From an uncultured Cyclobacteriaceae bacterium (GTDB lineage Bacteria; Bacteroidota; Bacteroidia; Cytophagales; Cyclobacteriaceae), in contig CAJQKV010000023.1 in assembly GCA_905479015.1 (NCBI GenBank), positions 1 to 64,000 of the forward strand: 64,000 nucleotides of DNA. The letters are read 5' to 3'. A program made the translations under genes and the position numbers. Each line of letters begins with the position of its first letter. Positions within the stretch are counted from its first letter, which is position 1. Positions 1-64,000 of this stretch are shown in pieces. The notes beneath the pieces are model-generated. The model was not told where the DNA came from and did not search any database. It saw only the letters and a program-made list of their open reading frames with translations.

Positions 1-190
1 TACCGCTAAAAATGTCGATCAATAACTCGATGAGGCTTTTTACATCCCTGATCTCTGGAACATTATGGATATGAACCGTCTCGTCCGTTAATAATACTGC
101 GGAGATTACTTGGAGCGCTTCATTTTTCGCCCCTTGTGGAGTGATCTCTCCTGACAAACGGGTGCCGCCTTCTACTAGAAAAGATGCCAT
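1..190 (-). CDS. murA: UDP-N-acetylglucosamine 1-carboxyvinyltransferase, N-terminal part (cut by window edge)
   Basis: Reading the minus strand from an ATG at 190 gives 63 codons open to the window edge. The protein starts MASFLVEGGTRLSGEI and continues TPQGAKNEALQ, the N-terminal EPSP-synthase-like repeat of MurA with its conserved G-x-K-N motif. MurA transfers enolpyruvate from PEP to UDP-GlcNAc, the first committed step of peptidoglycan synthesis in the cytoplasm. The gene lies two bases downstream of the DUF4290 gene in the same direction, a common pairing in Bacteroidota. Only the beginning is visible, so the catalytic Cys loop cannot be checked. Confidence 0.9.
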   Translation of the reverse strand, partial: MASFLVEGGTRLSGEITPQGAKNEALQVISAVLLTDETVHIHNVPEIRDVKSLIELLIDIFSG

Positions 191-192
191 TA

Positions 193-876
193 TTAGCGTC
201 TACGTTTGATCTGATTAGGATTCGGCCTTCTATTCTGATTCTGATTTTTATTCTGATTCTGATTTTTATTCTGATGAAAGGGTCTAGGCCTGTTTCTATT
301 GAAATTTTCTTTTCTCGAAGAATCAAATAATTTAAACTCTATGACTTCTTCAAGATCCATTTTTAAATGATCATCAGATAGCCTTTCGATCGTTTTCATA
401 ATGAGTTGATCACTTATCTCTTCCTTATTCCATGTCTGATAAAATGACTTCATAAGGCGGCCGATCGCAATCACGGCGCCTTTCACCTCTTGCTCATTGG
501 TAAGCTTCATGGCGTTTTCGATGAGTATTTCTAAGCTACGCCCATAATGCTTGAATTTTATTTTATTGTATGTATAGATCACTCTGTCGGGCTTTTTAAT
601 CAATACTTCCGGAGCCGGTGGCTCGTAAGGTCCCTTCACTTCCAACTTAAATCCAGAGATAATGAATAAGTCATCCCATACCTTGTGATCATATTCAGGT
701 ACATCTTTCACATTAGGATTGATGCTTTTCATCAACTCTACCAATGTAGCAGCGTAACTATTGCGCTTTTCTTGATCTTCAATTGTGGCTAAATAAGCGA
801 CCATTCGCTGTACATTCCTGCCGTATTCTCGTAAAATTAAATGTTTACGTTCTGTATTATATTCCATTGCTTCCAT
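193..876 (-). CDS. DUF4290 family protein
   Basis: 227 residues. The body (about 1-185) matches the DUF4290 family of Bacteroidota as I remember it (MEYNTERKHLILREYGRN start, helical, no signal peptide, no membrane segment). The last 40 or so residues are a low-complexity tail of Asn, Gln, Lys, Arg and Pro, encoded by an 18-base tandem repeat and very basic, so nucleic-acid or membrane contact is possible. The function of the family is unknown. Directly followed by murA, two bases away, so the two are probably co-transcribed. A start at the second Met (MEYNTERK) is equally possible. Confidence 0.85.
   Translation of the reverse strand: MEAMEYNTERKHLILREYGRNVQRMVAYLATIEDQEKRNSYAATLVELMKSINPNVKDVPEYDHKVWDDLFIISGFKLEVKGPYEPPAPEVLIKKPDRVIYTYNKIKFKHYGRSLEILIENAMKLTNEQEVKGAVIAIGRLMKSFYQTWNKEEISDQLIMKTIERLSDDHLKMDLEEVIEFKLFDSSRKENFNRNRPRPFHQNKNQNQNKNQNQNRRPNPNQIKRRR
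232..276. repeat. 18-bp tandem repeat in the DUF4290 tail
   Basis: The unit attctgattctgattttt is present twice in full (232-249 and 250-267) and then partly (268-275). Each unit is itself built from the hexamer attctg. On the coding strand it gives the alternating Asn-Gln-Lys tail of the DUF4290 protein. The unit length is a multiple of three, so copy-number change would keep the frame. Confidence 0.85.
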
Positions 877-907
877 ATTACTTGCAAAAATAGGTATTTT
901 AAAAGAA

Positions 908-2197
908 TTATTGGTTCATTAAATTTTCTATCTCATCTATTTCGATAGGAATATCTTCCATTAAGTTGATATTCCCATTTTCTGCTATCAAAATATCGTC
1001 TTCCAACCGGACGCCAAATCCCTCTTCTGGCAAATAAATACCTGGTTCCACCGTGAAAACCATTCCCGCTGCCACTTTTTTGTTTGCAATACCAACATCA
1101 TGAACATCTAAACCTAAATGATGTGAGGTCCCATGCATAAAGTATTTTTTATAGGCAGGCCATTTTGGATCTTGGCTTTTTACCTCTTTTGAAGTCAATA
1201 AGCCTAAAGTCAAAAGTTCTTCCGTCATCATCGTCCCTACTTTTAGATGATATTCAGAAATCAAACATCCTGGACTCAACAAATCCGTTGCTCCATTTTT
1301 AACCCGAAGTACGGCATTGTATATCTGTTTCTGCCTTGCTGAAAATTGACCATCAACCGGGATGGTTCGCGTCATATCTGCATTGTAATTTCCATAAGTT
1401 GCCCCTACATCCATGAGTAATAAGTCACCGGTATTTAATTTTTGATCATTCATCGTATAATGTAAAATACAGGCATTGGTACCCCCTGCGATGATGGGCT
1501 CATAAGCAAACCCCGTAGCTCGATTTCTTAAAAAATGGCGCAAATACTCTGCCTCCACTTCAAATTCCCAAACATCCGGCCTCACAATGGGCAAAATGGC
1601 CCGGAACCCCAATTCTGTGATACGACAAGCCTCTTTAATCAGATCGATTTCAACATCAGATTTAATCATTCTAAGGTCATACAATAAGGGCGCCAAACGG
1701 TTAAATTGATGCAATGGATAATCTTTCTTCACTTTTTTAGTAAAGCGCTCATTGGCCGTCTGAACTTTAGTTTCGGCTCTCAAATGCTCATTCTGATATA
1801 AATATAGTTGATCGCATTCGGTAAGGATTTCTTTTAACGAAGCTTCAAAGTTAGAAGTCCAATGAATCTCTTCGATACCCGACAAGGCAGTCCCTTCTTC
1901 TTTTGATAATTTGTGACCCTCCCATACCGCAATATGTGCATTGGTCTCTGTCAGAAAGAGTTGTGCTCTCAACTTCTCATTGGGGTGGTCAGGGGCGAGT
2001 ACCAAGATTGAATCTTCTTGATCAATACCCGTCAAATAGAATAAATTACTGTTTTGCTTAAACGGTAGGGTACCGTCGGCATTCGTCGGCATTCGATCGT
2101 TGGACAAGAGAATCACCACTGAATGAGGGGGTAGACGCTCACTTAATCGCTGTCTATTTTCAACAAAAAGGTGGGTATCTATTTTGTGATATCTCAT
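908..2197 (-). CDS. pepP: Xaa-Pro aminopeptidase (M24B)
   Basis: 429 residues, normal length for aminopeptidase P, which removes an N-terminal residue that precedes proline. The N-terminal creatinase-like domain spans about 5-160 and the pita-bread catalytic domain about 180-415. The five metal ligands can be assigned: D263 (LMDVGA), D274 (NADMTRT), H359 in HGTSHHLGLDVHD, E384 (TVEPG) and E399 (VRLEDD). The flanking catalytic histidines H355 and H366 are also present, so the enzyme looks active with a dinuclear Mn-type centre. No signal peptide, hence cytoplasmic. It lies upstream of the DUF4290-murA pair in the same direction. Confidence 0.93.
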   Translation of the reverse strand: MRYHKIDTHLFVENRQRLSERLPPHSVVILLSNDRMPTNADGTLPFKQNSNLFYLTGIDQEDSILVLAPDHPNEKLRAQLFLTETNAHIAVWEGHKLSKEEGTALSGIEEIHWTSNFEASLKEILTECDQLYLYQNEHLRAETKVQTANERFTKKVKKDYPLHQFNRLAPLLYDLRMIKSDVEIDLIKEACRITELGFRAILPIVRPDVWEFEVEAEYLRHFLRNRATGFAYEPIIAGGTNACILHYTMNDQKLNTGDLLLMDVGATYGNYNADMTRTIPVDGQFSARQKQIYNAVLRVKNGATDLLSPGCLISEYHLKVGTMMTEELLTLGLLTSKEVKSQDPKWPAYKKYFMHGTSHHLGLDVHDVGIANKKVAAGMVFTVEPGIYLPEEGFGVRLEDDILIAENGNINLMEDIPIEIDEIENLMNQ

Positions 2198-2243
2198 GAT
2201 ACTTGAAGCTAAGTTTAAAATTTATTTGACATTAATCAAAACA

Positions 2244-3230
2244 CTAAGGAAGACGCGCTAAAAGTGATTTAACTGGGATTTTTTCGGCACAATCAAAATG
2301 TTTTTCAGGACAGTCCTTGGATCCATGGATCCCACAGGGCCGGCAAGTTAATTTTTGAGAATTCTCTATGACGGTGCGATCATCGGCCAATGGACCGAAA
2401 CCAAACGCTGGAATGGTTGAACAAAATATCGCTGTGGTCGGAGCATTCATGGCGGATGCCAAATGCATGGGTGCCGAGTCATTCATATAATTCATCAAAG
2501 CACCTTCCATCAGGGCAGCCGATTGTAGTAAATTTAAGGTCCCGCATAGGTTTACTACGCCCGAATGGGTTTGTTGTTGGATCTCATTTCCTAGTTTTTT
2601 ATCATCAGGACCACCAATGATATAAATGGTCAACTGGGATTCAATGGCCTCAACAAAAGCAATCCACTTATGTACCGGAAACTGCTTGGTTTTCCATACC
2701 GAAGCCGGTGCAACCGTAATATAGGATGTTGCTTTATACTTTTCAATAGAGGCAAACGTAGCCCTACTCACCTGTAATTTTGGCTTCAACTTAGCTAGGG
2801 TACCAAAGGGCTTCAATAATTCCAAATTTCTATCCACCTCATGAACTTGATCCGTCAATGAATGGGCAATGGCATGGTCAAAACTCCACGAAAAGGGATT
2901 TTTATCGAATCCTATTTTGACTTTAGCATGGGCCAATAGGGTCAGTAAACCCATAGAATAAAACCTTTGAACATTAATGATTACATCATAGTTTACTTTT
3001 CTAACTTCTCTGATCAGTTTAATTAAATTCTTAATTTTCTCCTTTTTGTCCCAGATCAAAATGTTTTGTATTCTTGCGTCTTCGGCAAGTAAGCTTTCAT
3101 TTCCTTTCCTAACCAAAAAATCTATAGCTACTTTTGGGGAAAATAAGCGCATTTGCGCAATCAAAGGCATGGCAAGAACCACGTCCCCAATAAAAGCAGT
3201 TTGAATGATGAGTATGCGATTGGGTCTCAT
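2244..3230 (-). CDS. Glycosyltransferase family 9 (heptosyltransferase-like)
   Basis: 328 residues. It starts with ILIIQTAFIGDVVLAMPLI, the characteristic GT9 N-terminus (I-x-x-IGD). The C-terminal half has the donor-site region MNDSAPMHLASAMNAPTTAIF. The protein ends with a Cys-rich segment (TCRPCGIHGSKDCPEKHFDC) that is common in Bacteroidota GT9 proteins. The family transfers heptose-like sugars from nucleotide donors during LPS core assembly on the inner face of the membrane; the exact sugar cannot be read from the sequence. A second GT9 gene lies at 56095. The gene is divergent from the M16 peptidase gene. Confidence 0.85.
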   Translation of the reverse strand: MRPNRILIIQTAFIGDVVLAMPLIAQMRLFSPKVAIDFLVRKGNESLLAEDARIQNILIWDKKEKIKNLIKLIREVRKVNYDVIINVQRFYSMGLLTLLAHAKVKIGFDKNPFSWSFDHAIAHSLTDQVHEVDRNLELLKPFGTLAKLKPKLQVSRATFASIEKYKATSYITVAPASVWKTKQFPVHKWIAFVEAIESQLTIYIIGGPDDKKLGNEIQQQTHSGVVNLCGTLNLLQSAALMEGALMNYMNDSAPMHLASAMNAPTTAIFCSTIPAFGFGPLADDRTVIENSQKLTCRPCGIHGSKDCPEKHFDCAEKIPVKSLLARLP

Positions 3231-3333
3231 AATCAGCTAAATTAATCAATCCAATGATCCAAAAACAATTATTCCACGGAACTAAAAAAGAGAATAAAAT
3301 ATTTTAGTCAAAATACTTAGGCTTAATCAACAG

Positions 3334-4566
3334 ATGCAGGAATATCATTACAGCGAATTACCCAATGGAGTGAGAACCATTCATAAAGAAATCAATTATA
3401 CCAAAATTGCCCATGTAGGCATCATGCTGGATATTGGTAGTAGAGATGAAGACAGTACCCAGAAAGGCATTGCCCATTTCTGGGAACACATGGCCTTCAA
3501 AGGAACTCATAAAAGAAAATCATTCCATGTTATCAATAGATTGGAATCACTTGGAGGAGAACTCAATGCATACACCACAAAAGAAAAAATTTGCTTTTAT
3601 GCCTCTATTTTAGATATTCACATAGAAAAAGCCGTTGAGCTCCTGATTGATATTGTATTCAATTCAGCTTTTCCAGAGAAACAGATTGAAAAAGAACGCC
3701 AAGTCATTCTTGAAGAAATGTCCATGTATCAAGACACGCCTGAAGATGCCATAATGGATGAATTTGATGAAATCATCTTCGATGAACACCCTTTGGGATG
3801 TAATATTTTAGGAACAGAGCAATCGGTCAAATCCATCTCAAAAGCTGATTTTATCCAATTTATTAAAGGCCATATTAATTTCGAGAAAATCGTATTTTCA
3901 AGTCTAGGTAATATTTCCTCAAAAAAAATAGATCGACTGATCAACAAGCATTTGGCTCCTCTGGAAGCGCAATTGAGTACCCAAAAAAGGCCTGTTTTCA
4001 ATGGTTATCAAGCCCATCATCAGTCAAAAAATAGAGAAATCTCACAAGTACACCACCTTATGGGATTGCCTACTTACAGCCTACATGATCCCAAACGCAT
4101 TCCTTTTTATTTATTAACGAATATTCTAGGTGGGCCCGCCATGAACTCAAGATTAAACTTGAGCCTTCGAGAAAAACACGGATTTGTTTACGGAGTGGAG
4201 GCCCAATTCTTATCCTATACGGATATTGGACTTTTCAGTATTGGTTTTGCGACGGACCCCTCCAATTTCAAACGGAGTAAAGCGCTGGTCCTACAAGAAA
4301 TAAAGAAACTTCAAAATCAAACACTCAGTGAGGGGCAACTTCGTGCTGCCAAAGGGCAACTCAAAGGGCAGATGGCTATGTCTGAAGAAAATAACAATGC
4401 CATGATGTTGATGATGGCAAAAAGTCTTTTGGACCTAAATAAAATCCCCTCTCTGGATGAAGTTTTTAAAAAAATTGACCTCATTACTGCCCTCGAACTT
4501 AGAGAAATCGCCGAGGAGGCATTACAAGTTGACCAAATGAGTTCATTGACTTTTATGCCTCATTAA
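3334..4566 (+). CDS. M16 family zinc peptidase
   Basis: 410 residues, matching the short processing-peptidase-like M16B members. The inverted zinc motif H48-F-W-E51-H52 is intact, and the third ligand is E127 in the ERQVILEEM segment. The C-terminal inactive-like domain carries the GGPAMNSRLNLSLREKHGF motif typical of the family. No signal peptide, so it is probably cytoplasmic. It starts a plus-strand run that continues with the O-methyltransferase 22 bases later and the lytic transglycosylase. The likely substrate (short peptides) is inferred from the family only. Confidence 0.9.
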   Translation: MQEYHYSELPNGVRTIHKEINYTKIAHVGIMLDIGSRDEDSTQKGIAHFWEHMAFKGTHKRKSFHVINRLESLGGELNAYTTKEKICFYASILDIHIEKAVELLIDIVFNSAFPEKQIEKERQVILEEMSMYQDTPEDAIMDEFDEIIFDEHPLGCNILGTEQSVKSISKADFIQFIKGHINFEKIVFSSLGNISSKKIDRLINKHLAPLEAQLSTQKRPVFNGYQAHHQSKNREISQVHHLMGLPTYSLHDPKRIPFYLLTNILGGPAMNSRLNLSLREKHGFVYGVEAQFLSYTDIGLFSIGFATDPSNFKRSKALVLQEIKKLQNQTLSEGQLRAAKGQLKGQMAMSEENNNAMMLMMAKSLLDLNKIPSLDEVFKKIDLITALELREIAEEALQVDQMSSLTFMPH

Positions 4567-4588
4567 TTAACCTAATTAGATTTAAATT

Positions 4589-5227
4589 ATGGATTTCCTT
4601 CCGGCAAGAATCAAGCAATATGTAGAGGCCAATAGTTCAACTGAAGACCCCTTGTTAAAAGAAATTACCAGAGATACCCATCTTCACGTTTTAAATCCAA
4701 GGATGCTCAGTGGCCATTTTCAAGGAAGACTCCTCTCCTTTTTAAGCCATATGCTACGACCTCAACAAATTCTTGAAATTGGAACCTTCACGGGCTATGC
4801 AACCCTCTGCTTGGCCGAAGGATTGGCCTTAGATGGCACCATCACTACTATTGATATCAATGAAGAAATCGCTTCGAGAACGAAAGCTCATTTCTCAAAA
4901 TCACGTTTCAACCATCAAATCATCACCAAAACCGGTGATGCACTTAAAATTATTCCCAAACTTGAAGCCTACTGGAATCTCGTATTCATTGATGCCGATA
5001 AAGAGAATTATTTGACCTACTATGAAATGGTACTCCCTAAATTAAAGCCCGGGGGTTTTATTATTGTCGATAATGTATTGTGGGACGGAAAAGTTATTGA
5101 TGAAAATGAAACAGATAAAAAAACAAAGTCTTTGAAATTATTTAACAATTTTGTTCATCAAGATGCGAGGGTTGATAATCTCTTGCTTCCCATTCGAGAT
5201 GGTTTAATGATCCTGAGAAAAAAATGA
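4589..5227 (+). CDS. O-methyltransferase (class I SAM-dependent, caffeoyl-CoA OMT-like)
   Basis: 212 residues. The SAM-binding glycine motif is ILEIGTFTGYATLCLAEG. Further motifs are TIDINEE (acidic residue that binds ribose) and VFIDADKENY followed by IIVDNVLWDGKV, where the Asp and Asn residues would hold the divalent metal. This is the standard layout of cation-dependent O-methyltransferases, family PF01596. The methyl acceptor is unknown. The stop codon overlaps the start of the next gene (ATGA at 5224-5227), which implies translational coupling to the lytic transglycosylase, although the functional link is not obvious. Confidence 0.9.
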   Translation: MDFLPARIKQYVEANSSTEDPLLKEITRDTHLHVLNPRMLSGHFQGRLLSFLSHMLRPQQILEIGTFTGYATLCLAEGLALDGTITTIDINEEIASRTKAHFSKSRFNHQIITKTGDALKIIPKLEAYWNLVFIDADKENYLTYYEMVLPKLKPGGFIIVDNVLWDGKVIDENETDKKTKSLKLFNNFVHQDARVDNLLLPIRDGLMILRKK

Positions 5228-6954
5228 AAATTAATTTCTTCATAATATGCCTTCTACATGTATTCACCCTTCTGGCCAATGGTACACCTGTGGTTACCAA
5301 AGAAGTTGAGTTTGGTAACATGAAACTTGTTTTATCTAGAAATGTAATGGCTGAGATTCAAAAGCAAGTCAATTCACTTACCAGCAGTCCTAAGTATTAT
5401 CAAATGAAGGTAGACCGCATGCTACTCTATTTTCCTGTTATAGAACGCGTTTTCAAGGAAGAAGGGGTTCCTGATGATTTTAAATACCTTGCTATTCAGG
5501 AAAGCGGATTGGTCTCCGATGCGGTCTCCTCGGCTGATGCCGTTGGGTTTTGGCAATTCAAAGATTTCACAGCGCGTGAAGTAGGCTTACGCGTAGATAA
5601 CCAGATAGACGAAAGAAAAAATATCGTCGCTTCATCTCGTGGAGCTGCAACGTATCTGAAAAGACACAATTTCTTAGTAGACAATTGGATTTATGCCATG
5701 TCTGCCTATCAAGCAGGGATGGGAGGCGCTCGCAAATACATGGATAAATCAAACTATGGTGCAAGAAAATTAGAAATTAATTCTTCTACCCATTGGTATG
5801 TGAAGAAATTCATCGCTCATAAAATCGCCTTTCAAGATCGGGTCAATGAGAAGCATTCTCAAAACTTATCTCTGATTGAATTCGAAAAGGGGGCGAACAA
5901 AAATCTGAGTCGGATAGCCAAGGAATTTGAACTTGATGTGGATTTAATCAAAACATACAATAAATGGATCCGCACTGGAGAAATTCCTGAAGACAAAACC
6001 TATGTCGTATTGATTCCTACTCAGCAAAAAGTCAAAAACAAAACGTTGTCCGAAGTCGTAGCAGAAATTGAACCCAAACCTGCCGTAGAAAGGACCAAGA
6101 TTGAAGAAAAAATATATCCTTCTGAAATGGTACCCAGCCTCTCAGATGTTAATTCCAAGCACTTAAAATTTAATAGCTTAACGGCTATTTTATCAGGTAA
6201 TTCTAATAACCTTAATTCCTTTGCTGCCGAAGCAGGGATTTCAATCAAACTGCTTATCAAATACAATGACCTCAAGCCTCAGGACCCAATAAAAGCGAAT
6301 ACTATTTACTATCTCGAGTCCAAAAAATCGAAATCCAAAATTGGTTTTCATGTCGTAGAAAAATCAGAAACCCTTTGGTCCATTTCCCAGAACTATGCTC
6401 TACGACTCAATAAATTAATGACTATGAATCGTATAACTTCAAATGAAAAAATAGAAATTGATAGGGTTTTATGGCTCAATGCGAAAAGACCTAAAAACAC
6501 GCCCATTCAATACCATAAGAAAGAACAAAAAAAAGAAATGAATGTTGCAACCATCGACATTGAAGAGCAACCAGAAAAGTCAGATAAAATCATTCAAACC
6601 TCTATAACAGTTAATAAAAAAATATCGACAGCCAAAAATATTCATACTGTCGTGGAAGGAGAATCGCTCTGGTCTATTGCTCAAAAATATAATGTGTCAG
6701 TAAAAGACCTAAGAACCTTTAATGAAATCAATGAAAATGATGCCTTGAACATCGGCCAAGAATTATATATATTTTCGACTCAAAAAGAACCGCCTAAATC
6801 AAGCAAATCGAATATTTATACAGTCCAAGCAGGAGACTCTTTTTATAGTATTGCGGTTAAACATAATATGACTGTCAAGGACTTAATGCGACTCAACAGA
6901 CGCATCAATGATGTAGTAATGATCGGAGACAAGCTCAAAGTTTACCCCAACTAA
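5224..6954 (+). CDS. Secreted lytic transglycosylase with LysM repeats (MltD-like)
   Basis: 576 residues. A signal peptide covers about 1-20. The SLT catalytic domain (about 60-205) has the catalytic Glu at E93 in AIQESGL, then the AVGFWQF and SAYQAG motifs of family 1 lytic transglycosylases. The rest is a cell-wall binding tail: a degenerate LysM-like stretch around 225-265 and another around 317-364, then clear LysM modules at about 374-418, 473-517 and 531-575 (pattern V-x-x-G-[DE]-S-[LF]-x-S-I-A). The enzyme would cleave peptidoglycan in the periplasm. Coupled by a 4-base overlap to the O-methyltransferase gene. It ends 4 bases into the convergent dnaX downstream ORF. Confidence 0.93.
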   Translation: MKINFFIICLLHVFTLLANGTPVVTKEVEFGNMKLVLSRNVMAEIQKQVNSLTSSPKYYQMKVDRMLLYFPVIERVFKEEGVPDDFKYLAIQESGLVSDAVSSADAVGFWQFKDFTAREVGLRVDNQIDERKNIVASSRGAATYLKRHNFLVDNWIYAMSAYQAGMGGARKYMDKSNYGARKLEINSSTHWYVKKFIAHKIAFQDRVNEKHSQNLSLIEFEKGANKNLSRIAKEFELDVDLIKTYNKWIRTGEIPEDKTYVVLIPTQQKVKNKTLSEVVAEIEPKPAVERTKIEEKIYPSEMVPSLSDVNSKHLKFNSLTAILSGNSNNLNSFAAEAGISIKLLIKYNDLKPQDPIKANTIYYLESKKSKSKIGFHVVEKSETLWSISQNYALRLNKLMTMNRITSNEKIEIDRVLWLNAKRPKNTPIQYHKKEQKKEMNVATIDIEEQPEKSDKIIQTSITVNKKISTAKNIHTVVEGESLWSIAQKYNVSVKDLRTFNEINENDALNIGQELYIFSTQKEPPKSSKSNIYTVQAGDSFYSIAVKHNMTVKDLMRLNRRINDVVMIGDKLKVYPN

Positions 6955-7799
6955 TACTCAAAATCCAGTCCCAGCTTATCTTTTAGTTTTTGAAGCAAGG
7001 GCTGCTCTTTTACCATAAAATCGTATTTGTCCTTGCTGGTATAAAGTTTGTCTTTTTTAGGGTCTTCTTTAACTTCTTTATGAACAATCAACTGGTCATT
7101 GGATAACGTTTCCCGTAAAAAATTAACCAACTCAACTTCAATTCGATCCAATATCGCAATCTCTAAAGAGCTATTCAACACGATAAGAGCATTCATGTCT
7201 TTTTTAGTTATTTGACGTGTCAAAATGAGCTGCTCCATTTCACTTACCACTTTCTTTTTACGTAATTCAATAAAACCCTTCCAAGCCTCTTGAAGTTCTC
7301 CTTCTGTAAATGCTTCATTTTTCAGTATTTTTTCCTTGTCCTCTTTGGGTGGGTGATCTTTCTTTTTCTTAAAAATCGAAGGGGTTTCTTTCTGTGTTGG
7401 GGATAGGCTGTCAGGCTTTGATTCTAAAGAAGGCGCAGCCGATTCCACTGTCTTCACTGGATCAATGTTTTCATCTTCCTTGACCTCTTGACGCACGCCG
7501 GGTGACTCAGTTTTATTTTTATTTAAAATCGAAGGAGTTTCTTTCTGTGTTGGGGATAGGCTGTCAGACTTTGATTCTAAAGAAGGCGCAGCCGATTCCA
7601 CTGTCTTCACTGGATCAGTGTTTTCATCTTCCTTGACCTCTTGACGCTCTCCGGGTGACTTATTTTTATTTAAAATCGAAGGAGTTTCTTTTTGACTGAG
7701 AGATGACGTATCAGGGGCTTCTTTAGGTATCGATTGGTCTGTCTGCTTTTCTCTTTTTCCCTCGGCTATCTCTTTCAAATCAATTTTTTGATGAGGCAT
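6951..7799 (-). CDS. dnaX: C-terminal, tau-specific part of DNA polymerase III gamma/tau, in the -1 frame relative to dnaX
   Basis: 282 codons from an internal ATG, but the frame is open back to 7823, inside the A10 run at the end of the upstream dnaX ORF. Residues about 20-150 are a charged Ser/Pro/Lys/Glu linker with two near-identical repeats of about 50 residues. Residues about 165-282 form a helical domain (FTEGELQEAWKGFIELRKKK ... LYTSKDKYDFMVKEQPLLQKL ... LGLDFEY) of the kind I know from the C-terminus of Bacteroidota DnaX proteins, where tau contacts the polymerase core. I read this as the second half of tau, joined by frameshifting or slippage. Separate translation from the internal ATG, a frame-broken gene and a homopolymer sequencing error are the alternatives. 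Confidence 0.8.
   Translation of the reverse strand: MPHQKIDLKEIAEGKREKQTDQSIPKEAPDTSSLSQKETPSILNKNKSPGERQEVKEDENTDPVKTVESAAPSLESKSDSLSPTQKETPSILNKNKTESPGVRQEVKEDENIDPVKTVESAAPSLESKPDSLSPTQKETPSIFKKKKDHPPKEDKEKILKNEAFTEGELQEAWKGFIELRKKKVVSEMEQLILTRQITKKDMNALIVLNSSLEIAILDRIEVELVNFLRETLSNDQLIVHKEVKEDPKKDKLYTSKDKYDFMVKEQPLLQKLKDKLGLDFEY
7372..7680. repeat. Tandem repeat of about 150 bp in the tau linker
   Basis: Units starting with aaaatcgaag begin at 7372, 7525 and 7672, so the spacings are 153 and 147 bases. The first two units are almost identical over their whole length; the third is only the beginning of a unit. The length differences are multiples of three, so the frame is kept. The encoded unit begins around QKETPSI and includes the shared segment DPVKTVESAAPSLESK. 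The near identity points to recent duplication. Confidence 0.9.
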
Positions 7800-7810
7800 T
7801 GACCGATCAT

Positions 7811-8923
7811 CTAAGTCAAGACTTTTTTTTTTACTACTTCCTCTGGTGCTGAAAGTTTGAAGGCTCGATCAAGTTGAGACAGCTTCATCAGGCAAAGTTC
7901 TATGTGAAGCCTTTGGTTTTTACTCTGTTTATAGCCCTGATCACATAGGTTAATCATATTTAATCCCGAAAGCAAAAATGAAGTAGATGACCGTTCAGCT
8001 TGATCTTTAAACTTATTCTTGACATTCTCCGAAACTTCTAACAAGACTAAGGTTGCTGGATTTTGACAAACCAATACATTCCTAAAATGTTGGGCCAAAC
8101 CGATTAGAAAATTGTGCGCATCAAACCCTTTTTTTAGTATTTCATCAAACAGCACCAATGTTGCAGATAAATTTTGCTCGATAAAAAGATCCGACAGCTT
8201 AAAATAATAATCATGATCAAGAATATGTAGATGAGTGATCGTATTTTGATAAGTGATTTTTTTGTCTGAAGAAAAGGTGACAATCAAATCAAACATGGAC
8301 AATGCATCTCGCAAAGCCCCATCTGACTTCTGTGCAATTAAATGCAAGGCATCATCATCATAACTAATCCCTTCTTTCTTCGCTATTTTTTTTAATTGGC
8401 CAACGATATCTTCGATTTCAATGCGGTTAAAATCATAAATCTGACATCTTGACAAGATCGTCGGAATGACTTTGTGCTTTTCTGTGGTAGCCAATATGAA
8501 GATGGCATATGAGGGCGGTTCTTCGAGTGTTTTTAAAAAGGCATTGAACGCCTGATTAGACAACATGTGTACCTCATCAATAATATAAACTTTATATTTA
8601 CCTTCCTGAGGGGGGTAGCGCACCTGATCAATTAGATTGCGAATATCCTCCACTGAATTATTGGATGCCGCATCTAATTCATAAATATTTAAATTGGCCG
8701 TATTTGCATCCCCATTTTGAGCTTCAAACCCATTGATCATTCGGGATAAAATTCGGGCACATGTAGTTTTTCCAACCCCTCGAGGACCACAAAACAATAG
8801 CGCTTGTGCCAATTGATTTTGCTCAATTGCATTCTTTAAAGTAGTGGTAATATGACCTTGACCTACTACCTCTTCAAACCCTAAGGGCCTGTATTTCCTT
8901 GCCGATACAACAAAACTCTCCAT
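7811..8923 (-). CDS. dnaX: DNA polymerase III gamma/tau, domains I-III (gamma-like short product)
   Basis: 370 residues. AAA+ clamp-loader ATPase: Walker A G46-PRGVGKT, Walker B IIDEVHML (about 114-121) and sensor/arginine-finger motif SRC at 158-160. Domain III (collar, about 240-360) follows and the ORF stops at once after EEVVKKKVLT. The short product would be a gamma-type clamp-loader subunit. The stop lies 10 bases after a run of ten A, and the -1 frame continues into the tau-like ORF at 7799. The usual four-Cys zinc module after Walker A is missing: the stretch RMINGFEAQNGDANTANLNI has no Cys. It assembles with HolA/HolB-type subunits to load the beta clamp. Confidence 0.93.
   Translation of the reverse strand: MESFVVSARKYRPLGFEEVVGQGHITTTLKNAIEQNQLAQALLFCGPRGVGKTTCARILSRMINGFEAQNGDANTANLNIYELDAASNNSVEDIRNLIDQVRYPPQEGKYKVYIIDEVHMLSNQAFNAFLKTLEEPPSYAIFILATTEKHKVIPTILSRCQIYDFNRIEIEDIVGQLKKIAKKEGISYDDDALHLIAQKSDGALRDALSMFDLIVTFSSDKKITYQNTITHLHILDHDYYFKLSDLFIEQNLSATLVLFDEILKKGFDAHNFLIGLAQHFRNVLVCQNPATLVLLEVSENVKNKFKDQAERSSTSFLLSGLNMINLCDQGYKQSKNQRLHIELCLMKLSQLDRAFKLSAPEEVVKKKVLT
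7823..7832 (-). promoter_or_regulatory. Candidate -1 frameshift or transcriptional slippage site in dnaX (A10)
   Basis: On the coding strand the reading is GAA GTA GTA AAA AAA AAA GTC TTG ACT TAG. Ten consecutive A residues contain the heptamer A AAA AAA needed for tandem slippage. One step back gives AAA AGT CTT GAC TTA GAT GAT, which stays open through the ATG at 7799 to the stop at 6951. Total fusion length would be about 657 residues against 370. Upstream lies a purine-rich AGAGGAAG. Downstream TTGAC (7819-7815) and GTCAA (7803-7799) could form a weak stem. An RNA with A11 or A8 gives the same fusion. Confidence 0.65.
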
Positions 8924-9040
8924 CTATCGTGCTATATTATGAAAAATTGGTCGTATTCAAAGACGAATTAGATAATAATTTACGAATTTGTATTAGATAT
9001 TTTAAAGGCCTTTTTTTGTAGCAACGAAATCTTAAAAAAA

Positions 9041-10120
9041 ATGAGCTCAGTGGTATTCAGTGGTATTCAGCAAATAGGCATCGGAGTAATCGATGTGAAA
9101 AAATCATGGAAATGGTACCGTAAATATTTTGGTATGGATATTCGTGTTTTTGAAGATGCCGCTGTCGCACATTATATGCTGCCCTACACCGGGGGTGAAC
9201 CTCGCGAGAGGTATGCTGCGTTGGCACTAAATCTTCAAGGCGGTGGTGGCTTTGAGATATGGCAGTATACCCAACGGACTCCTCAACCACCCAAGCAAGA
9301 AATACAATTAGGAGATCTGGGTATTTTTTGTGCCAAAATCCGTACTCGAAATATCCAAAAGACTTACCAATACTTTAAATCCGAAGGTTTGGATTTGATC
9401 GGTGAGTTAATGATTGATCCTAGAGGAATTTGGCATTTTTACCTCCGCGATCCAAACGGCAACATTTTTGATGTCATAGAGCAAGAGGCACCCTGGTTCA
9501 AAAATGAAAAAAAACATACAGGAGCGACTTATGGTGTGACCATTGGCTGTACAGATTTAACCAAGTCTATCTCTTTTTATCAAGATATTTTAGGCTACGA
9601 CCAGGTACTTTATGAAGGCGAGGATGTATATGACGATCTACAAGGACTGCCCCTAAAAGAAGGGAAATACAAACGCGCCATTCTCACACATTCTCAAGCA
9701 AGAGCAGGCGCCTTTTCAGAATTGTTTGGACCCAGTGAAATAGAACTATTTGAATCCCAACACGCGGAAAAAACCAAAATTTTCCAAGACCGATTTTGGG
9801 GCGATTTAGGATTCATACACTTGTGTTTTGATGTCAACGGTATGGATGCTTTAAGAAAGCAGTGCGAAGCCAAAGGATATGCTTTTACGGTTGACAGCAG
9901 CGCCGCTCAAGAGGGGGCTTCTTTTGATATGGGTGAAGCAGCTGGATTCTTTTCTTACATTGAAGATCCCGATGGAGCCCTCATCGAATTTGTCGAAACC
10001 CACAAAGTACCCATTGTCAAAAAACTGGGATGGAACTTGAATTTAAAAGCGAGGACGGCTAGCAAGCCCTTACCTAAATGGATGCTTAAAGCCTTTGCTT
10101 TCAATCGTGTCAAAGATTAA
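9041..10120 (+). CDS. Two-domain VOC (glyoxalase/bleomycin-resistance fold) protein
   Basis: 359 residues with two consecutive VOC modules: about 5-150 (starts GIQQIGIGVIDVKKSWKWY, ends RDPNGNIFDVIEQ) and about 165-320 (starts YGVTIGCTDLTKSISFYQDI, ends EDPDGALIEFVE). Each half keeps the Glu at the end of its last strand that often binds a metal. The fold serves glyoxalases, extradiol dioxygenases and epimerases, so the reaction is not defined. No signal peptide. The gene is 10 bases upstream of the asparaginase-like gene, and the three genes 9041-11421 probably form one transcript. The first 30 bases contain a short direct repeat (ggtattcagt, ggtattcagc). Confidence 0.8.
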   Translation: MSSVVFSGIQQIGIGVIDVKKSWKWYRKYFGMDIRVFEDAAVAHYMLPYTGGEPRERYAALALNLQGGGGFEIWQYTQRTPQPPKQEIQLGDLGIFCAKIRTRNIQKTYQYFKSEGLDLIGELMIDPRGIWHFYLRDPNGNIFDVIEQEAPWFKNEKKHTGATYGVTIGCTDLTKSISFYQDILGYDQVLYEGEDVYDDLQGLPLKEGKYKRAILTHSQARAGAFSELFGPSEIELFESQHAEKTKIFQDRFWGDLGFIHLCFDVNGMDALRKQCEAKGYAFTVDSSAAQEGASFDMGEAAGFFSYIEDPDGALIEFVETHKVPIVKKLGWNLNLKARTASKPLPKWMLKAFAFNRVKD

Positions 10121-10129
10121 TCAAATCCA

Positions 10130-10624
10130 TTGAGCACATTGAAAATAACTTTCATTCAAACCGGCGGGACTATTGATAAAGATTATCCGAAAACAAGAAA
10201 CGGTTGGGCCTTTGAAATAGGTGATCCAGCCATCCTGCGCCTTTTGGAAAAACTGAATCCCTCGTTTGAATATGAAATCATCACGGCTTTCAGAAAAGAC
10301 AGTTTAGAAATTGATCTAGCAGATAGAAATCAGTTGGCAGCATTGATCCAAAATCACGCATCCTCCATTTTTATCATCACCCATGGCACCGACACTTTAA
10401 TTGAAACCGCCCAATTTCTAGAAAAAAAAGTAAACGAAAAACTGGTCATCCTTACCGGTGCCCTGCGGCCCGAAAGATTCACCAATAGCGATGCTGCTTT
10501 AAATATTGGGACGGCTATTGGAGCCGCAAACAGTCTTAAAAAAGGCCTGTATATCGCCATGAATGGAATCGTTCAGTCAGTTGATTTAGCCAGAAGAGAT
10601 GAAAAAACAGATCGCTTTTATTAA
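10130..10624 (+). CDS. Single-domain asparaginase-like protein
   Basis: 164 residues, about half the length of a true L-asparaginase. The N-terminal signature is complete: T11-G-G-T14 with the nucleophilic Thr, and H85-G-T87-D88-T with the second active-site Thr and Asp, then LTGALRP. The C-terminal domain of normal asparaginases is absent. The ORF ends naturally and is followed 9 bases later by the next gene, so this is a short family rather than an obvious truncation; single-domain versions are known in Bacteroidota. The start is a TTG; no ATG fits upstream. Activity on asparagine is not assured. Confidence 0.75.
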   Translation: MSTLKITFIQTGGTIDKDYPKTRNGWAFEIGDPAILRLLEKLNPSFEYEIITAFRKDSLEIDLADRNQLAALIQNHASSIFIITHGTDTLIETAQFLEKKVNEKLVILTGALRPERFTNSDAALNIGTAIGAANSLKKGLYIAMNGIVQSVDLARRDEKTDRFY

Positions 10625-10632
10625 AAAAAAAC

Positions 10633-11421
10633 TTGACCTTAATTAAAAAGAATGATTCCAATTATTGCATCAGCATCCTAGGTTGCGGTTGGTTGGGTTT
10701 ACCCTTGGCCAGACAATTGGTCCAACAGGGACATCAGATCAAAGGGTCGACCACTTCCCAAGAGAAAATAGAAGTTCTGAAGAGCATAGGGATCATCCCA
10801 TACCTCATCAAACTGACTGAAGAGGAGCCTCAGTGGGTTGACTTTTTAAAAACAGACGTGCTGGTGATTGCGATTCCTTTAAAAGAAATAAAGCCTTTCG
10901 AATATTTGATCAAAAACCTTCCCTCCACAGTTAAAGTAATTTATACCAGTTCTACAGCCGTATACTTACCTAGCACGGAGCCTATCAATGAAAAAGGTGC
11001 CTTAGATACACAGCATCACCTTTTAGCCATTGAACAAGTCATTCGGAATTCTGAAAATCCAAGTACCATCATCAGACTTGCGGGTCTGTTTGACCAGCGC
11101 AGGCACCCAGGACGTTGGTTTGCGAATAAAGTCCTCAACAATCCAAACGGTCCCGTGAACCTCATTCACCTTGATGACTGCCTGGGTATTATTAACAAAA
11201 TCATCACCCATCAAGTGTGGAACGAAATTTTTAATGCCTGCGCCAATGAACACCCCTCGCGAAAAGATTTTTATTCGCGCGCCTCAAGAGCGCTAGGTAG
11301 CCCACCACCTCAAATAAATGAACAGAAAACTTCTATTAAAATTATTGACAATCGATGGATTAAAAAGAAATTAGATTTTTCATTCCATGTTTCCTTAAAT
11401 GATTTTGAAAAATATATTTGA
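10633..11421 (+). CDS. NAD(P)-binding epimerase/SDR-type protein (YeeZ-like)
   Basis: 262 residues. The N-terminus has a Rossmann glycine motif (ISILGCGWLGLPLARQL) followed by TTSQEK, where the adenosine ribose would sit. In the middle is IYTSSTAVYLPS and later IIRLAGLFDQRRHPGRW, as in extended SDR/NAD-dependent epimerase proteins of the YeeZ type. The Y-x-x-x-K catalytic pair of normal epimerases is not evident, so it may be a binding protein or a divergent reductase. The start is TTG, directly behind the asparaginase-like gene. Confidence 0.7.
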   Translation: MTLIKKNDSNYCISILGCGWLGLPLARQLVQQGHQIKGSTTSQEKIEVLKSIGIIPYLIKLTEEEPQWVDFLKTDVLVIAIPLKEIKPFEYLIKNLPSTVKVIYTSSTAVYLPSTEPINEKGALDTQHHLLAIEQVIRNSENPSTIIRLAGLFDQRRHPGRWFANKVLNNPNGPVNLIHLDDCLGIINKIITHQVWNEIFNACANEHPSRKDFYSRASRALGSPPPQINEQKTSIKIIDNRWIKKKLDFSFHVSLNDFEKYI

Positions 11422-11438
11422 AGTGATCTGAGTTTAAC

Positions 11439-12308
11439 TCAATGATTTTTTTTCTTTCTTTTCAGCCCCAAGGTTTTGATAAAAAAAGCGTTAAGCCATC
11501 CCACAGAGAGCCAATTAGGCAAAGTATAATTGAAGAAGTGATGTTTTGTGATGATGTAATTGCTCTTTGGTGCCGCGCTTTCAAATATTTTTATGATCCG
11601 CTCAGACAAAACTTCAGGGGTCATCGCTTTCTTAATGGTCTTCAAAACAAACTTATTCAGAAATGCATTCATGGCCTTTTCATAGGGCGTATCGCTAAAC
11701 TCCTCGGTGGCTTTCAATATCGTCTTGTCAAAAATAGGGGTCTTTATAGGACCGGGACCCACTACAATAAGCTTGATTCCATAAATATTTAATTCGGTTC
11801 TAAGACTTTGAGACAATCCCTCCAAAGCAAATTTAGATCCGCAATAAGCACCAATAAAAGGCATGGCAATTTTACCATTAATAGAACTGATCATTACTAT
11901 TCGACCAGGCGTGCCTTGCCTCTGGTTGTTTGTTCCTAGAAGACCTGAAAACACCTGAGATACCTTTATAAGACCAATAACATTTACTTCGAATTGATAT
12001 CTTAAATCATTCACAGAAAGGTGTAATAGCGGACCTGCAACGGCCAATCCAGCATTATTGAAAAGTCCTGTTAAGGTAGACCCGTTCAATCTCTTTTCTA
12101 CTTCTAAAGCTGCCTTTTCAATAGCTGCATGATCTGTAATATCAAAATATAGCGGTATAAAAGTAGCTCCGAATTTATCAGAAAGTCGTTGACCATCTTC
12201 TGGCTTCCTGACACTTCCAAACACCAAATAGCCTTTGGAAAGCAAATCAACACAAAGCTGATATCCGATCCCAGTGGATACTCCCGTAATGACTACACTT
12301 TTATTCAT
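11439..12308 (-). CDS. Short-chain dehydrogenase/reductase
   Basis: 289 residues. Classical SDR: cofactor motif T8-G-V-S-T-G-I-G15, NNAG at 84-87, catalytic Ser 141/142 in VMISSINGK, Tyr155 and Lys159 (YCGSK), then the GPGPIKTP loop. The C-terminal 60 residues are longer than in a minimal SDR and end in a basic GLKRKKKNH tail. It would oxidise or reduce a hydroxyl/keto group with NAD(P); the substrate is unknown. Its start overlaps the end of the thioesterase gene by 8 bases, so they are co-translated, which hints at an acyl or lipid substrate. Confidence 0.88.
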   Translation of the reverse strand: MNKSVVITGVSTGIGYQLCVDLLSKGYLVFGSVRKPEDGQRLSDKFGATFIPLYFDITDHAAIEKAALEVEKRLNGSTLTGLFNNAGLAVAGPLLHLSVNDLRYQFEVNVIGLIKVSQVFSGLLGTNNQRQGTPGRIVMISSINGKIAMPFIGAYCGSKFALEGLSQSLRTELNIYGIKLIVVGPGPIKTPIFDKTILKATEEFSDTPYEKAMNAFLNKFVLKTIKKAMTPEVLSERIIKIFESAAPKSNYIITKHHFFNYTLPNWLSVGWLNAFFIKTLGLKRKKKNH

Positions 12309-12708
12309 AAGCTAAAAAAACAGATTTAATCTCATCGGTAATTCGTTTGGGCTTGAACGACTGCGCATCTACCAGACACCATTGCGTGTTGGCTTCGGCC
12401 ATGAGGACTTCCCTATCATCATAGATCCAAACCATGCGCTCCCACAATGCACCTTTGGCATTATCAAAAACCTCTGTTTTTATAAATGCTTTTTGATGAA
12501 TCTTTAATGGCTTTTTATAAGTGATATTATGATTTACCACCACCCACTTGTATTGATTTATAATTTCCTGAGTAGCGCGGATCTGCCAATGTTCTTTGGC
12601 AATATCTTGTACCCAACTGAGGTAGACTACATTGTTCACATGATCTAGTTCATCTATATCTGCTGGTTTAACAACAATCATTTTTTGATATGTAGATACT
12701 TTATCCAT
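12301..12708 (-). CDS. Acyl-CoA thioesterase, 4HBT/hotdog fold
   Basis: 135 residues, the usual length of a single hotdog domain. The motif DIDELDHVNNVVYLSWVQD contains the Asp and the HVNN/xxY pattern of YbgC/FadM-like thioesterases; the Asp is the usual catalytic residue. These enzymes hydrolyse acyl-CoA or acyl-ACP thioesters in the cytoplasm. Overlaps the SDR gene downstream and shares one base with the upstream hypothetical gene at 12708, giving a three-gene operon on the minus strand. Confidence 0.85.
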   Translation of the reverse strand: MDKVSTYQKMIVVKPADIDELDHVNNVVYLSWVQDIAKEHWQIRATQEIINQYKWVVVNHNITYKKPLKIHQKAFIKTEVFDNAKGALWERMVWIYDDREVLMAEANTQWCLVDAQSFKPKRITDEIKSVFLAYE

Positions 12709-13394
12709 TAATAAACTACTAAATCTTTAACCTCCTTTTTGTACCAATAAAGCGTCTCAAAATTTCCAGGAAACCAAGCGCCTTTTCTTTTTTTCCATCC
12801 CATCCATTCACTTTTTACACCCCCTATGGGAAGCATTTTTACCCACATTTTCCAAGCTCTTGGAAAATAATTCTCATCCAATAGCCAAAGATAAGTATCT
12901 CCAGGCGTTGACCCTCCTTGCGTATAGGTAACCAATAACCCATATCCTTTCGGTACCTTGACGCTGCTTAGCAAGACACCTGGGTCATTTAATTTATAGG
13001 GTGCCACCAGCCAAAAAGAGTCATTATTAAAATACTGAATGGCCTGATTGACTGCTTTTTTATTTTGATCACCTAACAAAATGATACCCCCTTGATAAGC
13101 CATTCCCTCTAGGGTTTCGGTCGATACATTTACTTCAAGATCAGCCCAAATGACTTTTACCGAATCCTCTTTTTTGTTCCAATCAAAGTGATGGAATCCA
13201 TATTGCCAAGAAATAAAACGCAAGCTATCATATGCTGGTTTATTCATGGCTTCTGACATTTTTTCAGCCAACCAAAGGGCTTCTTGACTTCCTTTTGATT
13301 CAGGTAATCTTTCATCTAAAACAACGATCAATAATCCAATAGATAGCAGCATCCCTACTAGGAAAATTAATGAAAATACAAGTCTCCTTTTCAA
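12708..13394 (-). CDS. Membrane-anchored or exported protein of unknown function
   Basis: 228 residues. The first 27 residues hold a basic start and a long hydrophobic stretch (LVFSLIFLVGMLLSIGLLIVV), a signal anchor or signal peptide without a lipobox. The remainder is rich in Trp and aromatic residues, predicted beta-rich, with segments such as WQYGFHHFDW and YPRAW-like motifs. It recalls exported beta-sheet proteins of Bacteroidota, but I do not recognise the family. First gene of the operon with the thioesterase and SDR. Confidence 0.7.
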   Translation of the reverse strand: MKRRLVFSLIFLVGMLLSIGLLIVVLDERLPESKGSQEALWLAEKMSEAMNKPAYDSLRFISWQYGFHHFDWNKKEDSVKVIWADLEVNVSTETLEGMAYQGGIILLGDQNKKAVNQAIQYFNNDSFWLVAPYKLNDPGVLLSSVKVPKGYGLLVTYTQGGSTPGDTYLWLLDENYFPRAWKMWVKMLPIGGVKSEWMGWKKRKGAWFPGNFETLYWYKKEVKDLVVY

Positions 13395-13954
13395 TTAATA
13401 TTTGAGGTTAAGGTAATTATTGTATTGCAAGCCATAAAGTTAGTTTGCGATCGTTAGGTGAATCAGTCAGAAGATAAGTCTCCTAAATCCCATATCCCTA
13501 ATATTACTCGTTCTTATTTAATAATAAATAAAAAAATACTAGAAATTGGCCATACTTACCTTATTTGATGTTCAATAGATTTTCTCATAGGGATATTTTT
13601 TACTCGATTCCTCTCCCATAAAATGAATTAAAATCATTCAGCCTATCACTTGAAAAACTTTCTAATATAAGCTTTGATGACCCTTTGAAATCATTTTTCA
13701 CAGGAATACGACTAAGTCTATTAACCGCTATTGCGATCTGACCGGATTCCAAAAAAAAATGGCTGTTTCGAGTGCCTTCAATCAGGTGTGAAATCACGGC
13801 CTACTTTTAGATTTTTTGAAGCGATTCCTTTTGAAAAAATTTAGTTTGAATCAATAATTTAGTTTGAATTAGTACTTATTTTATTACATTTATAATTTAA
13901 AAGATTCTTTCTTTCAATATGGCAAGCATTAAATATTTAATTGATTAACTACAA
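13395..13954. other. Intergenic region of 560 bp between divergent genes
   Basis: AT-rich spacer between the operon at 11439-13394 and the DoxX gene. It contains a minus-strand open frame of 65 codons with a GTG start (13600-13797; LIEGTRNSHFFLESGQIAIA is its most protein-like part). I recognise no family in it and it has no convincing ribosome-binding context, so I do not call it a gene. It could be a remnant. Two copies of tagtttgaat occur near 13841-13868. No terminator-like hairpin is obvious. Confidence 0.5.
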
Positions 13955-14440
13955 ATGACAACAGACATCAATCTTAGCAAAACGGGTCGCAATAGCTTGG
14001 TCCTTTTACGCATCCTGATAGGATGGCATTTTTTATATGAAGGCGTTTTAAAACTATATAATCCAGCATGGACCTCCAAAGCCTACCTGTCAAGCGCTGA
14101 ACTATTGACTCCCCTATTTCAATGGCTCTCGGGTGATGGTATGATTCATTTAGTGGATAATCTTAATATTTTCAGCCTAATGGTGGTGGGTCTTTCCTTA
14201 CTTCTGGGTTATTTTGAGCGGGTCGGTTCGGTTTTTGGAATTTTCTTGCTCCTTATGTACTATCTGGCACATCCGGCATTACCAGGTGCCTCTCAAGCGG
14301 GTACAGAAGGCTCTTATTGGATCATTAACAAAAATCTCATTGAAGCCGCTGCACTTTTTGTCCTCTACCAAATGCCTACAGGTACTTATTTTGGGCTTCA
14401 ATCATTGAAAAAAAATCTTTTAAATCCCCAAACCAAATAG
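13955..14440 (+). CDS. DoxX family membrane protein
   Basis: 161 residues with four hydrophobic segments (about 14-34, 67-85, 86-106, 127-145). The start LLRILIGWHFLYEGVLKLYNPAW and the later LLLMYYLAHP are typical of DoxX proteins; a conserved Glu sits in the first helix. The biochemical role of the family is unclear (quinol oxidase-associated or redox-stress functions are reported for relatives). It ends 2 bases before the Gfo/Idh/MocA oxidoreductase gene, a pairing that suggests it serves as membrane partner or electron acceptor for that exported enzyme. Confidence 0.85.
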   Translation: MTTDINLSKTGRNSLVLLRILIGWHFLYEGVLKLYNPAWTSKAYLSSAELLTPLFQWLSGDGMIHLVDNLNIFSLMVVGLSLLLGYFERVGSVFGIFLLLMYYLAHPALPGASQAGTEGSYWIINKNLIEAAALFVLYQMPTGTYFGLQSLKKNLLNPQTK

Positions 14441-14442
14441 TC

Positions 14443-16059
14443 ATGTCAGAAGATAAAAAGAGTAATTGGTCGCGAAGGGACCTACTGAAAGGAATTGCTG
14501 GTGTACCTATCGTAGGAAGTGTTTGGTGGGCCGGTGCTAGTAAAGGTGTCAATAATACGCAAGCCAGAGATTCTATTTTAAAAACATTAAACATCAATGC
14601 CTCCCCGCCACCACCCTCAGGTCCCATGGCTGGAGATCCCATTAGAATTGGAATCATTGGTTTTGGCATCAGAGGTCCCCAGTTGTGCAGAGCACTAGGT
14701 TTTGGTCAGAAAAGTTGGCTAGCAAGTATGGCTGAAGCTGCCAAAAAGAATCCAAAGGATACCCGTTTGTCTTCGTTTTTAGAACAAGAGCACCTCAACG
14801 TTCACATCACGGCCGTCTGTGACCTTTTCGATGTGCGCGCACAAGATGCAATAGATTCTTTCAGTACCGATGAAGTAAAGGTTCAAAGGTTCCGTACGCA
14901 TCAAGAATTGGTCGAAAGCAATGTGGTTGACGCCGTTGTGATTGCCACGCCAGATCATTGGCATGCACCCATTGCCATTGCAGCCCTAGAGGCAGGTAAG
15001 CATGTCTATGTAGAAAAACCAATGACACATAATATTAAAGAGACTTATGCTTTGAAAGAGGCTGTTGAAGCTTCAAATGTGGTCTTTCAAGTAGGACATC
15101 AACACAGACAAACACAGAGTTTTTTGACTGCCCAAGACGTAGTCAAAAAAAATATCCTTGGCCATGTTTCTCTGATTCAAGCCAATACCAATCGAAATGA
15201 TGACAATGGGGCGTGGCAATACCCCATCCATGAAAAAGCCAATCCCAATACCGTCGATTGGAAACAGTTTATCGGAAACGCTCCCATGGTTCCTTTCAAT
15301 GCTGAACATTTTTTCCGTTGGAGAAAATGGTGGGCTTATGGATCCGGCTTATCCGGAGACCTCATGTCCCATGATTACGACCGAGTAAATTGTATCTTAA
15401 AAATGGGAATTCCCAATTCTGTAGTCGCCTCAGGGGGCATCTATACCCATAAAGATGGTAGAAATGTTCCCGATGTTATGCAAGTAAATATGGAGTTTCC
15501 TGATTTTTCAACGGGTTCTAGTCAAGCGGCAGGAAAAGAAAAGGGGATGACCCTGGTCTACAGTGCTACCTTAGGTAATCAATATGGTAGAACGACTGCC
15601 TTTATGGGTCATGATGCCACGATGGAAGTCGGTAATAGTTTGACGATTTATGCCGATGGCAACTCTACCAAATTTAAAGAGAAACTGACATCAGAAGAAA
15701 TGGACCCCAACGTCCCTATATATCAATACGACCCCGCCTCAGGAAGTGTGGACGGCGTTACTTCTGCTACGGCTAAATATTTCGCTGATAAAGGCCTGCT
15801 TTGGACCTATAGAGATGGTAAGCGTGTAGACTCAACCCATCTGCACGTACGAGAATGGCTGAGCTGTATTCGAAACGGAGGCACTCCAAGTTGTAACATT
15901 AAAGAAGGGTTTGAGGAAGCCATGACCTCGCACATGGGCGGTCTATCCTACAAACTAGGTCGCAGAATAGATTGGGATCAAGCCAAGCAAGAAATTGTGC
16001 CCGTAAAAGGATATGATTTAGATGAAGCCTTACTTAAAGATAAGGAGAAGATTGCTTAA
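14443..16059 (+). CDS. Tat-exported Gfo/Idh/MocA family oxidoreductase
   Basis: 538 residues. A twin-arginine signal is present (WSRRDLLKGIAGVPIVGSVW, residues about 9-28), so the protein is exported folded with its cofactor. Residues about 65-200 are the NAD(P)-binding Rossmann domain (IGIIGFGIRGPQL, VVIATPDHWHA, HVYVEKPMTHN with the conserved EKP). The C-terminal alpha/beta domain follows and contains GDLMSHDYDR. The family oxidises or rearranges sugars. Exported members with a tightly bound cofactor are frequent in Bacteroidota and often linked to polysaccharide use. Operon with DoxX, 2 bases apart. Confidence 0.9.
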   Translation: MSEDKKSNWSRRDLLKGIAGVPIVGSVWWAGASKGVNNTQARDSILKTLNINASPPPPSGPMAGDPIRIGIIGFGIRGPQLCRALGFGQKSWLASMAEAAKKNPKDTRLSSFLEQEHLNVHITAVCDLFDVRAQDAIDSFSTDEVKVQRFRTHQELVESNVVDAVVIATPDHWHAPIAIAALEAGKHVYVEKPMTHNIKETYALKEAVEASNVVFQVGHQHRQTQSFLTAQDVVKKNILGHVSLIQANTNRNDDNGAWQYPIHEKANPNTVDWKQFIGNAPMVPFNAEHFFRWRKWWAYGSGLSGDLMSHDYDRVNCILKMGIPNSVVASGGIYTHKDGRNVPDVMQVNMEFPDFSTGSSQAAGKEKGMTLVYSATLGNQYGRTTAFMGHDATMEVGNSLTIYADGNSTKFKEKLTSEEMDPNVPIYQYDPASGSVDGVTSATAKYFADKGLLWTYRDGKRVDSTHLHVREWLSCIRNGGTPSCNIKEGFEEAMTSHMGGLSYKLGRRIDWDQAKQEIVPVKGYDLDEALLKDKEKIA

Positions 16060-16090
16060 TTTGAGCCGCCGCACTAACGATGAGCAAAAA

Positions 16091-18112
16091 CTATTTAAGC
16101 ATCCGGTCAAAGAAATCGGCCGTCGCTTTATAGGCATTTACCCAGTTGCGATGTAATAAAAACCCATGAACTTCATCAGGGAAAACCAATTGCTCATAGT
16201 AGACCTCCTCCTTGCGTAGGGCCTGGATTTTATCAATTGATTCGCTGAACGGTACATTTCGGTCATCATCTCCATGAATGAGTAATACGGGAGAACGCCA
16301 AGTATCCATATAGGCAATCGGACTTGAATCGTAAGCCAGTTTGGCAAAATCAGAGTGCTCAAGAGGATCATAACTGGGCATAAAATTATTAATGATTACA
16401 TTCCAATCCATGACACCATGAATATCAACTCCTGCAGCAAACATATCTGAGGCTCTAGCCAATCCCATAGCCGTAAGGTATCCGCCATAAGACCCCCCCC
16501 ATAAGCCTATTTTAGTTGCGGCTACATTCGGATGGTTTTGTAAAAAAAGACCCGCGCCAAGCACATCATTAAATTCACTATTTCCTCCTGCCCCATAGTT
16601 CAGCGCTTCTCGAAATTTTAAGCCATAACCTGTACCACTTCGGTAATTGACCGATAACACAATATACCCCTGCGACGCAAGATATTGATTCATTGCATAG
16701 GCATAATGATAATAATCTCGATGATGAAAGCCCAATAGCATTTGGCGTCTTGATCCCCCATGGAAAAACAATAAGGCCCGGTTTCTTTGACCTGGTTTTA
16801 ATCCTTTTGGCAAGAACAACTGCCCATGAATTTTCATTCCGTCTGCCGCTGAAAACACCACCGCCTCAGGTAATGTCAGATGTGAACTGGGATAATCTTC
16901 AGAAGAGAATATAGCACGCGCTTGCCCTTTCTCTAAACGCTTCACAGCCGCGGGTTCCAGGCCGGAAGAACCCAAAGCAAAACTATTTCCTAATCCATCG
17001 ATCACAGGTGACCATTCAATCCCCTTTCCCTCAGTGATTTGCGTTATTTTTGAGGCTTTCCATTGTCCTATATGCTGCCGATTGATATCCCCTTGATTGC
17101 TGGAGAATAAAAGCGAGGATCGATCCGGCGATTGACTCACATACTGTATTTCAAAATTACCTGGCGTTAACAACTTGGCCTTTCCTCCTGTAGATGAGAT
17201 GGCATATAGATGCAACCAGCCTTCTTTTTCCCATGGAAATATAAGTTCATTGTTGGACATCCAAAATAACTGTTCAGTACTAGATAATCCATAAAAGCCA
17301 CTTCCTTGACCGTCCTCTGCTTGCCATAAGGTATGGCTTTTACCCCCTTCAATATCTATCAGCCTGATCGAAAATGGCTGAGCCTCTAATCGAGAAACAA
17401 ACATTAAACGTGGATCATAGGGCGTACGCAACACGGCAACCTGATGGCTTTCGGGAGACCAAACCGGAGCATGGTCTACATCCACCGATGGGTCGGGATA
17501 GCTAACGGTCTTTTTTTTGAAATCATAAATACCCAGAAAGGCATGATCTCCTCTGTGACTTATAAAAGCTAGTTTTTTTTGGTCAGGAGAAAGTCGTAGG
17601 GATCCAATTTTGCCTCTAGTGGTAAAGAGTTTATGAGTCAATGTATCCGTTAGATCATAGGAATATACTTGGCCTTCCTTGATGAAATACATGACCTCTC
17701 CTCTAAGAAGAGGTGCGCTGCCCTCTGTTAACTTTTTAGACTTTTTTTCACTAGTTAAATAAATAGCTTGGCCAGAACCTTGAACGGCTAAAGAAGGATT
17801 TGGAAATGCTCCTCCCCTGTTGGGAGCACTTCCCCTCACAAAAATAAGATCAGATCCATAAAATAACAGCTGGCTGATCTCAATCCCGTCATCTGAAGTA
17901 TACTGAGTTTCTTTAACCGCTCGGTATTCTGGAGCATGAGCCGTATAAACATTTCGAACCCCTTTTTCATTGACTACCCATGCAATCTTGCCCATCTGAT
18001 CGGCCGCCTTAAGATGGGATGGGAATGAATAAGACAGAAAATCATCCAAGCCCTTTTGGGCAAAAATTAAAAAACCGGAACAAATAAATAATACATTTAG
18101 CAGCGCTTTCAT
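16091..18112 (-). CDS. Secreted S9 family prolyl oligopeptidase-like peptidase
   Basis: 673 residues. Signal peptide at 1-20 (LLNVLFICSGFLIFAQ). An N-terminal seven-bladed beta-propeller (about 25-390) is followed by an alpha/beta-hydrolase domain (about 410-673). The catalytic triad is visible: Ser541 in GGSYGG, Asp617 in HGDDDRNV and His649 in DEVHGF. The enzyme would cleave oligopeptides in the periplasm, DPP IV or acylaminoacyl-peptidase style. It converges with the Gfo/Idh/MocA gene and stands alone on its strand. Confidence 0.92.
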   Translation of the reverse strand: MKALLNVLFICSGFLIFAQKGLDDFLSYSFPSHLKAADQMGKIAWVVNEKGVRNVYTAHAPEYRAVKETQYTSDDGIEISQLLFYGSDLIFVRGSAPNRGGAFPNPSLAVQGSGQAIYLTSEKKSKKLTEGSAPLLRGEVMYFIKEGQVYSYDLTDTLTHKLFTTRGKIGSLRLSPDQKKLAFISHRGDHAFLGIYDFKKKTVSYPDPSVDVDHAPVWSPESHQVAVLRTPYDPRLMFVSRLEAQPFSIRLIDIEGGKSHTLWQAEDGQGSGFYGLSSTEQLFWMSNNELIFPWEKEGWLHLYAISSTGGKAKLLTPGNFEIQYVSQSPDRSSLLFSSNQGDINRQHIGQWKASKITQITEGKGIEWSPVIDGLGNSFALGSSGLEPAAVKRLEKGQARAIFSSEDYPSSHLTLPEAVVFSAADGMKIHGQLFLPKGLKPGQRNRALLFFHGGSRRQMLLGFHHRDYYHYAYAMNQYLASQGYIVLSVNYRSGTGYGLKFREALNYGAGGNSEFNDVLGAGLFLQNHPNVAATKIGLWGGSYGGYLTAMGLARASDMFAAGVDIHGVMDWNVIINNFMPSYDPLEHSDFAKLAYDSSPIAYMDTWRSPVLLIHGDDDRNVPFSESIDKIQALRKEEVYYEQLVFPDEVHGFLLHRNWVNAYKATADFFDRMLK

Positions 18113-18234
18113 CCTACCTTTCTTTGGTTCTATTTAAATTTAATCAAATCAAATAAGAATCTGCCCATCAAATTCCAAATATGACTTCATCACATTCCAA
18201 AAAAAGAAATCCATTACCTAAACATTAATTCATT

Positions 18235-18552
18235 TTGCTTCAAATCATCGTCCACTACACCCTACACATTTTAGCTCCCGGCATGATTGCATGGATTTTT
18301 TTTAGGGCACATTGGCCTAAAGTTTGGCTCATACTTTTACTTACCATGGCTGTTGATTTAGATCATTTACTCATGTTTCCTGATGTATTTGTGAGCGATC
18401 GCTGCAGCGTAGGACTTCATCTACTTCACAGCTATTGGGCGATCTCAATCTATCTTTTATCTCTTTTCTGGCGCAAAACTAGAATCATCGCAGTGGGCTT
18501 AATTTTTCACATGATCACAGACTGGCTAGATTGTTTCTGGATGATGTATTAA
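18235..18552 (+). CDS. DUF6122 family membrane protein
   Basis: 105 residues with three to four hydrophobic segments. The conserved His/Asp residues lie in HYTLHILAPG, AVDLDHLL and FHMITDWLDC, as in small membrane-bound metal-dependent hydrolase-like proteins (YdjM-like). This matches the DUF6122 proteins of Bacteroidota. The start is TTG at 18235; no ATG precedes it in frame. The substrate is unknown. Confidence 0.75.
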   Translation: MLQIIVHYTLHILAPGMIAWIFFRAHWPKVWLILLLTMAVDLDHLLMFPDVFVSDRCSVGLHLLHSYWAISIYLLSLFWRKTRIIAVGLIFHMITDWLDCFWMMY

Positions 18553-18895
18553 GTCAATGAGTTGAAAAAAAACGGAAAGTCCCTAGCTTAAAAATCATCT
18601 ATAAAATGAAAAAATCATATTATAATGATGAATTATAGTAAATTTTAAAAAAATTCACCAAAATGAAACCTATAAATTACTTATATTGTTAATTAGTTGA
18701 ACACTCCCAACCAGAGAAAAGCCTTGTCAAAACGTGACATTTAACCCTTTACCTTACGCATGTAAGGGTAAGGGTATCCAAATAACGTCGTGACAAGTGA
18801 TGATATATAAATCATCTCTGAACAGTAATAATTAGTATAGAGGCATCCGAAAATCTATAATAGAGTAGGATTAATTTTTTATCAAAAACTTTAAG
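18553..18895. other. Leader/intergenic region before aldehyde dehydrogenase (343 bp)
   Basis: Strongly AT-rich. No convincing gene. Its middle part (18720-18800) holds nested inverted repeats described separately. Both the DUF6122 end and the aldehyde dehydrogenase start lie on the plus strand, so this is the control region of the aldehyde dehydrogenase-DUF779 operon. Confidence 0.7.
18723..18797. promoter_or_regulatory. Nested inverted repeat upstream of aldehyde dehydrogenase, candidate operator
   Basis: Core hairpin at 18744-18775: ACCCTT, TA, CCTTAC, loop GCAT, GTAAGG, GT, AAGGGT. Twelve of fourteen positions pair. The core is flanked by CTTGTCA (18723-18729) and its exact reverse complement TGACAAG (18791-18797). 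The heptamer CGTGACA also occurs twice in direct orientation, at 18733 and 18789. There is no T tract behind it, so a terminator is unlikely. A regulator-binding site or structured leader is the better guess. Confidence 0.5.
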
Positions 18896-20395
18896 ATGGA
18901 CTATAAAAAACCAAAATTTAAAGAAAAATACGAAAATTTCATTGGTGGAAAATTCGTACCTCCCGTTGGTAATGAATATTTTGAAAATAATTCCCCTATC
19001 GACAATACACTGATTGCAAAATATCCAAGATCTCAAAAAGAAGATATAGATAATGCAGTGATTGCGGCCAATAAGGCCAAAGAAGCTTGGGGCAATACCT
19101 CAGCAGCCGAGCGCGCGGGCTTACTTAATAAAGTGGCGGATATCATTGAAGCCAACTTAGAAGAATTCGCTTTGGTAGAAACCTGTGACAACGGTAAGCC
19201 CATTAGAGAATCCTTAAATGCAGACATTCCTTTGAGTGTTGATCATTGGCGCTATTTTGCATCAGCCATAAGAGCTGAAGAAAGTACCATGTCCGAACTT
19301 GACATCCATACCGTTTCCTTAAACCTCAAAGAACCCCTTGGTGTTATCGGACAAATCATCCCTTGGAATTTTCCATTGCTCATGTTGTCTTGGAAACTGC
19401 CTCCAGCATTGGCGACTGGCAACTGTGTCATCTTAAAACCAGCAGAACAAACACCCTCTACAGCTACGCTACTCATGGAGAAAATAGCCGATGTCTTCCC
19501 TCCAGGTGTGGTTAATATCTTGCATGGTTTTGGGCCTGAGGCAGGCAAACCATTGGCTTCGCATTCGGGTATTGACAAAGTCGCTTTCACGGGAGAAACC
19601 ACTACGGGTCAATTGATTATGCAATATGCTTCTAAAAACCTGAATCCTGTAACTATGGAGTTAGGCGGAAAATCACCTAATATCTTCTTTAATTCTGTCA
19701 TGGATGCTGATGATGCTTTTTTAGACAAAGCCATCGAAGGAGCGGTGCTCTTCGCCTTTAATCAAGGAGAAGTATGTACGTGTCCCTCTAGATTATTGGT
19801 ACAAGAGGATATCTATGATGCCTTTATGGCAAGAGTTATTGAACGTACGGAAGCCATCATCCAAGACAATCCTTATGATGTCAATACTATGGTCGGTGCC
19901 CAAGCCTCCAATGATCAATATGAAAAGATACTTTCCTATCTCCATATCGGCAAAGAGGAAGGCGCTAAAGTCCTTACCGGCGGTGCTGCTTGTCATTTAG
20001 ATGGAGACTTGGCCAATGGCTTCTACATACAGCCTACCATTTTGGAAGGGCACAACAAAATGCGGATTTTTCAAGAGGAGATTTTTGGCCCTGTAGTAGC
20101 GGTAACCAAATTCAAAGACGAAGCAGAGGCCTTGGAAATCGCCAATGATACCCTTTATGGTTTAGGTGCTGGTGTTTGGTCCAGAGATGCGCATCAACTG
20201 TATCAAATCCCACGAGCGATCAAAGCAGGTCGTGTTTGGGTTAATTGTTATCATGCCTATCCTGCACATGCGCCATTTGGAGGCTATAAGAAATCAGGAT
20301 TTGGTCGTGAAACGCACTTGATGATGATGAATCATTATCGTCAAACCAAGAACATGCTGATCTCCTATGACAAAAATAAATTAGGATTCTTTTAA
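18896..20395 (+). CDS. NAD-dependent aldehyde dehydrogenase (acetaldehyde dehydrogenase type)
   Basis: 499 residues, full length for the ALDH superfamily. It oxidises aldehydes to acids with NAD(P). Visible motifs: [20 protein letters not shown] for the cofactor, FTGETTTG, general base Glu255 in MELGGKSPN, the catalytic Cys294 in [10 protein letters not shown] (a second Cys at 296), EEIFGPVV, and [13 protein letters not shown] near the end. The sequence is closest to the ExaC/AldB-like group, and the DUF779 gene that follows 66 bases later supports this, because DUF779 genes accompany that group. No signal peptide. Confidence 0.92.
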
Positions 20396-20461
20396 TCGTT
20401 CAACCCAACAATATGCAAGGTGGTCTTCTCGGAAACCATCTTGTTTTTTAAACTTAAAAAT

Positions 20462-20821
20462 ATGAGTTATACACGCGTAGCGATTACAGAAGCAGCCACT
20501 TCTATCTTAGATAAGCTGAAAGCCAAGCACGGAGACTTAATTTTTCATCAAAGTGGTGGTTGTTGTGACGGTTCATCACCTATGGTGTTTGAAGAAGGTG
20601 ATATGTATTTGGATGAAAGCGATATACTTCTAGGTCAACTAGATGGCATCAATTATTATATGAATCAAGATCAATTTAGCTACTGGAAACATACCCATCT
20701 CACCGTTGATGTGACTGAAGGAAGAGGTGCTAGCTTTTCTCTTGAAATCCCCATGGGCGTCCGTTTCATCATTCGTTCAAGATTATTGACCCAAGAAGAA
20801 AATACGGAATTAAATAATTGA
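20462..20821 (+). CDS. DUF779 family protein
   Basis: 119 residues from the ATG at 20462 (MSYTRVAIT). An upstream in-frame start at 20420 would add 14 residues, but the family begins near SYTRV. The conserved Cys motif FHQSGGCCDGSSPM is present, likely metal-binding. DUF779 proteins are small, soluble and nearly always next to acetaldehyde-type aldehyde dehydrogenases, as here. Their role is not established; support of the dehydrogenase is an inference from context. Confidence 0.85.
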   Translation: MSYTRVAITEAATSILDKLKAKHGDLIFHQSGGCCDGSSPMVFEEGDMYLDESDILLGQLDGINYYMNQDQFSYWKHTHLTVDVTEGRGASFSLEIPMGVRFIIRSRLLTQEENTELNN

Positions 20822-20920
20822 ATACCTTGGTGGGTTTATTCACTTTGTCAATTGACCTTTCGCCTATTCAACATGGAGCATCTATCACTTGATTGATGCT
20901 AAGAGGAGCAAATGATGGAC

Positions 20921-21559
20921 CTATTTGATCTGAAAAATATTGGTTACCGCAGCCGTAATGAATTCGACTCCTATGGCGATGACAATAAAGCCTATAATTC
21001 TTGACAAGGCATTGATCCCTGAGGCACCCATTGCCTTGACAATAACAAAGGAACTTCTTAAAATAAGATAAACAAAAACGGTTGAGATGACGATGGCCCC
21101 TAAGATGATCGCAACATTGACCCACCCCGTATGTTCTTGATTGAAGGTGATTAGTAATGATATGGCACCGGGTCCCGCAATCATAGGAAGGGCCAATGGC
21201 GTTAATGAAATATCTGATCGGGTATTGATGTCCTCCTGTACCGAGTCCTTACTCATTCCTTTGGATTTGGCGAAAGCTCCCGTCAACAAAGAAAACCCAG
21301 AAAAAGTAATAATTAATCCCCCCGCAATTTTCAATGAGTTGAGGGTAATTCCGAAAAATATTAAAATGAATTTACCTGCAAAAAAGGAGATCAATAATAT
21401 AACGAAAACATTGAAAGAAGCCCATAAGGCAATCTTATTTCTTTCGGGCGTCGTGTGCTCTTGCGTTAATCCCACAAAAATAGGTACCGTCCCCAAAGGA
21501 TTCATTACCGAAATCAATGCCCCACAGATAACTAAAAACAAATCCATTTGAATACCCAA
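20921..21559 (-). CDS. MarC family integral membrane protein
   Basis: 212 residues with six hydrophobic segments. The family signatures are GALISVMNPLGTVPIFVGLT near the start and LALPMIAGPGAISLLITF in the middle. MarC/UPF0056 proteins lie in the inner membrane; no transport substrate is established. The true start may be the second Met (MDLFLVICG), 12 bases downstream. Converges with the DUF779 gene with about 100 bases between. Confidence 0.88.
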   Translation of the reverse strand: MGIQMDLFLVICGALISVMNPLGTVPIFVGLTQEHTTPERNKIALWASFNVFVILLISFFAGKFILIFFGITLNSLKIAGGLIITFSGFSLLTGAFAKSKGMSKDSVQEDINTRSDISLTPLALPMIAGPGAISLLITFNQEHTGWVNVAIILGAIVISTVFVYLILRSSFVIVKAMGASGINALSRIIGFIVIAIGVEFITAAVTNIFQIK

Positions 21560-21870
21560 TTATTTTTCAAGCAAAGCTGCTAAAAGTAAAGTACAAAGCT
21601 AGTCTTAAATAAAAATTAATATTCCTCGAGTTTCTACCATTCATAAAATAATCACTCACGCAAAGTCCAGATTTAAAAGATTTCATCATCGTAACATACA
21701 TTCCCAAGGTTTCCTAGCAGACCATCATTCTTTAACGTTTGGTCACTGATCATATTTATATAAACAACAAATATGCTCTGATAACTCATAATAAAATTAT
21801 GACAATCGATCTGCGGAATTAAATTAAGATGCGAGCTTTCCCTTTACAGCGATAATAATCATTTATGATC
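21560..21870. other. Intergenic region of 311 bp
   Basis: Lies between the MarC gene start and the galactokinase stop, both on the minus strand. AT-rich; no ORF of note, no recognisable RNA gene and no strong hairpin seen. Confidence 0.5.
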
Positions 21871-23043
21871 TTAAGAATCTTGGGCCCCGCTATCCAATAT
21901 TTTACAACCCTCTTTGATTTCAATAAAATATGATTCCCCATCCATGCCCATCTTCTCTTTATAGCTACTCAGTATGGAGTTGACCACTTCCTCAGCATTT
22001 GGTTCCGTTACGATATTTAAGGTGCTGCCACCAAAACCTCCTCCCATCATTCTTGACCCAATAATGTGACCGCTTTGTCTTGCTGCGTCCACCAAAAAAT
22101 TCAATTCTTCACAGCTTACCTCATAATCATGAGCCAAGCCCTCATGAGATTGATACATCAATGTCCCAAATAATTGGAGGTCATTCGCATTCAATGCTTG
22201 GCAAGCCTCGACCAATCTTCTGTTTTCATTGATCACATAGTCACATCGCTTAAAAGCAACCGGATCCAAGGCTTTTCCAAAATTCGAAAGATGATCTTGC
22301 GTTACATCTCTCAAAGTAGCAATGGCAGGATCGTGTTTTTTGAGGACTGAAACTGCCCTTTCGCACTCCTCCCTTCTTTTATTGTACTCCGTTGAGTTAA
22401 GCTCGTGTTTGACTTTAGAATCGATGAGCACAAGCTGATAATCATCTAATTGAATTTTTTGATATTGATACTGAAGCGTCCTGCAATCAAGTTTCAGTGC
22501 ATGGCCCTCCATACCAAACATACAGGCATACTGATCCATAATTCCACATTTGACACCTACAAAATGATGCTCGGTAAGTTGCGCGATTTCGGCAATTTCT
22601 TGCTTGCTCAAATCCAATTGATAGGCCTCATTTAAGGCCATACCAAAACCACAAGCCAGCGCCGCAGAAGAAGACATCCCAGCACCTATGGGGATGTCGG
22701 ACTCGAACACCAAGTTGAACCCTTGCTTTACCTTACCGCTACTTTTCATATAATGCATTACGCCCAAAAAATAGTTTTGCCAATTTTTAGCTGAAGGTTT
22801 TAGTTCATCTTGAAAATCAAAAATCAAATGATCTCCAACATCCTTAGCTTCTACCTTACAATGATTATCCTCCCTTAATTGAATTAAAAAATAGGCAGCT
22901 TTATCAATGGCTGCAGGCAGAACAAATCCATAGTTATAATCAGTATGTTCACCAATAAGATTAATTCGGGCTGGAGCATTGACCCAAATGGGTTTACGCT
23001 TCGATCCATTTTCCCATCCACTGAGTTCTTTTTCAAACCGCAT
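21871..23043 (-). CDS. galK: Galactokinase
   Basis: 390 residues, normal for bacterial GalK (GHMP kinase family). It phosphorylates galactose at C1 with ATP, the entry step of the Leloir pathway. The galactose-binding signature APARINLIGEHTDYNYGFVL lies at about 23-42, the ATP-binding GHMP loop IPIGAGMSSSAALACGFG near residue 115, and the C-terminal motif GSRMMGGGFGGSTLNIV near 340. The downstream galT is not adjacent; an aldose 1-epimerase (galM type) lies 13 kb away. A truncated glycosidase fragment sits 3 bases upstream in the same direction. Confidence 0.95.
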   Translation of the reverse strand: MRFEKELSGWENGSKRKPIWVNAPARINLIGEHTDYNYGFVLPAAIDKAAYFLIQLREDNHCKVEAKDVGDHLIFDFQDELKPSAKNWQNYFLGVMHYMKSSGKVKQGFNLVFESDIPIGAGMSSSAALACGFGMALNEAYQLDLSKQEIAEIAQLTEHHFVGVKCGIMDQYACMFGMEGHALKLDCRTLQYQYQKIQLDDYQLVLIDSKVKHELNSTEYNKRREECERAVSVLKKHDPAIATLRDVTQDHLSNFGKALDPVAFKRCDYVINENRRLVEACQALNANDLQLFGTLMYQSHEGLAHDYEVSCEELNFLVDAARQSGHIIGSRMMGGGFGGSTLNIVTEPNAEEVVNSILSSYKEKMGMDGESYFIEIKEGCKILDSGAQDS

Positions 23044-23046
23044 AAG

Positions 23047-23289
23047 TCAATGCTCTTTTTTTAACATTAAAAGTTTTAGACAGTTACAGGAATATGTGAT
23101 CCAAACGTAGGCATCCAGTCCCACAGAAATTCGGTTGATAGGAACAACTTTTTCCTGATGATGATCGATGGAAAATGATATATCCCTGTTCAAATTGACC
23201 TTGATTTTCAATGCCATATTAGGTGTCTCCAGCTCATAGCTTTGAGCCTGAAATGATTGATTATTCATTATCCAACCAGAAGGTATCAT
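23047..23289 (-). pseudogene. Truncated N-terminal fragment resembling a GH97 glycosidase
   Basis: 80 codons. The part FQAQSYELETPNMALKIKV, followed by the NRDISFSIDHHQEKV and PINRISVGLDA segments, reads like the mature N-terminus of the beta-sandwich domain of GH97 (SusB-like) alpha-glucosidases. After GLDA the similarity ends in YVWITYS and a short tail that stops 3 bases before galK. In front, a possible signal peptide (MNKNRLNFRFFF) is out of frame across a run of nine T on the coding strand. This is most simply a decayed gene whose catalytic part is gone. A GH31-type N-domain is an alternative origin; the assignment is by eye. Confidence 0.5.
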
Positions 23290-23815
23290 TAAAAAAAAAT
23301 CTAAAATTAAGCCTGTTTTTGTTCATGCTATTGATGATTTTATTCATGGAAATCAGGGATATTAACCCTTATATCCCAGCTTTTTCATCTACTAATTCTC
23401 ATATTTAAGATGTCATTCAGGAGGCCTCAGAATAAAAAGCTGTTCCTCAACTTAGTCAAAATTACAACCCAATATTATCGTATTTTGATGAGATCACATA
23501 AAGAATAATTAAAGAATATAGTTATCTAAGACTATCGTGAGTGGGTCCAAAAACGGATAAAAAATGATCCCCAAATTATTCAAGCATCGCAAAAAAGTCT
23601 TTTCACTTAATAAGAAAACTCATACCCAAGAAATAAATCGATAGGTCTGGAACGTATTCTTAAGATTTAAGCTTCTGTTTGATTCATTTTTAGGCCTCTT
23701 CCAAGGTTACCTCTGAAATTAGCATGCGTATTATATGGCTGACCGATCCCATCGCATACTACCCTATATGCCATAAAGTCAGTTTAAAGTATCTTGAAAT
23801 GGAAACCATCTTATA
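23290..23815. other. Intergenic region of 526 bp
   Basis: Lies between the glycosidase remnant and the araC-type gene stop. It includes the possible out-of-frame signal peptide of the remnant (about 23290-23340, minus strand) and only short open frames. One plus-strand 32-codon frame at 23410-23508 has no recognisable product. No hairpin terminator seen. Confidence 0.4.
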
Positions 23816-24688
23816 CTATTGAATGATCTCTTTTAAGTCAGACCTATATTGTGAAGGAGTTTTACCTGTAAAAACCTTAAACTGCTTATTGAAATGAGAA
23901 AAATTACCAAATCCACTTTCATAGCAAACTTCAGTGATACTGATCTTTTTTTCTGCCAATAACTTAGATGCATGAACCAATCTATATTCATTGAGAAATT
24001 GAATAAAGGTTTTACTTGTCAATTTTTTAAAATAACGACAAAAAGAAGGTTCAGTCATGCTCACTAAATCCGCAATTTCTGTCAAAGTAATCAACTCCTG
24101 AAAATGCTCACGTACATGATTAAAAACCTTATTAATGCGATCATTGTCTTGTCCTTCTACCTCCAACGAAAAGCCTTCAGCATTCAACAGCACATATTCA
24201 TCAGACAAGGCCAAATCATTAAGTATTTCCAGTAATCTTGTTACTTGTTTAAAATGATTTAACTCATAAAGCCTTTCTAATTTGGCTCCAACTTCAAATT
24301 TAGTCTTTCCCGTGAAGGCCAAACCCTTTCTAGACAATTCAAACATTCGTTTGATAGGGGCCATTTCTGGAACATCAAAAAAATCAGGTCCTAAAAAATC
24401 TGCTGACCAATGGACTACAGTTTCACTACTGTGCCCACTCAGCCTATTGGTAAAGCCTTGATGAGGGAGATTGGGGCCAATTAAAACAAGTTCTCCTTCC
24501 TGGAAATATGACAAATGACTCCCAATATGACGCTTCCCATTACCCCCATGTACATACACCAACTCCAATTCAGGATGATAATGCCAATAAGGTCGAGTAT
24601 CTCGGGGCACATAAGAAAAATTTCTTACTAAAATGGAGCCTCCGTGAGGAGTACTGATCTTCTCAAAAGTAGGATTGGTGAAAATCAT
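23816..24688 (-). CDS. AraC family transcriptional regulator
   Basis: 290 residues. The N-terminal cupin-like sensor (about 10-100) includes PYWHYHPELELVYVHGG and GELVLIGPNLPHQG. The C-terminal pair of helix-turn-helix units (about 190-288) ends with the AraC signature ITEVCYESGFGNFSHFNKQF and GKTPSQYR. A cytoplasmic DNA-binding regulator, probably responding to a sugar or related small molecule. It lies upstream of, and in the same orientation as, the glycosidase remnant and galK, so regulation of sugar use is a plausible role, not shown. Confidence 0.9.
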   Translation of the reverse strand: MIFTNPTFEKISTPHGGSILVRNFSYVPRDTRPYWHYHPELELVYVHGGNGKRHIGSHLSYFQEGELVLIGPNLPHQGFTNRLSGHSSETVVHWSADFLGPDFFDVPEMAPIKRMFELSRKGLAFTGKTKFEVGAKLERLYELNHFKQVTRLLEILNDLALSDEYVLLNAEGFSLEVEGQDNDRINKVFNHVREHFQELITLTEIADLVSMTEPSFCRYFKKLTSKTFIQFLNEYRLVHASKLLAEKKISITEVCYESGFGNFSHFNKQFKVFTGKTPSQYRSDLKEIIQ

Positions 24689-24840
24689 AAAAAAATTATT
24701 TCCCTGCTGGACTTTTAATGATGCTAATTTAACCTATAAGTGTTCAAAATTAACTTTTTTTTAAATCTTAAGTTTACATAAAAGTTAAAATAGAACATAT
24801 ATAGGAAAATTTTGATGTGTCTGATGCTAAATGAACCTAC

Positions 24841-24848
24841 TAGTTTTG
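24841..24848 (+). promoter_or_regulatory. Bacteroidota -7 promoter box TAGTTTTG
   Basis: Perfect TAnnTTTG match, 32 bases before the ATG at 24881. A TTTG at 24812-24815 could serve as the -33 box, but the 25-base spacing is on the long side. Confidence 0.5.
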
Positions 24849-24880
24849 CTTTATCAATTTATCTATAAAACGGTTTCAAA

Positions 24881-25474
24881 ATGAAAAACTTAAAGATTAA
24901 CATATCCATTATATCCTTATTACTATTAATCAACTTTGTGAACGCTGATCACCTTATTGATTTAAGAATTCTTTCTTCAAATAATTCATCATTCATCATT
25001 CAATTATCAGATATTAAGTATGACACGAAATGCTTACTGAAGAATCAACAAGGAGTGATACTTTACAAAGAAGACATCGCTCGTGCTCAGATATTTCAAC
25101 GCTCCCTAAATCTAATAGAATTACCTGACGGGACTTACGAACTCCAAATAGAGGACGATTATAAAACCGAGACCACAAGCTTAACCAAAAGCAATGGTAA
25201 AGTAATGACTGCTAACCAAATTAAAATAACCACCTTCAAACCTCAAATAGTATTAAAGGATACCCAACTCAATGTGAGTTTACTTGCCTTAAACAATGAA
25301 AAGTTAACGGTTTCAATTCTTGATGAAAATCAGAATATAATCTCAGAAAAAAAGTTATCCGGGAGTGTAAATCTAGGCCAGTCCTATGATCTTTCTCAAC
25401 TTAATGCAGGCAACTACACCATCCAACTATATACGAATGGTAAAGTCTATGATAAGCTCATCACATTAAACTAA
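24881..25474 (+). CDS. Secreted protein of unknown function
   Basis: 197 residues. Signal peptide at 1-22 (ISIISLLLLINFVNA). The rest looks like two beta-sandwich repeats with internal similarity: LPDGTYELQIED and LNAGNYTIQLYTNGKVYD are the typical end strands of Bacteroidota Ig-like or Por-secretion-type sorting modules. No catalytic motif. Monocistronic, with its own promoter box and a strong terminator. Confidence 0.75.
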   Translation: MKNLKINISIISLLLLINFVNADHLIDLRILSSNNSSFIIQLSDIKYDTKCLLKNQQGVILYKEDIARAQIFQRSLNLIELPDGTYELQIEDDYKTETTSLTKSNGKVMTANQIKITTFKPQIVLKDTQLNVSLLALNNEKLTVSILDENQNIISEKKLSGSVNLGQSYDLSQLNAGNYTIQLYTNGKVYDKLITLN

Positions 25475-25496
25475 ATTCTTCTTTTTTATTAAGTTT

Positions 25497-25525
25497 AAAG
25501 GGTAGTTTTTAACTACCCTTTTTTT
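25497..25525 (+). terminator. Rho-independent terminator
   Basis: Perfect 11-bp stem AAAGGGTAGTT/AACTACCCTTT with a TTT loop, followed by T residues. Located 23 bases after the stop of the secreted protein gene. Confidence 0.9.
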
Positions 25526-25577
25526 ATGCCCTGATTTTGGTTAGTTTCATACTTACATAAAGTTAAATCCCTGAAAT

Positions 25578-26528
25578 ATGTCAATAATCATTTTTTTATC
25601 TTTGATCTGCATGCCATTGATAGATTTCCTAATAAGGTCTGAAATCAATCTCCATCTAGAACCAGTTCCTTTTCTAGTTGTTCTTGGCAATGTGCAAGAC
25701 GGAGGTTCTCCTCATATTGGCTGTGCCAAATCCTGTTGTGCTGTACTTTGGGAACACCCCGATCCTCAGCGAAAAGTAACTTGCTTGGGCTTGGTTGATC
25801 CAGTCAATGAGCAAAGCTTTATTTTTGAAGCAACGCCAGACTTTCCAGAGCAGCTCAAAGCATTGCGTATGTTTGCTCCTTTCCAAAAGGACGGTATCCC
25901 CAATGGTATATTTTTAACCCATGCCCATATAGGTCACTATTCAGGGTTAATGTACTTAGGCAAAGAGGCCTTCAATAGCCATCAAACAAAGGTCTTCGTC
26001 ATGCCAAAAATGCAGTTTTTTTTAGAAAAAAATGGTCCTTGGAATCAGTTAATTAATGAAGAAAACATTAAAATTCAGCCCCTAACCAATCAAGTACATC
26101 ATCAAATCAATTCTCTAATAAAGGTTAAACCCTTTTTGATCCCTCACCGAGATGAATATTCAGAAACGGTAGGCTATCAAATAGAGGGGCCAAATAAAAC
26201 AGCATTATTCATACCTGATATAGACAAATGGCATGAATGGGAAGAAGACATCACTGAAAAAATAACGCTTGTAGATTATGCCTTTATTGATGGTACTTTT
26301 TTAGATAGTGATGAAATTAATCATAGAGATATTTCAGAAATCCCTCATCCTTTCATCAGTGAAACCATGGATTTGTTTTCATCCATGCCTTTAAAAGAAA
26401 AAAATAAAATTTACTTCATTCATCTAAATCATACGAATGCAGGCTTAGATAACCATTCTGAACAGGCCAAAAAAATCAGAAATCTAGGGTTCCATGTGGC
26501 TAATTACTTAGAAAAATTTCCCTTATAA
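25578..26528 (+). CDS. Metallo-beta-lactamase fold hydrolase, PqqB-like
   Basis: 316 residues with an N-terminal hydrophobic segment (about 4-19). The early motif VVLGNVQDGGSPHIGC resembles the PqqB start (LGSAAGGG...C), with Cys49, Cys53 and Cys54. The metal motif is H115-A-H117-I-G-H120; the Asp of the usual HxHxDH is Gly here, as far as can be read. Further His residues occur in LIPHRDEYSETVGY and FIHLNHTN. It may be a PqqB-like or phosphodiesterase-like hydrolase. No pqqA/C/D/E genes are present, so a role in PQQ synthesis is not supported. Confidence 0.75.
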   Translation: MSIIIFLSLICMPLIDFLIRSEINLHLEPVPFLVVLGNVQDGGSPHIGCAKSCCAVLWEHPDPQRKVTCLGLVDPVNEQSFIFEATPDFPEQLKALRMFAPFQKDGIPNGIFLTHAHIGHYSGLMYLGKEAFNSHQTKVFVMPKMQFFLEKNGPWNQLINEENIKIQPLTNQVHHQINSLIKVKPFLIPHRDEYSETVGYQIEGPNKTALFIPDIDKWHEWEEDITEKITLVDYAFIDGTFLDSDEINHRDISEIPHPFISETMDLFSSMPLKEKNKIYFIHLNHTNAGLDNHSEQAKKIRNLGFHVANYLEKFPL

Positions 26529-26598
26529 GTAGCATTAAAATGATTTAAGAATATATTTTCGTAGGTGAGGGACACTTTTGAGAATAATTAGGTTTTTT

Positions 26599-26625
26599 AT
26601 ACTAATTTAGTGGGTAAATTAGTAT
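26599..26625. promoter_or_regulatory. Perfect 11-bp inverted repeat, candidate operator
   Basis: ATACTAATTTA, loop GTGGG, TAAATTAGTAT. All 11 positions pair. It ends 54 bases before the ATG of the FabH-like gene. The repeat is AT-rich and no T tract follows on the plus strand; on the minus strand a short A/T mix follows. A repressor-binding site fits better than a terminator for the upstream gene, but both are possible. Confidence 0.5.
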
Positions 26626-26679
26626 TCTGTATGATCCGGAAAGAATCAAGCCTTTCAATCACATAATATTTCAATAGTC

Positions 26680-27762
26680 ATGTCAGAAAAAACATACAGT
26701 GTTATTTGCGGAACAGGTAAATATATTCCGACCAAAATCATACCCAATGATGCCTTCTTAGGTAATCATTTTACGGATGCTTCTGGGCAAACATTTACTC
26801 AATCTAATATTGACATCATCGAAAAGTTTGAGCAAATTACGACCATCAGCCAAAGGCGCTATGCAGACGATAATATGGGTACCTCGGATCTTGGTTGGTT
26901 AGCCGCTGAAGATGCATTGAAATCATCTGAAGTCAACCGTGAGGAACTTGATTACATTATTTTTGCTCATAATTTTGGCGAATTAAAACATGGAAATACG
27001 GGAGTAGATATTTTACCAAGTCTGGCCGCTCGTGTCAAGAAAAAATTAAATATCGTAAATCCAAATACGGTCGCTTATGACCTTCCTTTTGGATGTCCTG
27101 GTTGGCTTCAAGCCATGATACAGGCAGATTATTACATCAAGTCGGGAGATGCTCATAATGTTTTAGTAATTGGAGCAGATATACTTTCGAGAATTTCTGA
27201 CCCTCATGATAGAGACAGCATGATCTATGCTGATGGGGCAGGAGCCACTTTATTGACCTCTCAAAAAAGTAATATCCCAACGGGTATCTTGGCTCATAAA
27301 ACGCGATCAGACACCTTAGAGCATTCAGAAATGCTTTTTATGGGGAATTCTTATTTGCCTGAAAATGGCACCAAAGAAGGCGTTTATCTGAAGATGTATG
27401 GGCGAAAACTTTATCAATATGCATTAAACCATGTACCCGGGGCCATTCAAGCTTGCCTACATAAAAGCGGCATCCCTCTCAGTGAGATTAAGAAAGTGCT
27501 CATCCATCAGGCCAATGGAAAAATGGACGATGCCATCCTCAATAGACTCTACAAACTTGAGGGTGATCTATCTGTTCCTGTTGATGTGATGCCCATGACG
27601 ATTTCTTGGCTCGGCAACTCATCAGTGGCCACCGTTCCTACCCTACTCGATTTGATTTTAAAAAATGAATTAGATGGACATCAGATCGAAAAAGGTGATA
27701 AAATCATATTTGCTTCTGTAGGCGCGGGCATGAATATAAATGCCATGGTGTACCAAGCTTGA
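26680..27762 (+). CDS. Beta-ketoacyl-ACP synthase III family protein (FabH-like)
   Basis: 360 residues. The KAS III catalytic triad can be placed: Cys139 (PFGCPGWLQAM), His276 (IHQANGKMDD) and Asn313 (GNSSVATVP). The oxyanion and gate regions GADILSRISDPHDRDS and YADGAGATLL are normal. These enzymes condense an acyl-CoA starter with malonyl-ACP. The insertions and the non-housekeeping context suggest a specialised paralogue rather than the cellular FabH. Monocistronic, behind a perfect palindrome. Confidence 0.88.
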   Translation: MSEKTYSVICGTGKYIPTKIIPNDAFLGNHFTDASGQTFTQSNIDIIEKFEQITTISQRRYADDNMGTSDLGWLAAEDALKSSEVNREELDYIIFAHNFGELKHGNTGVDILPSLAARVKKKLNIVNPNTVAYDLPFGCPGWLQAMIQADYYIKSGDAHNVLVIGADILSRISDPHDRDSMIYADGAGATLLTSQKSNIPTGILAHKTRSDTLEHSEMLFMGNSYLPENGTKEGVYLKMYGRKLYQYALNHVPGAIQACLHKSGIPLSEIKKVLIHQANGKMDDAILNRLYKLEGDLSVPVDVMPMTISWLGNSSVATVPTLLDLILKNELDGHQIEKGDKIIFASVGAGMNINAMVYQA

Positions 27763-27768
27763 GTTGGT

Positions 27769-27894
27769 TTATTTTAAAATAGCCTCTAGATCGGCGTTAA
27801 CATAATTAGTTGAAGCTCCCCCCAAATAGATCTCATTAGCGCAGAGGGTCATCAAATTATCAAGTGCAAATTGTTTTGGTAAGGCCACTGTCAT
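27769..27894 (-). CDS. Small ORF or gene remnant (41 codons), unrecognised
   Basis: ATG at 27894, stop at 27769: MTVALPKQFALDNLMTLC followed by ANEIYLGGASTNYVNADLEA and a short end. Composition and residue mix look protein-like compared with the spacers around it. It lies between the convergent FabH-like and DUF5916 genes, just behind the latter's stop. It could be a small protein or the surviving C-terminus of a lost gene; a stop codon sits 5 codons before the ATG. I do not recognise a family. Confidence 0.3.
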   Translation of the reverse strand: MTVALPKQFALDNLMTLCANEIYLGGASTNYVNADLEAILK

Positions 27895-27913
27895 CTCGTG
27901 ATTATGTCATTTT

Positions 27914-30148
27914 CTATAAATTAAACCAATAATTTAGCTTCAAAACTAGGGCTCGATTACGTGGCCCAAAGTATTCTACTATATAATTATCAGAATAGAC
28001 AATAAATAAGTCGGACATGGGCATGTAGCGCCACTGAAGTCTACTATTTATGTTAAAATTATCCCTTTGGGTATTGTATTGCATGAAGGTGGTCCAAAAG
28101 AAATTCTTAGAAAAATTAATTTCCGCCTTAGGGCCTAATAACAAGAGTCGCTCTGCTCCATAATTCCCAGGAAACTCTAAATTATTTTGAACAAAATTGA
28201 GACTAAAATTCCCCCATGGCTGGACACGATAGTCAACACCTAAAGAAAATTCTGTTCGGCTACCATTATAGAAACTCCCGTAAGTAAATCCTGTCGTTAA
28301 TTTAATTTCACGGCGGGTATCCGTTACATATTTGATTTGACCATAATCAAACCTGTATAATTGCGCCGGTAAGGGTGTATCATCATCTGTAAATCTAAAA
28401 GGATATAAAAGATTTACTCCTTCATGCGCATAGTTAAAATTTAAAGTACTCGTGTTTTTCATTAAAAACTTATAAGAAAATTGATGTTTGTCTTGAATCA
28501 GTTCGTTGGAGGTAGCTGTTCGGTCTCCATTGGTAGTCAGACTGAATCCATGCTGGTTGATGAAAGTATTTTCAGGATAAAAGTTATAACCCACAGTCAC
28601 CCACCAATGATTAAATCCAAGTATATAGGTAGTATCCTCTTCGGCATCATAATGTTTTTGCCGGGGTATTAAACTAAAATCATTGATATAATTATCCCCC
28701 AATCCACTGATGTTTACCGCGACATTAAAAGCGCTACCCCCATAGCCACCCAAGAGGTTAAATAAATGGTTTTCATTTTGATTTTCGTTAGAAAAAGCCA
28801 ATCCATAACCCGCCATAGCCCGCCATTTACTATCTTCAGATGAATAATTGAATTCAAGTCCGCCGATACGATTAAAGTCCTCTTCTAGAGCAGAACCATC
28901 AGCATACCCGATCCTATTATGGAAATATCCCCTTAAAACAGATCTTTTTAATACCCGCTGATGAAGTGCCAATGAACTGTAGTTATTGCCAGGTAGCTCT
29001 TGCTCTTGAGTCTGCGTATTCATCAGACCTACCCTCAAGTTTTTGTTTAAATTTCCACTCAATCTGGCACCATAAATAATCGGAATGGTATTCCCATCAT
29101 CATCTAATCCTATTTTACGACTAAAAAAAGGCTTCGCATTGGTTCCGAAATTGCTAAAAATATCACTGTTTTCTAGAAAAAAAAGTCGCCGCTCTGGAAA
29201 TCTTAAATTGACCGTGGTCAGATTGGTCTGTTGCTCATCTACATCTACTTGCGAAAAATCTGGGTTGACCGTTAAATCAAGGTTTAGGTTGGAGTTAATG
29301 GCTATTTTAGCATCCATTCCCAAAGCAAAACTTTGGTTGAAATCACCTTTACTTTCATAATCTTTATAAGCACCCCCGAGTAGGTAAGGCACCAATGAAA
29401 TATTTCTTTTTTCGTTCGTGGGTGGTTTGTCCCATATCAGCTGCCCCAAATAACCGAGATCGATCCCATAAAATTGAATCGGTACAGGTGCCCAAGAATG
29501 ATTCGTATTATTCTGTGCATCAACTCGAATAAAATTAATGCCCCAATGATTTTTCCTGCCAAATCGCAATGATTTAAACGGAATCATCATCTCGGCAGTC
29601 CATCCATTTTCAGTTATACTTGCTTCAGTATACCATTTATTATCCCATACCTTATTGTATCCGGATAACTGACCTCCCCGCCGCGCCGGTTCACCAGTAA
29701 TCAATGCTTCGGTTTGAACACCTGCTGAATTCACACCAAAAATGGCCCCATTTGTTCGCTCGTTTACAGGATCAAAAACCACTGCAAAAGCATCCCCATT
29801 CCAAAATGAATCATTATCCCTTTTCAGGGATTGCACTAAAAAGGGTCCTTTCCCATGACATTCTACACCAATATAAATAAAATCATCATCATAGGCAATC
29901 TTTACCGAGGTTTGAACTTCATCGTCAACCGGAGTACCACCCACAGGGAAATTCATCCAAAAGTTGGTAGCTATCTCGAGATCTTCCCAAAAAGGCTCAT
30001 CAAGCATCCCATCTAAACGGATTTTTTCATCCATCCTTTTAATGTTCAGGCGATAAGCTTGGGCATTGTTTTGTGCTGATAAGGCATAGGATAGAATCCA
30101 AAAATAAAGAAGGACAAAAAAACGAAGAAAATTGAATTCCATATTCAA
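27914..30148 (-). CDS. DUF5916/CBM9-like outer-membrane-associated protein, copy 2
   Basis: 744 residues. Signal peptide at 1-25 (FFVLLYFWILSYALSAQ). A carbohydrate-binding family 9-like domain (about 35-230) starts with IRLDGMLDEPFWEDLE, and the DUF5916 region (about 245-744) is a long beta-rich segment probably forming an outer-membrane barrel, ending in the aromatic LKLNYWFNL typical of barrel C-termini. The segment SQVDVDEQQTNLTTVNLRFP is the family hallmark. Highly similar to the neighbour at 30215, a tandem duplication. Function unknown; a role in glycan binding or uptake is inferred from the domain. Confidence 0.85.
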   Translation of the reverse strand: MNMEFNFLRFFVLLYFWILSYALSAQNNAQAYRLNIKRMDEKIRLDGMLDEPFWEDLEIATNFWMNFPVGGTPVDDEVQTSVKIAYDDDFIYIGVECHGKGPFLVQSLKRDNDSFWNGDAFAVVFDPVNERTNGAIFGVNSAGVQTEALITGEPARRGGQLSGYNKVWDNKWYTEASITENGWTAEMMIPFKSLRFGRKNHWGINFIRVDAQNNTNHSWAPVPIQFYGIDLGYLGQLIWDKPPTNEKRNISLVPYLLGGAYKDYESKGDFNQSFALGMDAKIAINSNLNLDLTVNPDFSQVDVDEQQTNLTTVNLRFPERRLFFLENSDIFSNFGTNAKPFFSRKIGLDDDGNTIPIIYGARLSGNLNKNLRVGLMNTQTQEQELPGNNYSSLALHQRVLKRSVLRGYFHNRIGYADGSALEEDFNRIGGLEFNYSSEDSKWRAMAGYGLAFSNENQNENHLFNLLGGYGGSAFNVAVNISGLGDNYINDFSLIPRQKHYDAEEDTTYILGFNHWWVTVGYNFYPENTFINQHGFSLTTNGDRTATSNELIQDKHQFSYKFLMKNTSTLNFNYAHEGVNLLYPFRFTDDDTPLPAQLYRFDYGQIKYVTDTRREIKLTTGFTYGSFYNGSRTEFSLGVDYRVQPWGNFSLNFVQNNLEFPGNYGAERLLLLGPKAEINFSKNFFWTTFMQYNTQRDNFNINSRLQWRYMPMSDLFIVYSDNYIVEYFGPRNRALVLKLNYWFNL

Positions 30149-30158
30149 TAAAAAAACT

Positions 30159-30166
30159 CAAACATA
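30159..30166 (-). promoter_or_regulatory. -7 promoter box TATGTTTG for DUF5916 copy 2
   Basis: Perfect TAnnTTTG on the minus strand, 10 bases before the ATG at 30148, with TTTG 16 bases further upstream as a possible -33 box. It would give a very short 5' leader and lets copy 2 be expressed apart from copy 1. Confidence 0.45.
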
Positions 30167-30214
30167 GTGTAAAATATTTTCACAAAATATTTCTTTAAAG
30201 AACAATACGGATCA

Positions 30215-32461
30215 CTATAAATTAAGCCAATAATTCAACTTTAAAACCAGTGTTCGATTCCTAGGGCCGAAATTTTCTACCATATAATTATCTGAATACA
30301 CTATAAATAAATCAGACATGGGTAAGTACCTCCATTGGATGCGGCTGTTGATATTGAAATTGTCCCTCTGCGTATTGTATTGAAAAAAAGTGGTCCAAAA
30401 TAGATTTCTAGAAAAAGAAACTTCAGCCTTTGGCCCCAACAAAAAAAGTGGCTGACGGCCATAAATGCCCGGAAATCTTAAATCATTATAAATAAAATTG
30501 ACACTAAAATTACCCCAAGGCTGCGCCCGATAATTAGCGGCCAATGACGTTTCCAACCGAGTACCATTATAAAAGCTTCCATAGCGCAATCCGGAACGGA
30601 TATTCACCACGCGTCTGTTATCACTTTGATACTTGATCTCACCATAATCAAAATAATACATACCGCTGGGAAGGGGATCGTCATCTTCGGTGAAACCAAA
30701 CGGGTAAAGCAAATTAACATTCTCATGTTTGTATATTAACGATAACGTACTTGAGTTGATAAATGAAAAATTATAAGACCAATCAAAAGTTTTCGCAATC
30801 AATTCATTTGATGTATCCGTCCAATCACCAACAAAGCTGAACCTCATCCCATGTTGATTAAGCAAAGTGTTATCAGGATAAAAAGTATAGCCAATTCTTG
30901 AATAAATGTGATTAAATCCAATAACATAAGTGGTATCCTCGAGTGCATCGTAATGATTTTTGCGCGGGATAAAACCAAAATCATTTTGATAATCATCTCC
31001 CATGCCTGAGACATTGGCATAGAAATTAAATGACTTACCATCAAATCCTGCAGTGGCACTATAAAAATGATTTTGATCGTCCTGATCTTCGGTAAAGGCC
31101 ATTCCATAACCTCCTGACCCCTGCCAGTTTCCATTCTGAGATCGATAACCAAACTCGAGTCCCCCGACACTATTATAATCATCTCGTAAAAGAGGTTCAT
31201 GGGTCATCAACTGACGATTATGAAAATAGCCTTTGATGATAGACCGCTGAAATACTCTTTGACGCACGGCTAACGAAGTATAATTATTACCTGGAAGTTC
31301 TTCAGATTTGGTCTGAGTATTCATAAGACTCATCCTCAAGTTTTTATTCAAATTACCACTTAATCTAGCTCCATATAGAATAGGAATAGTATTTCCCTCA
31401 TCGTCTAAGCCAATTTTACGACTAAAAAAAGGACGCATGGGTGGGATTCCAAAATCATTAAATACATCACTGTTTTCAAGAAAAAAGAGTCTTCGTTCAG
31501 GAAATCGCAAATTAACCGTCGTGAGATTAGTTTGCTGCTCATCCACATCTACTTGAGAAAAATCAGGGTTTATTGTTAAATCCAAATTCAAGCTGGAAGT
31601 CACTGCCACCTTAGCATCCAAGCCTCCCCTTTGACTATGACTCAGTGGATTGTTTGTTTCGAAATCTCGCTGTCCATTGCCGAGTAAATAAGGAATCACT
31701 GAAATGTTTTTCTTAGTCTTAGCAGGCGCTTTATCCCAAATCAGTTTACCCGTATACCCCAAATCAATCCCTCTGAATTGGACGGGCACGGGTGACCAAA
31801 CGTGATAGCTGTTATTCTTTGCATCTCCTCTTACAAAATTAACTCCCCATTCACGTTTATCCCCAAATCTGAGAGATTTGAATGGAATGGCCATTTCAAC
31901 GGTCCATTTATCCTCAAAAATTTGAACTTCTGAATACCATTTATTATCCCAAGATCCATTACTCCCACTCGAAGATCCATCACTCCCACGACGTCCCGTT
32001 TGGCCGGTCACAAGTGACTCAGACTGAACTGCTTCAGGGTTGACTGCAAAAACAAATCCATTAGTCTTTTCATTTACCGGATCAAACACCAAACCAAAAG
32101 CGTCTCCTCTCCAAAACAAAGGATTATCTCGTTTTAAAGACTGAATAATGTAAGGACCTGGACCTATACATTCTGCTGAAACATATATAAATTCATCATC
32201 ATATGTCATCCTGACCAGGGTCTTTACTTCCGGGGAAGCACGTATCCCATCTGTGGGATAACTCACCCAAAAATCAGTAGCCACAGCCGATGTTTTCCAA
32301 ACCTGCTCTTCTAATGCTCCATCAATTTTGATGCTTTCAGTCGTGCGGCCGATATTGAGCTGATAAATATCTTGTAACTTCAGATTGTTTTGAGCAAACA
32401 ATTCAATAAAAAAAACGCTGCTTAAGGCGAAGAAAAATAATGCACTATGTCTTTTTTTCAC
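30215..32461 (-). CDS. DUF5916/CBM9-like outer-membrane-associated protein, copy 1
   Basis: 748 residues from a GTG start (MKKRHSALFFFALSSVFF signal peptide, cleaved after about 23). Same layout as the neighbour at 27914: CBM9-like domain (IKIDGALEEQVWKTSA onwards), conserved SQVDVDEQQTNLTTVNLRFP, and a C-terminal barrel-like half ending LKLNYWLNL. An insertion rich in Ser and Gly (GRRGSDGSSSGSNGS) is specific to this copy. The two copies agree over nearly the whole length, so both arose from one gene and are kept intact. Confidence 0.85.
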   Translation of the reverse strand: MKKRHSALFFFALSSVFFIELFAQNNLKLQDIYQLNIGRTTESIKIDGALEEQVWKTSAVATDFWVSYPTDGIRASPEVKTLVRMTYDDEFIYVSAECIGPGPYIIQSLKRDNPLFWRGDAFGLVFDPVNEKTNGFVFAVNPEAVQSESLVTGQTGRRGSDGSSSGSNGSWDNKWYSEVQIFEDKWTVEMAIPFKSLRFGDKREWGVNFVRGDAKNNSYHVWSPVPVQFRGIDLGYTGKLIWDKAPAKTKKNISVIPYLLGNGQRDFETNNPLSHSQRGGLDAKVAVTSSLNLDLTINPDFSQVDVDEQQTNLTTVNLRFPERRLFFLENSDVFNDFGIPPMRPFFSRKIGLDDEGNTIPILYGARLSGNLNKNLRMSLMNTQTKSEELPGNNYTSLAVRQRVFQRSIIKGYFHNRQLMTHEPLLRDDYNSVGGLEFGYRSQNGNWQGSGGYGMAFTEDQDDQNHFYSATAGFDGKSFNFYANVSGMGDDYQNDFGFIPRKNHYDALEDTTYVIGFNHIYSRIGYTFYPDNTLLNQHGMRFSFVGDWTDTSNELIAKTFDWSYNFSFINSSTLSLIYKHENVNLLYPFGFTEDDDPLPSGMYYFDYGEIKYQSDNRRVVNIRSGLRYGSFYNGTRLETSLAANYRAQPWGNFSVNFIYNDLRFPGIYGRQPLFLLGPKAEVSFSRNLFWTTFFQYNTQRDNFNINSRIQWRYLPMSDLFIVYSDNYMVENFGPRNRTLVLKLNYWLNL

Positions 32462-32541
32462 GCGCTCAAATTAATGGAAATTAATATATCACGCTTATAT
32501 TTTATATCAACGAACACAGAACCTATTGGAACGGTGCAAAA

Positions 32542-35500
32542 CTATTTCTGCTTGAAAATAATTTGATCCATATTCATATCAACCTTTGTGCTATCGGCAT
32601 CACTGAACAAAAAGAAAAGGGCTTTTACGCCATTACTGACTTCATTAATTATGAAGTTATATTCAACAAAGTTTTCTTCAACCCAACTTGGCCCTTTCTC
32701 AGCACTAGGAATAGACAGTTCGGCCAAAGGCTCCCCATCAAATCCACCATAAAAAAGAGCTATTTTCCCTCCAGAAATAGGCAATATTTTGATCGTAATT
32801 TTGCCCACCCCATTCAAGTCTATATTGTCAAATCCAACATATGATCCATGTCTTAAACTACTCACATAAGCAAAAGATCCACCGTTGGGTCTTTGCTGCT
32901 CCACATTTTTGAAAACATCATAATTCTCAGCCTCTAGGTAAGGAGCTCTCAAAAATTGAATTTTAGAAGCTTCAATAGCAGGAATCTCTTCATTTCCGTG
33001 ATCTTCATAGCCCACAGATATAGCATATATCCCTTTATCAGTTCTGTTTTGAGGTTCATCTAACAAAAATGTCCCTGCTACAGGCAAGCTCGATGAATTA
33101 TTTTTATCCTTCATAGAAAGGATGTATTCAACCATACTTTCAGCATCACTGGTTGATAAATCTGGATGGGCTGCCATCAAACTATGCCCCCAATTCCCGT
33201 TGCCTCCTTCAATGATTTTCATGGCCAACATAGAAATATTATCGGAGCTATTCCCATACCTTTCAGCAATTTGATTGAAGCTTGGTCCAATTGAAGCTGA
33301 GTCCATCGCGTGACATGAACTGCAATCACTCCCCTCAATCAATTGTTTACCGGCTATTGGAAGGTTAGAATTTTCATAGAATGCTTCTCCTAGGAGTGCC
33401 AGGTCATGAGCACCTGGTAGATAAGAAAAATTGATTTTTACCTCATGTGGATCTATCGTCCCAGTAGACAAGGATCCATCCTCCAAATCAGCTACTTCAA
33501 CCTGATAATTTCGTTGACGCTCACCGAAGTAAAAAGATTGATTCCCTTCTAACGTTAAATTGATTTCTGGGGGTGCATTTCCCACACTGACATGTAAAGA
33601 AGAGGTTGCTGATGCTCCTTTATGATCTGTTACTTTCAAGCCAATTTCATAAATCCCAATCGAGTCAAATGTCAAGCTAATATGCTCACCCCTAACTTCG
33701 CGACCATCACTGATTGTCCAATCAAAAACTAATGTGTCATTAAGATCATAATCATAGGATTGACTTGCCGAGAAGGCGGCGTTAAAGGGAGCTGATCCCC
33801 TGGTCTTCGTTGCCTGGATAACAGCGTGGGGTAACCTGTTCCCTCTGTTATATTCAATTTTTACAAGCTTGGCTTCAATATTATTGGCAAAGTAATTGGC
33901 GCCGTATTCCAACACATACATGTTCCCGTATTCATCAAATTCCATGTCTATCGGTTTGTTGAATTTTTCATTAGGCAAAAAAGGCTCAATTTTTGTTACG
34001 TGCCAGTCTTCATCAAAAGACACCACTTTTATCCAATTTCTAGCCCATTCATATATAAATAATTTACCTTCATAATAATCGGGGAAAGCAGTTTTAGAAG
34101 GAGTATTGGGCTCATAATATACTGGACCCGCCATGGCACTTCGCGATCCTTTACCTAGCATTGGCCAGGTTGTCGAAACACCATAGGGGTACCAAATCAT
34201 TGGTGTCCTTGCTGGGGGCAATACTTTCATCCCTGTATTATTAGGTGATTCATTCAAAGGGTGATTGGGGTCCTGAGGCGCCCCCAATTCATTGGTCGCA
34301 AAATCTAACATTGGATACGCTTTATTATTAGCCTCAAAATAAGGCCATCCATAATTTCCTGAGGTTTTGGCTTGATTCCATTCATCATAACTCTGAGGCC
34401 CAAGTTCACTGTCTTTTCCTGAATCAGGACCTACATCTCCCCAATAAATGTATCCCGTCCTTTGATCGACCGTAAAGCGGAAAGGATTCCTGCAACCCAT
34501 TGCATAAATTTCTGGCCTTCCTTCGGTGCCATCCAAAGAAAATAAATTACCTGTCGGGATCGTATATGATCCTTCAGCTGTTGGGGTAATTCTTAGTATT
34601 TTTCCTCTGAGATCCTGTGTATTGGAGGACCCTTTTTGGGCATCAAATGGAGCTCTTCCTGCTCTTTCATCCAAAGGCGAATAGCCATCTGATTCTTTGG
34701 AACTCGTATTATCACCTGTGCTTAAGAATAAATTTCCTTTAGGCCCAAACGAAATGGATCCTCCTGAATGGCAACAAGTTTCACGTTGAACGGCCACTTC
34801 AAGAATGACTTTTTCACTCTGTAATAAAAGACTGTCTTGGTAAGCCAAAATAAACCTTGAAAGGTTTTGTCTTGGACGTCCTCCTTTCGGTGAATAATAA
34901 ATATATACCCAGTTGTTGTCCTCATAGTTCGGGTCAATAGTTAAACCAAGCATCCCATCCTCATAATTACCCTCAGTACTTATATCAAAAGTGTGCAAGA
35001 GCTTGGTCGTGCGCGTCTCAGGATCATATACCTTGAAGTTGCCTTCTCGTTCGATGAACAACACACGGCCTCCTGGTAATACGGAAAGCTCCATGGGCTC
35101 ATTCACATCTGCATCTAAAATTATTTTTGTAAATCTGTTATTACTAGGCGCTTGCTTAGTTTTAACTTGACCTGATTGGATACTCAGGGCCCCTAAGGAT
35201 TCATTTAATAATGTTCTTAAGTTCGTTGAATCGTTAAAAAAAATAATTTTCCCTCCGTCGAAATCATTCTCTTTATTCATTTGAGCTTGGTACAACCAGG
35301 GCCAATAATAGGAATTGATAGTATCAGATGGCAGCAAAAGTTCGCCTCCAGTTTGAACATATCGTTCAATATCCGATTGCCATTGAGGGTTGAGCATTTG
35401 AGGATCTGAAAGTATAATTAAAGCTCTATTTTGCCACAACGAATCTCCTAACCTTTGACGCTCAAAATCTACGACCTCAAAATCGAAGAGACTTTCTTTA

Positions 35501-35646
35501 ATAATCTGTATCCATTCAGTCTTCAACTCACTGTATGGTCCTTCTTCCTCATAAATAACTAAAAGCTTATTCTTTCTCGATTCATTGCATGACGTTATGA
35601 TCGATAAAAAAAAAGAGATCGATAAAAGAGATAAAAGAATTTTCAT
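32542..35646 (-). CDS. Multi-domain lipoprotein: ThuA-like + PQQ sugar dehydrogenase-like propeller + PKD + cytochrome c + CBM6
   Basis: 1034 residues. Lipobox LSIITSC with Cys20. About 27-150 is a ThuA/glutamine-amidotransferase-like domain. About 170-600 is a glucose/sorbosone dehydrogenase-type beta-propeller (VLFIEREGNFKVYD, DGMLGLTIDPNYEDNNWVYI, CCHSGGSISFGPKGNLFLST). About 605-690 is a PKD domain. About 755-850 is a class I cytochrome c with the haem motif C775-S-S-C778-H779 and Met candidates at 807 and 824. About 895-1034 is a CBM6-like domain (YLEAENYD onwards). It would bind a glycan at the cell surface, oxidise sugars and pass electrons to its own haem. Largest gene here, same strand as the epimerase and sulfatase genes. 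Confidence 0.88.
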   Translation of the reverse strand: MKILLSLLSISFFLSIITSCNESRKNKLLVIYEEEGPYSELKTEWIQIIKESLFDFEVVDFERQRLGDSLWQNRALIILSDPQMLNPQWQSDIERYVQTGGELLLPSDTINSYYWPWLYQAQMNKENDFDGGKIIFFNDSTNLRTLLNESLGALSIQSGQVKTKQAPSNNRFTKIILDADVNEPMELSVLPGGRVLFIEREGNFKVYDPETRTTKLLHTFDISTEGNYEDGMLGLTIDPNYEDNNWVYIYYSPKGGRPRQNLSRFILAYQDSLLLQSEKVILEVAVQRETCCHSGGSISFGPKGNLFLSTGDNTSSKESDGYSPLDERAGRAPFDAQKGSSNTQDLRGKILRITPTAEGSYTIPTGNLFSLDGTEGRPEIYAMGCRNPFRFTVDQRTGYIYWGDVGPDSGKDSELGPQSYDEWNQAKTSGNYGWPYFEANNKAYPMLDFATNELGAPQDPNHPLNESPNNTGMKVLPPARTPMIWYPYGVSTTWPMLGKGSRSAMAGPVYYEPNTPSKTAFPDYYEGKLFIYEWARNWIKVVSFDEDWHVTKIEPFLPNEKFNKPIDMEFDEYGNMYVLEYGANYFANNIEAKLVKIEYNRGNRLPHAVIQATKTRGSAPFNAAFSASQSYDYDLNDTLVFDWTISDGREVRGEHISLTFDSIGIYEIGLKVTDHKGASATSSLHVSVGNAPPEINLTLEGNQSFYFGERQRNYQVEVADLEDGSLSTGTIDPHEVKINFSYLPGAHDLALLGEAFYENSNLPIAGKQLIEGSDCSSCHAMDSASIGPSFNQIAERYGNSSDNISMLAMKIIEGGNGNWGHSLMAAHPDLSTSDAESMVEYILSMKDKNNSSSLPVAGTFLLDEPQNRTDKGIYAISVGYEDHGNEEIPAIEASKIQFLRAPYLEAENYDVFKNVEQQRPNGGSFAYVSSLRHGSYVGFDNIDLNGVGKITIKILPISGGKIALFYGGFDGEPLAELSIPSAEKGPSWVEENFVEYNFIINEVSNGVKALFFLFSDADSTKVDMNMDQIIFKQK

Positions 35647-35704
35647 ATGTAGTTAATCTTTATTTTAAAAAAAACGTTCAGCAAAAATGTTTTTTTTAGC
35701 CGCT

Positions 35705-36841
35705 TCACAAGAGGCCAAACTTATAAATGCAGATGGAATAATAGGGCTCCTCTGCCGCTAATGAGGTTGAAGGAAATTGAATCTTATTAGGACTATCAGG
35801 GAAATGTTGGGTTTCCAAACAGAAGGCACCACGATGTTCATAATTTTTATCCTTTTTACCCTTCACCGTACCATCTAAAAAATTACCCCCATAAAACTGC
35901 ATGCCTGGCTCGTTGGTATATACTTCCAGCGTTCTTTTTGACACGGGTTCAACCACTCGCGCAGCAAAACTCACTAATGAATCGGACGGATTCAATACAT
36001 AATTATGGTCATATCCGTGCCCATAAGTCAACTGGTCATCTACCGCATCTATTCGACTCCCAATTTGAGTGGGTAATAAAAAGTCAAAAGGAGTATTTAC
36101 TACCTTTTGAATCACCCCTGTAGGTATCAACTGAGCATCAATGGGTGTAAAATAATCTGCATTAATTTGCAACAGATGATCATTCACATTTCCGTTGCCT
36201 GCTCCTTTTAGGTTAAAAAAAGAATGATGCGTAAGATTGATGATGGTGGTTTGATCGGATTGTGCGAAATACTGAATACTTAACTCATTTTCATCTGTAA
36301 GTTGATACTCAACGCTCACGGTTAAATTCCCGGGATAACCCTCCTCCATGTGTGGTGAAAAATAGCTCAAAAAAAGCTTATTCTCTGTAAATGAATTCAC
36401 TTTCCAAACAACGGATTCAAAGCCTTTATTTCCGCCATGTAAGTGATTTTCTCCATTATTTTTTACCAAAAGATACGTACTGTCCTCTAAAACAAAACGC
36501 CCCTTTTTAATACGGTTTCCATACCGGCCGATCAACGCACCAAAATATTTTTCTTTAGATTTCTGATAGGTATCCATGTCATTAAACCCCAAGACGACAT
36601 CTTCAAAATGACCTGTTTTATCAGGCAGCCATAGGGAGACCACCCGGCCCCCATAATTGGTGATTTGAGCGGTTACCCCCCATTTATTTTTGAGCGTATA
36701 TAATTTCACCTCTTGATCATCTATGATGGTATCAAAAGTCTCAGAAGAAATCAAATTCATGCCCATTTTTTTCTCAAAAAAACATGTGGTAAAGCATAAG
36801 TTAATTGAAATTAACAAAAGGCTTCGCAAACGTCTTTTCAT
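35705..36841 (-). CDS. Aldose 1-epimerase, exported
   Basis: 378 residues. A hydrophobic N-terminus with a Cys at 16-20 (LLLISINLCFTTCFF) suggests export, possibly as a lipoprotein. The mutarotase domain shows ITNYGGRVVSLWLPD, GRYGNRIKKGRF, NNGENHLHGGNKGF (substrate His), NLTHHSFFNLKG (catalytic His) and the C-terminal YTNEPGMQFYGGNFLDG with the catalytic Glu region. It interconverts alpha and beta aldoses, so it would feed anomers to the dehydrogenase encoded 58 bases downstream. Confidence 0.9.
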   Translation of the reverse strand: MKRRLRSLLLISINLCFTTCFFEKKMGMNLISSETFDTIIDDQEVKLYTLKNKWGVTAQITNYGGRVVSLWLPDKTGHFEDVVLGFNDMDTYQKSKEKYFGALIGRYGNRIKKGRFVLEDSTYLLVKNNGENHLHGGNKGFESVVWKVNSFTENKLFLSYFSPHMEEGYPGNLTVSVEYQLTDENELSIQYFAQSDQTTIINLTHHSFFNLKGAGNGNVNDHLLQINADYFTPIDAQLIPTGVIQKVVNTPFDFLLPTQIGSRIDAVDDQLTYGHGYDHNYVLNPSDSLVSFAARVVEPVSKRTLEVYTNEPGMQFYGGNFLDGTVKGKKDKNYEHRGAFCLETQHFPDSPNKIQFPSTSLAAEEPYYSICIYKFGLL

Positions 36842-36898
36842 AATTCGTAGTCAATATTATTTGAGCATCACACAACAAAATCACATGAACCGGGAAAG

Positions 36899-38563
36899 TT
36901 ATTCTACCCATCCATTATCAAAGTAGACCTCAATGAATTCTTGATCCAATTCCTCAGAATCTTGATATTTTATTCTCATGTCTTTTAATTCCAATTTTAA
37001 TTGGGTCACAATGCTGGCATACGCCGGATCATCGTATACATTATTTAATTCTGATGGATCCTTCATCCTATCGTAGAGCTCCCACTCATCTACGTCATAA
37101 TAAAAGTGAACCAATTTATAGGCTTTAGAAACGATCCCGAAATGCCTTTTTACCATATGGACGGCAGGGTACTCATAATAATGATAATAAACGGCCTCGC
37201 GCGTCCAGGTAGCTTCACCTTTCAACAAGGGCAAAAGACTTTCTCCTTGCATATCTCCTGGCGCTTTGATATCGGCTACCTCCAACAAAGTCTGTGCAAA
37301 GTCTAAGTTTTGAACCATTTCATCATTCGTGCTTCCGGGAGCAATATGTCCTGGCCATTGGATTAAAAGTGGGGTTTTAAAAGACTCATCATATATGAAT
37401 CTTTTATCAAACCAACCATGCTCTCCTAAATAAAATCCTTGGTCTGAAGTATAAATAATCATCGTATTTTGGTCCAATCCGGTTTCTTCAAGATAATCTA
37501 GTAACCTACCAACATTGTCATCTACAGACGCAATGGTTCCTAAATAATCCTGCATGTATCTTTGATATTTCCACCGCATTTTCTCCTCCCTTGACATGCT
37601 GGGCCAATGTACCTTAAACTCAAGATTAATTGAATCAATAATGGGATCATATAAGGCCTTTTGAGCTTCATTTGCACGGTTGTAAGGTCCAGAAAATCCA
37701 TCTACCTCCTTCCATTTCATCGCCGGTATCTCCGGTAGTACGCCACCCATTTCAGCTAGGGTTTTGGGTCTGATTTTAGCATCATGGCCATACTTCATGT
37801 GAGACAAAAGATTCATTTCAGCTTCCTTTGCCGCTGAGCCTCTCCCTTGATAATCATCAAAAAGGGTTGGGGGTTCTGGAAAATGTTTCTTACTAAATTC
37901 TTTGAATTTATCAGCACGTGGCCACCAGGGTCGATGGGGTGCTTTGTGCAAGTACATCAACATAAACGGCTTTTCAGGATCTCTTTTTAGGTCTAGCCAA
38001 TTTAGGGTAAGATCCGTAATAATATCAGTAACGTAACCTATAATAGTCGTATCCCCCTTTGGGGTAATGAAATCAGGATTGATGTAATTTCCCTGTCCAG
38101 GTAAAATCAGAAAATCATCAATACCTTTGGGATTATTTCCAAAATGTAATTTTCCAAACATCGCCGTCTGATAGCCCGCTTGTTGAAAAAGCAATGGGAA
38201 CGTAATGTTGGTGGTATCAAAGGGCATCAGGTTGTCTATTTTTCCATTCAAATGTGTATGCTTACCAGTCAGGATGGTGGCTCTTGAAGGGGCACATATT
38301 GAATTGGTAACACAGGCATTGTTAAAAAGCATTCCTTGTTGCGCGATGCGATCAATATTCGGGGTCACTATTAAGTTATCCTGATAGGCACTTATGGCTT
38401 GATACGCGTGATCATCAGACATGATGAAAATAATGTTAGGTCTTACAGGTTTTTTTAAAGCAACCTCCATCCTACCGCATCCCATCATAAGGATGATGAT
38501 AAGTGATGCATAAACGCCTTTTTTAATTCTGCAGTACCTAATTGTAATTCTTGACTTCATCAT
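36899..38563 (-). CDS. Sulfatase (type I, formylglycine-dependent), lipoprotein
   Basis: 554 residues. Lipobox LIIILMMGCG, Cys29. The metal Asp pair lies in PNIIFIMSDDHAYQ (D50, D51). The modification motif C90-A-P-S-R94 followed by ATILTGK is intact, so the Cys can become formylglycine. Further sulfatase motifs: TAMFGKLHFG, YTSDQGFYLGEHGW and the RFIYDESFKTPL segment. A periplasmic or surface enzyme removing sulfate esters from a glycan. It is the first gene of the minus-strand sugar-processing run. The maturation enzyme is not in the window. Confidence 0.92.
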   Translation of the reverse strand: MMKSRITIRYCRIKKGVYASLIIILMMGCGRMEVALKKPVRPNIIFIMSDDHAYQAISAYQDNLIVTPNIDRIAQQGMLFNNACVTNSICAPSRATILTGKHTHLNGKIDNLMPFDTTNITFPLLFQQAGYQTAMFGKLHFGNNPKGIDDFLILPGQGNYINPDFITPKGDTTIIGYVTDIITDLTLNWLDLKRDPEKPFMLMYLHKAPHRPWWPRADKFKEFSKKHFPEPPTLFDDYQGRGSAAKEAEMNLLSHMKYGHDAKIRPKTLAEMGGVLPEIPAMKWKEVDGFSGPYNRANEAQKALYDPIIDSINLEFKVHWPSMSREEKMRWKYQRYMQDYLGTIASVDDNVGRLLDYLEETGLDQNTMIIYTSDQGFYLGEHGWFDKRFIYDESFKTPLLIQWPGHIAPGSTNDEMVQNLDFAQTLLEVADIKAPGDMQGESLLPLLKGEATWTREAVYYHYYEYPAVHMVKRHFGIVSKAYKLVHFYYDVDEWELYDRMKDPSELNNVYDDPAYASIVTQLKLELKDMRIKYQDSEELDQEFIEVYFDNGWVE

Positions 38564-38838
38564 TTAAAAACACTCGCAAATAACTTCCCTTAAATCAGAT
38601 AGAAAATAGCCTATATGAAATCTTTTAAGATCCTCCCTCTCCGTTTATATGGAAAGGTCTCTTTGCTCGTTAAACTCATGGAATTAGTGAAAAGTAAAAA
38701 ACCATCAACCATAATTTAAGTCACTATTAATTTGATCTACGCACATTAATAAATCTCACGCCAATCCAAGGAACCTATATTAAAAATTCAATCTACGAAA
38801 AAAAATTAGATATAAACATAAAAAGGAGGACATAAAGA

Positions 38839-38874
38839 ATGAGTCTAAAAATGAAATTTTTACAAAAAAATTAA
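38839..38874 (+). other. 11-codon mini-ORF behind a strong Shine-Dalgarno sequence
   Basis: AAGGAGGA at 38823-38830 is 8 bases upstream of an ATG that opens MSLKMKFLQKN and then stops. Genes in this window rarely show such a full AGGAGG, so it stands out. A leader peptide is possible; chance is also possible in AT-rich DNA. It ends 131 bases before the csp ATG. Confidence 0.3.
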
Positions 38875-38976
38875 CTTTAAATAGGCCCAATCAATCAAAT
38901 AATCAACTTTTTTAGGCTCCTTCAAGATTTTTTGTACGATTTTTCAAAAAAATTATGGCATTTGCTTTAAAATAAC

Positions 38977-38984
38977 TAGTTTTG
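38977..38984 (+). promoter_or_regulatory. -7 promoter box TAGTTTTG for the cold-shock gene
   Basis: Perfect TAnnTTTG 21 bases before the ATG at 39006. A TTTG at 38961-38964 is closer than the usual -33 spacing. The leader would be about 15 bases, too short for a cspA-type thermosensing 5' UTR. Confidence 0.55.
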
Positions 38985-39005
38985 TATAAATTAATACAAA
39001 TAATT

Positions 39006-39197
39006 ATGAGTAACGGTATAGTAAAATTTTTTAATAACACCAAAGGATTTGGATTTATCACACCTGATGAAGGTGGGAAAGATGTGTTTGTTCACCAAAC
39101 AGGTCTAACAGAAGAAATTCGTGAAGGCGACAAAGTAAGCTACGATGTGCAAGATGGCCAGAAAGGCTTGAATGCAGTAAACGTCAAAGTTTCCTAA
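39006..39197 (+). CDS. Cold-shock domain protein
   Basis: 63 residues from the ATG at 39006 ([18 protein letters not shown]); an upstream in-frame ATG adds 8 residues that do not fit the family. RNP1 is KGFGFITP and RNP2 is VFVHQTG, so the single-stranded nucleic-acid binding face is intact. It acts as an RNA chaperone. It has its own promoter box and terminator. Confidence 0.95.
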
Positions 39198-39220
39198 GCA
39201 GTTTTCTCAAAATACTTTGC

Positions 39221-39250
39221 AAGCCTGTCAATTTATGACAGGCTTTTTTT
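39221..39250 (+). terminator. Rho-independent terminator of the cold-shock gene
   Basis: Perfect 10-bp stem AAGCCTGTCA/TGACAGGCTT with loop ATTTA, followed by a run of T. Confidence 0.93.
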
Positions 39251-39355
39251 ATGCCCTTTGTATAGTGGGCACTTCCTTATTTTAATGCGCATGTAGGTAT
39301 CTAACTGGTTATGAACCTTTTTATTCAATACTTGGTTGCATCCAAAAAACACCCT

Positions 39356-39727
39356 ATGAAAATCACACTTAAGCTAGCTGCCCTCTATAATCTCTGTTGG
39401 GGCGCATGGGTAGTATTAAGTCCCAACCAATTTTTCAACCTGGTAGGCATGGAGCCGCTCAATCACCCTATGGTGTGGCAAGGCATGGGTATGGTCATTG
39501 GCGTTTATGGTATTGGTTATTGGTTGGCCTCTTATGATCCCATTAGACATTGGCCGATTGTTTTTGTTGGTTTTTTGGGGAAAGTATTTGGGCCTCTTGG
39601 ATTTTTTATTTATTACTTTCAAGACAAAGTTCCTTTTGCGTTTATATATACCTTAATTACCAATGATTTCATCTGGTGGGTTCCTTTTTTTTATATTTTG
39701 AAAATGGCTTATAAAGAATCTCATTAA
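39356..39727 (+). CDS. Small conserved membrane protein, four helices
   Basis: 123 residues from the ATG at 39356 (MKITLKLAALYNLCWG); a start at 39311 would add 15 residues. Four hydrophobic segments. The pattern NQFFNLVGMEP ... WQGMGMVIGVYGIGYWLASYDPIRHWP is shared by a family of small bacterial membrane proteins that I recall only under vague or misleading names. Function unknown. First of four small membrane protein genes spaced by 11 bases, a 4-base overlap and 54 bases. Confidence 0.75.
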   Translation: MKITLKLAALYNLCWGAWVVLSPNQFFNLVGMEPLNHPMVWQGMGMVIGVYGIGYWLASYDPIRHWPIVFVGFLGKVFGPLGFFIYYFQDKVPFAFIYTLITNDFIWWVPFFYILKMAYKESH

Positions 39728-39738
39728 AAACGTTTATC

Positions 39739-40134
39739 ATGATAAAAATACATCTCCTATTAAAATACAGTTGCTTCCTATTCTACCTCTCGGCTGGAAT
39801 GAATCACTTTATAGATCCGGATTTTTATTATGGATTAATTCCTGATTATTTACCCTACCCTTATTGGATTAATATAGTGAGTGGACTTTTAGAAATCGTG
39901 CTCTCTTTACTCCTCCTTTTCCCTAAATATCAAAAAATAGGAGCTTTAGGTATTGTTATATTATTAATTTGCTTCGTCCCTTCACATGTCTATTTCATTC
40001 AAATCGGGTCTTGCGTAACGGATGGACTCTGTGTGGCTCCATGGATGGGTTGGTTGAGGTTGATCATCGTTCATCCATTATTGATTTTTTGGGCTTGGAA
40101 TGTGGGAAAATTAAACTTTCGTTTCGCCCAATGA
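39739..40134 (+). CDS. DoxX-like membrane protein
   Basis: 131 residues, four hydrophobic segments. The start LLKYSCFLFYLSAGMNHFIDPDFYYGLIP and the following ISGLLEI-like helix (NIVSGLLEIVLSLLLLFP) fit the DoxX-like group of small membrane proteins. Overlaps the next gene by four bases (ATGA). Role unknown; the group is often linked to redox reactions in the membrane. Confidence 0.75.
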   Translation: MIKIHLLLKYSCFLFYLSAGMNHFIDPDFYYGLIPDYLPYPYWINIVSGLLEIVLSLLLLFPKYQKIGALGIVILLICFVPSHVYFIQIGSCVTDGLCVAPWMGWLRLIIVHPLLIFWAWNVGKLNFRFAQ

Positions 40135-40547
40135 GCATTCCATTAATCCGGCTACTGTTTGACTTCGGGTTATTGGTTTTGATTTGGTTGGTCCAACTCG
40201 TCATCTATCCAAGCTTTCTCTATTATGAGCAAGACAATCTTAAACGGTGGCATGAAAAATATACGCAAAAAATCACTTATGTGGTACTCCCCTTGATGAT
40301 GGGGCAATTGATAATTACTACCATACACCTCTTTAATGATTTTTCTACTTTTACCTTAGGATCATTTTTAATGATTATTACACTTTGGATGATGACTTTT
40401 TTGATTTTTGTACCCCTGCACAGCAAAATCTCAAATAATGAAATTAATCTATCTATTGTACATCAATTGATCCGCTTAAACTGGATAAGGACCCTACTTT
40501 GGAGCGGGTTATTTGTCTCAAGTCTCTTATATTACCTAACGCATTAA
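40131..40547 (+). CDS. Small integral membrane protein, unknown function
   Basis: 138 residues from the ATG at 40131, which overlaps the DoxX-like stop (ATGA). The longer frame back to 39969 runs inside that gene and is not needed. Four hydrophobic segments; the conserved-looking motif LVQLVIYPSFLYYEQDN and WHEKYTQKITY after the first helix recalls DUF1772-like proteins, but I am not certain. Confidence 0.7.
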   Translation: MSIPLIRLLFDFGLLVLIWLVQLVIYPSFLYYEQDNLKRWHEKYTQKITYVVLPLMMGQLIITTIHLFNDFSTFTLGSFLMIITLWMMTFLIFVPLHSKISNNEINLSIVHQLIRLNWIRTLLWSGLFVSSLLYYLTH

Positions 40548-40601
40548 CTCAAAGGTGACTTAATGCCCCAGTGCGCTTAATTCATTTAATTATTAAAGAA
40601 A

Positions 40602-41369
40602 ATGATCTTAACTCATAAAAACACCCACTTCATTTCATTTATCAGCCTCACTTTACTTCTGATACTTTATATCATGACCCTTAATGGCTTTTTTGGCCCC
40701 CATCCCATAGGAACTACCAGTACAAGTACAAGACCTCTGATTGTGCCTAAAGGATTTGCCTTTTCCATTTGGGCCCTTATATACACCGGTCTCATCACTT
40801 TCCCTATTTATCAGTTCATCAAAAAAAAAGAGGCTCCTCAATGGCGTCCATTACGTGTTTGGTATAGCATCAATGTGATTTTAAATGGCCTTTGGCTAGT
40901 TTGTGCCTCTTATGATTGGCTTTGGATTACGGTCATTATCATTCTGATGATGCTCTTTTCTCTCATTAAAATCGATCATCAAATTCGTACTATGAAAAAT
41001 GAAGGGATCAAAATTAATTATTGGATGGAATCTTTCGTCTTCAGTATTTACTTTGGATGGGTTACCCTGGCTACCGTCCTCAACATTGCGGCCGCCCTCA
41101 AATTCTATGAATGGAATACGTGGGGGATTTCTGAGCTTTATTGGTCCCTCCTTATTTTATCTGTCACCGGAATCATTATCATTAGACTATTTCGCTGGTA
41201 CCGCGACCAAGCCTTCATCGCTGTGGGTGTATGGGCCTTTTGGGCACTAACCCTACGACATTGGGAAAGTCTACCCATACTGGCTTATTTTTCGTTAGGA
41301 ATAATGATCTCCTTTATTCTTTTGATCATCATCCAAATGGTACGGCCCACAGAAATAGTTCCTGACTGA
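40602..41369 (+). CDS. TspO/MBR-related tryptophan-rich membrane protein
   Basis: 255 residues, seven hydrophobic segments, many Trp. The segment KGFAFSIWALIYTGLI is typical of TspO-related proteins, but the protein is longer than the 150-160 residues of classical TspO, matching the larger Bacteroidota relatives. Classical TspO binds porphyrins and mediates light or redox responses; for this longer group the function is not established. Last of the four membrane genes. Confidence 0.75.
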   Translation: MILTHKNTHFISFISLTLLLILYIMTLNGFFGPHPIGTTSTSTRPLIVPKGFAFSIWALIYTGLITFPIYQFIKKKEAPQWRPLRVWYSINVILNGLWLVCASYDWLWITVIIILMMLFSLIKIDHQIRTMKNEGIKINYWMESFVFSIYFGWVTLATVLNIAAALKFYEWNTWGISELYWSLLILSVTGIIIIRLFRWYRDQAFIAVGVWAFWALTLRHWESLPILAYFSLGIMISFILLIIIQMVRPTEIVPD

Positions 41370-41397
41370 TCTCAAATCATGCAAATGATGGGTATTT

Positions 41398-41414
41398 GAA
41401 CGAATTTATCGTTC
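41398..41414. terminator. Possible terminator hairpin between convergent genes
   Basis: GAACGA, loop ATTTA, TCGTTC, then TTCTTATT. A six-base stem only, but positioned between the stops of the TspO-like gene and the desaturase gene, where a shared terminator would be expected. Confidence 0.35.
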
Positions 41415-41420
41415 TTCTTA

Positions 41421-42527
41421 TTAGGCAACTTCTAATTTCGGCCGGCCAAGTGCAAATAGCATTTTCTTATGATTGATCAAGGCTTTTCTAAACGAGCCAT
41501 AATTATGATAAGGGATACCAAACTCTTTCGCTGTTTGCTCAACAATGGGTGCCAATTTCGCATAATGTACATGGCATATATTAGGATATAAATGATGCTC
41601 TATTTGATAATTAAGGCCTCCTACGAACCATGAGAAGATTCTATTGTTCCCTGCAAAATTACAGGTTGTTTTGAGCTGATGAGCCATCCAATTGTCAGGG
41701 ATCAGATCATCTTCAGCTATGGGGTACTCATTTACCTCCATGACATGTGCTGGCTGGAAAACGGATCCTAAAATCAATCCAGCTATGTAATGCATGATAA
41801 AAAATCCGGCGAATATTTCTAAAAAGCTAAAAGGAGTAAACATTAACGGAAGTACCATTATATAGGCATAGTAGAACAATTTACTGATCACTAACCAAGC
41901 CCAAGCTTTAGATACAGAAACATGCTTTGCTAAGATTCCCGATTTTTGATATCCTACCAATTGAGCAAAATCTTTAAATACGATCCATGAAAAGGACATA
42001 AGCCCGTACAAAAGCCATGCATAAATATGTTGATATTTATGAAAAGACCTTAATTCGGCATGCGGCGTAAACCTTAGGATAAATCTCGGCCGAATGTCTT
42101 CATCATGCGTATCTATATTGGTATAGGAATGATGAAATACGTTGTGTTGTATTTTCCAATTGGTCGCGTTTCCTCCAATAACATTTAAACTGTAGCCAAT
42201 GATTTTGTTGACCAGTGGATTTTTTGAGTAAGACCCATGATTGGCGTCATGCATGACAGACAAGCCAATACCTGCTACCCCAAGTCCCGTAACAAAATAG
42301 CACCCCAACATCACCCATACATTGGCTGCGCTGTATACAAACGAATAAGGAATGAACAATAAGCAAAACATGAAAGCGGTCTTAATAAACATCATTGAAT
42401 TGGCATTCCTACCTTTTCCAGATAACTTAAAATGTTCGTTAACCCTTTTATTTAAGGTGGTGGCAAATTCTTTATTGATCGAATTTTTAAACCGCAAAAT
42501 TGATTGGGCACTCTTGTATATTGGCAT
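41421..42527 (-). CDS. Acyl-lipid/acyl-CoA fatty acid desaturase
   Basis: 368 residues with four to five membrane segments. Three His boxes: H93-DANH97, H128-NVFHH133 and QIEHH312 (the Q-x-x-HH form of front-end, linoleoyl-CoA-type desaturases). It would insert a double bond into membrane acyl chains using a di-iron centre and O2. No cytochrome b5 domain is fused. The partner reductase could be the PaaE-like protein at 50207, which is an inference. It lies 3.3 kb from the cold-shock gene, a sensible neighbour for a membrane fluidity enzyme. Confidence 0.93.
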   Translation of the reverse strand: MPIYKSAQSILRFKNSINKEFATTLNKRVNEHFKLSGKGRNANSMMFIKTAFMFCLLFIPYSFVYSAANVWVMLGCYFVTGLGVAGIGLSVMHDANHGSYSKNPLVNKIIGYSLNVIGGNATNWKIQHNVFHHSYTNIDTHDEDIRPRFILRFTPHAELRSFHKYQHIYAWLLYGLMSFSWIVFKDFAQLVGYQKSGILAKHVSVSKAWAWLVISKLFYYAYIMVLPLMFTPFSFLEIFAGFFIMHYIAGLILGSVFQPAHVMEVNEYPIAEDDLIPDNWMAHQLKTTCNFAGNNRIFSWFVGGLNYQIEHHLYPNICHVHYAKLAPIVEQTAKEFGIPYHNYGSFRKALINHKKMLFALGRPKLEVA

Positions 42528-42712
42528 TTAATATGAGCTAGGTGTTATAATAGTGAACAAACGATTATGTAGGTAAGTTCCGTGAAAGGTAACAAAAATT
42601 ACGCTGCCAATTAAGATAAAAATCGAGAAAATACAGTTAAATGATAAAATTCCTGCTAAGCCGAAACCAATAACTAGGCAAGTCGCTTGAATTGTGAGGA
42701 ACGAAGTAGCCG

Positions 42713-43915
42713 TTAGAGTACTACAAACTCCCCTAATAAATTAATTCGAAAGCGGTGGTATTTACTCCGCTTAGATTTGGTCAATAATAGCATTTCTGTA
42801 CCTGCCTTAGGAACGTTTGTCGCTATTAATTTACCATTATAAAGGGAGGATATATTAGGTACAGTGGTATGGCCGACTACATGTAATTTAGCCTTGTTAT
42901 TGAGCAAGATCGCATCCAAATAGGACCCTAATGTATCTGTCTGAACATAACCTCTAAACCAAAAGGGCCCGAAAGAATCATATAGATAATCTTTTTGCTC
43001 CTCACGCTCAACTTGGGAAAAGCTCACGGAATCGAAGGGTTGTTCCATCAAATGAGAAAAAAGAGGGGCTTGAGTATATTGATAAACACGATCATTAAAT
43101 GATTTCAAAGATGCCCCCATAATGATGCCCCCATGCGCAAATAAAATTCCATCAATTTTAAGTGCTGCGGGCTTGGTTGAAAGCCAGCGCCCCAATACTG
43201 ACCGAGTAGGATGATAAAGCTGTTGATAGCTCACTTGATGCATATTGGCCACCTGTTGCTCTTTTGCCGAAACATAGCGCAGATCATTTGACATAACCAT
43301 GATTTCATGATTCCCTAAAATAAGGTGGATTTGACCTCCATGCTGGGCCGCTGATTGCTCCAATTCGTAGATGAACCAGGTGAGCCGTAAAGCGTCTTTA
43401 CCACGATCTAATATATCTCCTAAAAAAACCAAATGTACTCTCCCTCCAATCCATTGATGATTTTCATCTATCAATTTTGAGTTTTGAAGGATTTGAACCA
43501 CCTCATCAAAATTCCCATGCGTGTCTCCTAAAACATATACCGAATCCACGCCTTTGAATTCAAAAGCATCTCTCTCATGGTTTGGAACAATCGTAATTTG
43601 CCCATTGCCCCCCGAAGGACTTCCAAAGTCTATATCCATTGGTTGGTCGTGTAAAGGTATTTGAACCTTATGAATAATTGACTTAGGCGTGCTGTATGAA
43701 AAATTCTCTACCTCTTCAGTATGGGTATTTAAATAGCCTTCCTCAGGCGCGGAGGTCAGCCAATGTACCTGATAATGATCTCCTTCAATCGAAACATATA
43801 ACCCATATTTTCCATCAAATCGAAATTTTTGTGGGCTTTTTTCGGGTATAAGAACGTAGAAAAATGAAAGAACTAGAAAATAATAGGTGAAAAATAGGTT
43901 AAAGGCAAAGGACAT
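42713..43915 (-). CDS. Exported calcineurin-like metallophosphatase
   Basis: 400 residues. N-terminal signal anchor (FNLFFTYYFLVLSFFYVLIP). The phosphoesterase domain starts near 125: GDTHG (D131, H133), GDILDRG (D167), GNHE (201-204), then a His in FAHGG and VVGHTTVP near the end. This is the PPP/Shelphs (Shewanella-like) type of protein phosphatase layout. Substrate unknown. Followed by 185 bp and then the desaturase gene, and preceded by the CotH-like gene 18 bases upstream. Confidence 0.88.
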   Translation of the reverse strand: MSFAFNLFFTYYFLVLSFFYVLIPEKSPQKFRFDGKYGLYVSIEGDHYQVHWLTSAPEEGYLNTHTEEVENFSYSTPKSIIHKVQIPLHDQPMDIDFGSPSGGNGQITIVPNHERDAFEFKGVDSVYVLGDTHGNFDEVVQILQNSKLIDENHQWIGGRVHLVFLGDILDRGKDALRLTWFIYELEQSAAQHGGQIHLILGNHEIMVMSNDLRYVSAKEQQVANMHQVSYQQLYHPTRSVLGRWLSTKPAALKIDGILFAHGGIIMGASLKSFNDRVYQYTQAPLFSHLMEQPFDSVSFSQVEREEQKDYLYDSFGPFWFRGYVQTDTLGSYLDAILLNNKAKLHVVGHTTVPNISSLYNGKLIATNVPKAGTEMLLLTKSKRSKYHRFRINLLGEFVVL

Positions 43916-43933
43916 CTTCCAGAATATGTTTTA

Positions 43934-45013
43934 TCAAAAAACATGATTATGCTTCGCCCTGCAAACTTCCAGCACTTGCCTTTTCGCTTTCTTGGGGTCG
44001 TTAATGATCCCATAAAACTGATCAAAATATTTCAAAGTAGACTTTTTGAACTTATCATCGACATGACTTGAGTTTTGATACAACGCATAGATGTCATCTT
44101 TTTTATCATTGTAAATTTGAAAGATTTTCTCATAACTGCCCGGCTGCCTGCATAGACCCCTAAAAAGGCGTTGTCTTACACTCGTGATTTGTAAAGCCTC
44201 CGCAGGCTGAGCATAAGTAGTCATAATCGCTCCTGCATAATCAAAATCATAAGGCACCGGAATCGGTAATCGATTCGTAGAATCATCCGCTATCAATTTC
44301 ATATTGTGCTTAGCGCCCACGCCCCAATCTGTATTTCCTATCATAAATTGAAATAAAATCATTAAATCCAAGGCATTGTGTTCACACATATCTTGATTTC
44401 TGACCGACTTTTCAGATACAATTTTTCCTCTTCGCTCGGCCAATATTTCATCTTCTTCTATCAAAAAAGCATACTTAGTAAAAGGATCTCTATTTCCACC
44501 AGTATCCACATAGGTAACCCTCAACAATCTCACCCTAAAACTATTATCTGTTAATATATTGTAATGCTTGTAAGTCAAATACTCTTGGGCGACATAATCA
44601 TCAAAGCCTTTATTGTATTGACAATGGGCTACAAGTTTAAGCTTATCCTGCCCGGTAAATATATTATCATAATTTCCCTTCTTTTTAAAGTTTAATTGTA
44701 GTGGTGGGAACTTGCAAACCTCTGGATTGGCTCTTGTTTTTCCTCGCGTTTTGAGCATTACGCTGAGTGAAACATCTGTCCCGTCAGCCCCCTTGTAGAC
44801 AAGGGTTCCAGCGTGTTCTTCTCTATCTTCTATATCCTTAGTGACTGTTTCGATATCCATCGTCAAGGTTAATTCTAGGATTTCATCCTCTTGGAATAGA
44901 GAAGATTGAATGGCCCGATCCATACGGCTTTGAGCAGATAACATAACTACTGATCCAAAAAATGTGATCAGTCCTATTAAAAAACGTGTGCAAATAAATA
45001 TCTTTTTCATCAT
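43934..45013 (-). CDS. Secreted CotH-kinase-like protein
   Basis: 359 residues. Signal peptide to about 28 (LITFFGSVVMLSAQS). Segments LKLVAHCQYNKGFDDYVAQE, RVRLLRVTYVDTG, and the nearby pair IGNTDWGVGAKHNMKLI and PVPYDFDYAGAI match the CotH fold (inactive-looking or atypical kinase), in which the D-x-D of the last motif binds metal. CotH proteins phosphorylate spore-coat or cell-surface proteins in other bacteria; the target here is unknown. A Cys-containing C-terminus ends the protein. Neighbours: metallophosphatase downstream, bestrophin-like channel upstream. Confidence 0.75.
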   Translation of the reverse strand: MMKKIFICTRFLIGLITFFGSVVMLSAQSRMDRAIQSSLFQEDEILELTLTMDIETVTKDIEDREEHAGTLVYKGADGTDVSLSVMLKTRGKTRANPEVCKFPPLQLNFKKKGNYDNIFTGQDKLKLVAHCQYNKGFDDYVAQEYLTYKHYNILTDNSFRVRLLRVTYVDTGGNRDPFTKYAFLIEEDEILAERRGKIVSEKSVRNQDMCEHNALDLMILFQFMIGNTDWGVGAKHNMKLIADDSTNRLPIPVPYDFDYAGAIMTTYAQPAEALQITSVRQRLFRGLCRQPGSYEKIFQIYNDKKDDIYALYQNSSHVDDKFKKSTLKYFDQFYGIINDPKKAKRQVLEVCRAKHNHVF

Positions 45014-45038
45014 TTGTGATTTAATTTCTATTAATTTT

Positions 45039-45830
45039 TTAAGGTATCAACATTTGGTCAATTTTATCCACATCAACACGAATATCATCAGAGCCAAATT
45101 GATCAAATGGATTCTCGAGTTGGGTTTGAATATTATCTAAGCTGACCAAAATTATGGCATAAAGCGCAGGTATTAGATAACTAAAAAAAACGTACTCGTC
45201 TGCCAATCCTGAAAAGTTTGAAGCTAATAAGGCAAAAGATGGCGCGTATAAAACAGGAAAAACCACTAAAAAAATTTTCCCATACGCTTTCAACCCTATA
45301 GGAGTTCGATAATGAAAAATCATTTGCATCTCTTCAAAAGCAACGGAAAAGCGCGTTATAAAAACGACCATCCTAGATACCGATCTACCGTGCAGTCCTT
45401 GGGCCAATAACGTTTTTGAAAATAAACTTAACGCTTTAATATTGGTATAAACTTCTTTAGCAAAGGACGCTGATTCCTCAGGATCACTCTCTAAGAAGTG
45501 CTTTAAGGAAGTGAATAGGGCGATTATTTTGTTCTTACAATCTAAAGCCTTTTCAGGATCCAAATCTTTTGGATGATCCACGGCTATTCTATAAAATCCA
45601 TGCATAAACCCCTTGCAAGCCGCTAAGCTTACAAGTCCTTGCTCTCTTCTCGCATACGCCGAATTGATCGCAAAGACTACCGGAAATATGATAGCAATAC
45701 TCACCAATGCCAAAGGTAAATCCGCATGGATTTCGTAGGTTATGCAGATATAAGTGGCACAAATAGATAAAAAGGTTACAAAAAAAGTTTTGAAATTGGT
45801 AATGTAATAAAAATCCTTAAAAAATCTCAT
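45039..45830 (-). CDS. Bestrophin-like membrane channel protein
   Basis: 263 residues, four hydrophobic segments (about 15-33, 37-57, 195-215, 220-245). The C-terminal DNIQTQLENPFDQFGSDDI corresponds to the bestrophin calcium-site/neck motif (ENPFG-x-DDDD). Bestrophins are inner-membrane chloride or cation channels. First gene of the minus-strand run of three (channel, CotH-like, metallophosphatase) with 25 and 18 base gaps. Confidence 0.75.
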   Translation of the reverse strand: MRFFKDFYYITNFKTFFVTFLSICATYICITYEIHADLPLALVSIAIIFPVVFAINSAYARREQGLVSLAACKGFMHGFYRIAVDHPKDLDPEKALDCKNKIIALFTSLKHFLESDPEESASFAKEVYTNIKALSLFSKTLLAQGLHGRSVSRMVVFITRFSVAFEEMQMIFHYRTPIGLKAYGKIFLVVFPVLYAPSFALLASNFSGLADEYVFFSYLIPALYAIILVSLDNIQTQLENPFDQFGSDDIRVDVDKIDQMLIP

Positions 45831-45957
45831 TTTAGGTCGTTTGTGGGCATCAATATATCAATTTTTTACAATATAATAAATCTCTATATAACATTATTAA
45901 TACCAAGCAAAAGAGTTAAACGAAATATAAATATCAATACCTCTCATCCAAAATTAT

Positions 45958-45991
45958 TTTGGGGATTTGAATTCAAACTGAGTTATTTTTG
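45958..45991 (+). promoter_or_regulatory. Promoter with TTTG (-33) and TATTTTTG (-7)
   Basis: TTTG at 45958-45961 and TATTTTTG at 45984-45991, 22 bases apart, on the plus strand. It would drive the pirin gene with a leader of about 70 bases, in which CCCAT-TTCT-ATGGG forms a small hairpin near 46012-46025. Confidence 0.55.
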
Positions 45992-46068
45992 ACTTCATAA
46001 AAAAATACCCTCCCATTTCTATGGGAATTTGAAAAAATAATAATTTCAATTTTTAAAGCATCCCTAAA

Positions 46069-47082
46069 ATGTCAGCAATTATTCATATTTCCCCTTTAAG
46101 TTTTCCATGGCAAACCAAAGATCCTTTCTTGTTTTGTGCCTTTCATGAAGATACCTATCCTCCAGGCAATACGGACTTAGGTCCCGATCCTACTTTACTC
46201 ACCGGAAGAAATTTAGGACAAGATTTTCAAAGTAAAGATGGCTTCAGAATGTATCATGGCACCGTTGTGCCCGGTTTTCCAGCCCATCCGCATCGTGGTT
46301 TTGAAACGGTAACGATCGCACAAAAAGGATTAGTGGATCATTCAGACTCCCTAGGAGCTGCAGGTAGATTTGGTAATGGTGATGTACAATGGATGACTGC
46401 GGGTAAAGGAGTTCAGCATTGCGAAATGTTTCCTTTATTAAATACATCAAAAAATAACCCATTATTGATGTTTCAGATCTGGATCAATTTACCAAAAGTT
46501 AAAAAAATGTGTGCCCCTCATTTTTCCATGCTATGGAGTGAAGAAATCCCCAAATATATCCACCATGATGATCAAAATAAAAAAACGGAAGTAACGGTGA
46601 TTGCCGGTACACTCTTCGATACGAGAGGCTTACCTCCTGCACCCGATTCTTGGGCCAATGATCCAGAGAATGGAGTTTGTATTTGGACTTTGGAAATGGA
46701 ACCTGGGGCCCAATGGATCCTGCCTGCTCATGGCGCTGACTTGAGTCGAACACTCTATTACTTCCAGGGAAAAGACGTTGAGCTGGAAAATAAAAAGCTC
46801 TTACCTAATCATGCAATAGAAATGGTCAGTGACCAATCTCTTCGTATCACCAACGGCCCAGAGGTCAGTCATTTCTTATTGCTACAAGGAAAACCTATTG
46901 ACGAGCCCATCGCTCAATATGGCCCTTTTGTTATGAACCATCAATCTGAAATTCAAGAAACGATGCGAGAATATCAATTAACTCAATTTGGTGGGTGGCC
47001 TTGGCCAAAACCCGATCATACCCATGCACATACGTCGGGGAGATTCGCTAAGTATGCCAACGGTAAAATCGAAACAAGATGA
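46069..47082 (+). CDS. Pirin family protein
   Basis: 337 residues, a two-cupin protein. The N-terminal cupin holds the metal site AHPHRGFETVTIA plus GDVQWMTAGKGVQHCEMF, with three His and one Glu for Fe. The C-terminal half is a degenerate cupin. Pirins are cytoplasmic or nuclear-type Fe proteins; some have quercetinase activity. The function here is not defined. It has its own promoter. Confidence 0.88.
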   Translation: MSAIIHISPLSFPWQTKDPFLFCAFHEDTYPPGNTDLGPDPTLLTGRNLGQDFQSKDGFRMYHGTVVPGFPAHPHRGFETVTIAQKGLVDHSDSLGAAGRFGNGDVQWMTAGKGVQHCEMFPLLNTSKNNPLLMFQIWINLPKVKKMCAPHFSMLWSEEIPKYIHHDDQNKKTEVTVIAGTLFDTRGLPPAPDSWANDPENGVCIWTLEMEPGAQWILPAHGADLSRTLYYFQGKDVELENKKLLPNHAIEMVSDQSLRITNGPEVSHFLLLQGKPIDEPIAQYGPFVMNHQSEIQETMREYQLTQFGGWPWPKPDHTHAHTSGRFAKYANGKIETR

Positions 47083-47139
47083 GGTCTATATTTCTTATTC
47101 GATGAGGTTATTATTATCTTATGCCTAAATACATCTCAA

Positions 47140-47835
47140 ATGAAAGTACTTACCTGCCTATATACATTACTCTTTAGTAGCTTTTTGATCGGACAAAACC
47201 TCACAGGGGCTTGGTCATCCTCCGCAGATCAAATACAATCTGTTTGGATCATGACTGCAAATCATTTTTCTATTACGCAATATAAAACTGACCCTGCGGT
47301 ATTTATTTCAACTGCGGGAGGAAGTTGGGCCACAGCAGATGATGATGTCGTCTTGAATTGGGAGTTTGATACCTCATCACCTGAAAAGGTAGGCACCCAA
47401 ACCAACGTTAATTTTGTACAAAGTGAAGAGAATATCCAATGGAAAAATACATTGTGGCGCAGGATCGATAATGGTCAACCAGGTGCCTTGAAGGGTGCTT
47501 GGCTGATTACGGGGCGTGAACGCGAGGGTGTCATTTCTGAGCGCGTACCCGGAGTGAGGAGAACTATGAAAATACTCTCAGGTACCCAATTTCAATGGAT
47601 CGCTTATAATATTGAAACTAACCAATTTTTTGGTACCGGCGGGGGCACCTACCAGACCGTAAATGGTCAATACACGGAAGAAATAGAATATTTTTCTAGA
47701 GATAACAGTCGGGTAGGCGCACGCCTTCAATTTGATTTTGAATTACAAGAGGGCAAATGGCATCACAGTGGCAAGAGCAGCAAAGGAAAACCTATTTATG
47801 AAATATGGTCAAAAAGAGTAGATTTAGGTATTTAA
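47140..47835 (+). CDS. Secreted protein of two lipocalin-like repeats
   Basis: 231 residues. Signal peptide to about 19 (LYTLLFSSFLIGQ). The protein has two similar halves, each starting with a Trp-Ser/Ala pattern (LTGAWSSSADQ and LKGAWLITGRERE) and containing W-x-[TS]-A/W-I-A like strands, as in small lipocalin-like proteins of Bacteroidota. No catalytic site seen. It sits between pirin and TerC, 33 bases before the latter. Confidence 0.7.
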   Translation: MKVLTCLYTLLFSSFLIGQNLTGAWSSSADQIQSVWIMTANHFSITQYKTDPAVFISTAGGSWATADDDVVLNWEFDTSSPEKVGTQTNVNFVQSEENIQWKNTLWRRIDNGQPGALKGAWLITGREREGVISERVPGVRRTMKILSGTQFQWIAYNIETNQFFGTGGGTYQTVNGQYTEEIEYFSRDNSRVGARLQFDFELQEGKWHHSGKSSKGKPIYEIWSKRVDLGI

Positions 47836-47867
47836 CCGGCTGATTATAAAAAAGTAAATGGACGAAA

Positions 47868-48656
47868 ATGGAACACTTATTGACCGGTGATGCAATCATC
47901 GCTTTGATTTCCTTAACGGTAATGGAAATAATTTTAGGAATTGATAACATCATTTTCATCTCCATCATTACCGGAAAATTACCGGTTGTATCCCAAGCAA
48001 AAGCAAGAAATACAGGCCTAGTATTGGCCTTAGCTTTTAGAATAATGCTTTTATTGACGATCAAGTGGATCGTCGGCTTGACGGCGCCCATCGTGAGCCT
48101 CCCTTTTTGGGGTGATTTACCTCTCTTTGAGCTCAGTATCAAGGATCTCATATTGGTGATGGGCGGGGCTTTTCTTATTGCCAAAAGCGTACATGAAATT
48201 CATGAAAAGCTAGAAGGTGAGGATGTCATACCTGATCATATGCCACAACTTCAAACCTTTGCCGCAACACTGGGTCAAATCGTACTGATCGATATTATTT
48301 TTTCCTTTGATTCCATCTTAACCGCGGTAGGCCTTTCAGATCAAATTATAGTCATGATCTTAGCCGTCATTTTTGCGATGATCGTCATGCTCATTTTCTC
48401 TCAGAAAATAAGTGATTTCATCAATAACAGGCCTACGATAAAAATGCTGGCACTGGCGTTTTTAATTTTAATCGGATTGATGCTCGTGATGGAGGGCATG
48501 CACCAACATGTGAATAAAGGTTATATTTATTTTGCCATGACCTTTGCCCTAGTGGTTGAGTTATTTAATGATAAACTGCGCCGTAAATCTGGCGCTCCAA
48601 TTCAACTGAAAAAGAGCAAAATGATAGCGAAAATCAATGTGAGTCAGGAAAAATGA
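47868..48656 (+). CDS. TerC family integral membrane protein
   Basis: 262 residues, seven hydrophobic segments. The signatures LTVMEIILGIDNIIFISIIT and LIDIIFSFDSILTAVGL carry the acidic residues (Glu, Asp) of the TerC transport core. The family exports metal ions (manganese in some bacteria) or is involved in tellurite resistance. The substrate cannot be told from sequence. No other ter genes are nearby. Confidence 0.9.
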   Translation: MEHLLTGDAIIALISLTVMEIILGIDNIIFISIITGKLPVVSQAKARNTGLVLALAFRIMLLLTIKWIVGLTAPIVSLPFWGDLPLFELSIKDLILVMGGAFLIAKSVHEIHEKLEGEDVIPDHMPQLQTFAATLGQIVLIDIIFSFDSILTAVGLSDQIIVMILAVIFAMIVMLIFSQKISDFINNRPTIKMLALAFLILIGLMLVMEGMHQHVNKGYIYFAMTFALVVELFNDKLRRKSGAPIQLKKSKMIAKINVSQEK

Positions 48657-48765
48657 ATAATTTTAACAAAAATAAATCCTCAGTTTTAAGAAGCATGGGC
48701 TAACTTGACCCGGTTTAATTTACCCTTTTGTGAAAAGCAGCCCTGGGTTATCCCTTAATTTCCCC

Positions 48766-49665
48766 ATGAAAAAAATATTAGCCTTTTTGATTTCACTTTT
48801 TTTAGTTATTTATGTAGCCCTAGGTTGGTTTTTCTCTTCATTAATTATTGTCCCCTGGAGATCTCAACCTGACTTATCTGCGCTAAATAAATATGGAGTC
48901 GTAGCACCTATTGAAGTATTAACAGATGACAAGGTTTCATTAAAGGGTTCTTATCTTAAAAATCCTAATGACAGCGTCTTTTGCGGCGCCGTCGTCTCTC
49001 ATGGTTGGGGAGGAAATAGGATGGGAGGTGCTGAATACGCTCCTTATTTTTGGAAAAAAGGTTGTGATATCATACTTTATGATCATCGAGGGCATGGAGA
49101 AAGTGGTGGATCATTAGGTACTTGGAGCATCTTAGAACGCAAAGACCATCTGGCATTCTCTGAGGTCCTGATGCATAAGTCGGGGCTGACACTCGATCAA
49201 ATTGGATGGATTGGAAAATCTTGGGGTGCGGCGGCGGTATTGGCAGCCAGTTCAGTCACTCCAAAAGTCGGTTTTATATTGGCTGATTCTCCTTATCGAG
49301 ACATTAAATCTGCGGTAAATGAGCGGGCTTTGAGACGTTACGGAAGTTGGATCGAAATATTTTATCCCATCACCTATTTTTTAGTGCAATGGCGGGCACA
49401 ATTTGATCTGGATGAGGCCAATATTGAAGCATTGGCCTCAGAAATACGCGTACCTACGTTACTCATACACTCCCAATCGGATGATCAGACGTCCTCTTGG
49501 CAGTCTGTGGATATCAACAAAAAATTAAATCATGAATATGCTATTTTTCATCATACCAATTGGGGGTCTAAGCACTGTAAAGATATGAAGGATCATCCCC
49601 AAAAATATGAGGCATTGATCGATGATTTTTTAACCGAAAAGGTCCCGAACTGGCCGCATTTCTAA
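48766..49665 (+). CDS. Alpha/beta hydrolase with N-terminal anchor
   Basis: 299 residues from the ATG at 48766; the frame extends 12 codons upstream to a GTG, which is less likely. A hydrophobic anchor at about 5-25 precedes the hydrolase core. The oxyanion region is VVSHGWGGNRMGG, nucleophile elbow WIGKSWGAAAVL (Ser in GKSWG), late Asp in HSQSDDQTS and His in WGSKHCKD. An esterase-like enzyme of unknown substrate. The stop codon overlaps the convergent next gene by 4 bases. Confidence 0.85.
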   Translation: MKKILAFLISLFLVIYVALGWFFSSLIIVPWRSQPDLSALNKYGVVAPIEVLTDDKVSLKGSYLKNPNDSVFCGAVVSHGWGGNRMGGAEYAPYFWKKGCDIILYDHRGHGESGGSLGTWSILERKDHLAFSEVLMHKSGLTLDQIGWIGKSWGAAAVLAASSVTPKVGFILADSPYRDIKSAVNERALRRYGSWIEIFYPITYFLVQWRAQFDLDEANIEALASEIRVPTLLIHSQSDDQTSSWQSVDINKKLNHEYAIFHHTNWGSKHCKDMKDHPQKYEALIDDFLTEKVPNWPHF

Positions 49666-50150
49666 AAATCTATTTGTGATTCCAACTGTTTCCTTTCAGA
49701 AGCACTTAATTTGAGTTTATCTACGACATAATTGTACGTGGGGCGAATGAGTGAAAACCACACCAAGATCCCTAAATAAATAAAAACGAAAAAATAATCT
49801 CTCAATACATAAATGGCGCCTAAGGCAGTCATGGCCGCCAGTTCCATGAACATGAACTTTTTAATATAAATATAGTAAAATGAGGATAATTTAGCTGAAA
49901 CTACAGCCTCAGACATAATCGCTTTTAATCCCTTTTTTGTCATCTTTACTGAAAAAAATAAGAGAAGAAATACCAAAGTAAAAGCAATCAATCTAACGGT
50001 CCACTTGCTTTGATCTGAGAGCAAAGCAGCTTGATTCCCCTCAGCCTCCATTTCCAATAACAACCAACAAAATGGAAGAAATGAAATCGCAATTATAGCA
50101 TTGAAAAATAATGAAAGCTTTTGATAAAATGCTACCCAGTTCTTAAACAT
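49662..50150 (-). CDS. Integral membrane protein of unknown function
   Basis: 162 residues with four hydrophobic segments (about 15-33, 50-67, 90-108, 110-128). Begins MFKNWVAFYQKLSLFF. The C-terminal tail is basic and contains LKLSASERKQLE. No family recognised. It lies 56 bases downstream of the PaaE-like reductase gene on the same strand. Confidence 0.65.
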   Translation of the reverse strand: MFKNWVAFYQKLSLFFNAIIAISFLPFCWLLLEMEAEGNQAALLSDQSKWTVRLIAFTLVFLLLFFSVKMTKKGLKAIMSEAVVSAKLSSFYYIYIKKFMFMELAAMTALGAIYVLRDYFFVFIYLGILVWFSLIRPTYNYVVDKLKLSASERKQLESQIDF

Positions 50151-50206
50151 AAAACATGTGTATTTATCTATTTAACCTCTATTAAAAAATATAAAAAAAG
50201 AGCGAT

Positions 50207-51286
50207 TCATTCAAGAGATAGCTTCAAATCTGGTGTCAGGGCACGGCCCACGCACAACAGCGCGAACCCTTCTGCAATTTCTTCTTCAGAAAGGCCATCA
50301 GCATCTTTAATATCAACTTTTCCTAACAATACCTTGCCACGACAAGCGGTACAAAAACCACTTTTACATGAATAAGGCATGTCAATTCCAGCCAAAAGTG
50401 CTTGATCTAAAATGGGCTGGTCACCATCTATTTTCAGTTCATGGGTCGTTCCATCCAAAAGAATAGATACATTGACTTCATTTGAGCCCTTCAAATTCTC
50501 GACAAGATGCTTACCTACAAATCTTTCTATTTGAATTTGTTTGGATAGAACTCCAAATTGATCCAACCCAGACTGAATGATTTTCATCATCGGATCCGGT
50601 CCACAAATAAAATAATGGGTTTGCGTACTCACATTTGATTGCTCAAGAATGGTATGCACCATGGGCTCTGTAGGCCTACCCAGGTAATCTGCCGGTGTCA
50701 TTTCATCTTCTTGTTCCAAAATATTGATCCAATGAAAATTTTGGAACTGCCTACTTAATTTATTTAAGTCTTCCTTAAATATGATATCCGCAGATGATTT
50801 ATTGGCGTAGACCAGTAAGACCTTTGTTTTGGGTTCTAAATGAAGGGCCGACTTAGCGATAGAATACAGGGGAGTAATCCCAGATCCTCCTCCAATCAAT
50901 ACCAGCTGTCTTGATTTTTCACCATCAAAACTTGTAGTAAAAGTACCCATCGGTTCCATTACTCTGAGTTTCTGACCCACTTGATAAGTATCATTGATGT
51001 GATTAGACATTACGCCATTGGCCACTCTTTTTACCATTACTGCCGGATGTGCATCTATATTTGGTGCTGAGCACAAAGAATAGGCCCGCCTGATTTTAAC
51101 GCCTTTGACCTCATCAATCAGCGTAATAAATTGACCCGACTGATACGAGAAATCTTCATCTAATGTATCAAAAACGAGATTGACAGCATCAGCTGTGATT
51201 TTGACAATTTCTTTTATTGTAAGATCCACATACCTTTCATCCACTTTTTTATTTTTTTTATCCTTTTTAAATAATCCAAAAACCAT
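50207..51286 (-). CDS. Ferredoxin-NADP reductase type protein with C-terminal 2Fe-2S domain (PaaE-like)
   Basis: 359 residues. FAD-binding beta-barrel (about 20-125, motif RRAYSLCSAP), NADP-binding domain (about 130-260, LIGGGSGITPLYSIA), and a plant-type ferredoxin domain with all four cluster Cys: C307, C312, C315 and C345. It moves electrons from NAD(P)H to an oxygenase or desaturase. The phenylacetyl-CoA oxygenase genes paaABCD are absent, so the partner is more likely a desaturase or hydroxylase such as the one at 41421; this is inference. Divergent from purB. Confidence 0.9.
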   Translation of the reverse strand: MVFGLFKKDKKNKKVDERYVDLTIKEIVKITADAVNLVFDTLDEDFSYQSGQFITLIDEVKGVKIRRAYSLCSAPNIDAHPAVMVKRVANGVMSNHINDTYQVGQKLRVMEPMGTFTTSFDGEKSRQLVLIGGGSGITPLYSIAKSALHLEPKTKVLLVYANKSSADIIFKEDLNKLSRQFQNFHWINILEQEDEMTPADYLGRPTEPMVHTILEQSNVSTQTHYFICGPDPMMKIIQSGLDQFGVLSKQIQIERFVGKHLVENLKGSNEVNVSILLDGTTHELKIDGDQPILDQALLAGIDMPYSCKSGFCTACRGKVLLGKVDIKDADGLSEEEIAEGFALLCVGRALTPDLKLSLE

Positions 51287-51358
51287 TCCTTTTAAAATCT
51301 ATATTTGAATAGCAAAGGTAATTCCATAGTATGGTGGTTACAAATCATTGGGATTCCG

Positions 51359-51366
51359 TATTTTTG
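51359..51366 (+). promoter_or_regulatory. -7 promoter box TATTTTTG for purB
   Basis: Perfect TAnnTTTG, 18 bases before the purB ATG at 51385. It lies inside the longer upstream frame that starts at 51331, which argues for the 51385 start. No clear -33 box. Confidence 0.6.
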
Positions 51367-51384
51367 TATTATACATTTATTTAT

Positions 51385-52731
51385 ATGAGCGAAAATCATT
51401 CTATTCACGCGATCTCACCTATAGACGGCCGTTATCACAACAAAGTACAAGTTCTCTCTAACTACTTTTCAGAATTTGCCCTCATCAAATATCGTGTGAA
51501 AGTAGAAATAGAATATTTTATAAGGCTTTGTGAACTGCCCTTACCCCAATTAAAGGATGTCCATCCTGATCAATTTGATGCCTTAAGGAATATCTACAGA
51601 AATTTCACTGAAGCAGATGCCCTGAAAGTCAAAGAAATTGAAGCGGTTACCAATCACGATGTTAAAGCAGTTGAATACTTCATTAAGAAGCATTTTGATA
51701 CCCTTAATTTGGTGTCTTATAAAGAATTCATTCATTTTGGGTTGACCTCTCAAGACATTAATAATACCTCCATTCCCTTATCCGTTAAAGAAGCACTTTC
51801 TGAAACTATTTTACCTCTATTGGATGAATTCATGGCTTTGATAAAGCAATCTGCCGATGTATGGAAAGAGATTCCCTTACTTGCCAAAACCCATGGTCAA
51901 CCAGCGTCCCCTACCAAATTGGGAAAAGAAATTGAAGTTTATCTTATCCGACTCAATGAGCAAATAAAATTATTAAAGCAGGTACCTCATGCCGCTAAAT
52001 TTGGTGGGGCTACGGGTAATTTTAATGCCCACCACGTGGCATATCCTGAGATAGATTGGCATCATTTTGCACATCAATTCGTAAATGATGTCTTGGGACT
52101 TAAGCGGAGCCATCCGACAACTCAAATCGAGCATTATGACCATTTAGCAGCATTATTTGATGCCCTTAAGCGTATTAACACCATACTTATTGACTTAAGT
52201 AGAGACGTCTGGTCCTATGTTTCTATGGGCTATTTTAAGCAAAAAATAATGAAAAATGAGGTGGGCTCTTCTGCCATGCCTCACAAAGTAAATCCCATAG
52301 ATTTTGAGAATGCAGAGGGCAACTTAGGCATGGCCAATGCCTTGTATGAATATCTCGCGGCCAAACTTCCTATATCAAGACTTCAACGAGACTTGACAGA
52401 TTCTACCGTATTAAGAAATATAGGAGTCCCCATGGCACATTCGATGATTTCTTTACACTCATTAGTTAAGGGTTGGAAAAAACTAGAATGTAACGAAGAG
52501 GCTATTAAGGAGGATCTCAATCAAAATTGGGCAGTCGTCGCAGAAGCCATTCAAACGATTTTAAGAAGAGAAGCCTATCCATCTCCCTATGAGGCCTTGA
52601 AAAGCCTGACCCGTAAAAATGAAGTCATTACTGAATCCACCATCCAAGCGTTTATTGAATCTCTTGACATTTCCGAAAATATCAAAGGAGAGTTAAGGGC
52701 TATTACGCCATTCAACTACACAGGACTGTAA
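51385..52731 (+). CDS. purB: Adenylosuccinate lyase
   Basis: 448 residues from the ATG at 51385 (MSENHSIHAISPIDGRY); the frame to 51331 adds 18 residues in front of the family start and overlaps the promoter box. The aspartase-superfamily signature is GSSAMPHKVNPIDFENAEGN. HFGLTSQDINNT and KTHGQPASPTKLG are the other two conserved regions. The enzyme acts twice in purine synthesis, making AICAR and AMP. Its stop codon is immediately followed by the stop codon of convergent pyrB, with no spacer. Confidence 0.95.
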   Translation: MSENHSIHAISPIDGRYHNKVQVLSNYFSEFALIKYRVKVEIEYFIRLCELPLPQLKDVHPDQFDALRNIYRNFTEADALKVKEIEAVTNHDVKAVEYFIKKHFDTLNLVSYKEFIHFGLTSQDINNTSIPLSVKEALSETILPLLDEFMALIKQSADVWKEIPLLAKTHGQPASPTKLGKEIEVYLIRLNEQIKLLKQVPHAAKFGGATGNFNAHHVAYPEIDWHHFAHQFVNDVLGLKRSHPTTQIEHYDHLAALFDALKRINTILIDLSRDVWSYVSMGYFKQKIMKNEVGSSAMPHKVNPIDFENAEGNLGMANALYEYLAAKLPISRLQRDLTDSTVLRNIGVPMAHSMISLHSLVKGWKKLECNEEAIKEDLNQNWAVVAEAIQTILRREAYPSPYEALKSLTRKNEVITESTIQAFIESLDISENIKGELRAITPFNYTGL

Positions 52732-53658
52732 TTATTCTAATTTACCGGCCAATAAATATAAAACAGCCATCCGAATGGCCACGCCATTTTCTACCTGATC
52801 TAATATCAAAGCATTGTCGGCATCTGCCACGCTTGAAGTGATCTCAACACCTCGGTTAATTGGCCCTGGATGCAAAATAATGATCTCTTTATCTAGCGCG
52901 TTGATCATTTCTTTATTCACACCATAGTACAAGCTGTATTCTCGAAGCGATGGAAAGTAAGACCTTTTCTGTCGCTCAAGTTGAATGCGTAAAATATTAG
53001 CGGCATCACACCAATTCAACGCCTTTCGTATGTCTAATTCCACTTTAACGCCCAAGGCACTGATGTATTTTGGTAATAAAGTAGCCGGACCACAAACCAT
53101 CACTTCAGCACCTAATTTTTGTAGGGCAAAAATATTAGATAGCGCTACCCTCGAATGCAGGATATCACCTACTATCACGACCTTTTTACCCGCAATACTG
53201 CCCAAACGTTCCCGAATGGAATATGCGTCTAATAAGGCTTGCGTCGGATGCTCATGCGTTCCATCTCCTGCGTTCACGATCTTTGAATTAACATGTTTAG
53301 CTAAGAAATGAGGGGCTCCCGGACTCGAATGACGAATGACAATCATATCGACCTTCATCGAAAGTATATTATTGACCGTATCTAACAACGTCTCACCCTT
53401 TTTAACTGAGCTGCTAGATGAACTGAAATTGATTACATCGGCACTCAGTCTTTTTTCTGCCAACTCGAAAGACAGTTGGGTTCTTGTCGAGTTTTCAAAA
53501 AAAATATTAGCAATGGTCACATCTCGGAGGGAGGGGACTTTTTTTATCGGTCGATTAATAACATCCTTAAAGTTATCTGCAGTTTCAAAAATTAGCTCTA
53601 TTTCCTCAAGACTTAACTCCTTAATTCCTAGTAGATTGTTTTTTATCAATTGGTTCAT
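52732..53658 (-). CDS. pyrB: Aspartate carbamoyltransferase catalytic chain
   Basis: 308 residues. Carbamoyl phosphate loop FENSTRTQLSFELA, aspartate-side motifs HPTQALLDAYSIRE, ILHPGPINRGVEI and a Q-x-x-x-G-V-A end (ENGVAIRMAVL). It condenses carbamoyl phosphate and aspartate in pyrimidine synthesis. No regulatory chain pyrI is nearby. The start overlaps the pyrR stop by four bases, so pyrR-pyrB are translationally coupled. Confidence 0.95.
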   Translation of the reverse strand: MNQLIKNNLLGIKELSLEEIELIFETADNFKDVINRPIKKVPSLRDVTIANIFFENSTRTQLSFELAEKRLSADVINFSSSSSSVKKGETLLDTVNNILSMKVDMIVIRHSSPGAPHFLAKHVNSKIVNAGDGTHEHPTQALLDAYSIRERLGSIAGKKVVIVGDILHSRVALSNIFALQKLGAEVMVCGPATLLPKYISALGVKVELDIRKALNWCDAANILRIQLERQKRSYFPSLREYSLYYGVNKEMINALDKEIIILHPGPINRGVEITSSVADADNALILDQVENGVAIRMAVLYLLAGKLE

Positions 53659-54200
53659 TCAGCTTCGATATTCATTAACCATATAGAATCATCACCATTT
53701 TGTTCTTTGAGTCCTACTTCGACATATTGCGAAGCCAAGGTGTTGACTTGCTTACCCACATAATTAGCCTCAATGGGTAACTGCCGCGTATGTAACCGAT
53801 CAATTAAAACCAATAATTCTACTTTTTTCGGCCTGCCAAATGAAATCATGGCATCCATGGCGGCCCGTACAGATCTACCTGTAAATAACACATCATCGAC
53901 TAAAATCACGTCTTTACCCTCGATCAAGAAAGGCACGCGCGTTTCACTGGCTTTTTTGGGAATGTCTCGCCTACGAAAATCATCTCTGTGAAAAGTGGTA
54001 TCTAAGTAGCCTACTTCTACTTGACAGCCTTCAAGCTCTTGAATGACTTTTTGAATTCTATTAGCCAAAAATACGCCTCGAGGTTGTAGACCCAATATTA
54101 CCGCCGAAGAAAAATCATTGTGGTTTTCAATAAGATGCTGACACAATCTTTGAATTGTAATTTGAAGAAGTTGGCTATCTAAGAGCAGTCGCTTTTGCAT
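53655..54200 (-). CDS. pyrR: Bifunctional pyr operon regulator/uracil phosphoribosyltransferase
   Basis: 181 residues, the normal PyrR size. PRPP motif VILVDDVLFTGRSVRAAMDA is intact at about 98-117, and the early ILGLQPRGVFLANRI follows the family pattern. In Gram-positive bacteria PyrR binds mRNA leaders to attenuate pyr genes. Here the -7 box leaves a leader of only a few bases, so such attenuation at this promoter is not possible. The enzyme activity (UMP from uracil and PRPP) may be the main role. Confidence 0.93.
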   Translation of the reverse strand: MQKRLLLDSQLLQITIQRLCQHLIENHNDFSSAVILGLQPRGVFLANRIQKVIQELEGCQVEVGYLDTTFHRDDFRRRDIPKKASETRVPFLIEGKDVILVDDVLFTGRSVRAAMDAMISFGRPKKVELLVLIDRLHTRQLPIEANYVGKQVNTLASQYVEVGLKEQNGDDSIWLMNIEAE

Positions 54201-54211
54201 CTGAAATTATG

Positions 54212-54219
54212 CAAATATA
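54212..54219 (-). promoter_or_regulatory. -7 promoter box TATATTTG for pyrR-pyrB
   Basis: Perfect TAnnTTTG on the minus strand, 11 bases before the pyrR ATG at 54200, so transcripts would be nearly leaderless. Confidence 0.55.
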
Positions 54220-54230
54220 AGAGAATATCC

Positions 54231-55772
54231 CTATTTAATATCCTCTTTACCTACATAGTGAATTTTATTTAAGTAAAATATCTCTTTTAATGAGCTGTTC
54301 ATATTCGAAGAAGATAATATTTTCTGCCTCCCAAGAGCTAAAATAAACTGATCATACCATGATACGACAGATTCTATTTCTGGATTTTTCCACATCCATT
54401 TATCCGAATCAACACCCAGCGATACAAGAATCTCAAGCTCATGCTCGACAATCTCTTGACCCTTAAAAATTCTTGCCCTGATCATATTTTTATTTAAGGT
54501 ATAGACTTCAATTCTATTAGAAACAGATAAAAATTCCGCCTTTTTTTCCAAACTCATAAAAAACATATCTTGCATGGGGAAGCTGTGGTCCCAGAGCATA
54601 TTCCCTTCCTCATCAAAGGCCACCGCAAAGGCATGCGTAGAATTAAATCCTGAATTGGAATATGGGATATGATCTGTATTTGAACTAGGTATAAAGGTTT
54701 GAACATCTGTATGTTGGGGATAATACACCTCTCCTGACAAAATAAGCTGTTCTTTGTTTTGTATCATCTCATGAATGATTACGCGATAATTTAAATTTAT
54801 TTTTTTCCCTTCCTCCGTTTTTCTTTTAATGCGCTCCTTTAACTTTTGCATTTGACCTAACCCCATGAATTCGAAAAAATGCTCAAAATAGGCAAATTCA
54901 TAATATTTGAGAAAACTTAGTTGGTCTCCTGTAAATTTGGAAATGAACAAGCCTTTACTCATCCTCGTTCCATTGTTGGAAAAGCTTCCGGCCAAATAAC
55001 GTGAATTTTCTAATGGAGCTATCACCGTTCCGTTGAGTAAATTTCTACCCCGAGTAGCCACTCCCTTATTTTTAAATAATTGTTGATTTTCTCGCGAATA
55101 ACCATAGATGGTTAAACCCAAATTTTTTGTTCTGTTTTTTTCTGCCATTATTACAGAAAAAATACCGCTCAAATCGTCAATTGATATATTCACTATTTCA
55201 TTTTCATTCCCATATATTCCCGGGACTACTTGAGGATTGTTGCTTTTATTAAAGGTCACGACAACAGGTTTATGGTTCGTCGTACCCCCCAAAAGAATGA
55301 AATCATCTAATGCCTCAAAATGTGTTACTTCAATAGGGAAAACCGTAGATAGTTTTTGCTCTTTGGAAGATCCCGTATTTAGATCTATTTTAAAAACCGA
55401 AAAGAGCTCTTTTTCATACTGCTTTCTTGAAAAAAGAAGCTGTACTTGATCTACAGAATGATCCCATCCCAATAATGTATAACCCAAGGGTACTAAAAAC
55501 GGTTTTTCCCAATATACCGTCAAAGCAGTGTCTAGATGTATGAGTGACCCTGCCGATTGAGCATCTCCAAATTTATTGAAATTATTGACCCACAAAACAA
55601 TACCATTCTTTGCGGCATAAATTACATGAACGTCTTGAACCTCATTGGGTATTGGCAAAATAAATTGTGCCGTATTGACCAAATAACCCCCCGAAGCAGC
55701 TTGAATATCCATTTGAGCTTTCACCACCATGGTTATTAGGAAAATATATATATAAATAGCAACTCTTAGCAT
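54231..55772 (-). CDS. Secreted protein of unknown function
   Basis: 513 residues. Signal peptide to about 19 (VAIYIYIFLITMVVKAQ). The rest is beta-rich with spaced segments such as VHVIYAAKNGIVLWVN, GYTLLGWDHSVDQVQLLFS and ILSGEVYYPQ, suggesting a beta-propeller or similar repeat fold. No catalytic motif or known family seen. It lies 30 bases upstream of pyrR on the same strand, but pyrR has its own promoter. Confidence 0.65.
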   Translation of the reverse strand: MLRVAIYIYIFLITMVVKAQMDIQAASGGYLVNTAQFILPIPNEVQDVHVIYAAKNGIVLWVNNFNKFGDAQSAGSLIHLDTALTVYWEKPFLVPLGYTLLGWDHSVDQVQLLFSRKQYEKELFSVFKIDLNTGSSKEQKLSTVFPIEVTHFEALDDFILLGGTTNHKPVVVTFNKSNNPQVVPGIYGNENEIVNISIDDLSGIFSVIMAEKNRTKNLGLTIYGYSRENQQLFKNKGVATRGRNLLNGTVIAPLENSRYLAGSFSNNGTRMSKGLFISKFTGDQLSFLKYYEFAYFEHFFEFMGLGQMQKLKERIKRKTEEGKKINLNYRVIIHEMIQNKEQLILSGEVYYPQHTDVQTFIPSSNTDHIPYSNSGFNSTHAFAVAFDEEGNMLWDHSFPMQDMFFMSLEKKAEFLSVSNRIEVYTLNKNMIRARIFKGQEIVEHELEILVSLGVDSDKWMWKNPEIESVVSWYDQFILALGRQKILSSSNMNSSLKEIFYLNKIHYVGKEDIK

Positions 55773-56094
55773 CTATTATGTGCTTAAATAATGACCCCAT
55801 ACTCCCCTTATTAAAATCATAACATTGGCCATCGGTGGCAGCCTGAACTCCTGGTCGATCATTTTCACCCTATCAATATAAAGCTCAATACTTTTTGTCC
55901 TTCGTATTTAGTTAGATGTCATCACAACCTAAATTAGGATAACACCAAGATGCCTTACTTTTTAACGTCAAGCAGGGACAACGCAGTGAAAGAATCATTT
56001 AAAGTTAGTCAACCCTCATTTTGAATACCTATTTTATCCCTCAGAAAATAAAAAAGCATTTCAAATGGCTATCTTTACGCAGCGAAATAATTTT
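55773..56094. other. Intergenic region of 322 bp between divergent genes
   Basis: No gene recognised; only short open frames. The frame of the following GT9 gene extends back to 56065, but the family start is at 56095. No strong hairpin or RNA gene seen. Confidence 0.5.
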
Positions 56095-57108
56095 ATGAAA
56101 ATATTAATTCTTAGGTTTTCCTCTATTGGTGATATCATCCTAACCACTCCCGTAATTAGGGCATTAAAAACACAAATTGATGATGTGAAAATCCATTTTG
56201 CAACCAAAGAACGATATGCTAAACTACTTGAAGAAAATCCATATATAGATCAAATTCATCAATTGATAAATAAAGAAAGTGATCTAATAACCGAATTAAA
56301 AGCAGAAAAATTTGACCTCATCATTGACCTACATCACAACTTAAGAACTTGGTTAATTCAAAAAAGATTGGGAGTCAAAGCTTATAAATATGATAAGCTT
56401 AATATCAAAAAATGGTTGTATACTAACCTTAAAATTGATCGATTACCCAATTTACATATCGTAGATCGATACCTGGCCACACTGGCTCCATTACATATCA
56501 AACCTGACACCTTAGGCTTAGATTTCTTCATCCCTGAAAAAGATGAGGTTCAAAATAACTGGCTCCCAATTACCCATCAAAATGGATATATTGCTGTAGT
56601 GATTGGTGCCACATACCATACCAAAAGACTGCCACCTAATCGTTTAATTGAATTATGTGATCGCATCAACCAACCCATCATCTTGCTAGGAGATGAATAT
56701 GATAGATCCATAGGTGATCAAATTTATCGTTTTTTTGAAAAAAATAGCACTCAGTCACTTAATGAAGAAGATATCAGACTAAAACTTGGAAAAAAAGCAG
56801 TCGTATTCAATGCTTGCGGCAAATTCAATTTGAATCAATCTGCTTCAATAATCAAAAATGCAAATTTTGTTTTTACACATGACACTGGGCTAATGCATGT
56901 TGCTGCCGCGTTTAAAAAGCACATCTTCTCTATTTGGGGTAATACCACACCAAAGTTTGGTATGTATCCCTACCGGACTACCTTCGTCGTTTTTGAAAAT
57001 ACACAACTTAAATGTCGCCCTTGTTCTAAAATTGGTTTTGAAAAATGTCCAAAAAATCACTTCAAATGCATGAACAATTTGACCTTTGATTTTTATCTGC
57101 CCAATTAA
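56095..57108 (+). CDS. Glycosyltransferase family 9 (heptosyltransferase-like)
   Basis: 337 residues from the ATG at 56095 (MKILILRFSSIGDIILTTPV, the GT9 N-terminus); the ATG at 56065 would add 10 residues ahead of the family start. NACGKFNLNQSASIIKNANF and FTHDTGLMHVAAAFKK form the donor-binding half, and the end has the Cys-rich LKCRPCSKIGFEKCPKNHFKC. Cytoplasmic face, LPS core or related glycan assembly. It resembles, but is not identical to, the GT9 at 2244. The TIGR03032 gene follows 31 bases later. Confidence 0.85.
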   Translation: MKILILRFSSIGDIILTTPVIRALKTQIDDVKIHFATKERYAKLLEENPYIDQIHQLINKESDLITELKAEKFDLIIDLHHNLRTWLIQKRLGVKAYKYDKLNIKKWLYTNLKIDRLPNLHIVDRYLATLAPLHIKPDTLGLDFFIPEKDEVQNNWLPITHQNGYIAVVIGATYHTKRLPPNRLIELCDRINQPIILLGDEYDRSIGDQIYRFFEKNSTQSLNEEDIRLKLGKKAVVFNACGKFNLNQSASIIKNANFVFTHDTGLMHVAAAFKKHIFSIWGNTTPKFGMYPYRTTFVVFENTQLKCRPCSKIGFEKCPKNHFKCMNNLTFDFYLPN

Positions 57109-57139
57109 ATAATTTCGTAAATCAACTTCCAAAAGAAAA

Positions 57140-58213
57140 ATGTCCAACATCGATAAACCTTTCTTCTTTTACTCTGAAAATTTCCCAAAAACCCTGAACA
57201 GAATCAAAGCAACACTGGTATTCAGTACCTATCAAGCAGGGAAATTGATTTTCATCAGTTCCTTAAATGGAAAAACAATCATAAAATATGCAAAAAGCTT
57301 CAAAAGGCCTATGGGTATTGCCATTGATAAAAATAAGATGAAACTAGCCGTGGCCAGTAGAACTTCTATCCAAGTCTTTGCAAGTAATAAAGTTTTAGCA
57401 CTTTCTTATCCTGAGAAAAAAAGCAGGTATGATCAACTTTTTATTCCGCAAGTGAAATACCACACAGGTTATTTGGATACCCATGAAATTGAGTTTGGAA
57501 CAAACAGTGAGCTGTATTTCATCAACACCATGTTTTCCTGTATCAGTAAAGTAAGTGCTGATAAACATTTTGAAATGTATTGGAAACCCGATTTTATTAC
57601 TGAGCTTTTACCAGAGGACAGGTGCCATTTAAATGGTATGGCCATGAAAAATGGAAAACCTGCTTTTGTCACAATGTTTGATACCACCAATACCTATTTT
57701 GGATGGAAAAAAACACCCAAAGAAACCGGTTTATTAGTAGAGGTAGAGACTGGAAAAATATTACTAGATCAATTGGCTATGCCGCATTCACCGGTATATT
57801 TTGATGATAAAATTTATTTTCTCCTTTCCGGAACAGGTGAAATCAAGTGTTATGATTTGAAGACTGAAAAAGTGACTCTTATTTCCAAAATAGATAGTTT
57901 TCTAAGAGGAATGGTGGTTCATGATGATTTTTTAATTGTAGGTACTTCTAAATTGAGAGAAGAGACGACGACCTTCAAAGGGCTACCTTTTTCTGCAGAG
58001 GACAGTTATTGTGGTATTTATATTCTTAACCGTACCACGGGAAAACCCATGGGAGGTATATCCTATACAGATAATATTAGAGAAATATTTTCCTTAAAAT
58101 TGTTATTCGATGTTCAAGTTCCAGGCATTTTGGTTGAGAATGACGAATACCATGATAAAAGCATCATGGCCGACCCCAATCTGAATTTTTGGATAAAGCA
58201 GAAAAAATTGTAA
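57140..58213 (+). CDS. TIGR03032/DUF4915 family protein
   Basis: 357 residues, no signal peptide. STYQAGKLIFISSLNGK, FKRPMGIAID and HLNGMAMKNGKPAFVTMFDT, together with AMPHSPVYFDDKIYFLLSGTG, follow the TIGR03032 pattern: a beta-propeller-like fold. Function unknown. Placed directly after a GT9 gene, so a role in glycan or surface structure is possible; this is context only. Confidence 0.75.
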   Translation: MSNIDKPFFFYSENFPKTLNRIKATLVFSTYQAGKLIFISSLNGKTIIKYAKSFKRPMGIAIDKNKMKLAVASRTSIQVFASNKVLALSYPEKKSRYDQLFIPQVKYHTGYLDTHEIEFGTNSELYFINTMFSCISKVSADKHFEMYWKPDFITELLPEDRCHLNGMAMKNGKPAFVTMFDTTNTYFGWKKTPKETGLLVEVETGKILLDQLAMPHSPVYFDDKIYFLLSGTGEIKCYDLKTEKVTLISKIDSFLRGMVVHDDFLIVGTSKLREETTTFKGLPFSAEDSYCGIYILNRTTGKPMGGISYTDNIREIFSLKLLFDVQVPGILVENDEYHDKSIMADPNLNFWIKQKKL

Positions 58214-58218
58214 ATTTG
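58211..58218 (+). promoter_or_regulatory. -7 promoter box TAAATTTG
   Basis: Perfect TAnnTTTG that overlaps the stop codon of the TIGR03032 gene and lies 28 bases before the ATG of the lipoprotein gene at 58247. Confidence 0.6.
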
Positions 58219-58246
58219 TCATGACAAAACATCAAATTTATTAGTA

Positions 58247-58717
58247 ATGAAGCATAATCTCAAATACTTAGCCCCTGCAGCGGCAGTAACCACTCTTTTC
58301 TTGTTAGGCTGTGGAGACGATGAGGCGACACCTGATTGTACAGGTGATGAAGCACTTTTAGGAGGCAGCTGGCAACTATTGAAAGAAGATGGTGTAACGA
58401 TTAACGGAAAGATAGAGACCAATGATATTGGAGAAGAGTATACCTACGCGCTTGTTTATACATTTGAGTGTGGTGGCGATTTTAAAATTAGACAAGTTTT
58501 TTCATATTCCGATGATCCACAAAATCCTGTCAATGATTTATATGAAGGTACTTGGGAGTTTGATTCAGCAGATGAAACTATCTCTATCGGCTGGACGAGT
58601 GGATACCAAGATGTCTATGAGTGGGATTTTGAAATTGATGTTGTTAGTGAAACTCTATTAAAAGGTACCTTATACACCGAGGCGGATACTGTTCTCCAAG
58701 AGTTCAGTAAGCTATAA
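58247..58717 (+). CDS. Lipocalin-like lipoprotein
   Basis: 156 residues. Lipobox TLFLLGC with Cys22. The mature part starts with LLGGSWQLLKEDGVTING and shows the repeated beta-strands W-x-L and GTWEFDSADETI typical of lipocalin-like DUF proteins of Bacteroidota. Acidic. Function unknown. Own promoter and terminator. Confidence 0.8.
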   Translation: MKHNLKYLAPAAAVTTLFLLGCGDDEATPDCTGDEALLGGSWQLLKEDGVTINGKIETNDIGEEYTYALVYTFECGGDFKIRQVFSYSDDPQNPVNDLYEGTWEFDSADETISIGWTSGYQDVYEWDFEIDVVSETLLKGTLYTEADTVLQEFSKL

Positions 58718-58731
58718 CAAAAGTATTCTGC

Positions 58732-58769
58732 AAAAAAACCTGAAATGATCATTCATTTCAGGTTTTTTT
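58732..58769 (+). terminator. Rho-independent terminator of the lipoprotein gene
   Basis: CCTGAAATGA, loop TCAT, TCATTTCAGG, flanked by seven A and seven T, which extend the stem to 17 pairs. Confidence 0.93.
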
Positions 58770-58837
58770 GGTTTAATACGAACGCCTATTAATTGCGGAT
58801 ACCTATTTGTAATATGGGTTTTAATGAAATTTAATTC

Positions 58838-59356
58838 ATGAAAACACTCTACATCGTTAGGCATGCTAAATCATCTTGGCATTTCAATGTGCTCAAAGAT
58901 CACGATCGCCCCCTAGGAAGCAGAGGAAGGAAACAAGTCCTAAAGATGGGGAAACACCTAGCTAAATATGTAAAACCGCCCGATCAAATCATCACTAGTC
59001 CAGCCAGCAGGGCGTTTTATACAGCCTTATTCGTGGGGGACGCATGGGGCATCGACGAAAACAAACTTACATTGAATGATGCCCTTTATCATGCCAATCA
59101 ACAAACATTGTTAGACATGATTAGAAGCACTCGTGAAACTGATGTTTTAGCCATTTTTGGTCATAATCCAGGATTGACCTCGTTGATCAATTGCTTTCAT
59201 ATCAATGGTATAGATAATTTGCCTACCTGTGGTGTCATGGGATTTACTTTGGATATCGAAAATTGGAGGGATCTCAATTCGGCTCGCTTGACACCTAAAT
59301 TCTACTACACCCCCCGATCCATTGAGGAAGATCCCCCTCCTAAAGAAGCTAACTAA
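58838..59356 (+). CDS. SixA-type histidine phosphatase
   Basis: 172 residues. The catalytic RHA motif is IVRHAKSSW (His9), then DHDRPLGSRGRKQ, ITSPASRAFYTA and the late His in IFGHNPGLTSL. This is the SixA subfamily of the phosphoglycerate mutase-like superfamily, which in E. coli dephosphorylates His-containing phosphotransfer proteins. Target here unknown. Confidence 0.9.
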   Translation: MKTLYIVRHAKSSWHFNVLKDHDRPLGSRGRKQVLKMGKHLAKYVKPPDQIITSPASRAFYTALFVGDAWGIDENKLTLNDALYHANQQTLLDMIRSTRETDVLAIFGHNPGLTSLINCFHINGIDNLPTCGVMGFTLDIENWRDLNSARLTPKFYYTPRSIEEDPPPKEAN

Positions 59357-59366
59357 ATGGGGCGAA

Positions 59367-60818
59367 TTATTCCGTTTCCCAACGCCAATCACCACCAATC
59401 ATTAATTTTTCTTTTAAGTTATTATCTATCATAAACTGTCTGGTAGTTTCGCTGTCCATCTTCGTGGCAGGTAACTTGTCCGCATCGGCCAAAGCATATA
59501 ACATCATGGTTCCAAATCGGGAAGTATTGGTGATGTGGGACTCATTAACCAGATCAAAATCGTCACAATCAGAGTGATAACAACCATAAATAGACGGGTC
59601 TAAATCAGAGATCACACCTAGAATCGGCACGCCTTCTAACATAAACATCTGATGGTCACTATGTAACCCTGAACGGTTTGAAAAGCTTCCATCATAGGCG
59701 GTATCAATTTGCTGTAACTCCATATTCAGCTTCGTAAAAAAATTCATATCAGCTATTCTTCCACCCGCATTGATGCCTTTGGGATTCCCTGACATATCCA
59801 GATTAAACATGTATTTGATTTGATCCATAGCACCTGCTTGATTGAACAAATCTACCATATATCGCGAACCAAATAATCCCTGTTCCTCTCCCATGAACAG
59901 CACAAATTTTAGGGTTCGTTTGGGTTGCAGTCCATTGGCCATAAAAGCCCTAGCAATATCCAAAACAGCAAAGGAACCAATCCCATTGTCGATGGCTCCT
60001 GTCGCTAAATCCCAAGAATCTAAGTGCCCCCCCAATACAATAATTTCATCAGGTAATGTCGATCCCCTCAAGGTAGCCACCACATTTCGCGCATTGATCA
60101 AATCACTATTATTGGTCATCTCAATGCTGGCCGTAACCTCTTGTACTTTGAGCTTCTCTTTGAGCGCAAATCCATCTTCTTTACCTATGCATACCGCAGG
60201 TATATCCAACATTTCCCCCGTTACCGAAGCAGTGCCCGTAAGTAAAACACCCCCTGCTACTTGATTAATAATAATAACTCCAGTCGCACCATATTGAATG
60301 GCTAATGCAGTTTTTTCACTTCTGTGAAGATTATTCAAGTCGGCTTCACTATCTGGCAAGATGGATATATAAACCAAGGCAATTTTATCTTTCACAGCCT
60401 CTGGAGAGGCCAGATAATCTAAAGCTAATCCATTGCCCATATCTACTACCTGACCCGACACGCTGGACACCACGGGGGCATGTCCTAAAGTAACCACAGC
60501 CGTAGTGACTCCGTCAAGACTCAATGACACATCTCCTCGTGACCAGGCTTCTACCTCGAAAGGCTGATAGGCTACATCCTCAAAGCCATAAGATCTGAAT
60601 TTTTCATACACATAAGTTTCTGCCTGAGCTCCATTAGTGGAACCCGTCAAACGATGACCAATGGTCGCCGTAGCGTCTCCTAATGTGGCATAAGCCTGAG
60701 CATTGGCTTTTACTTCTGTATCTATGCGTTGAAAAGTTTGAATCCGCGTCTCGTGGGTGGGTGAGCAAGCGATCAAAGAGAAAATGATAAGACCTCCAAG
60801 GATTATATCTCTATTCAT
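59367..60818 (-). CDS. M28 family metallopeptidase, lipoprotein
   Basis: 483 residues. Lipobox LIIFSLIACS, Cys18. A PA-like insert (about 130-220) precedes the peptidase core: GGHLDSWDLATGAIDNG (His and bridging Asp), GEEQGLFGSRYM (Glu pair) and CYHSDCDDFD (late His), which is a complete di-zinc site. It is an exported aminopeptidase or carboxypeptidase of the glutamate carboxypeptidase II type. It converges with the sixA gene. Confidence 0.9.
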   Translation of the reverse strand: MNRDIILGGLIIFSLIACSPTHETRIQTFQRIDTEVKANAQAYATLGDATATIGHRLTGSTNGAQAETYVYEKFRSYGFEDVAYQPFEVEAWSRGDVSLSLDGVTTAVVTLGHAPVVSSVSGQVVDMGNGLALDYLASPEAVKDKIALVYISILPDSEADLNNLHRSEKTALAIQYGATGVIIINQVAGGVLLTGTASVTGEMLDIPAVCIGKEDGFALKEKLKVQEVTASIEMTNNSDLINARNVVATLRGSTLPDEIIVLGGHLDSWDLATGAIDNGIGSFAVLDIARAFMANGLQPKRTLKFVLFMGEEQGLFGSRYMVDLFNQAGAMDQIKYMFNLDMSGNPKGINAGGRIADMNFFTKLNMELQQIDTAYDGSFSNRSGLHSDHQMFMLEGVPILGVISDLDPSIYGCYHSDCDDFDLVNESHITNTSRFGTMMLYALADADKLPATKMDSETTRQFMIDNNLKEKLMIGGDWRWETE

Positions 60819-60837
60819 AATATAAAATTTTTCTCTT

Positions 60838-60845
60838 CAAAGATA
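60838..60845 (-). promoter_or_regulatory. -7 promoter box TATCTTTG for the M28 peptidase gene
   Basis: Perfect TAnnTTTG on the minus strand, 19 bases before the ATG at 60818. Confidence 0.55.
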
Positions 60846-60909
60846 ATCATGAAGACTTATCAGGCATGGTCACCGACTTTTTTAGACTTTTAATTTACAT
60901 GAATGGTTA

Positions 60910-60927
60910 AAAGACGCCGACGTCTTT
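60910..60927 (-). terminator. Possible terminator of the AlkB-like gene
   Basis: Perfect 7-bp stem AAAGACG/CGTCTTT with a four-base loop. On the minus strand it is followed by only four T. It lies about 250 bases after the AlkB-like stop. Confidence 0.35.
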
Positions 60928-61175
60928 CGGTCATTCTGATATAATGCTTTGTTAATAAAATTGCTCTTTAGTAGATACTAAACATAAGTTTTCATACTCC
61001 GCAGCCTAACCTATTTTGTATACTGCCCATGAATCAAGGTGGATGAAGATCTCTCGAATATCTACATTTGATTGGAGAAATATATTAAATGAGTCCTTGA
61101 ACCCCTCTCATGAAACTTCATCCGGCTCTGAGTTATTTTGGTATAAAATTTATTTATTCATCAGAGATCATCAAA

Positions 61176-61799
61176 TCAAGTGTTCAAAACAGGTGCCTGA
61201 GCTCTCATCTGCCGGAACGTCAAATTGATACGCGGAGCCGTCACCTTTTTAGTTGGGGGTAAGCGATGCTGCCAATGATCTTGGGTCTGACCCTGCATCG
61301 TCAACAGACTTCCGGATTGAAGGGGAATAGAGACCGTTTCTTTGGTCCTAATGTGCTTAAAGGCAAACTTACGCTCTGCACCAAAACTCATAGAAGCAAT
61401 GACCCCATGCTTGACCAGCTCTTTCTCTCCATCACTGTGCCATGCCATACCTTCCGATCCCGTAGGGTATAGATTGAGTAGACAAGAATTGAATTTAACC
61501 TGTGCTTTTTCTTCAACGAGTACTTTGATCGCTTCAAGAGTGGGGGTCCAAGGCCATGCGTGCTTGGTTACCTTTGAGTAGGTATAAGCATAAGGTGCAT
61601 CTCCATACCAGGCTACCTTTCGTTTGGTAATGATGCGTTTACCAAAAATAATGGCTTCATCATTTTTCCAATCAATTTCAGACCTCAGAATATCGTAATA
61701 ACTGGTAACTGCTCTAGGGGCTATTATGGGCCCGTAGTAATACACGCACCCATCATAAGGCAACCTATTTTGTTGACTGTCAATAGCAAAAAGTTCCAT
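61176..61799 (-). CDS. AlkB-like 2-oxoglutarate/Fe(II) dioxygenase
   Basis: 207 residues from the ATG at 61799 (MELFAIDSQ); an in-frame ATG at 61859 would add 20 residues that do not fit the family start. The Fe triad is in WHSDGEKE (His, Asp) and the late DHWQHRLPP (His), with 2-oxoglutarate Arg in PRINLTFR. The nucleotide-recognition lid region YYYGPI is at the start. It repairs methylated bases by oxidative demethylation, ALKBH2/3-like. Confidence 0.9.
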   Translation of the reverse strand: MELFAIDSQQNRLPYDGCVYYYGPIIAPRAVTSYYDILRSEIDWKNDEAIIFGKRIITKRKVAWYGDAPYAYTYSKVTKHAWPWTPTLEAIKVLVEEKAQVKFNSCLLNLYPTGSEGMAWHSDGEKELVKHGVIASMSFGAERKFAFKHIRTKETVSIPLQSGSLLTMQGQTQDHWQHRLPPTKKVTAPRINLTFRQMRAQAPVLNT

Positions 61800-62020
61800 G
61801 GATTTAAATGTTTTAGTAGCAGCGTAAATAGGCTCCTTAACGGCAAACATAGTGACCAAACATAATCCTACAAAACGTTATGCCTTTTCATGGCCATTCT
61901 TACCTACTTTAATGGTAGAATAAAAGCATATTTATAGCTTTTGCCGTGAAAGTTAGCTCCACTTCTTTTTAAATTAAATGATATGTTTTTTTTAATGATT
62001 TTTTTGAGCAATATTGGTTT

Positions 62021-62968
62021 ATGCAAATTGACATCAAAAAAGCCGCCGCACGGATATCGGGTCAAGTGCTCCAAACGCCGCTATTCTACTCGAAATATTT
62101 AAGTGCGCTGAATAAGGGACAGGTTTATCTCAAACTAGAAAACGAGCAATACACGGGCTCGTTCAAGGCAAGAGGTGCATTGAATAAAATATTAGGCCTT
62201 TCTTCATCCGAAAAAGCCAAAGGCTTGATCACGGCCTCAACGGGAAACCATGCGCAAGGATTCGCTCGAGCCCTTGAAATAGCAAATGCTGAAGGTACTA
62301 TTTTTTTACCGACGAATGCCGAAGCATCCAAAGTCGAAGCATTAAAAGCCTACAAAGTTGGATTGCAATTTCATGGAGCCGATGCACTAACAACAGAATT
62401 ACACGCTATGAAATTTGCAGAAGCTTCTGGGCAAATCTGGATCTCTCCCTACAATGACCCCGAGGTTATTGCTGGCCAAGGGACCTTGGCCTTAGAAATG
62501 ACTTCTCAATTGGATTCTATTGATGCTGTACTTGGCTGCATTGGTGGTGGGGGCATGATGTCCGGTGTGGCCACATGGTTACATCAGGCGAGTCCCAAAA
62601 CTAAAATCATCGGCTGTCTACCTGAAAACTCCCCTGAAATGTATCTCAGTGTTAAAAAAGGTGAGGTCGTTTTTATGGAAACTCCTTTACCTACACTCTC
62701 AGATGGATCGGCTGGAGGTTTAGAATCTGATGCCATCACTTTTGATATCTGTAGAAAATTAATCCATGATTATGAACTCACATCAGAAAGTGAAATCGGA
62801 CTAGCCATAAAGTATATGGTAGATAAGCACCATAAAATTATTGAAGGTGCCGCTGGAGTGGCCTTAGCGAGCTTCTTCAAAAGAGCTGCTGAATTGGAAA
62901 ATCAAACGGTAGTCATCATCATTTGTGGCGGTAATATAACTACCGAGAAATTAAAATCCTTACTGTGA
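62021..62968 (+). CDS. Threonine/serine dehydratase (PLP fold-type II)
   Basis: 315 residues. The PLP Lys is K49 in YTGSFKARGALNK, the phosphate loop is CIGGGGMMSGV near 175, and the substrate loop STGNHAQGFA. No C-terminal ACT-like regulatory domain, so a catabolic or serine racemase/dehydratase type is more likely than biosynthetic IlvA. The stop overlaps the GTG start of the next gene by four bases. Confidence 0.88.
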   Translation: MQIDIKKAAARISGQVLQTPLFYSKYLSALNKGQVYLKLENEQYTGSFKARGALNKILGLSSSEKAKGLITASTGNHAQGFARALEIANAEGTIFLPTNAEASKVEALKAYKVGLQFHGADALTTELHAMKFAEASGQIWISPYNDPEVIAGQGTLALEMTSQLDSIDAVLGCIGGGGMMSGVATWLHQASPKTKIIGCLPENSPEMYLSVKKGEVVFMETPLPTLSDGSAGGLESDAITFDICRKLIHDYELTSESEIGLAIKYMVDKHHKIIEGAAGVALASFFKRAAELENQTVVIIICGGNITTEKLKSLL

Positions 62969-63564
62969 CGATCAATGATGAACCCGATCTCAATACTAAA
63001 TCCTCCGTTATGAGCAAGTATTATATTTCGGCTGAAGAGCTCTTGCAAGATTCCTTCTTGTTGGCTAAGAAAGTTTTTGATTTTGGCTATCGTCCAGATC
63101 ACATCATAGGTATTTGGAGGGGAGGGGGGCCTATCGCCATTGCCATTCATGAATATTTTGATTACATGGGGGTTGAAAGTCAACACCATCCCGTCAAAAT
63201 ATCATCCTATAGCGATTTGGGTCAACAAAAAAATTATATCCTGATCAAAGGATTATCAAGCCTTATTGACTCCATCAAATCTGATGAAAAAGTACTCATT
63301 GTAGATGATGTGCTAGATACAGGACGCAGCTTAGATGCTTTGCTAACTGAATTAGGTAATAAAAATATCGACCTACAACCACAAAGATGTAAAATTGCCT
63401 GCCCTTGGTACAAGCCTACACGAAATCTCACATCTATTCAACCTGATTTTTATTTGAGAACAACGCATGATTGGTTGGTATTTCCCCATGAATTAAAAGG
63501 TTTGTCAGCCAAGGAAATTTCATTGAATAAAACATCCATTTCAAAAATTATTACACAAAAATAG
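62965..63564 (+). CDS. Phosphoribosyltransferase domain protein
   Basis: 199 residues from a GTG that overlaps the previous stop (GTGA); an ATG at 63010 (MSKYYISAEELL) gives a shorter alternative closer to the family start. The PRPP motif VLIVDDVLDTGRSLDA sits at about 110-125, and the early GIWRGGGPIAIAI resembles hypoxanthine/xanthine phosphoribosyltransferases (Gpt-like). The base it uses is not clear. It is translationally coupled to the dehydratase. Confidence 0.8.
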   Translation: MTINDEPDLNTKSSVMSKYYISAEELLQDSFLLAKKVFDFGYRPDHIIGIWRGGGPIAIAIHEYFDYMGVESQHHPVKISSYSDLGQQKNYILIKGLSSLIDSIKSDEKVLIVDDVLDTGRSLDALLTELGNKNIDLQPQRCKIACPWYKPTRNLTSIQPDFYLRTTHDWLVFPHELKGLSAKEISLNKTSISKIITQK

Positions 63565-63714
63565 ATACCCATTCAATCACACATTTTCAACATGAAAAGA
63601 TGAAATTTCAACTGACGGTGCCTCATAAAAGAAATGACCTCCTAAATTAATAAATAATTAATCTACCTTTATCAGCTCACGAATAAAAGCTTAAATTCAA
63701 ATCCCAGTCAATAA

Positions 63715-64000
63715 ATGAAAATATCAAAGACGTTATTGATCCTTCTCATAGGGATGTTCATTCTTTTAAAGGTGAAAGGACAGCCTAATTATTCGTTGAA
63801 GTCTCATAATATCACTGAAGGTAAAAACGCCAATATTTCTAATAAAGCAGCCAAGAAATCTTTTAAAAAAGGGGCTTATAACGAGGGACTTGTTCATACT
63901 GCTCAGGCCTTGCAAAAGGCAGAAAATAAAAAGCAGGTTTCTAAGGCACAAAATTCTCTAATAAGCCATTACACCAACACAATCAACAAAAATTTACAAA
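63715..64000 (+). CDS. Secreted protein, 5' end only
   Basis: ATG at 63715, open to the end of the window (95 codons). Signal peptide to about 22 (LLILLIGMFILLKVKGQ). The start of the mature part is Lys/Ala-rich and probably helical (NKAAKKSFKKGAYNEGL), suggesting a helical repeat such as TPR. Family not recognised. Confidence 0.6.
   Translation, partial: MKISKTLLILLIGMFILLKVKGQPNYSLKSHNITEGKNANISNKAAKKSFKKGAYNEGLVHTAQALQKAENKKQVSKAQNSLISHYTNTINKNLQ

Follow-up and report, generated by a model that had tools for sequence, protein, structure and literature searches.

A lipoprotein joining a sugar dehydrogenase-type propeller to a class I cytochrome c in a five-gene cluster of a marine bacterium

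Gene cluster and domains of the lipoprotein

The window, a 64,000-nucleotide stretch of DNA from an uncultured marine bacterium of the Cyclobacteriaceae, carries five co-directional genes: one each for a sulfatase, a mutarotase and a lipoprotein of 1034 aa, and two for DUF5916 proteins. All five, and hence all features described below, lie on the minus strand, and the ORF coordinates leave intergenic gaps of about 58-81 bases. The sulfatase (554 aa, 36899..38563) has Sulfatase and SGSH_C domains, a PF00884 score of 182 bits and an intact C-x-P-x-R formylglycine motif (CAPSR, residues 90-94), indicating a type I sulfatase (S1); its nearest solved relatives are 9s03, 7p24 (mucin-desulfating sulfatase) and 5g2v (GlcNAc-6-sulfatase). 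The mutarotase gene (35705..36841), about 59 bases upstream of the lipoprotein gene, encodes a 378-aa exported aldose 1-epimerase of the GalM type (Pfam Aldose_epim, 289 bits). Its LHGG, HHSF and LETQ motifs are all present and align with solved mutarotases, and we take the histidines of the first two and the C-terminal glutamate of the third to have the catalytic-site roles. Both enzymes have signal-like N-termini as judged by eye, and a simple pattern search found no canonical lipobox in either. The DUF5916 proteins a (748 aa, 30215..32461) and b (744 aa, 27914..30148) are 61% identical over 741 aa; protein a has a weak CBM9-like N-terminus and no solved relative at E 0.1, and a literature search on DUF5916 returned nothing. 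Inspection of ORFs and Pfam matches found no lactonase gene in the operon, and Pfam found neither a 3-keto-disaccharide hydrolase (PF06439) nor an isomerase gene there; elsewhere in the genome PF06439 has nine matches, eight of them over the cut-off.

The lipoprotein gene (32542..35646) encodes a protein with one lipobox, ITSC, in which ORF, Pfam and motif analysis delimited a ThuA remnant, a GSDH propeller, a PKD domain, a cytochrome c and a CBM6. The Pfam scores for GSDH (127.4 bits), PKD_4 (39.4; 33583..33831) and Cytochrom_C (34.3) are all above cut-off. The cytochrome domain (33109..33354) is matched by solved cytochromes c-551/552, and its haem-binding CxxCH (CSSCH, residues 775-779) and distal ligand Met824 are invariant in 14/14 sequences, as expected of a class I cytochrome c. 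At the C-terminus (32551..32934) CBM_6 scores 22.6 against a cut-off of 28.9, and a family profile of this domain matches solved CBM6 structures (2v4v, 1gmm and others). The N-terminal region, about residues 26-160 (35167..35571), is of a different kind. ThuA (PF06283) was detected neither in the protein nor at the same place in a genome-level scan, and the combination of a profile match with the conserved His/Asp/Glu motifs of a ThuA domain was not found. A custom ThuA profile recovered a partial remnant (26.6 bits), and alignment revealed an internal deletion that removes the GIH, TDEWY and GHT segments. We consequently rejected an intact ThuA domain on the strength of the missing PF06283 match and the deletion. 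Relatives with a full-length ThuA domain exist, and the clade of the window has lost the middle of the domain including its conserved motifs, so that the N-terminus is an eroded remnant.

These results bear out the ordered cluster proposed in the first-pass annotation and its sulfatase and mutarotase assignments, with the DUF5916 genes falling outside the span 32542-38563 that it gave. Its five-domain lipoprotein stands for the propeller, PKD, cytochrome c and CBM6, the last below cut-off and recognized by its match to solved structures; the ThuA domain is degenerate.

Fold and pocket residues of the propeller

The propeller (residues 167-603, 33838..35148; PF07995, 127 bits) has the six-bladed fold of the PQQ-dependent GSDH/Asd/sGDH enzymes. 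Its model matches 3a9g with a Z score of 34.2, 2ism with 34.1 and 1cq1 with 31.6 (Foldseek E 1e-18), and the match to AA12 structures is distant (Z 25, 11-13% identity). Structures of human HHIP, a Hedgehog-binding signalling protein that is not known to carry a cytochrome, share this fold and match the model at Z 30. Because a signalling protein scores almost as high, the fold alone does not demonstrate catalysis. The AlphaFold2 models have a pLDDT of 72.2 for the full-length protein and 75.2 for the propeller alone, and in both the loops that cover the pocket, residues 405-444 among them, fall below 50.

We compared pocket residues across 34 family members, drawn from the collected loci after rows sharing one 120-residue stretch had been collapsed; alignment A1 was built without L044 (broken frame) and L050 (standalone). 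His293 aligns with the catalytic His144 of sGDH and, together with the vicinal cysteine pair that precedes it (Cys291-Cys292-His293, 34768..34776), is kept in 34/34 members. Arg386-Asn387 (34486..34491; Arg in 34/34, Asn in 33/34) occupies a position that we take to be Arg228-Asn229 of sGDH. Gly406-Pro407 (34426..34431; 34/34) presumably corresponds to the Ca-binding Gly-Pro backbone site of sGDH, an equivalence drawn by sequence alignment only in a region of low pLDDT. The role of the Arg-Asn pair in contacting the quinone oxygens is that described in PMC6881789. The Arg-x-Arg that grips the PQQ carboxylates near the C-terminus of the propeller is present in 7cdy, 2g8s, 2ism and 3a9g and in 4/7 standalone GSDHs, versus 0/34 members of the lipoprotein family; the window protein has Lys564-Pro565-Ile566 (33949..33957) at this position. 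The family has invariant arginines of its own (Arg171, 200, 288, 347, 390 and 536), which are candidate replacement PQQ ligands.

We also searched for PQQ-synthesis genes. No PqqE match over the cut-off was found in 24 genomes, nor any for PqqC in 24 and 118 genomes. We do not count these absences as proof because no control genome exceeded either cut-off. PqqE matches below the cut-off are widespread and uninformative, since they occur in all 14 controls. With Arg-x-Arg absent in 34/34 members and no PqqE or PqqC above cut-off, PQQ dependence of the propeller is doubtful, and by its residue pattern it falls in a family of Bacteroidota/Rhodothermota propellers that has probably departed from canonical PQQ binding. 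The propeller fold proposed at first pass is thus upheld, and the PQQ-dependent oxidation proposed with it is weakened. Examination of the PQQ and Ca ligands, whose loss would have spoken against that proposal, gave a divided answer: His, Arg-Asn and Gly-Pro are kept and Arg-x-Arg is lost.

Conservation of the gene set and family neighbourhoods

The ordered five-gene set is confined to one genus of uncultured Flammeovirgaceae, where it is complete in 7/8 other loci, and it is kept in 0/24 homologous loci outside the genus. The conserved association expected from the first-pass annotation therefore holds inside the genus and fails outside it, and we rejected conservation of the ordered set as a sign of a widespread pathway. 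The mutarotase gene lies beside the lipoprotein gene in 7/8 other genus loci, the eighth ending at a contig edge. In one locus (L042) the DUF5916 pair is absent and the lipoprotein gene retained, and the flanking genes on either side are as syntenic as the cluster itself. The association of the lipoprotein with the sulfatase, the mutarotase and the two DUF5916 proteins is an arrangement at the level of the genus.

For the wider family, within three genes of the member at 24 loci beyond the orthologues of the window gene there are 137 neighbour ORFs, of which 109 were scanned; the other 28 are mostly short and include one family member and the L064 fusion described below, which was scanned separately. 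AP_endonuc_2 was found in 14/109 and the 3-keto-disaccharide hydrolase in 4/109. For comparison, AP_endonuc_2 was found in 2/114 ORFs (114 of 118 scanned) around 20 GSDH genes from the same or related genomes, a control that represents standalone GSDH genes generally rather than proven Asd because the strict motif R.R[DENW]V occurs in only 6/20. The enrichment is significant by genes (Fisher p 0.0014) and by loci (p 0.018; 11/24 versus at most 2/20), bearing in mind that several loci come from one genome and so are non-independent and that the 11/24 count used a custom profile trained partly on the same proteins. L064 carries, flanked by an AP_endonuc_2 gene on one side and a family member on the other, a fusion protein of PA14/3-keto hydrolase type that also has a cytochrome c domain. 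In contrast, no 3-keto hydrolase or isomerase gene was found among the scanned neighbours of L051, the nearest out-of-genus relative (55% identity). Thus the wider family unusually often adjoins xylose-isomerase-like and 3-keto-disaccharide hydrolase genes, and these neighbourhoods point to 3-keto-sugar chemistry over simple C1 oxidation.

Possible roles of the lipoprotein

The nearest precedent is provided by Teredinibacter turnerae TERTU_3803 and TERTU_2567, which, like the window lipoprotein, combine in a secreted protein a GSDH-annotated propeller, a CxxCH cytochrome and a CBM (PMC10916295, PMC12055684). The likeness is one of description: the available text gives PF08450-X173, X183 and X122 domains and mentions no ThuA remnant or CBM6. 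Literature searches combining at least four of ThuA, PQQ-dependent, cytochrome c, PKD and Bacteroidetes returned the Teredinibacter secretome paper only, and none was found combining at least three of ThuA, sorbosone dehydrogenase, sulfatase and Bacteroidetes. Coprinopsis cinerea CcPDH (AA8-AA12-CBM1; PMC6881789) likewise joins a PQQ-fold propeller to a cytochrome and a CBM and resembles the scheme proposed below. It differs, as far as described there, in being fungal, in its AA8 haem b and in its PQQ ligands, and its structure (6jt5) matches the model at 13% identity; the window cytochrome is a class I haem c (PF00034, CxxCH) and not AA8, which sets it apart from the AA12-with-AA8 proteins of CAZy. 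Soluble aldose sugar dehydrogenases and sGDH (3a9g, 2ism, 2g8s, 1cq1) share the fold, the catalytic His, Arg-Asn and Gly-Pro with the window family but are single-domain proteins with Arg-x-Arg, whereas the window family lacks it and has Cys-Cys-His. In the periplasmic 3-ketoglycoside pathway a LacABC-type 3-dehydrogenase acts with a DUF1080 3-keto-disaccharide hydrolase (PMC9007349). The family at large recalls it through its DUF1080 and xylose-isomerase-like neighbours, but LacABC is a different protein set, and no DUF1080 gene occurs in the window operon.

We favour, at about even confidence, the reading of the 1034-aa protein as an extracytoplasmic lipoprotein dehydrogenase for carbohydrate that delivers electrons to its fused haem c. 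Anchored at the cell surface or in the periplasm, it would be kept close to polysaccharide by its CBM6 and PKD domains; the sulfatase would probably expose the sugar, and the substrate oxidized by the propeller would be a carbohydrate or a glycoside, with the class I haem c taking up the electrons and handing them on to the respiratory chain. The DUF5916 proteins may function in the outer membrane. The products are possibly 3-keto glycosides rather than lactones. A more specific version, which we consider improbable, is a PQQ-free glycoside 3-dehydrogenase of quinoprotein fold that would work outside the cytoplasm with another cofactor, or with the invariant Cys-Cys pair next to the catalytic His as a two-electron redox centre, its own haem c receiving the electrons.

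It is rather unlikely, in our estimation, that the protein is a canonical PQQ aldose dehydrogenase using scavenged PQQ, with the mutarotase supplying the right anomer, C1 oxidized to a lactone and electrons passed to haem c. The retained His, Arg-Asn and Gly-Pro and the adjacent mutarotase gene fit such an enzyme. Replacement of PQQ ligands is possible because fungal AA12, according to PMC6881789, has no equivalents of sGDH Arg408 and Lys377 and still binds PQQ via other residues, a part that the invariant family arginines could play here. The loss of both arginines of Arg-x-Arg, the lack of PqqE and PqqC matches over cut-off (shared by the controls) and an operon without lactonase nevertheless argue against it, as does the GSDH-annotated domain pair of TERTU_3803, which when tested neither bound PQQ nor oxidized glucose, as reported in PMC10916295. 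An HHIP-like propeller that binds or senses without catalysis, its cytochrome relaying electrons for another enzyme, would agree with the fold match, with the missing PQQ arginine pair and with a ThuA part that has already lost its motifs; we think this quite unlikely, as the near-invariant pocket residues, Cys-Cys-His among them, would be unexpected in a dead site and the fused haem is conserved with both ligands. The cluster itself, whatever the lipoprotein does, may be a chance neighbourhood preserved by slow rearrangement in one genus, with no shared pathway. The equally syntenic flanks, the L042 locus and the absence of the set from outside loci speak for this, but the single strand, the short gaps and the carbohydrate-linked families of sulfatase, mutarotase and lipoprotein make it somewhat unlikely.

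Members of the family have a sequence and fold like those of PQQ sugar dehydrogenases, in a phylum whose sampled genomes have no PQQ-synthesis gene over cut-off, and the contrast in residues (Arg-x-Arg lost, Cys-Cys-His gained) makes the cofactor question directly testable. If the cofactor is not PQQ, annotation based on fold would be misleading, and pathway maps would lack a redox route into the breakdown of polysaccharides or 3-keto glycosides. Were the PQQ-free glycoside 3-dehydrogenase to prove true, it would provide a further entry to 3-keto-glycan breakdown beside the Gfo/Idh enzymes and the LacABC-type dehydrogenase.

Gene order and partner proteins

The window lies on contig 23 of a 2.93 Mb genome. 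The near relatives that carry a name are MAGs of uncultured marine Flammeovirgaceae/Cyclobacteriaceae, and two of these bear the label UBA4465. Five genes run in the same direction on the minus strand of the window: a sulfatase (38563-36899), an aldose 1-epimerase (36841-35705), the 1034-aa lipoprotein (35646-32542) and the DUF5916 proteins a (32461-30215) and b (30148-27914), with intergenic gaps of about 58, 59, 81 and 67 bases from the coordinates. Upstream of the sulfatase, in the divergent region, a short cold-shock-protein-like gene was read by eye on the plus strand (39003-39190).

The sulfatase carries CAPSR. Among solved structures that are named, its nearest relatives are those of a mucin-desulfating sulfatase and of a GlcNAc-6-sulfatase, from which we would guess at a 6-sulfated hexosamine as substrate. 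Five of the 11 PF00884 matches in the genome form a cluster on contig 5, at a contig end (about 116-137 kb; L072 and L073), which probably makes this place, and not the window operon, the main locus for sulfated polysaccharides. The mutarotase motifs are kept. The two DUF5916 proteins are 61% identical and both have weak CBM9-like N-termini; no solved relative was found for protein a, and an outer-membrane role for the pair is a guess.

The conserved association expected from the first-pass annotation holds within the genus but not beyond it. The five-gene set is whole and in order in 7 of 8 other genus loci, with split frames in L043 (DUF5916b) and L044 (lipoprotein and DUF5916b); in the eighth, L042, the DUF5916 pair is missing and the contig stops before the upstream genes. 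This synteny carries little weight because the flanking genes are equally conserved. The set was found at none of the 24 loci of family members other than the genus orthologues, which include three same-genus paralogues, two of them in the window's own genome. Among these members, the one in L052 is adjoined by a sulfatase and the one in L048 has a distant GalM (34% identity) nearby. The L044 lipoprotein frame (9995-13103) is broken before the CBM6 part, which may reflect assembly error or real decay. In L038 a TonB-plug protein gene (17918-20365) lies between DUF5916b and the next gene; L040, L041, L043 and L044 have a gap of the same size there (gap size alone compared), and the window only about 150 bases.

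Domains and propeller pocket of the lipoprotein

The lipoprotein has an ITSC lipobox (residues 17-20) and Pfam matches above cut-off for GSDH, PKD and cytochrome c. Its CBM_6 match is below cut-off; a profile built from 14 family members matched solved CBM6 chains. The ThuA-like domain is a remnant. Among the 34 distinct homologues it is full in 10, shortened in 17 and absent in 7. The window protein falls within a clade of 16 shortened forms (tree support 100/100) and a further one, from L069, is placed elsewhere, so that the shortened state needs two changes on this tree; a single origin is still conceivable. In the alignment the shortened forms mostly keep the domain start and the DGG end and lack the internal segment with the TDEWY-like and HPxxWY motifs as well as the GIH and GHT motifs, which makes a working ThuA active site unlikely in this clade. 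ThuA function is, to our knowledge, poorly known.

PQQ sugar dehydrogenases were the best structural matches of both the full-length and the propeller-only models (3a9g, Z 34.2; 2ism, 34.1; 1cq1, 31.6), and Foldseek returned the same class as best; HHIP was near the top (Z 30) and AA12 scored 25. By sequence, sGDH His144 aligns with His293, which is conserved in 34/34 members, as are Arg386, Gly406 and Pro407, with Asn387 in 33/34. The Arg-x-Arg motif, present in solved 7cdy, 2g8s, 2ism and 3a9g and in 4/7 standalone GSDHs, is found in none of the 34 aligned family members, and the window protein has Lys-Pro-Ile at that place. Besides the lipobox Cys, the only cysteines are 291, 292, 385 and the haem pair 775/778. 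Cys291-Cys292 immediately precedes His293 in 34/34 members and 0/7 standalone GSDHs and is, judged from these sequences, unique to the family in that comparison. Bacterial PQQ alcohol dehydrogenases with a vicinal disulfide are eight-bladed, and the disulfide is positioned over PQQ. Such disulfides are mentioned in passing in one excerpted source (PMC13384848), and by analogy the family pair may be convergent with them.

The excerpted account of CcPDH (PMC6881789) shows how ligands may be replaced: Arg621 corresponds to a bacterial Arg, sGDH Arg408 has no equivalent and Arg273 does its job, and Lys377 is missing. Partial ligand loss therefore need not abolish PQQ binding; in the family both Arg-x-Arg positions are gone. 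Neither PqqE nor PqqC scored above cut-off in 24 genomes, nor PqqC in 118 genomes across the phylum (8 weak sub-cut-off matches); these absences are suggestive, not proof, because no control genome scored above cut-off either. An analogue, likened by description, is the PF08450-X173 pair annotated as GSDH in T. turnerae: when expressed by Rajagopal et al. 2024, it showed neither PQQ binding nor glucose dehydrogenase activity (PMC10916295).

Family neighbours and a possible link to 3-keto sugars

Within three genes of the 24 non-orthologue members, 109 ORFs were scanned; AP_endonuc_2 accounted for 14 and 3keto-disac_hyd for 4. Around 20 standalone GSDH genes, AP_endonuc_2 accounted for 2 of 114 ORFs (Fisher p 0.0014 by genes; by loci 11/24 vs at most 2/20, p 0.018), and 3keto-disac_hyd was not among the 25 families listed. 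Gfo/Idh was no rarer around controls (4/114) than around the family (2/109 for the C3 domain). Genomes hold 3-40 AP_endonuc_2 matches each (12 genomes). The family member in L064 is preceded by genes for a Gfo/Idh protein, an AP_endonuc_2 protein and a fusion of cytochrome, PA14 and 3-keto hydrolase. A similar cluster on contig 31 of the window genome (L071, 1533-9470), likely a 3-ketoglycoside cluster, comprises a pair of Gfo/Idh genes, two AP_endonuc_2 genes and the gene of a 1207-aa PA14/3-keto-disaccharide hydrolase protein, part of which is cytochrome-like and shares 44% identity with the cytochrome domain of the window lipoprotein. In L052, from a different genus, the region beside the family member (6406-16355) holds, in addition to the sulfatase, a 3-keto hydrolase, a cytochrome-bearing PQQ protein of the PF01011 type and an AP_endonuc_2 gene. 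L059, one of the two window-genome paralogues, has an AP_endonuc_2-like gene, below the Pfam cut-off, directly upstream.

The DUF1080 protein BT2157 is a 3-keto-disaccharide hydrolase, and a Caulobacter DUF1080 protein near LacABC was proposed as another, in the excerpted PMC9007349. Together with the neighbours, this raises the idea of a family that produces or handles 3-keto sugars. No 3-keto hydrolase or AP_endonuc_2 gene lies in the window operon, and for its member the idea would draw on family resemblance only.

The proposed pathway, in which sugars would be desulfated, bound, interconverted as anomers and oxidised in PQQ fashion outside the cytoplasm with electrons passing to haem, is possible, but its PQQ, ThuA and wide-conservation parts are not favoured. 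The testable point of the family is the cofactor and which carbon is oxidised. The operon is small and of ordinary look, and it holds a real and interesting surface redox lipoprotein.
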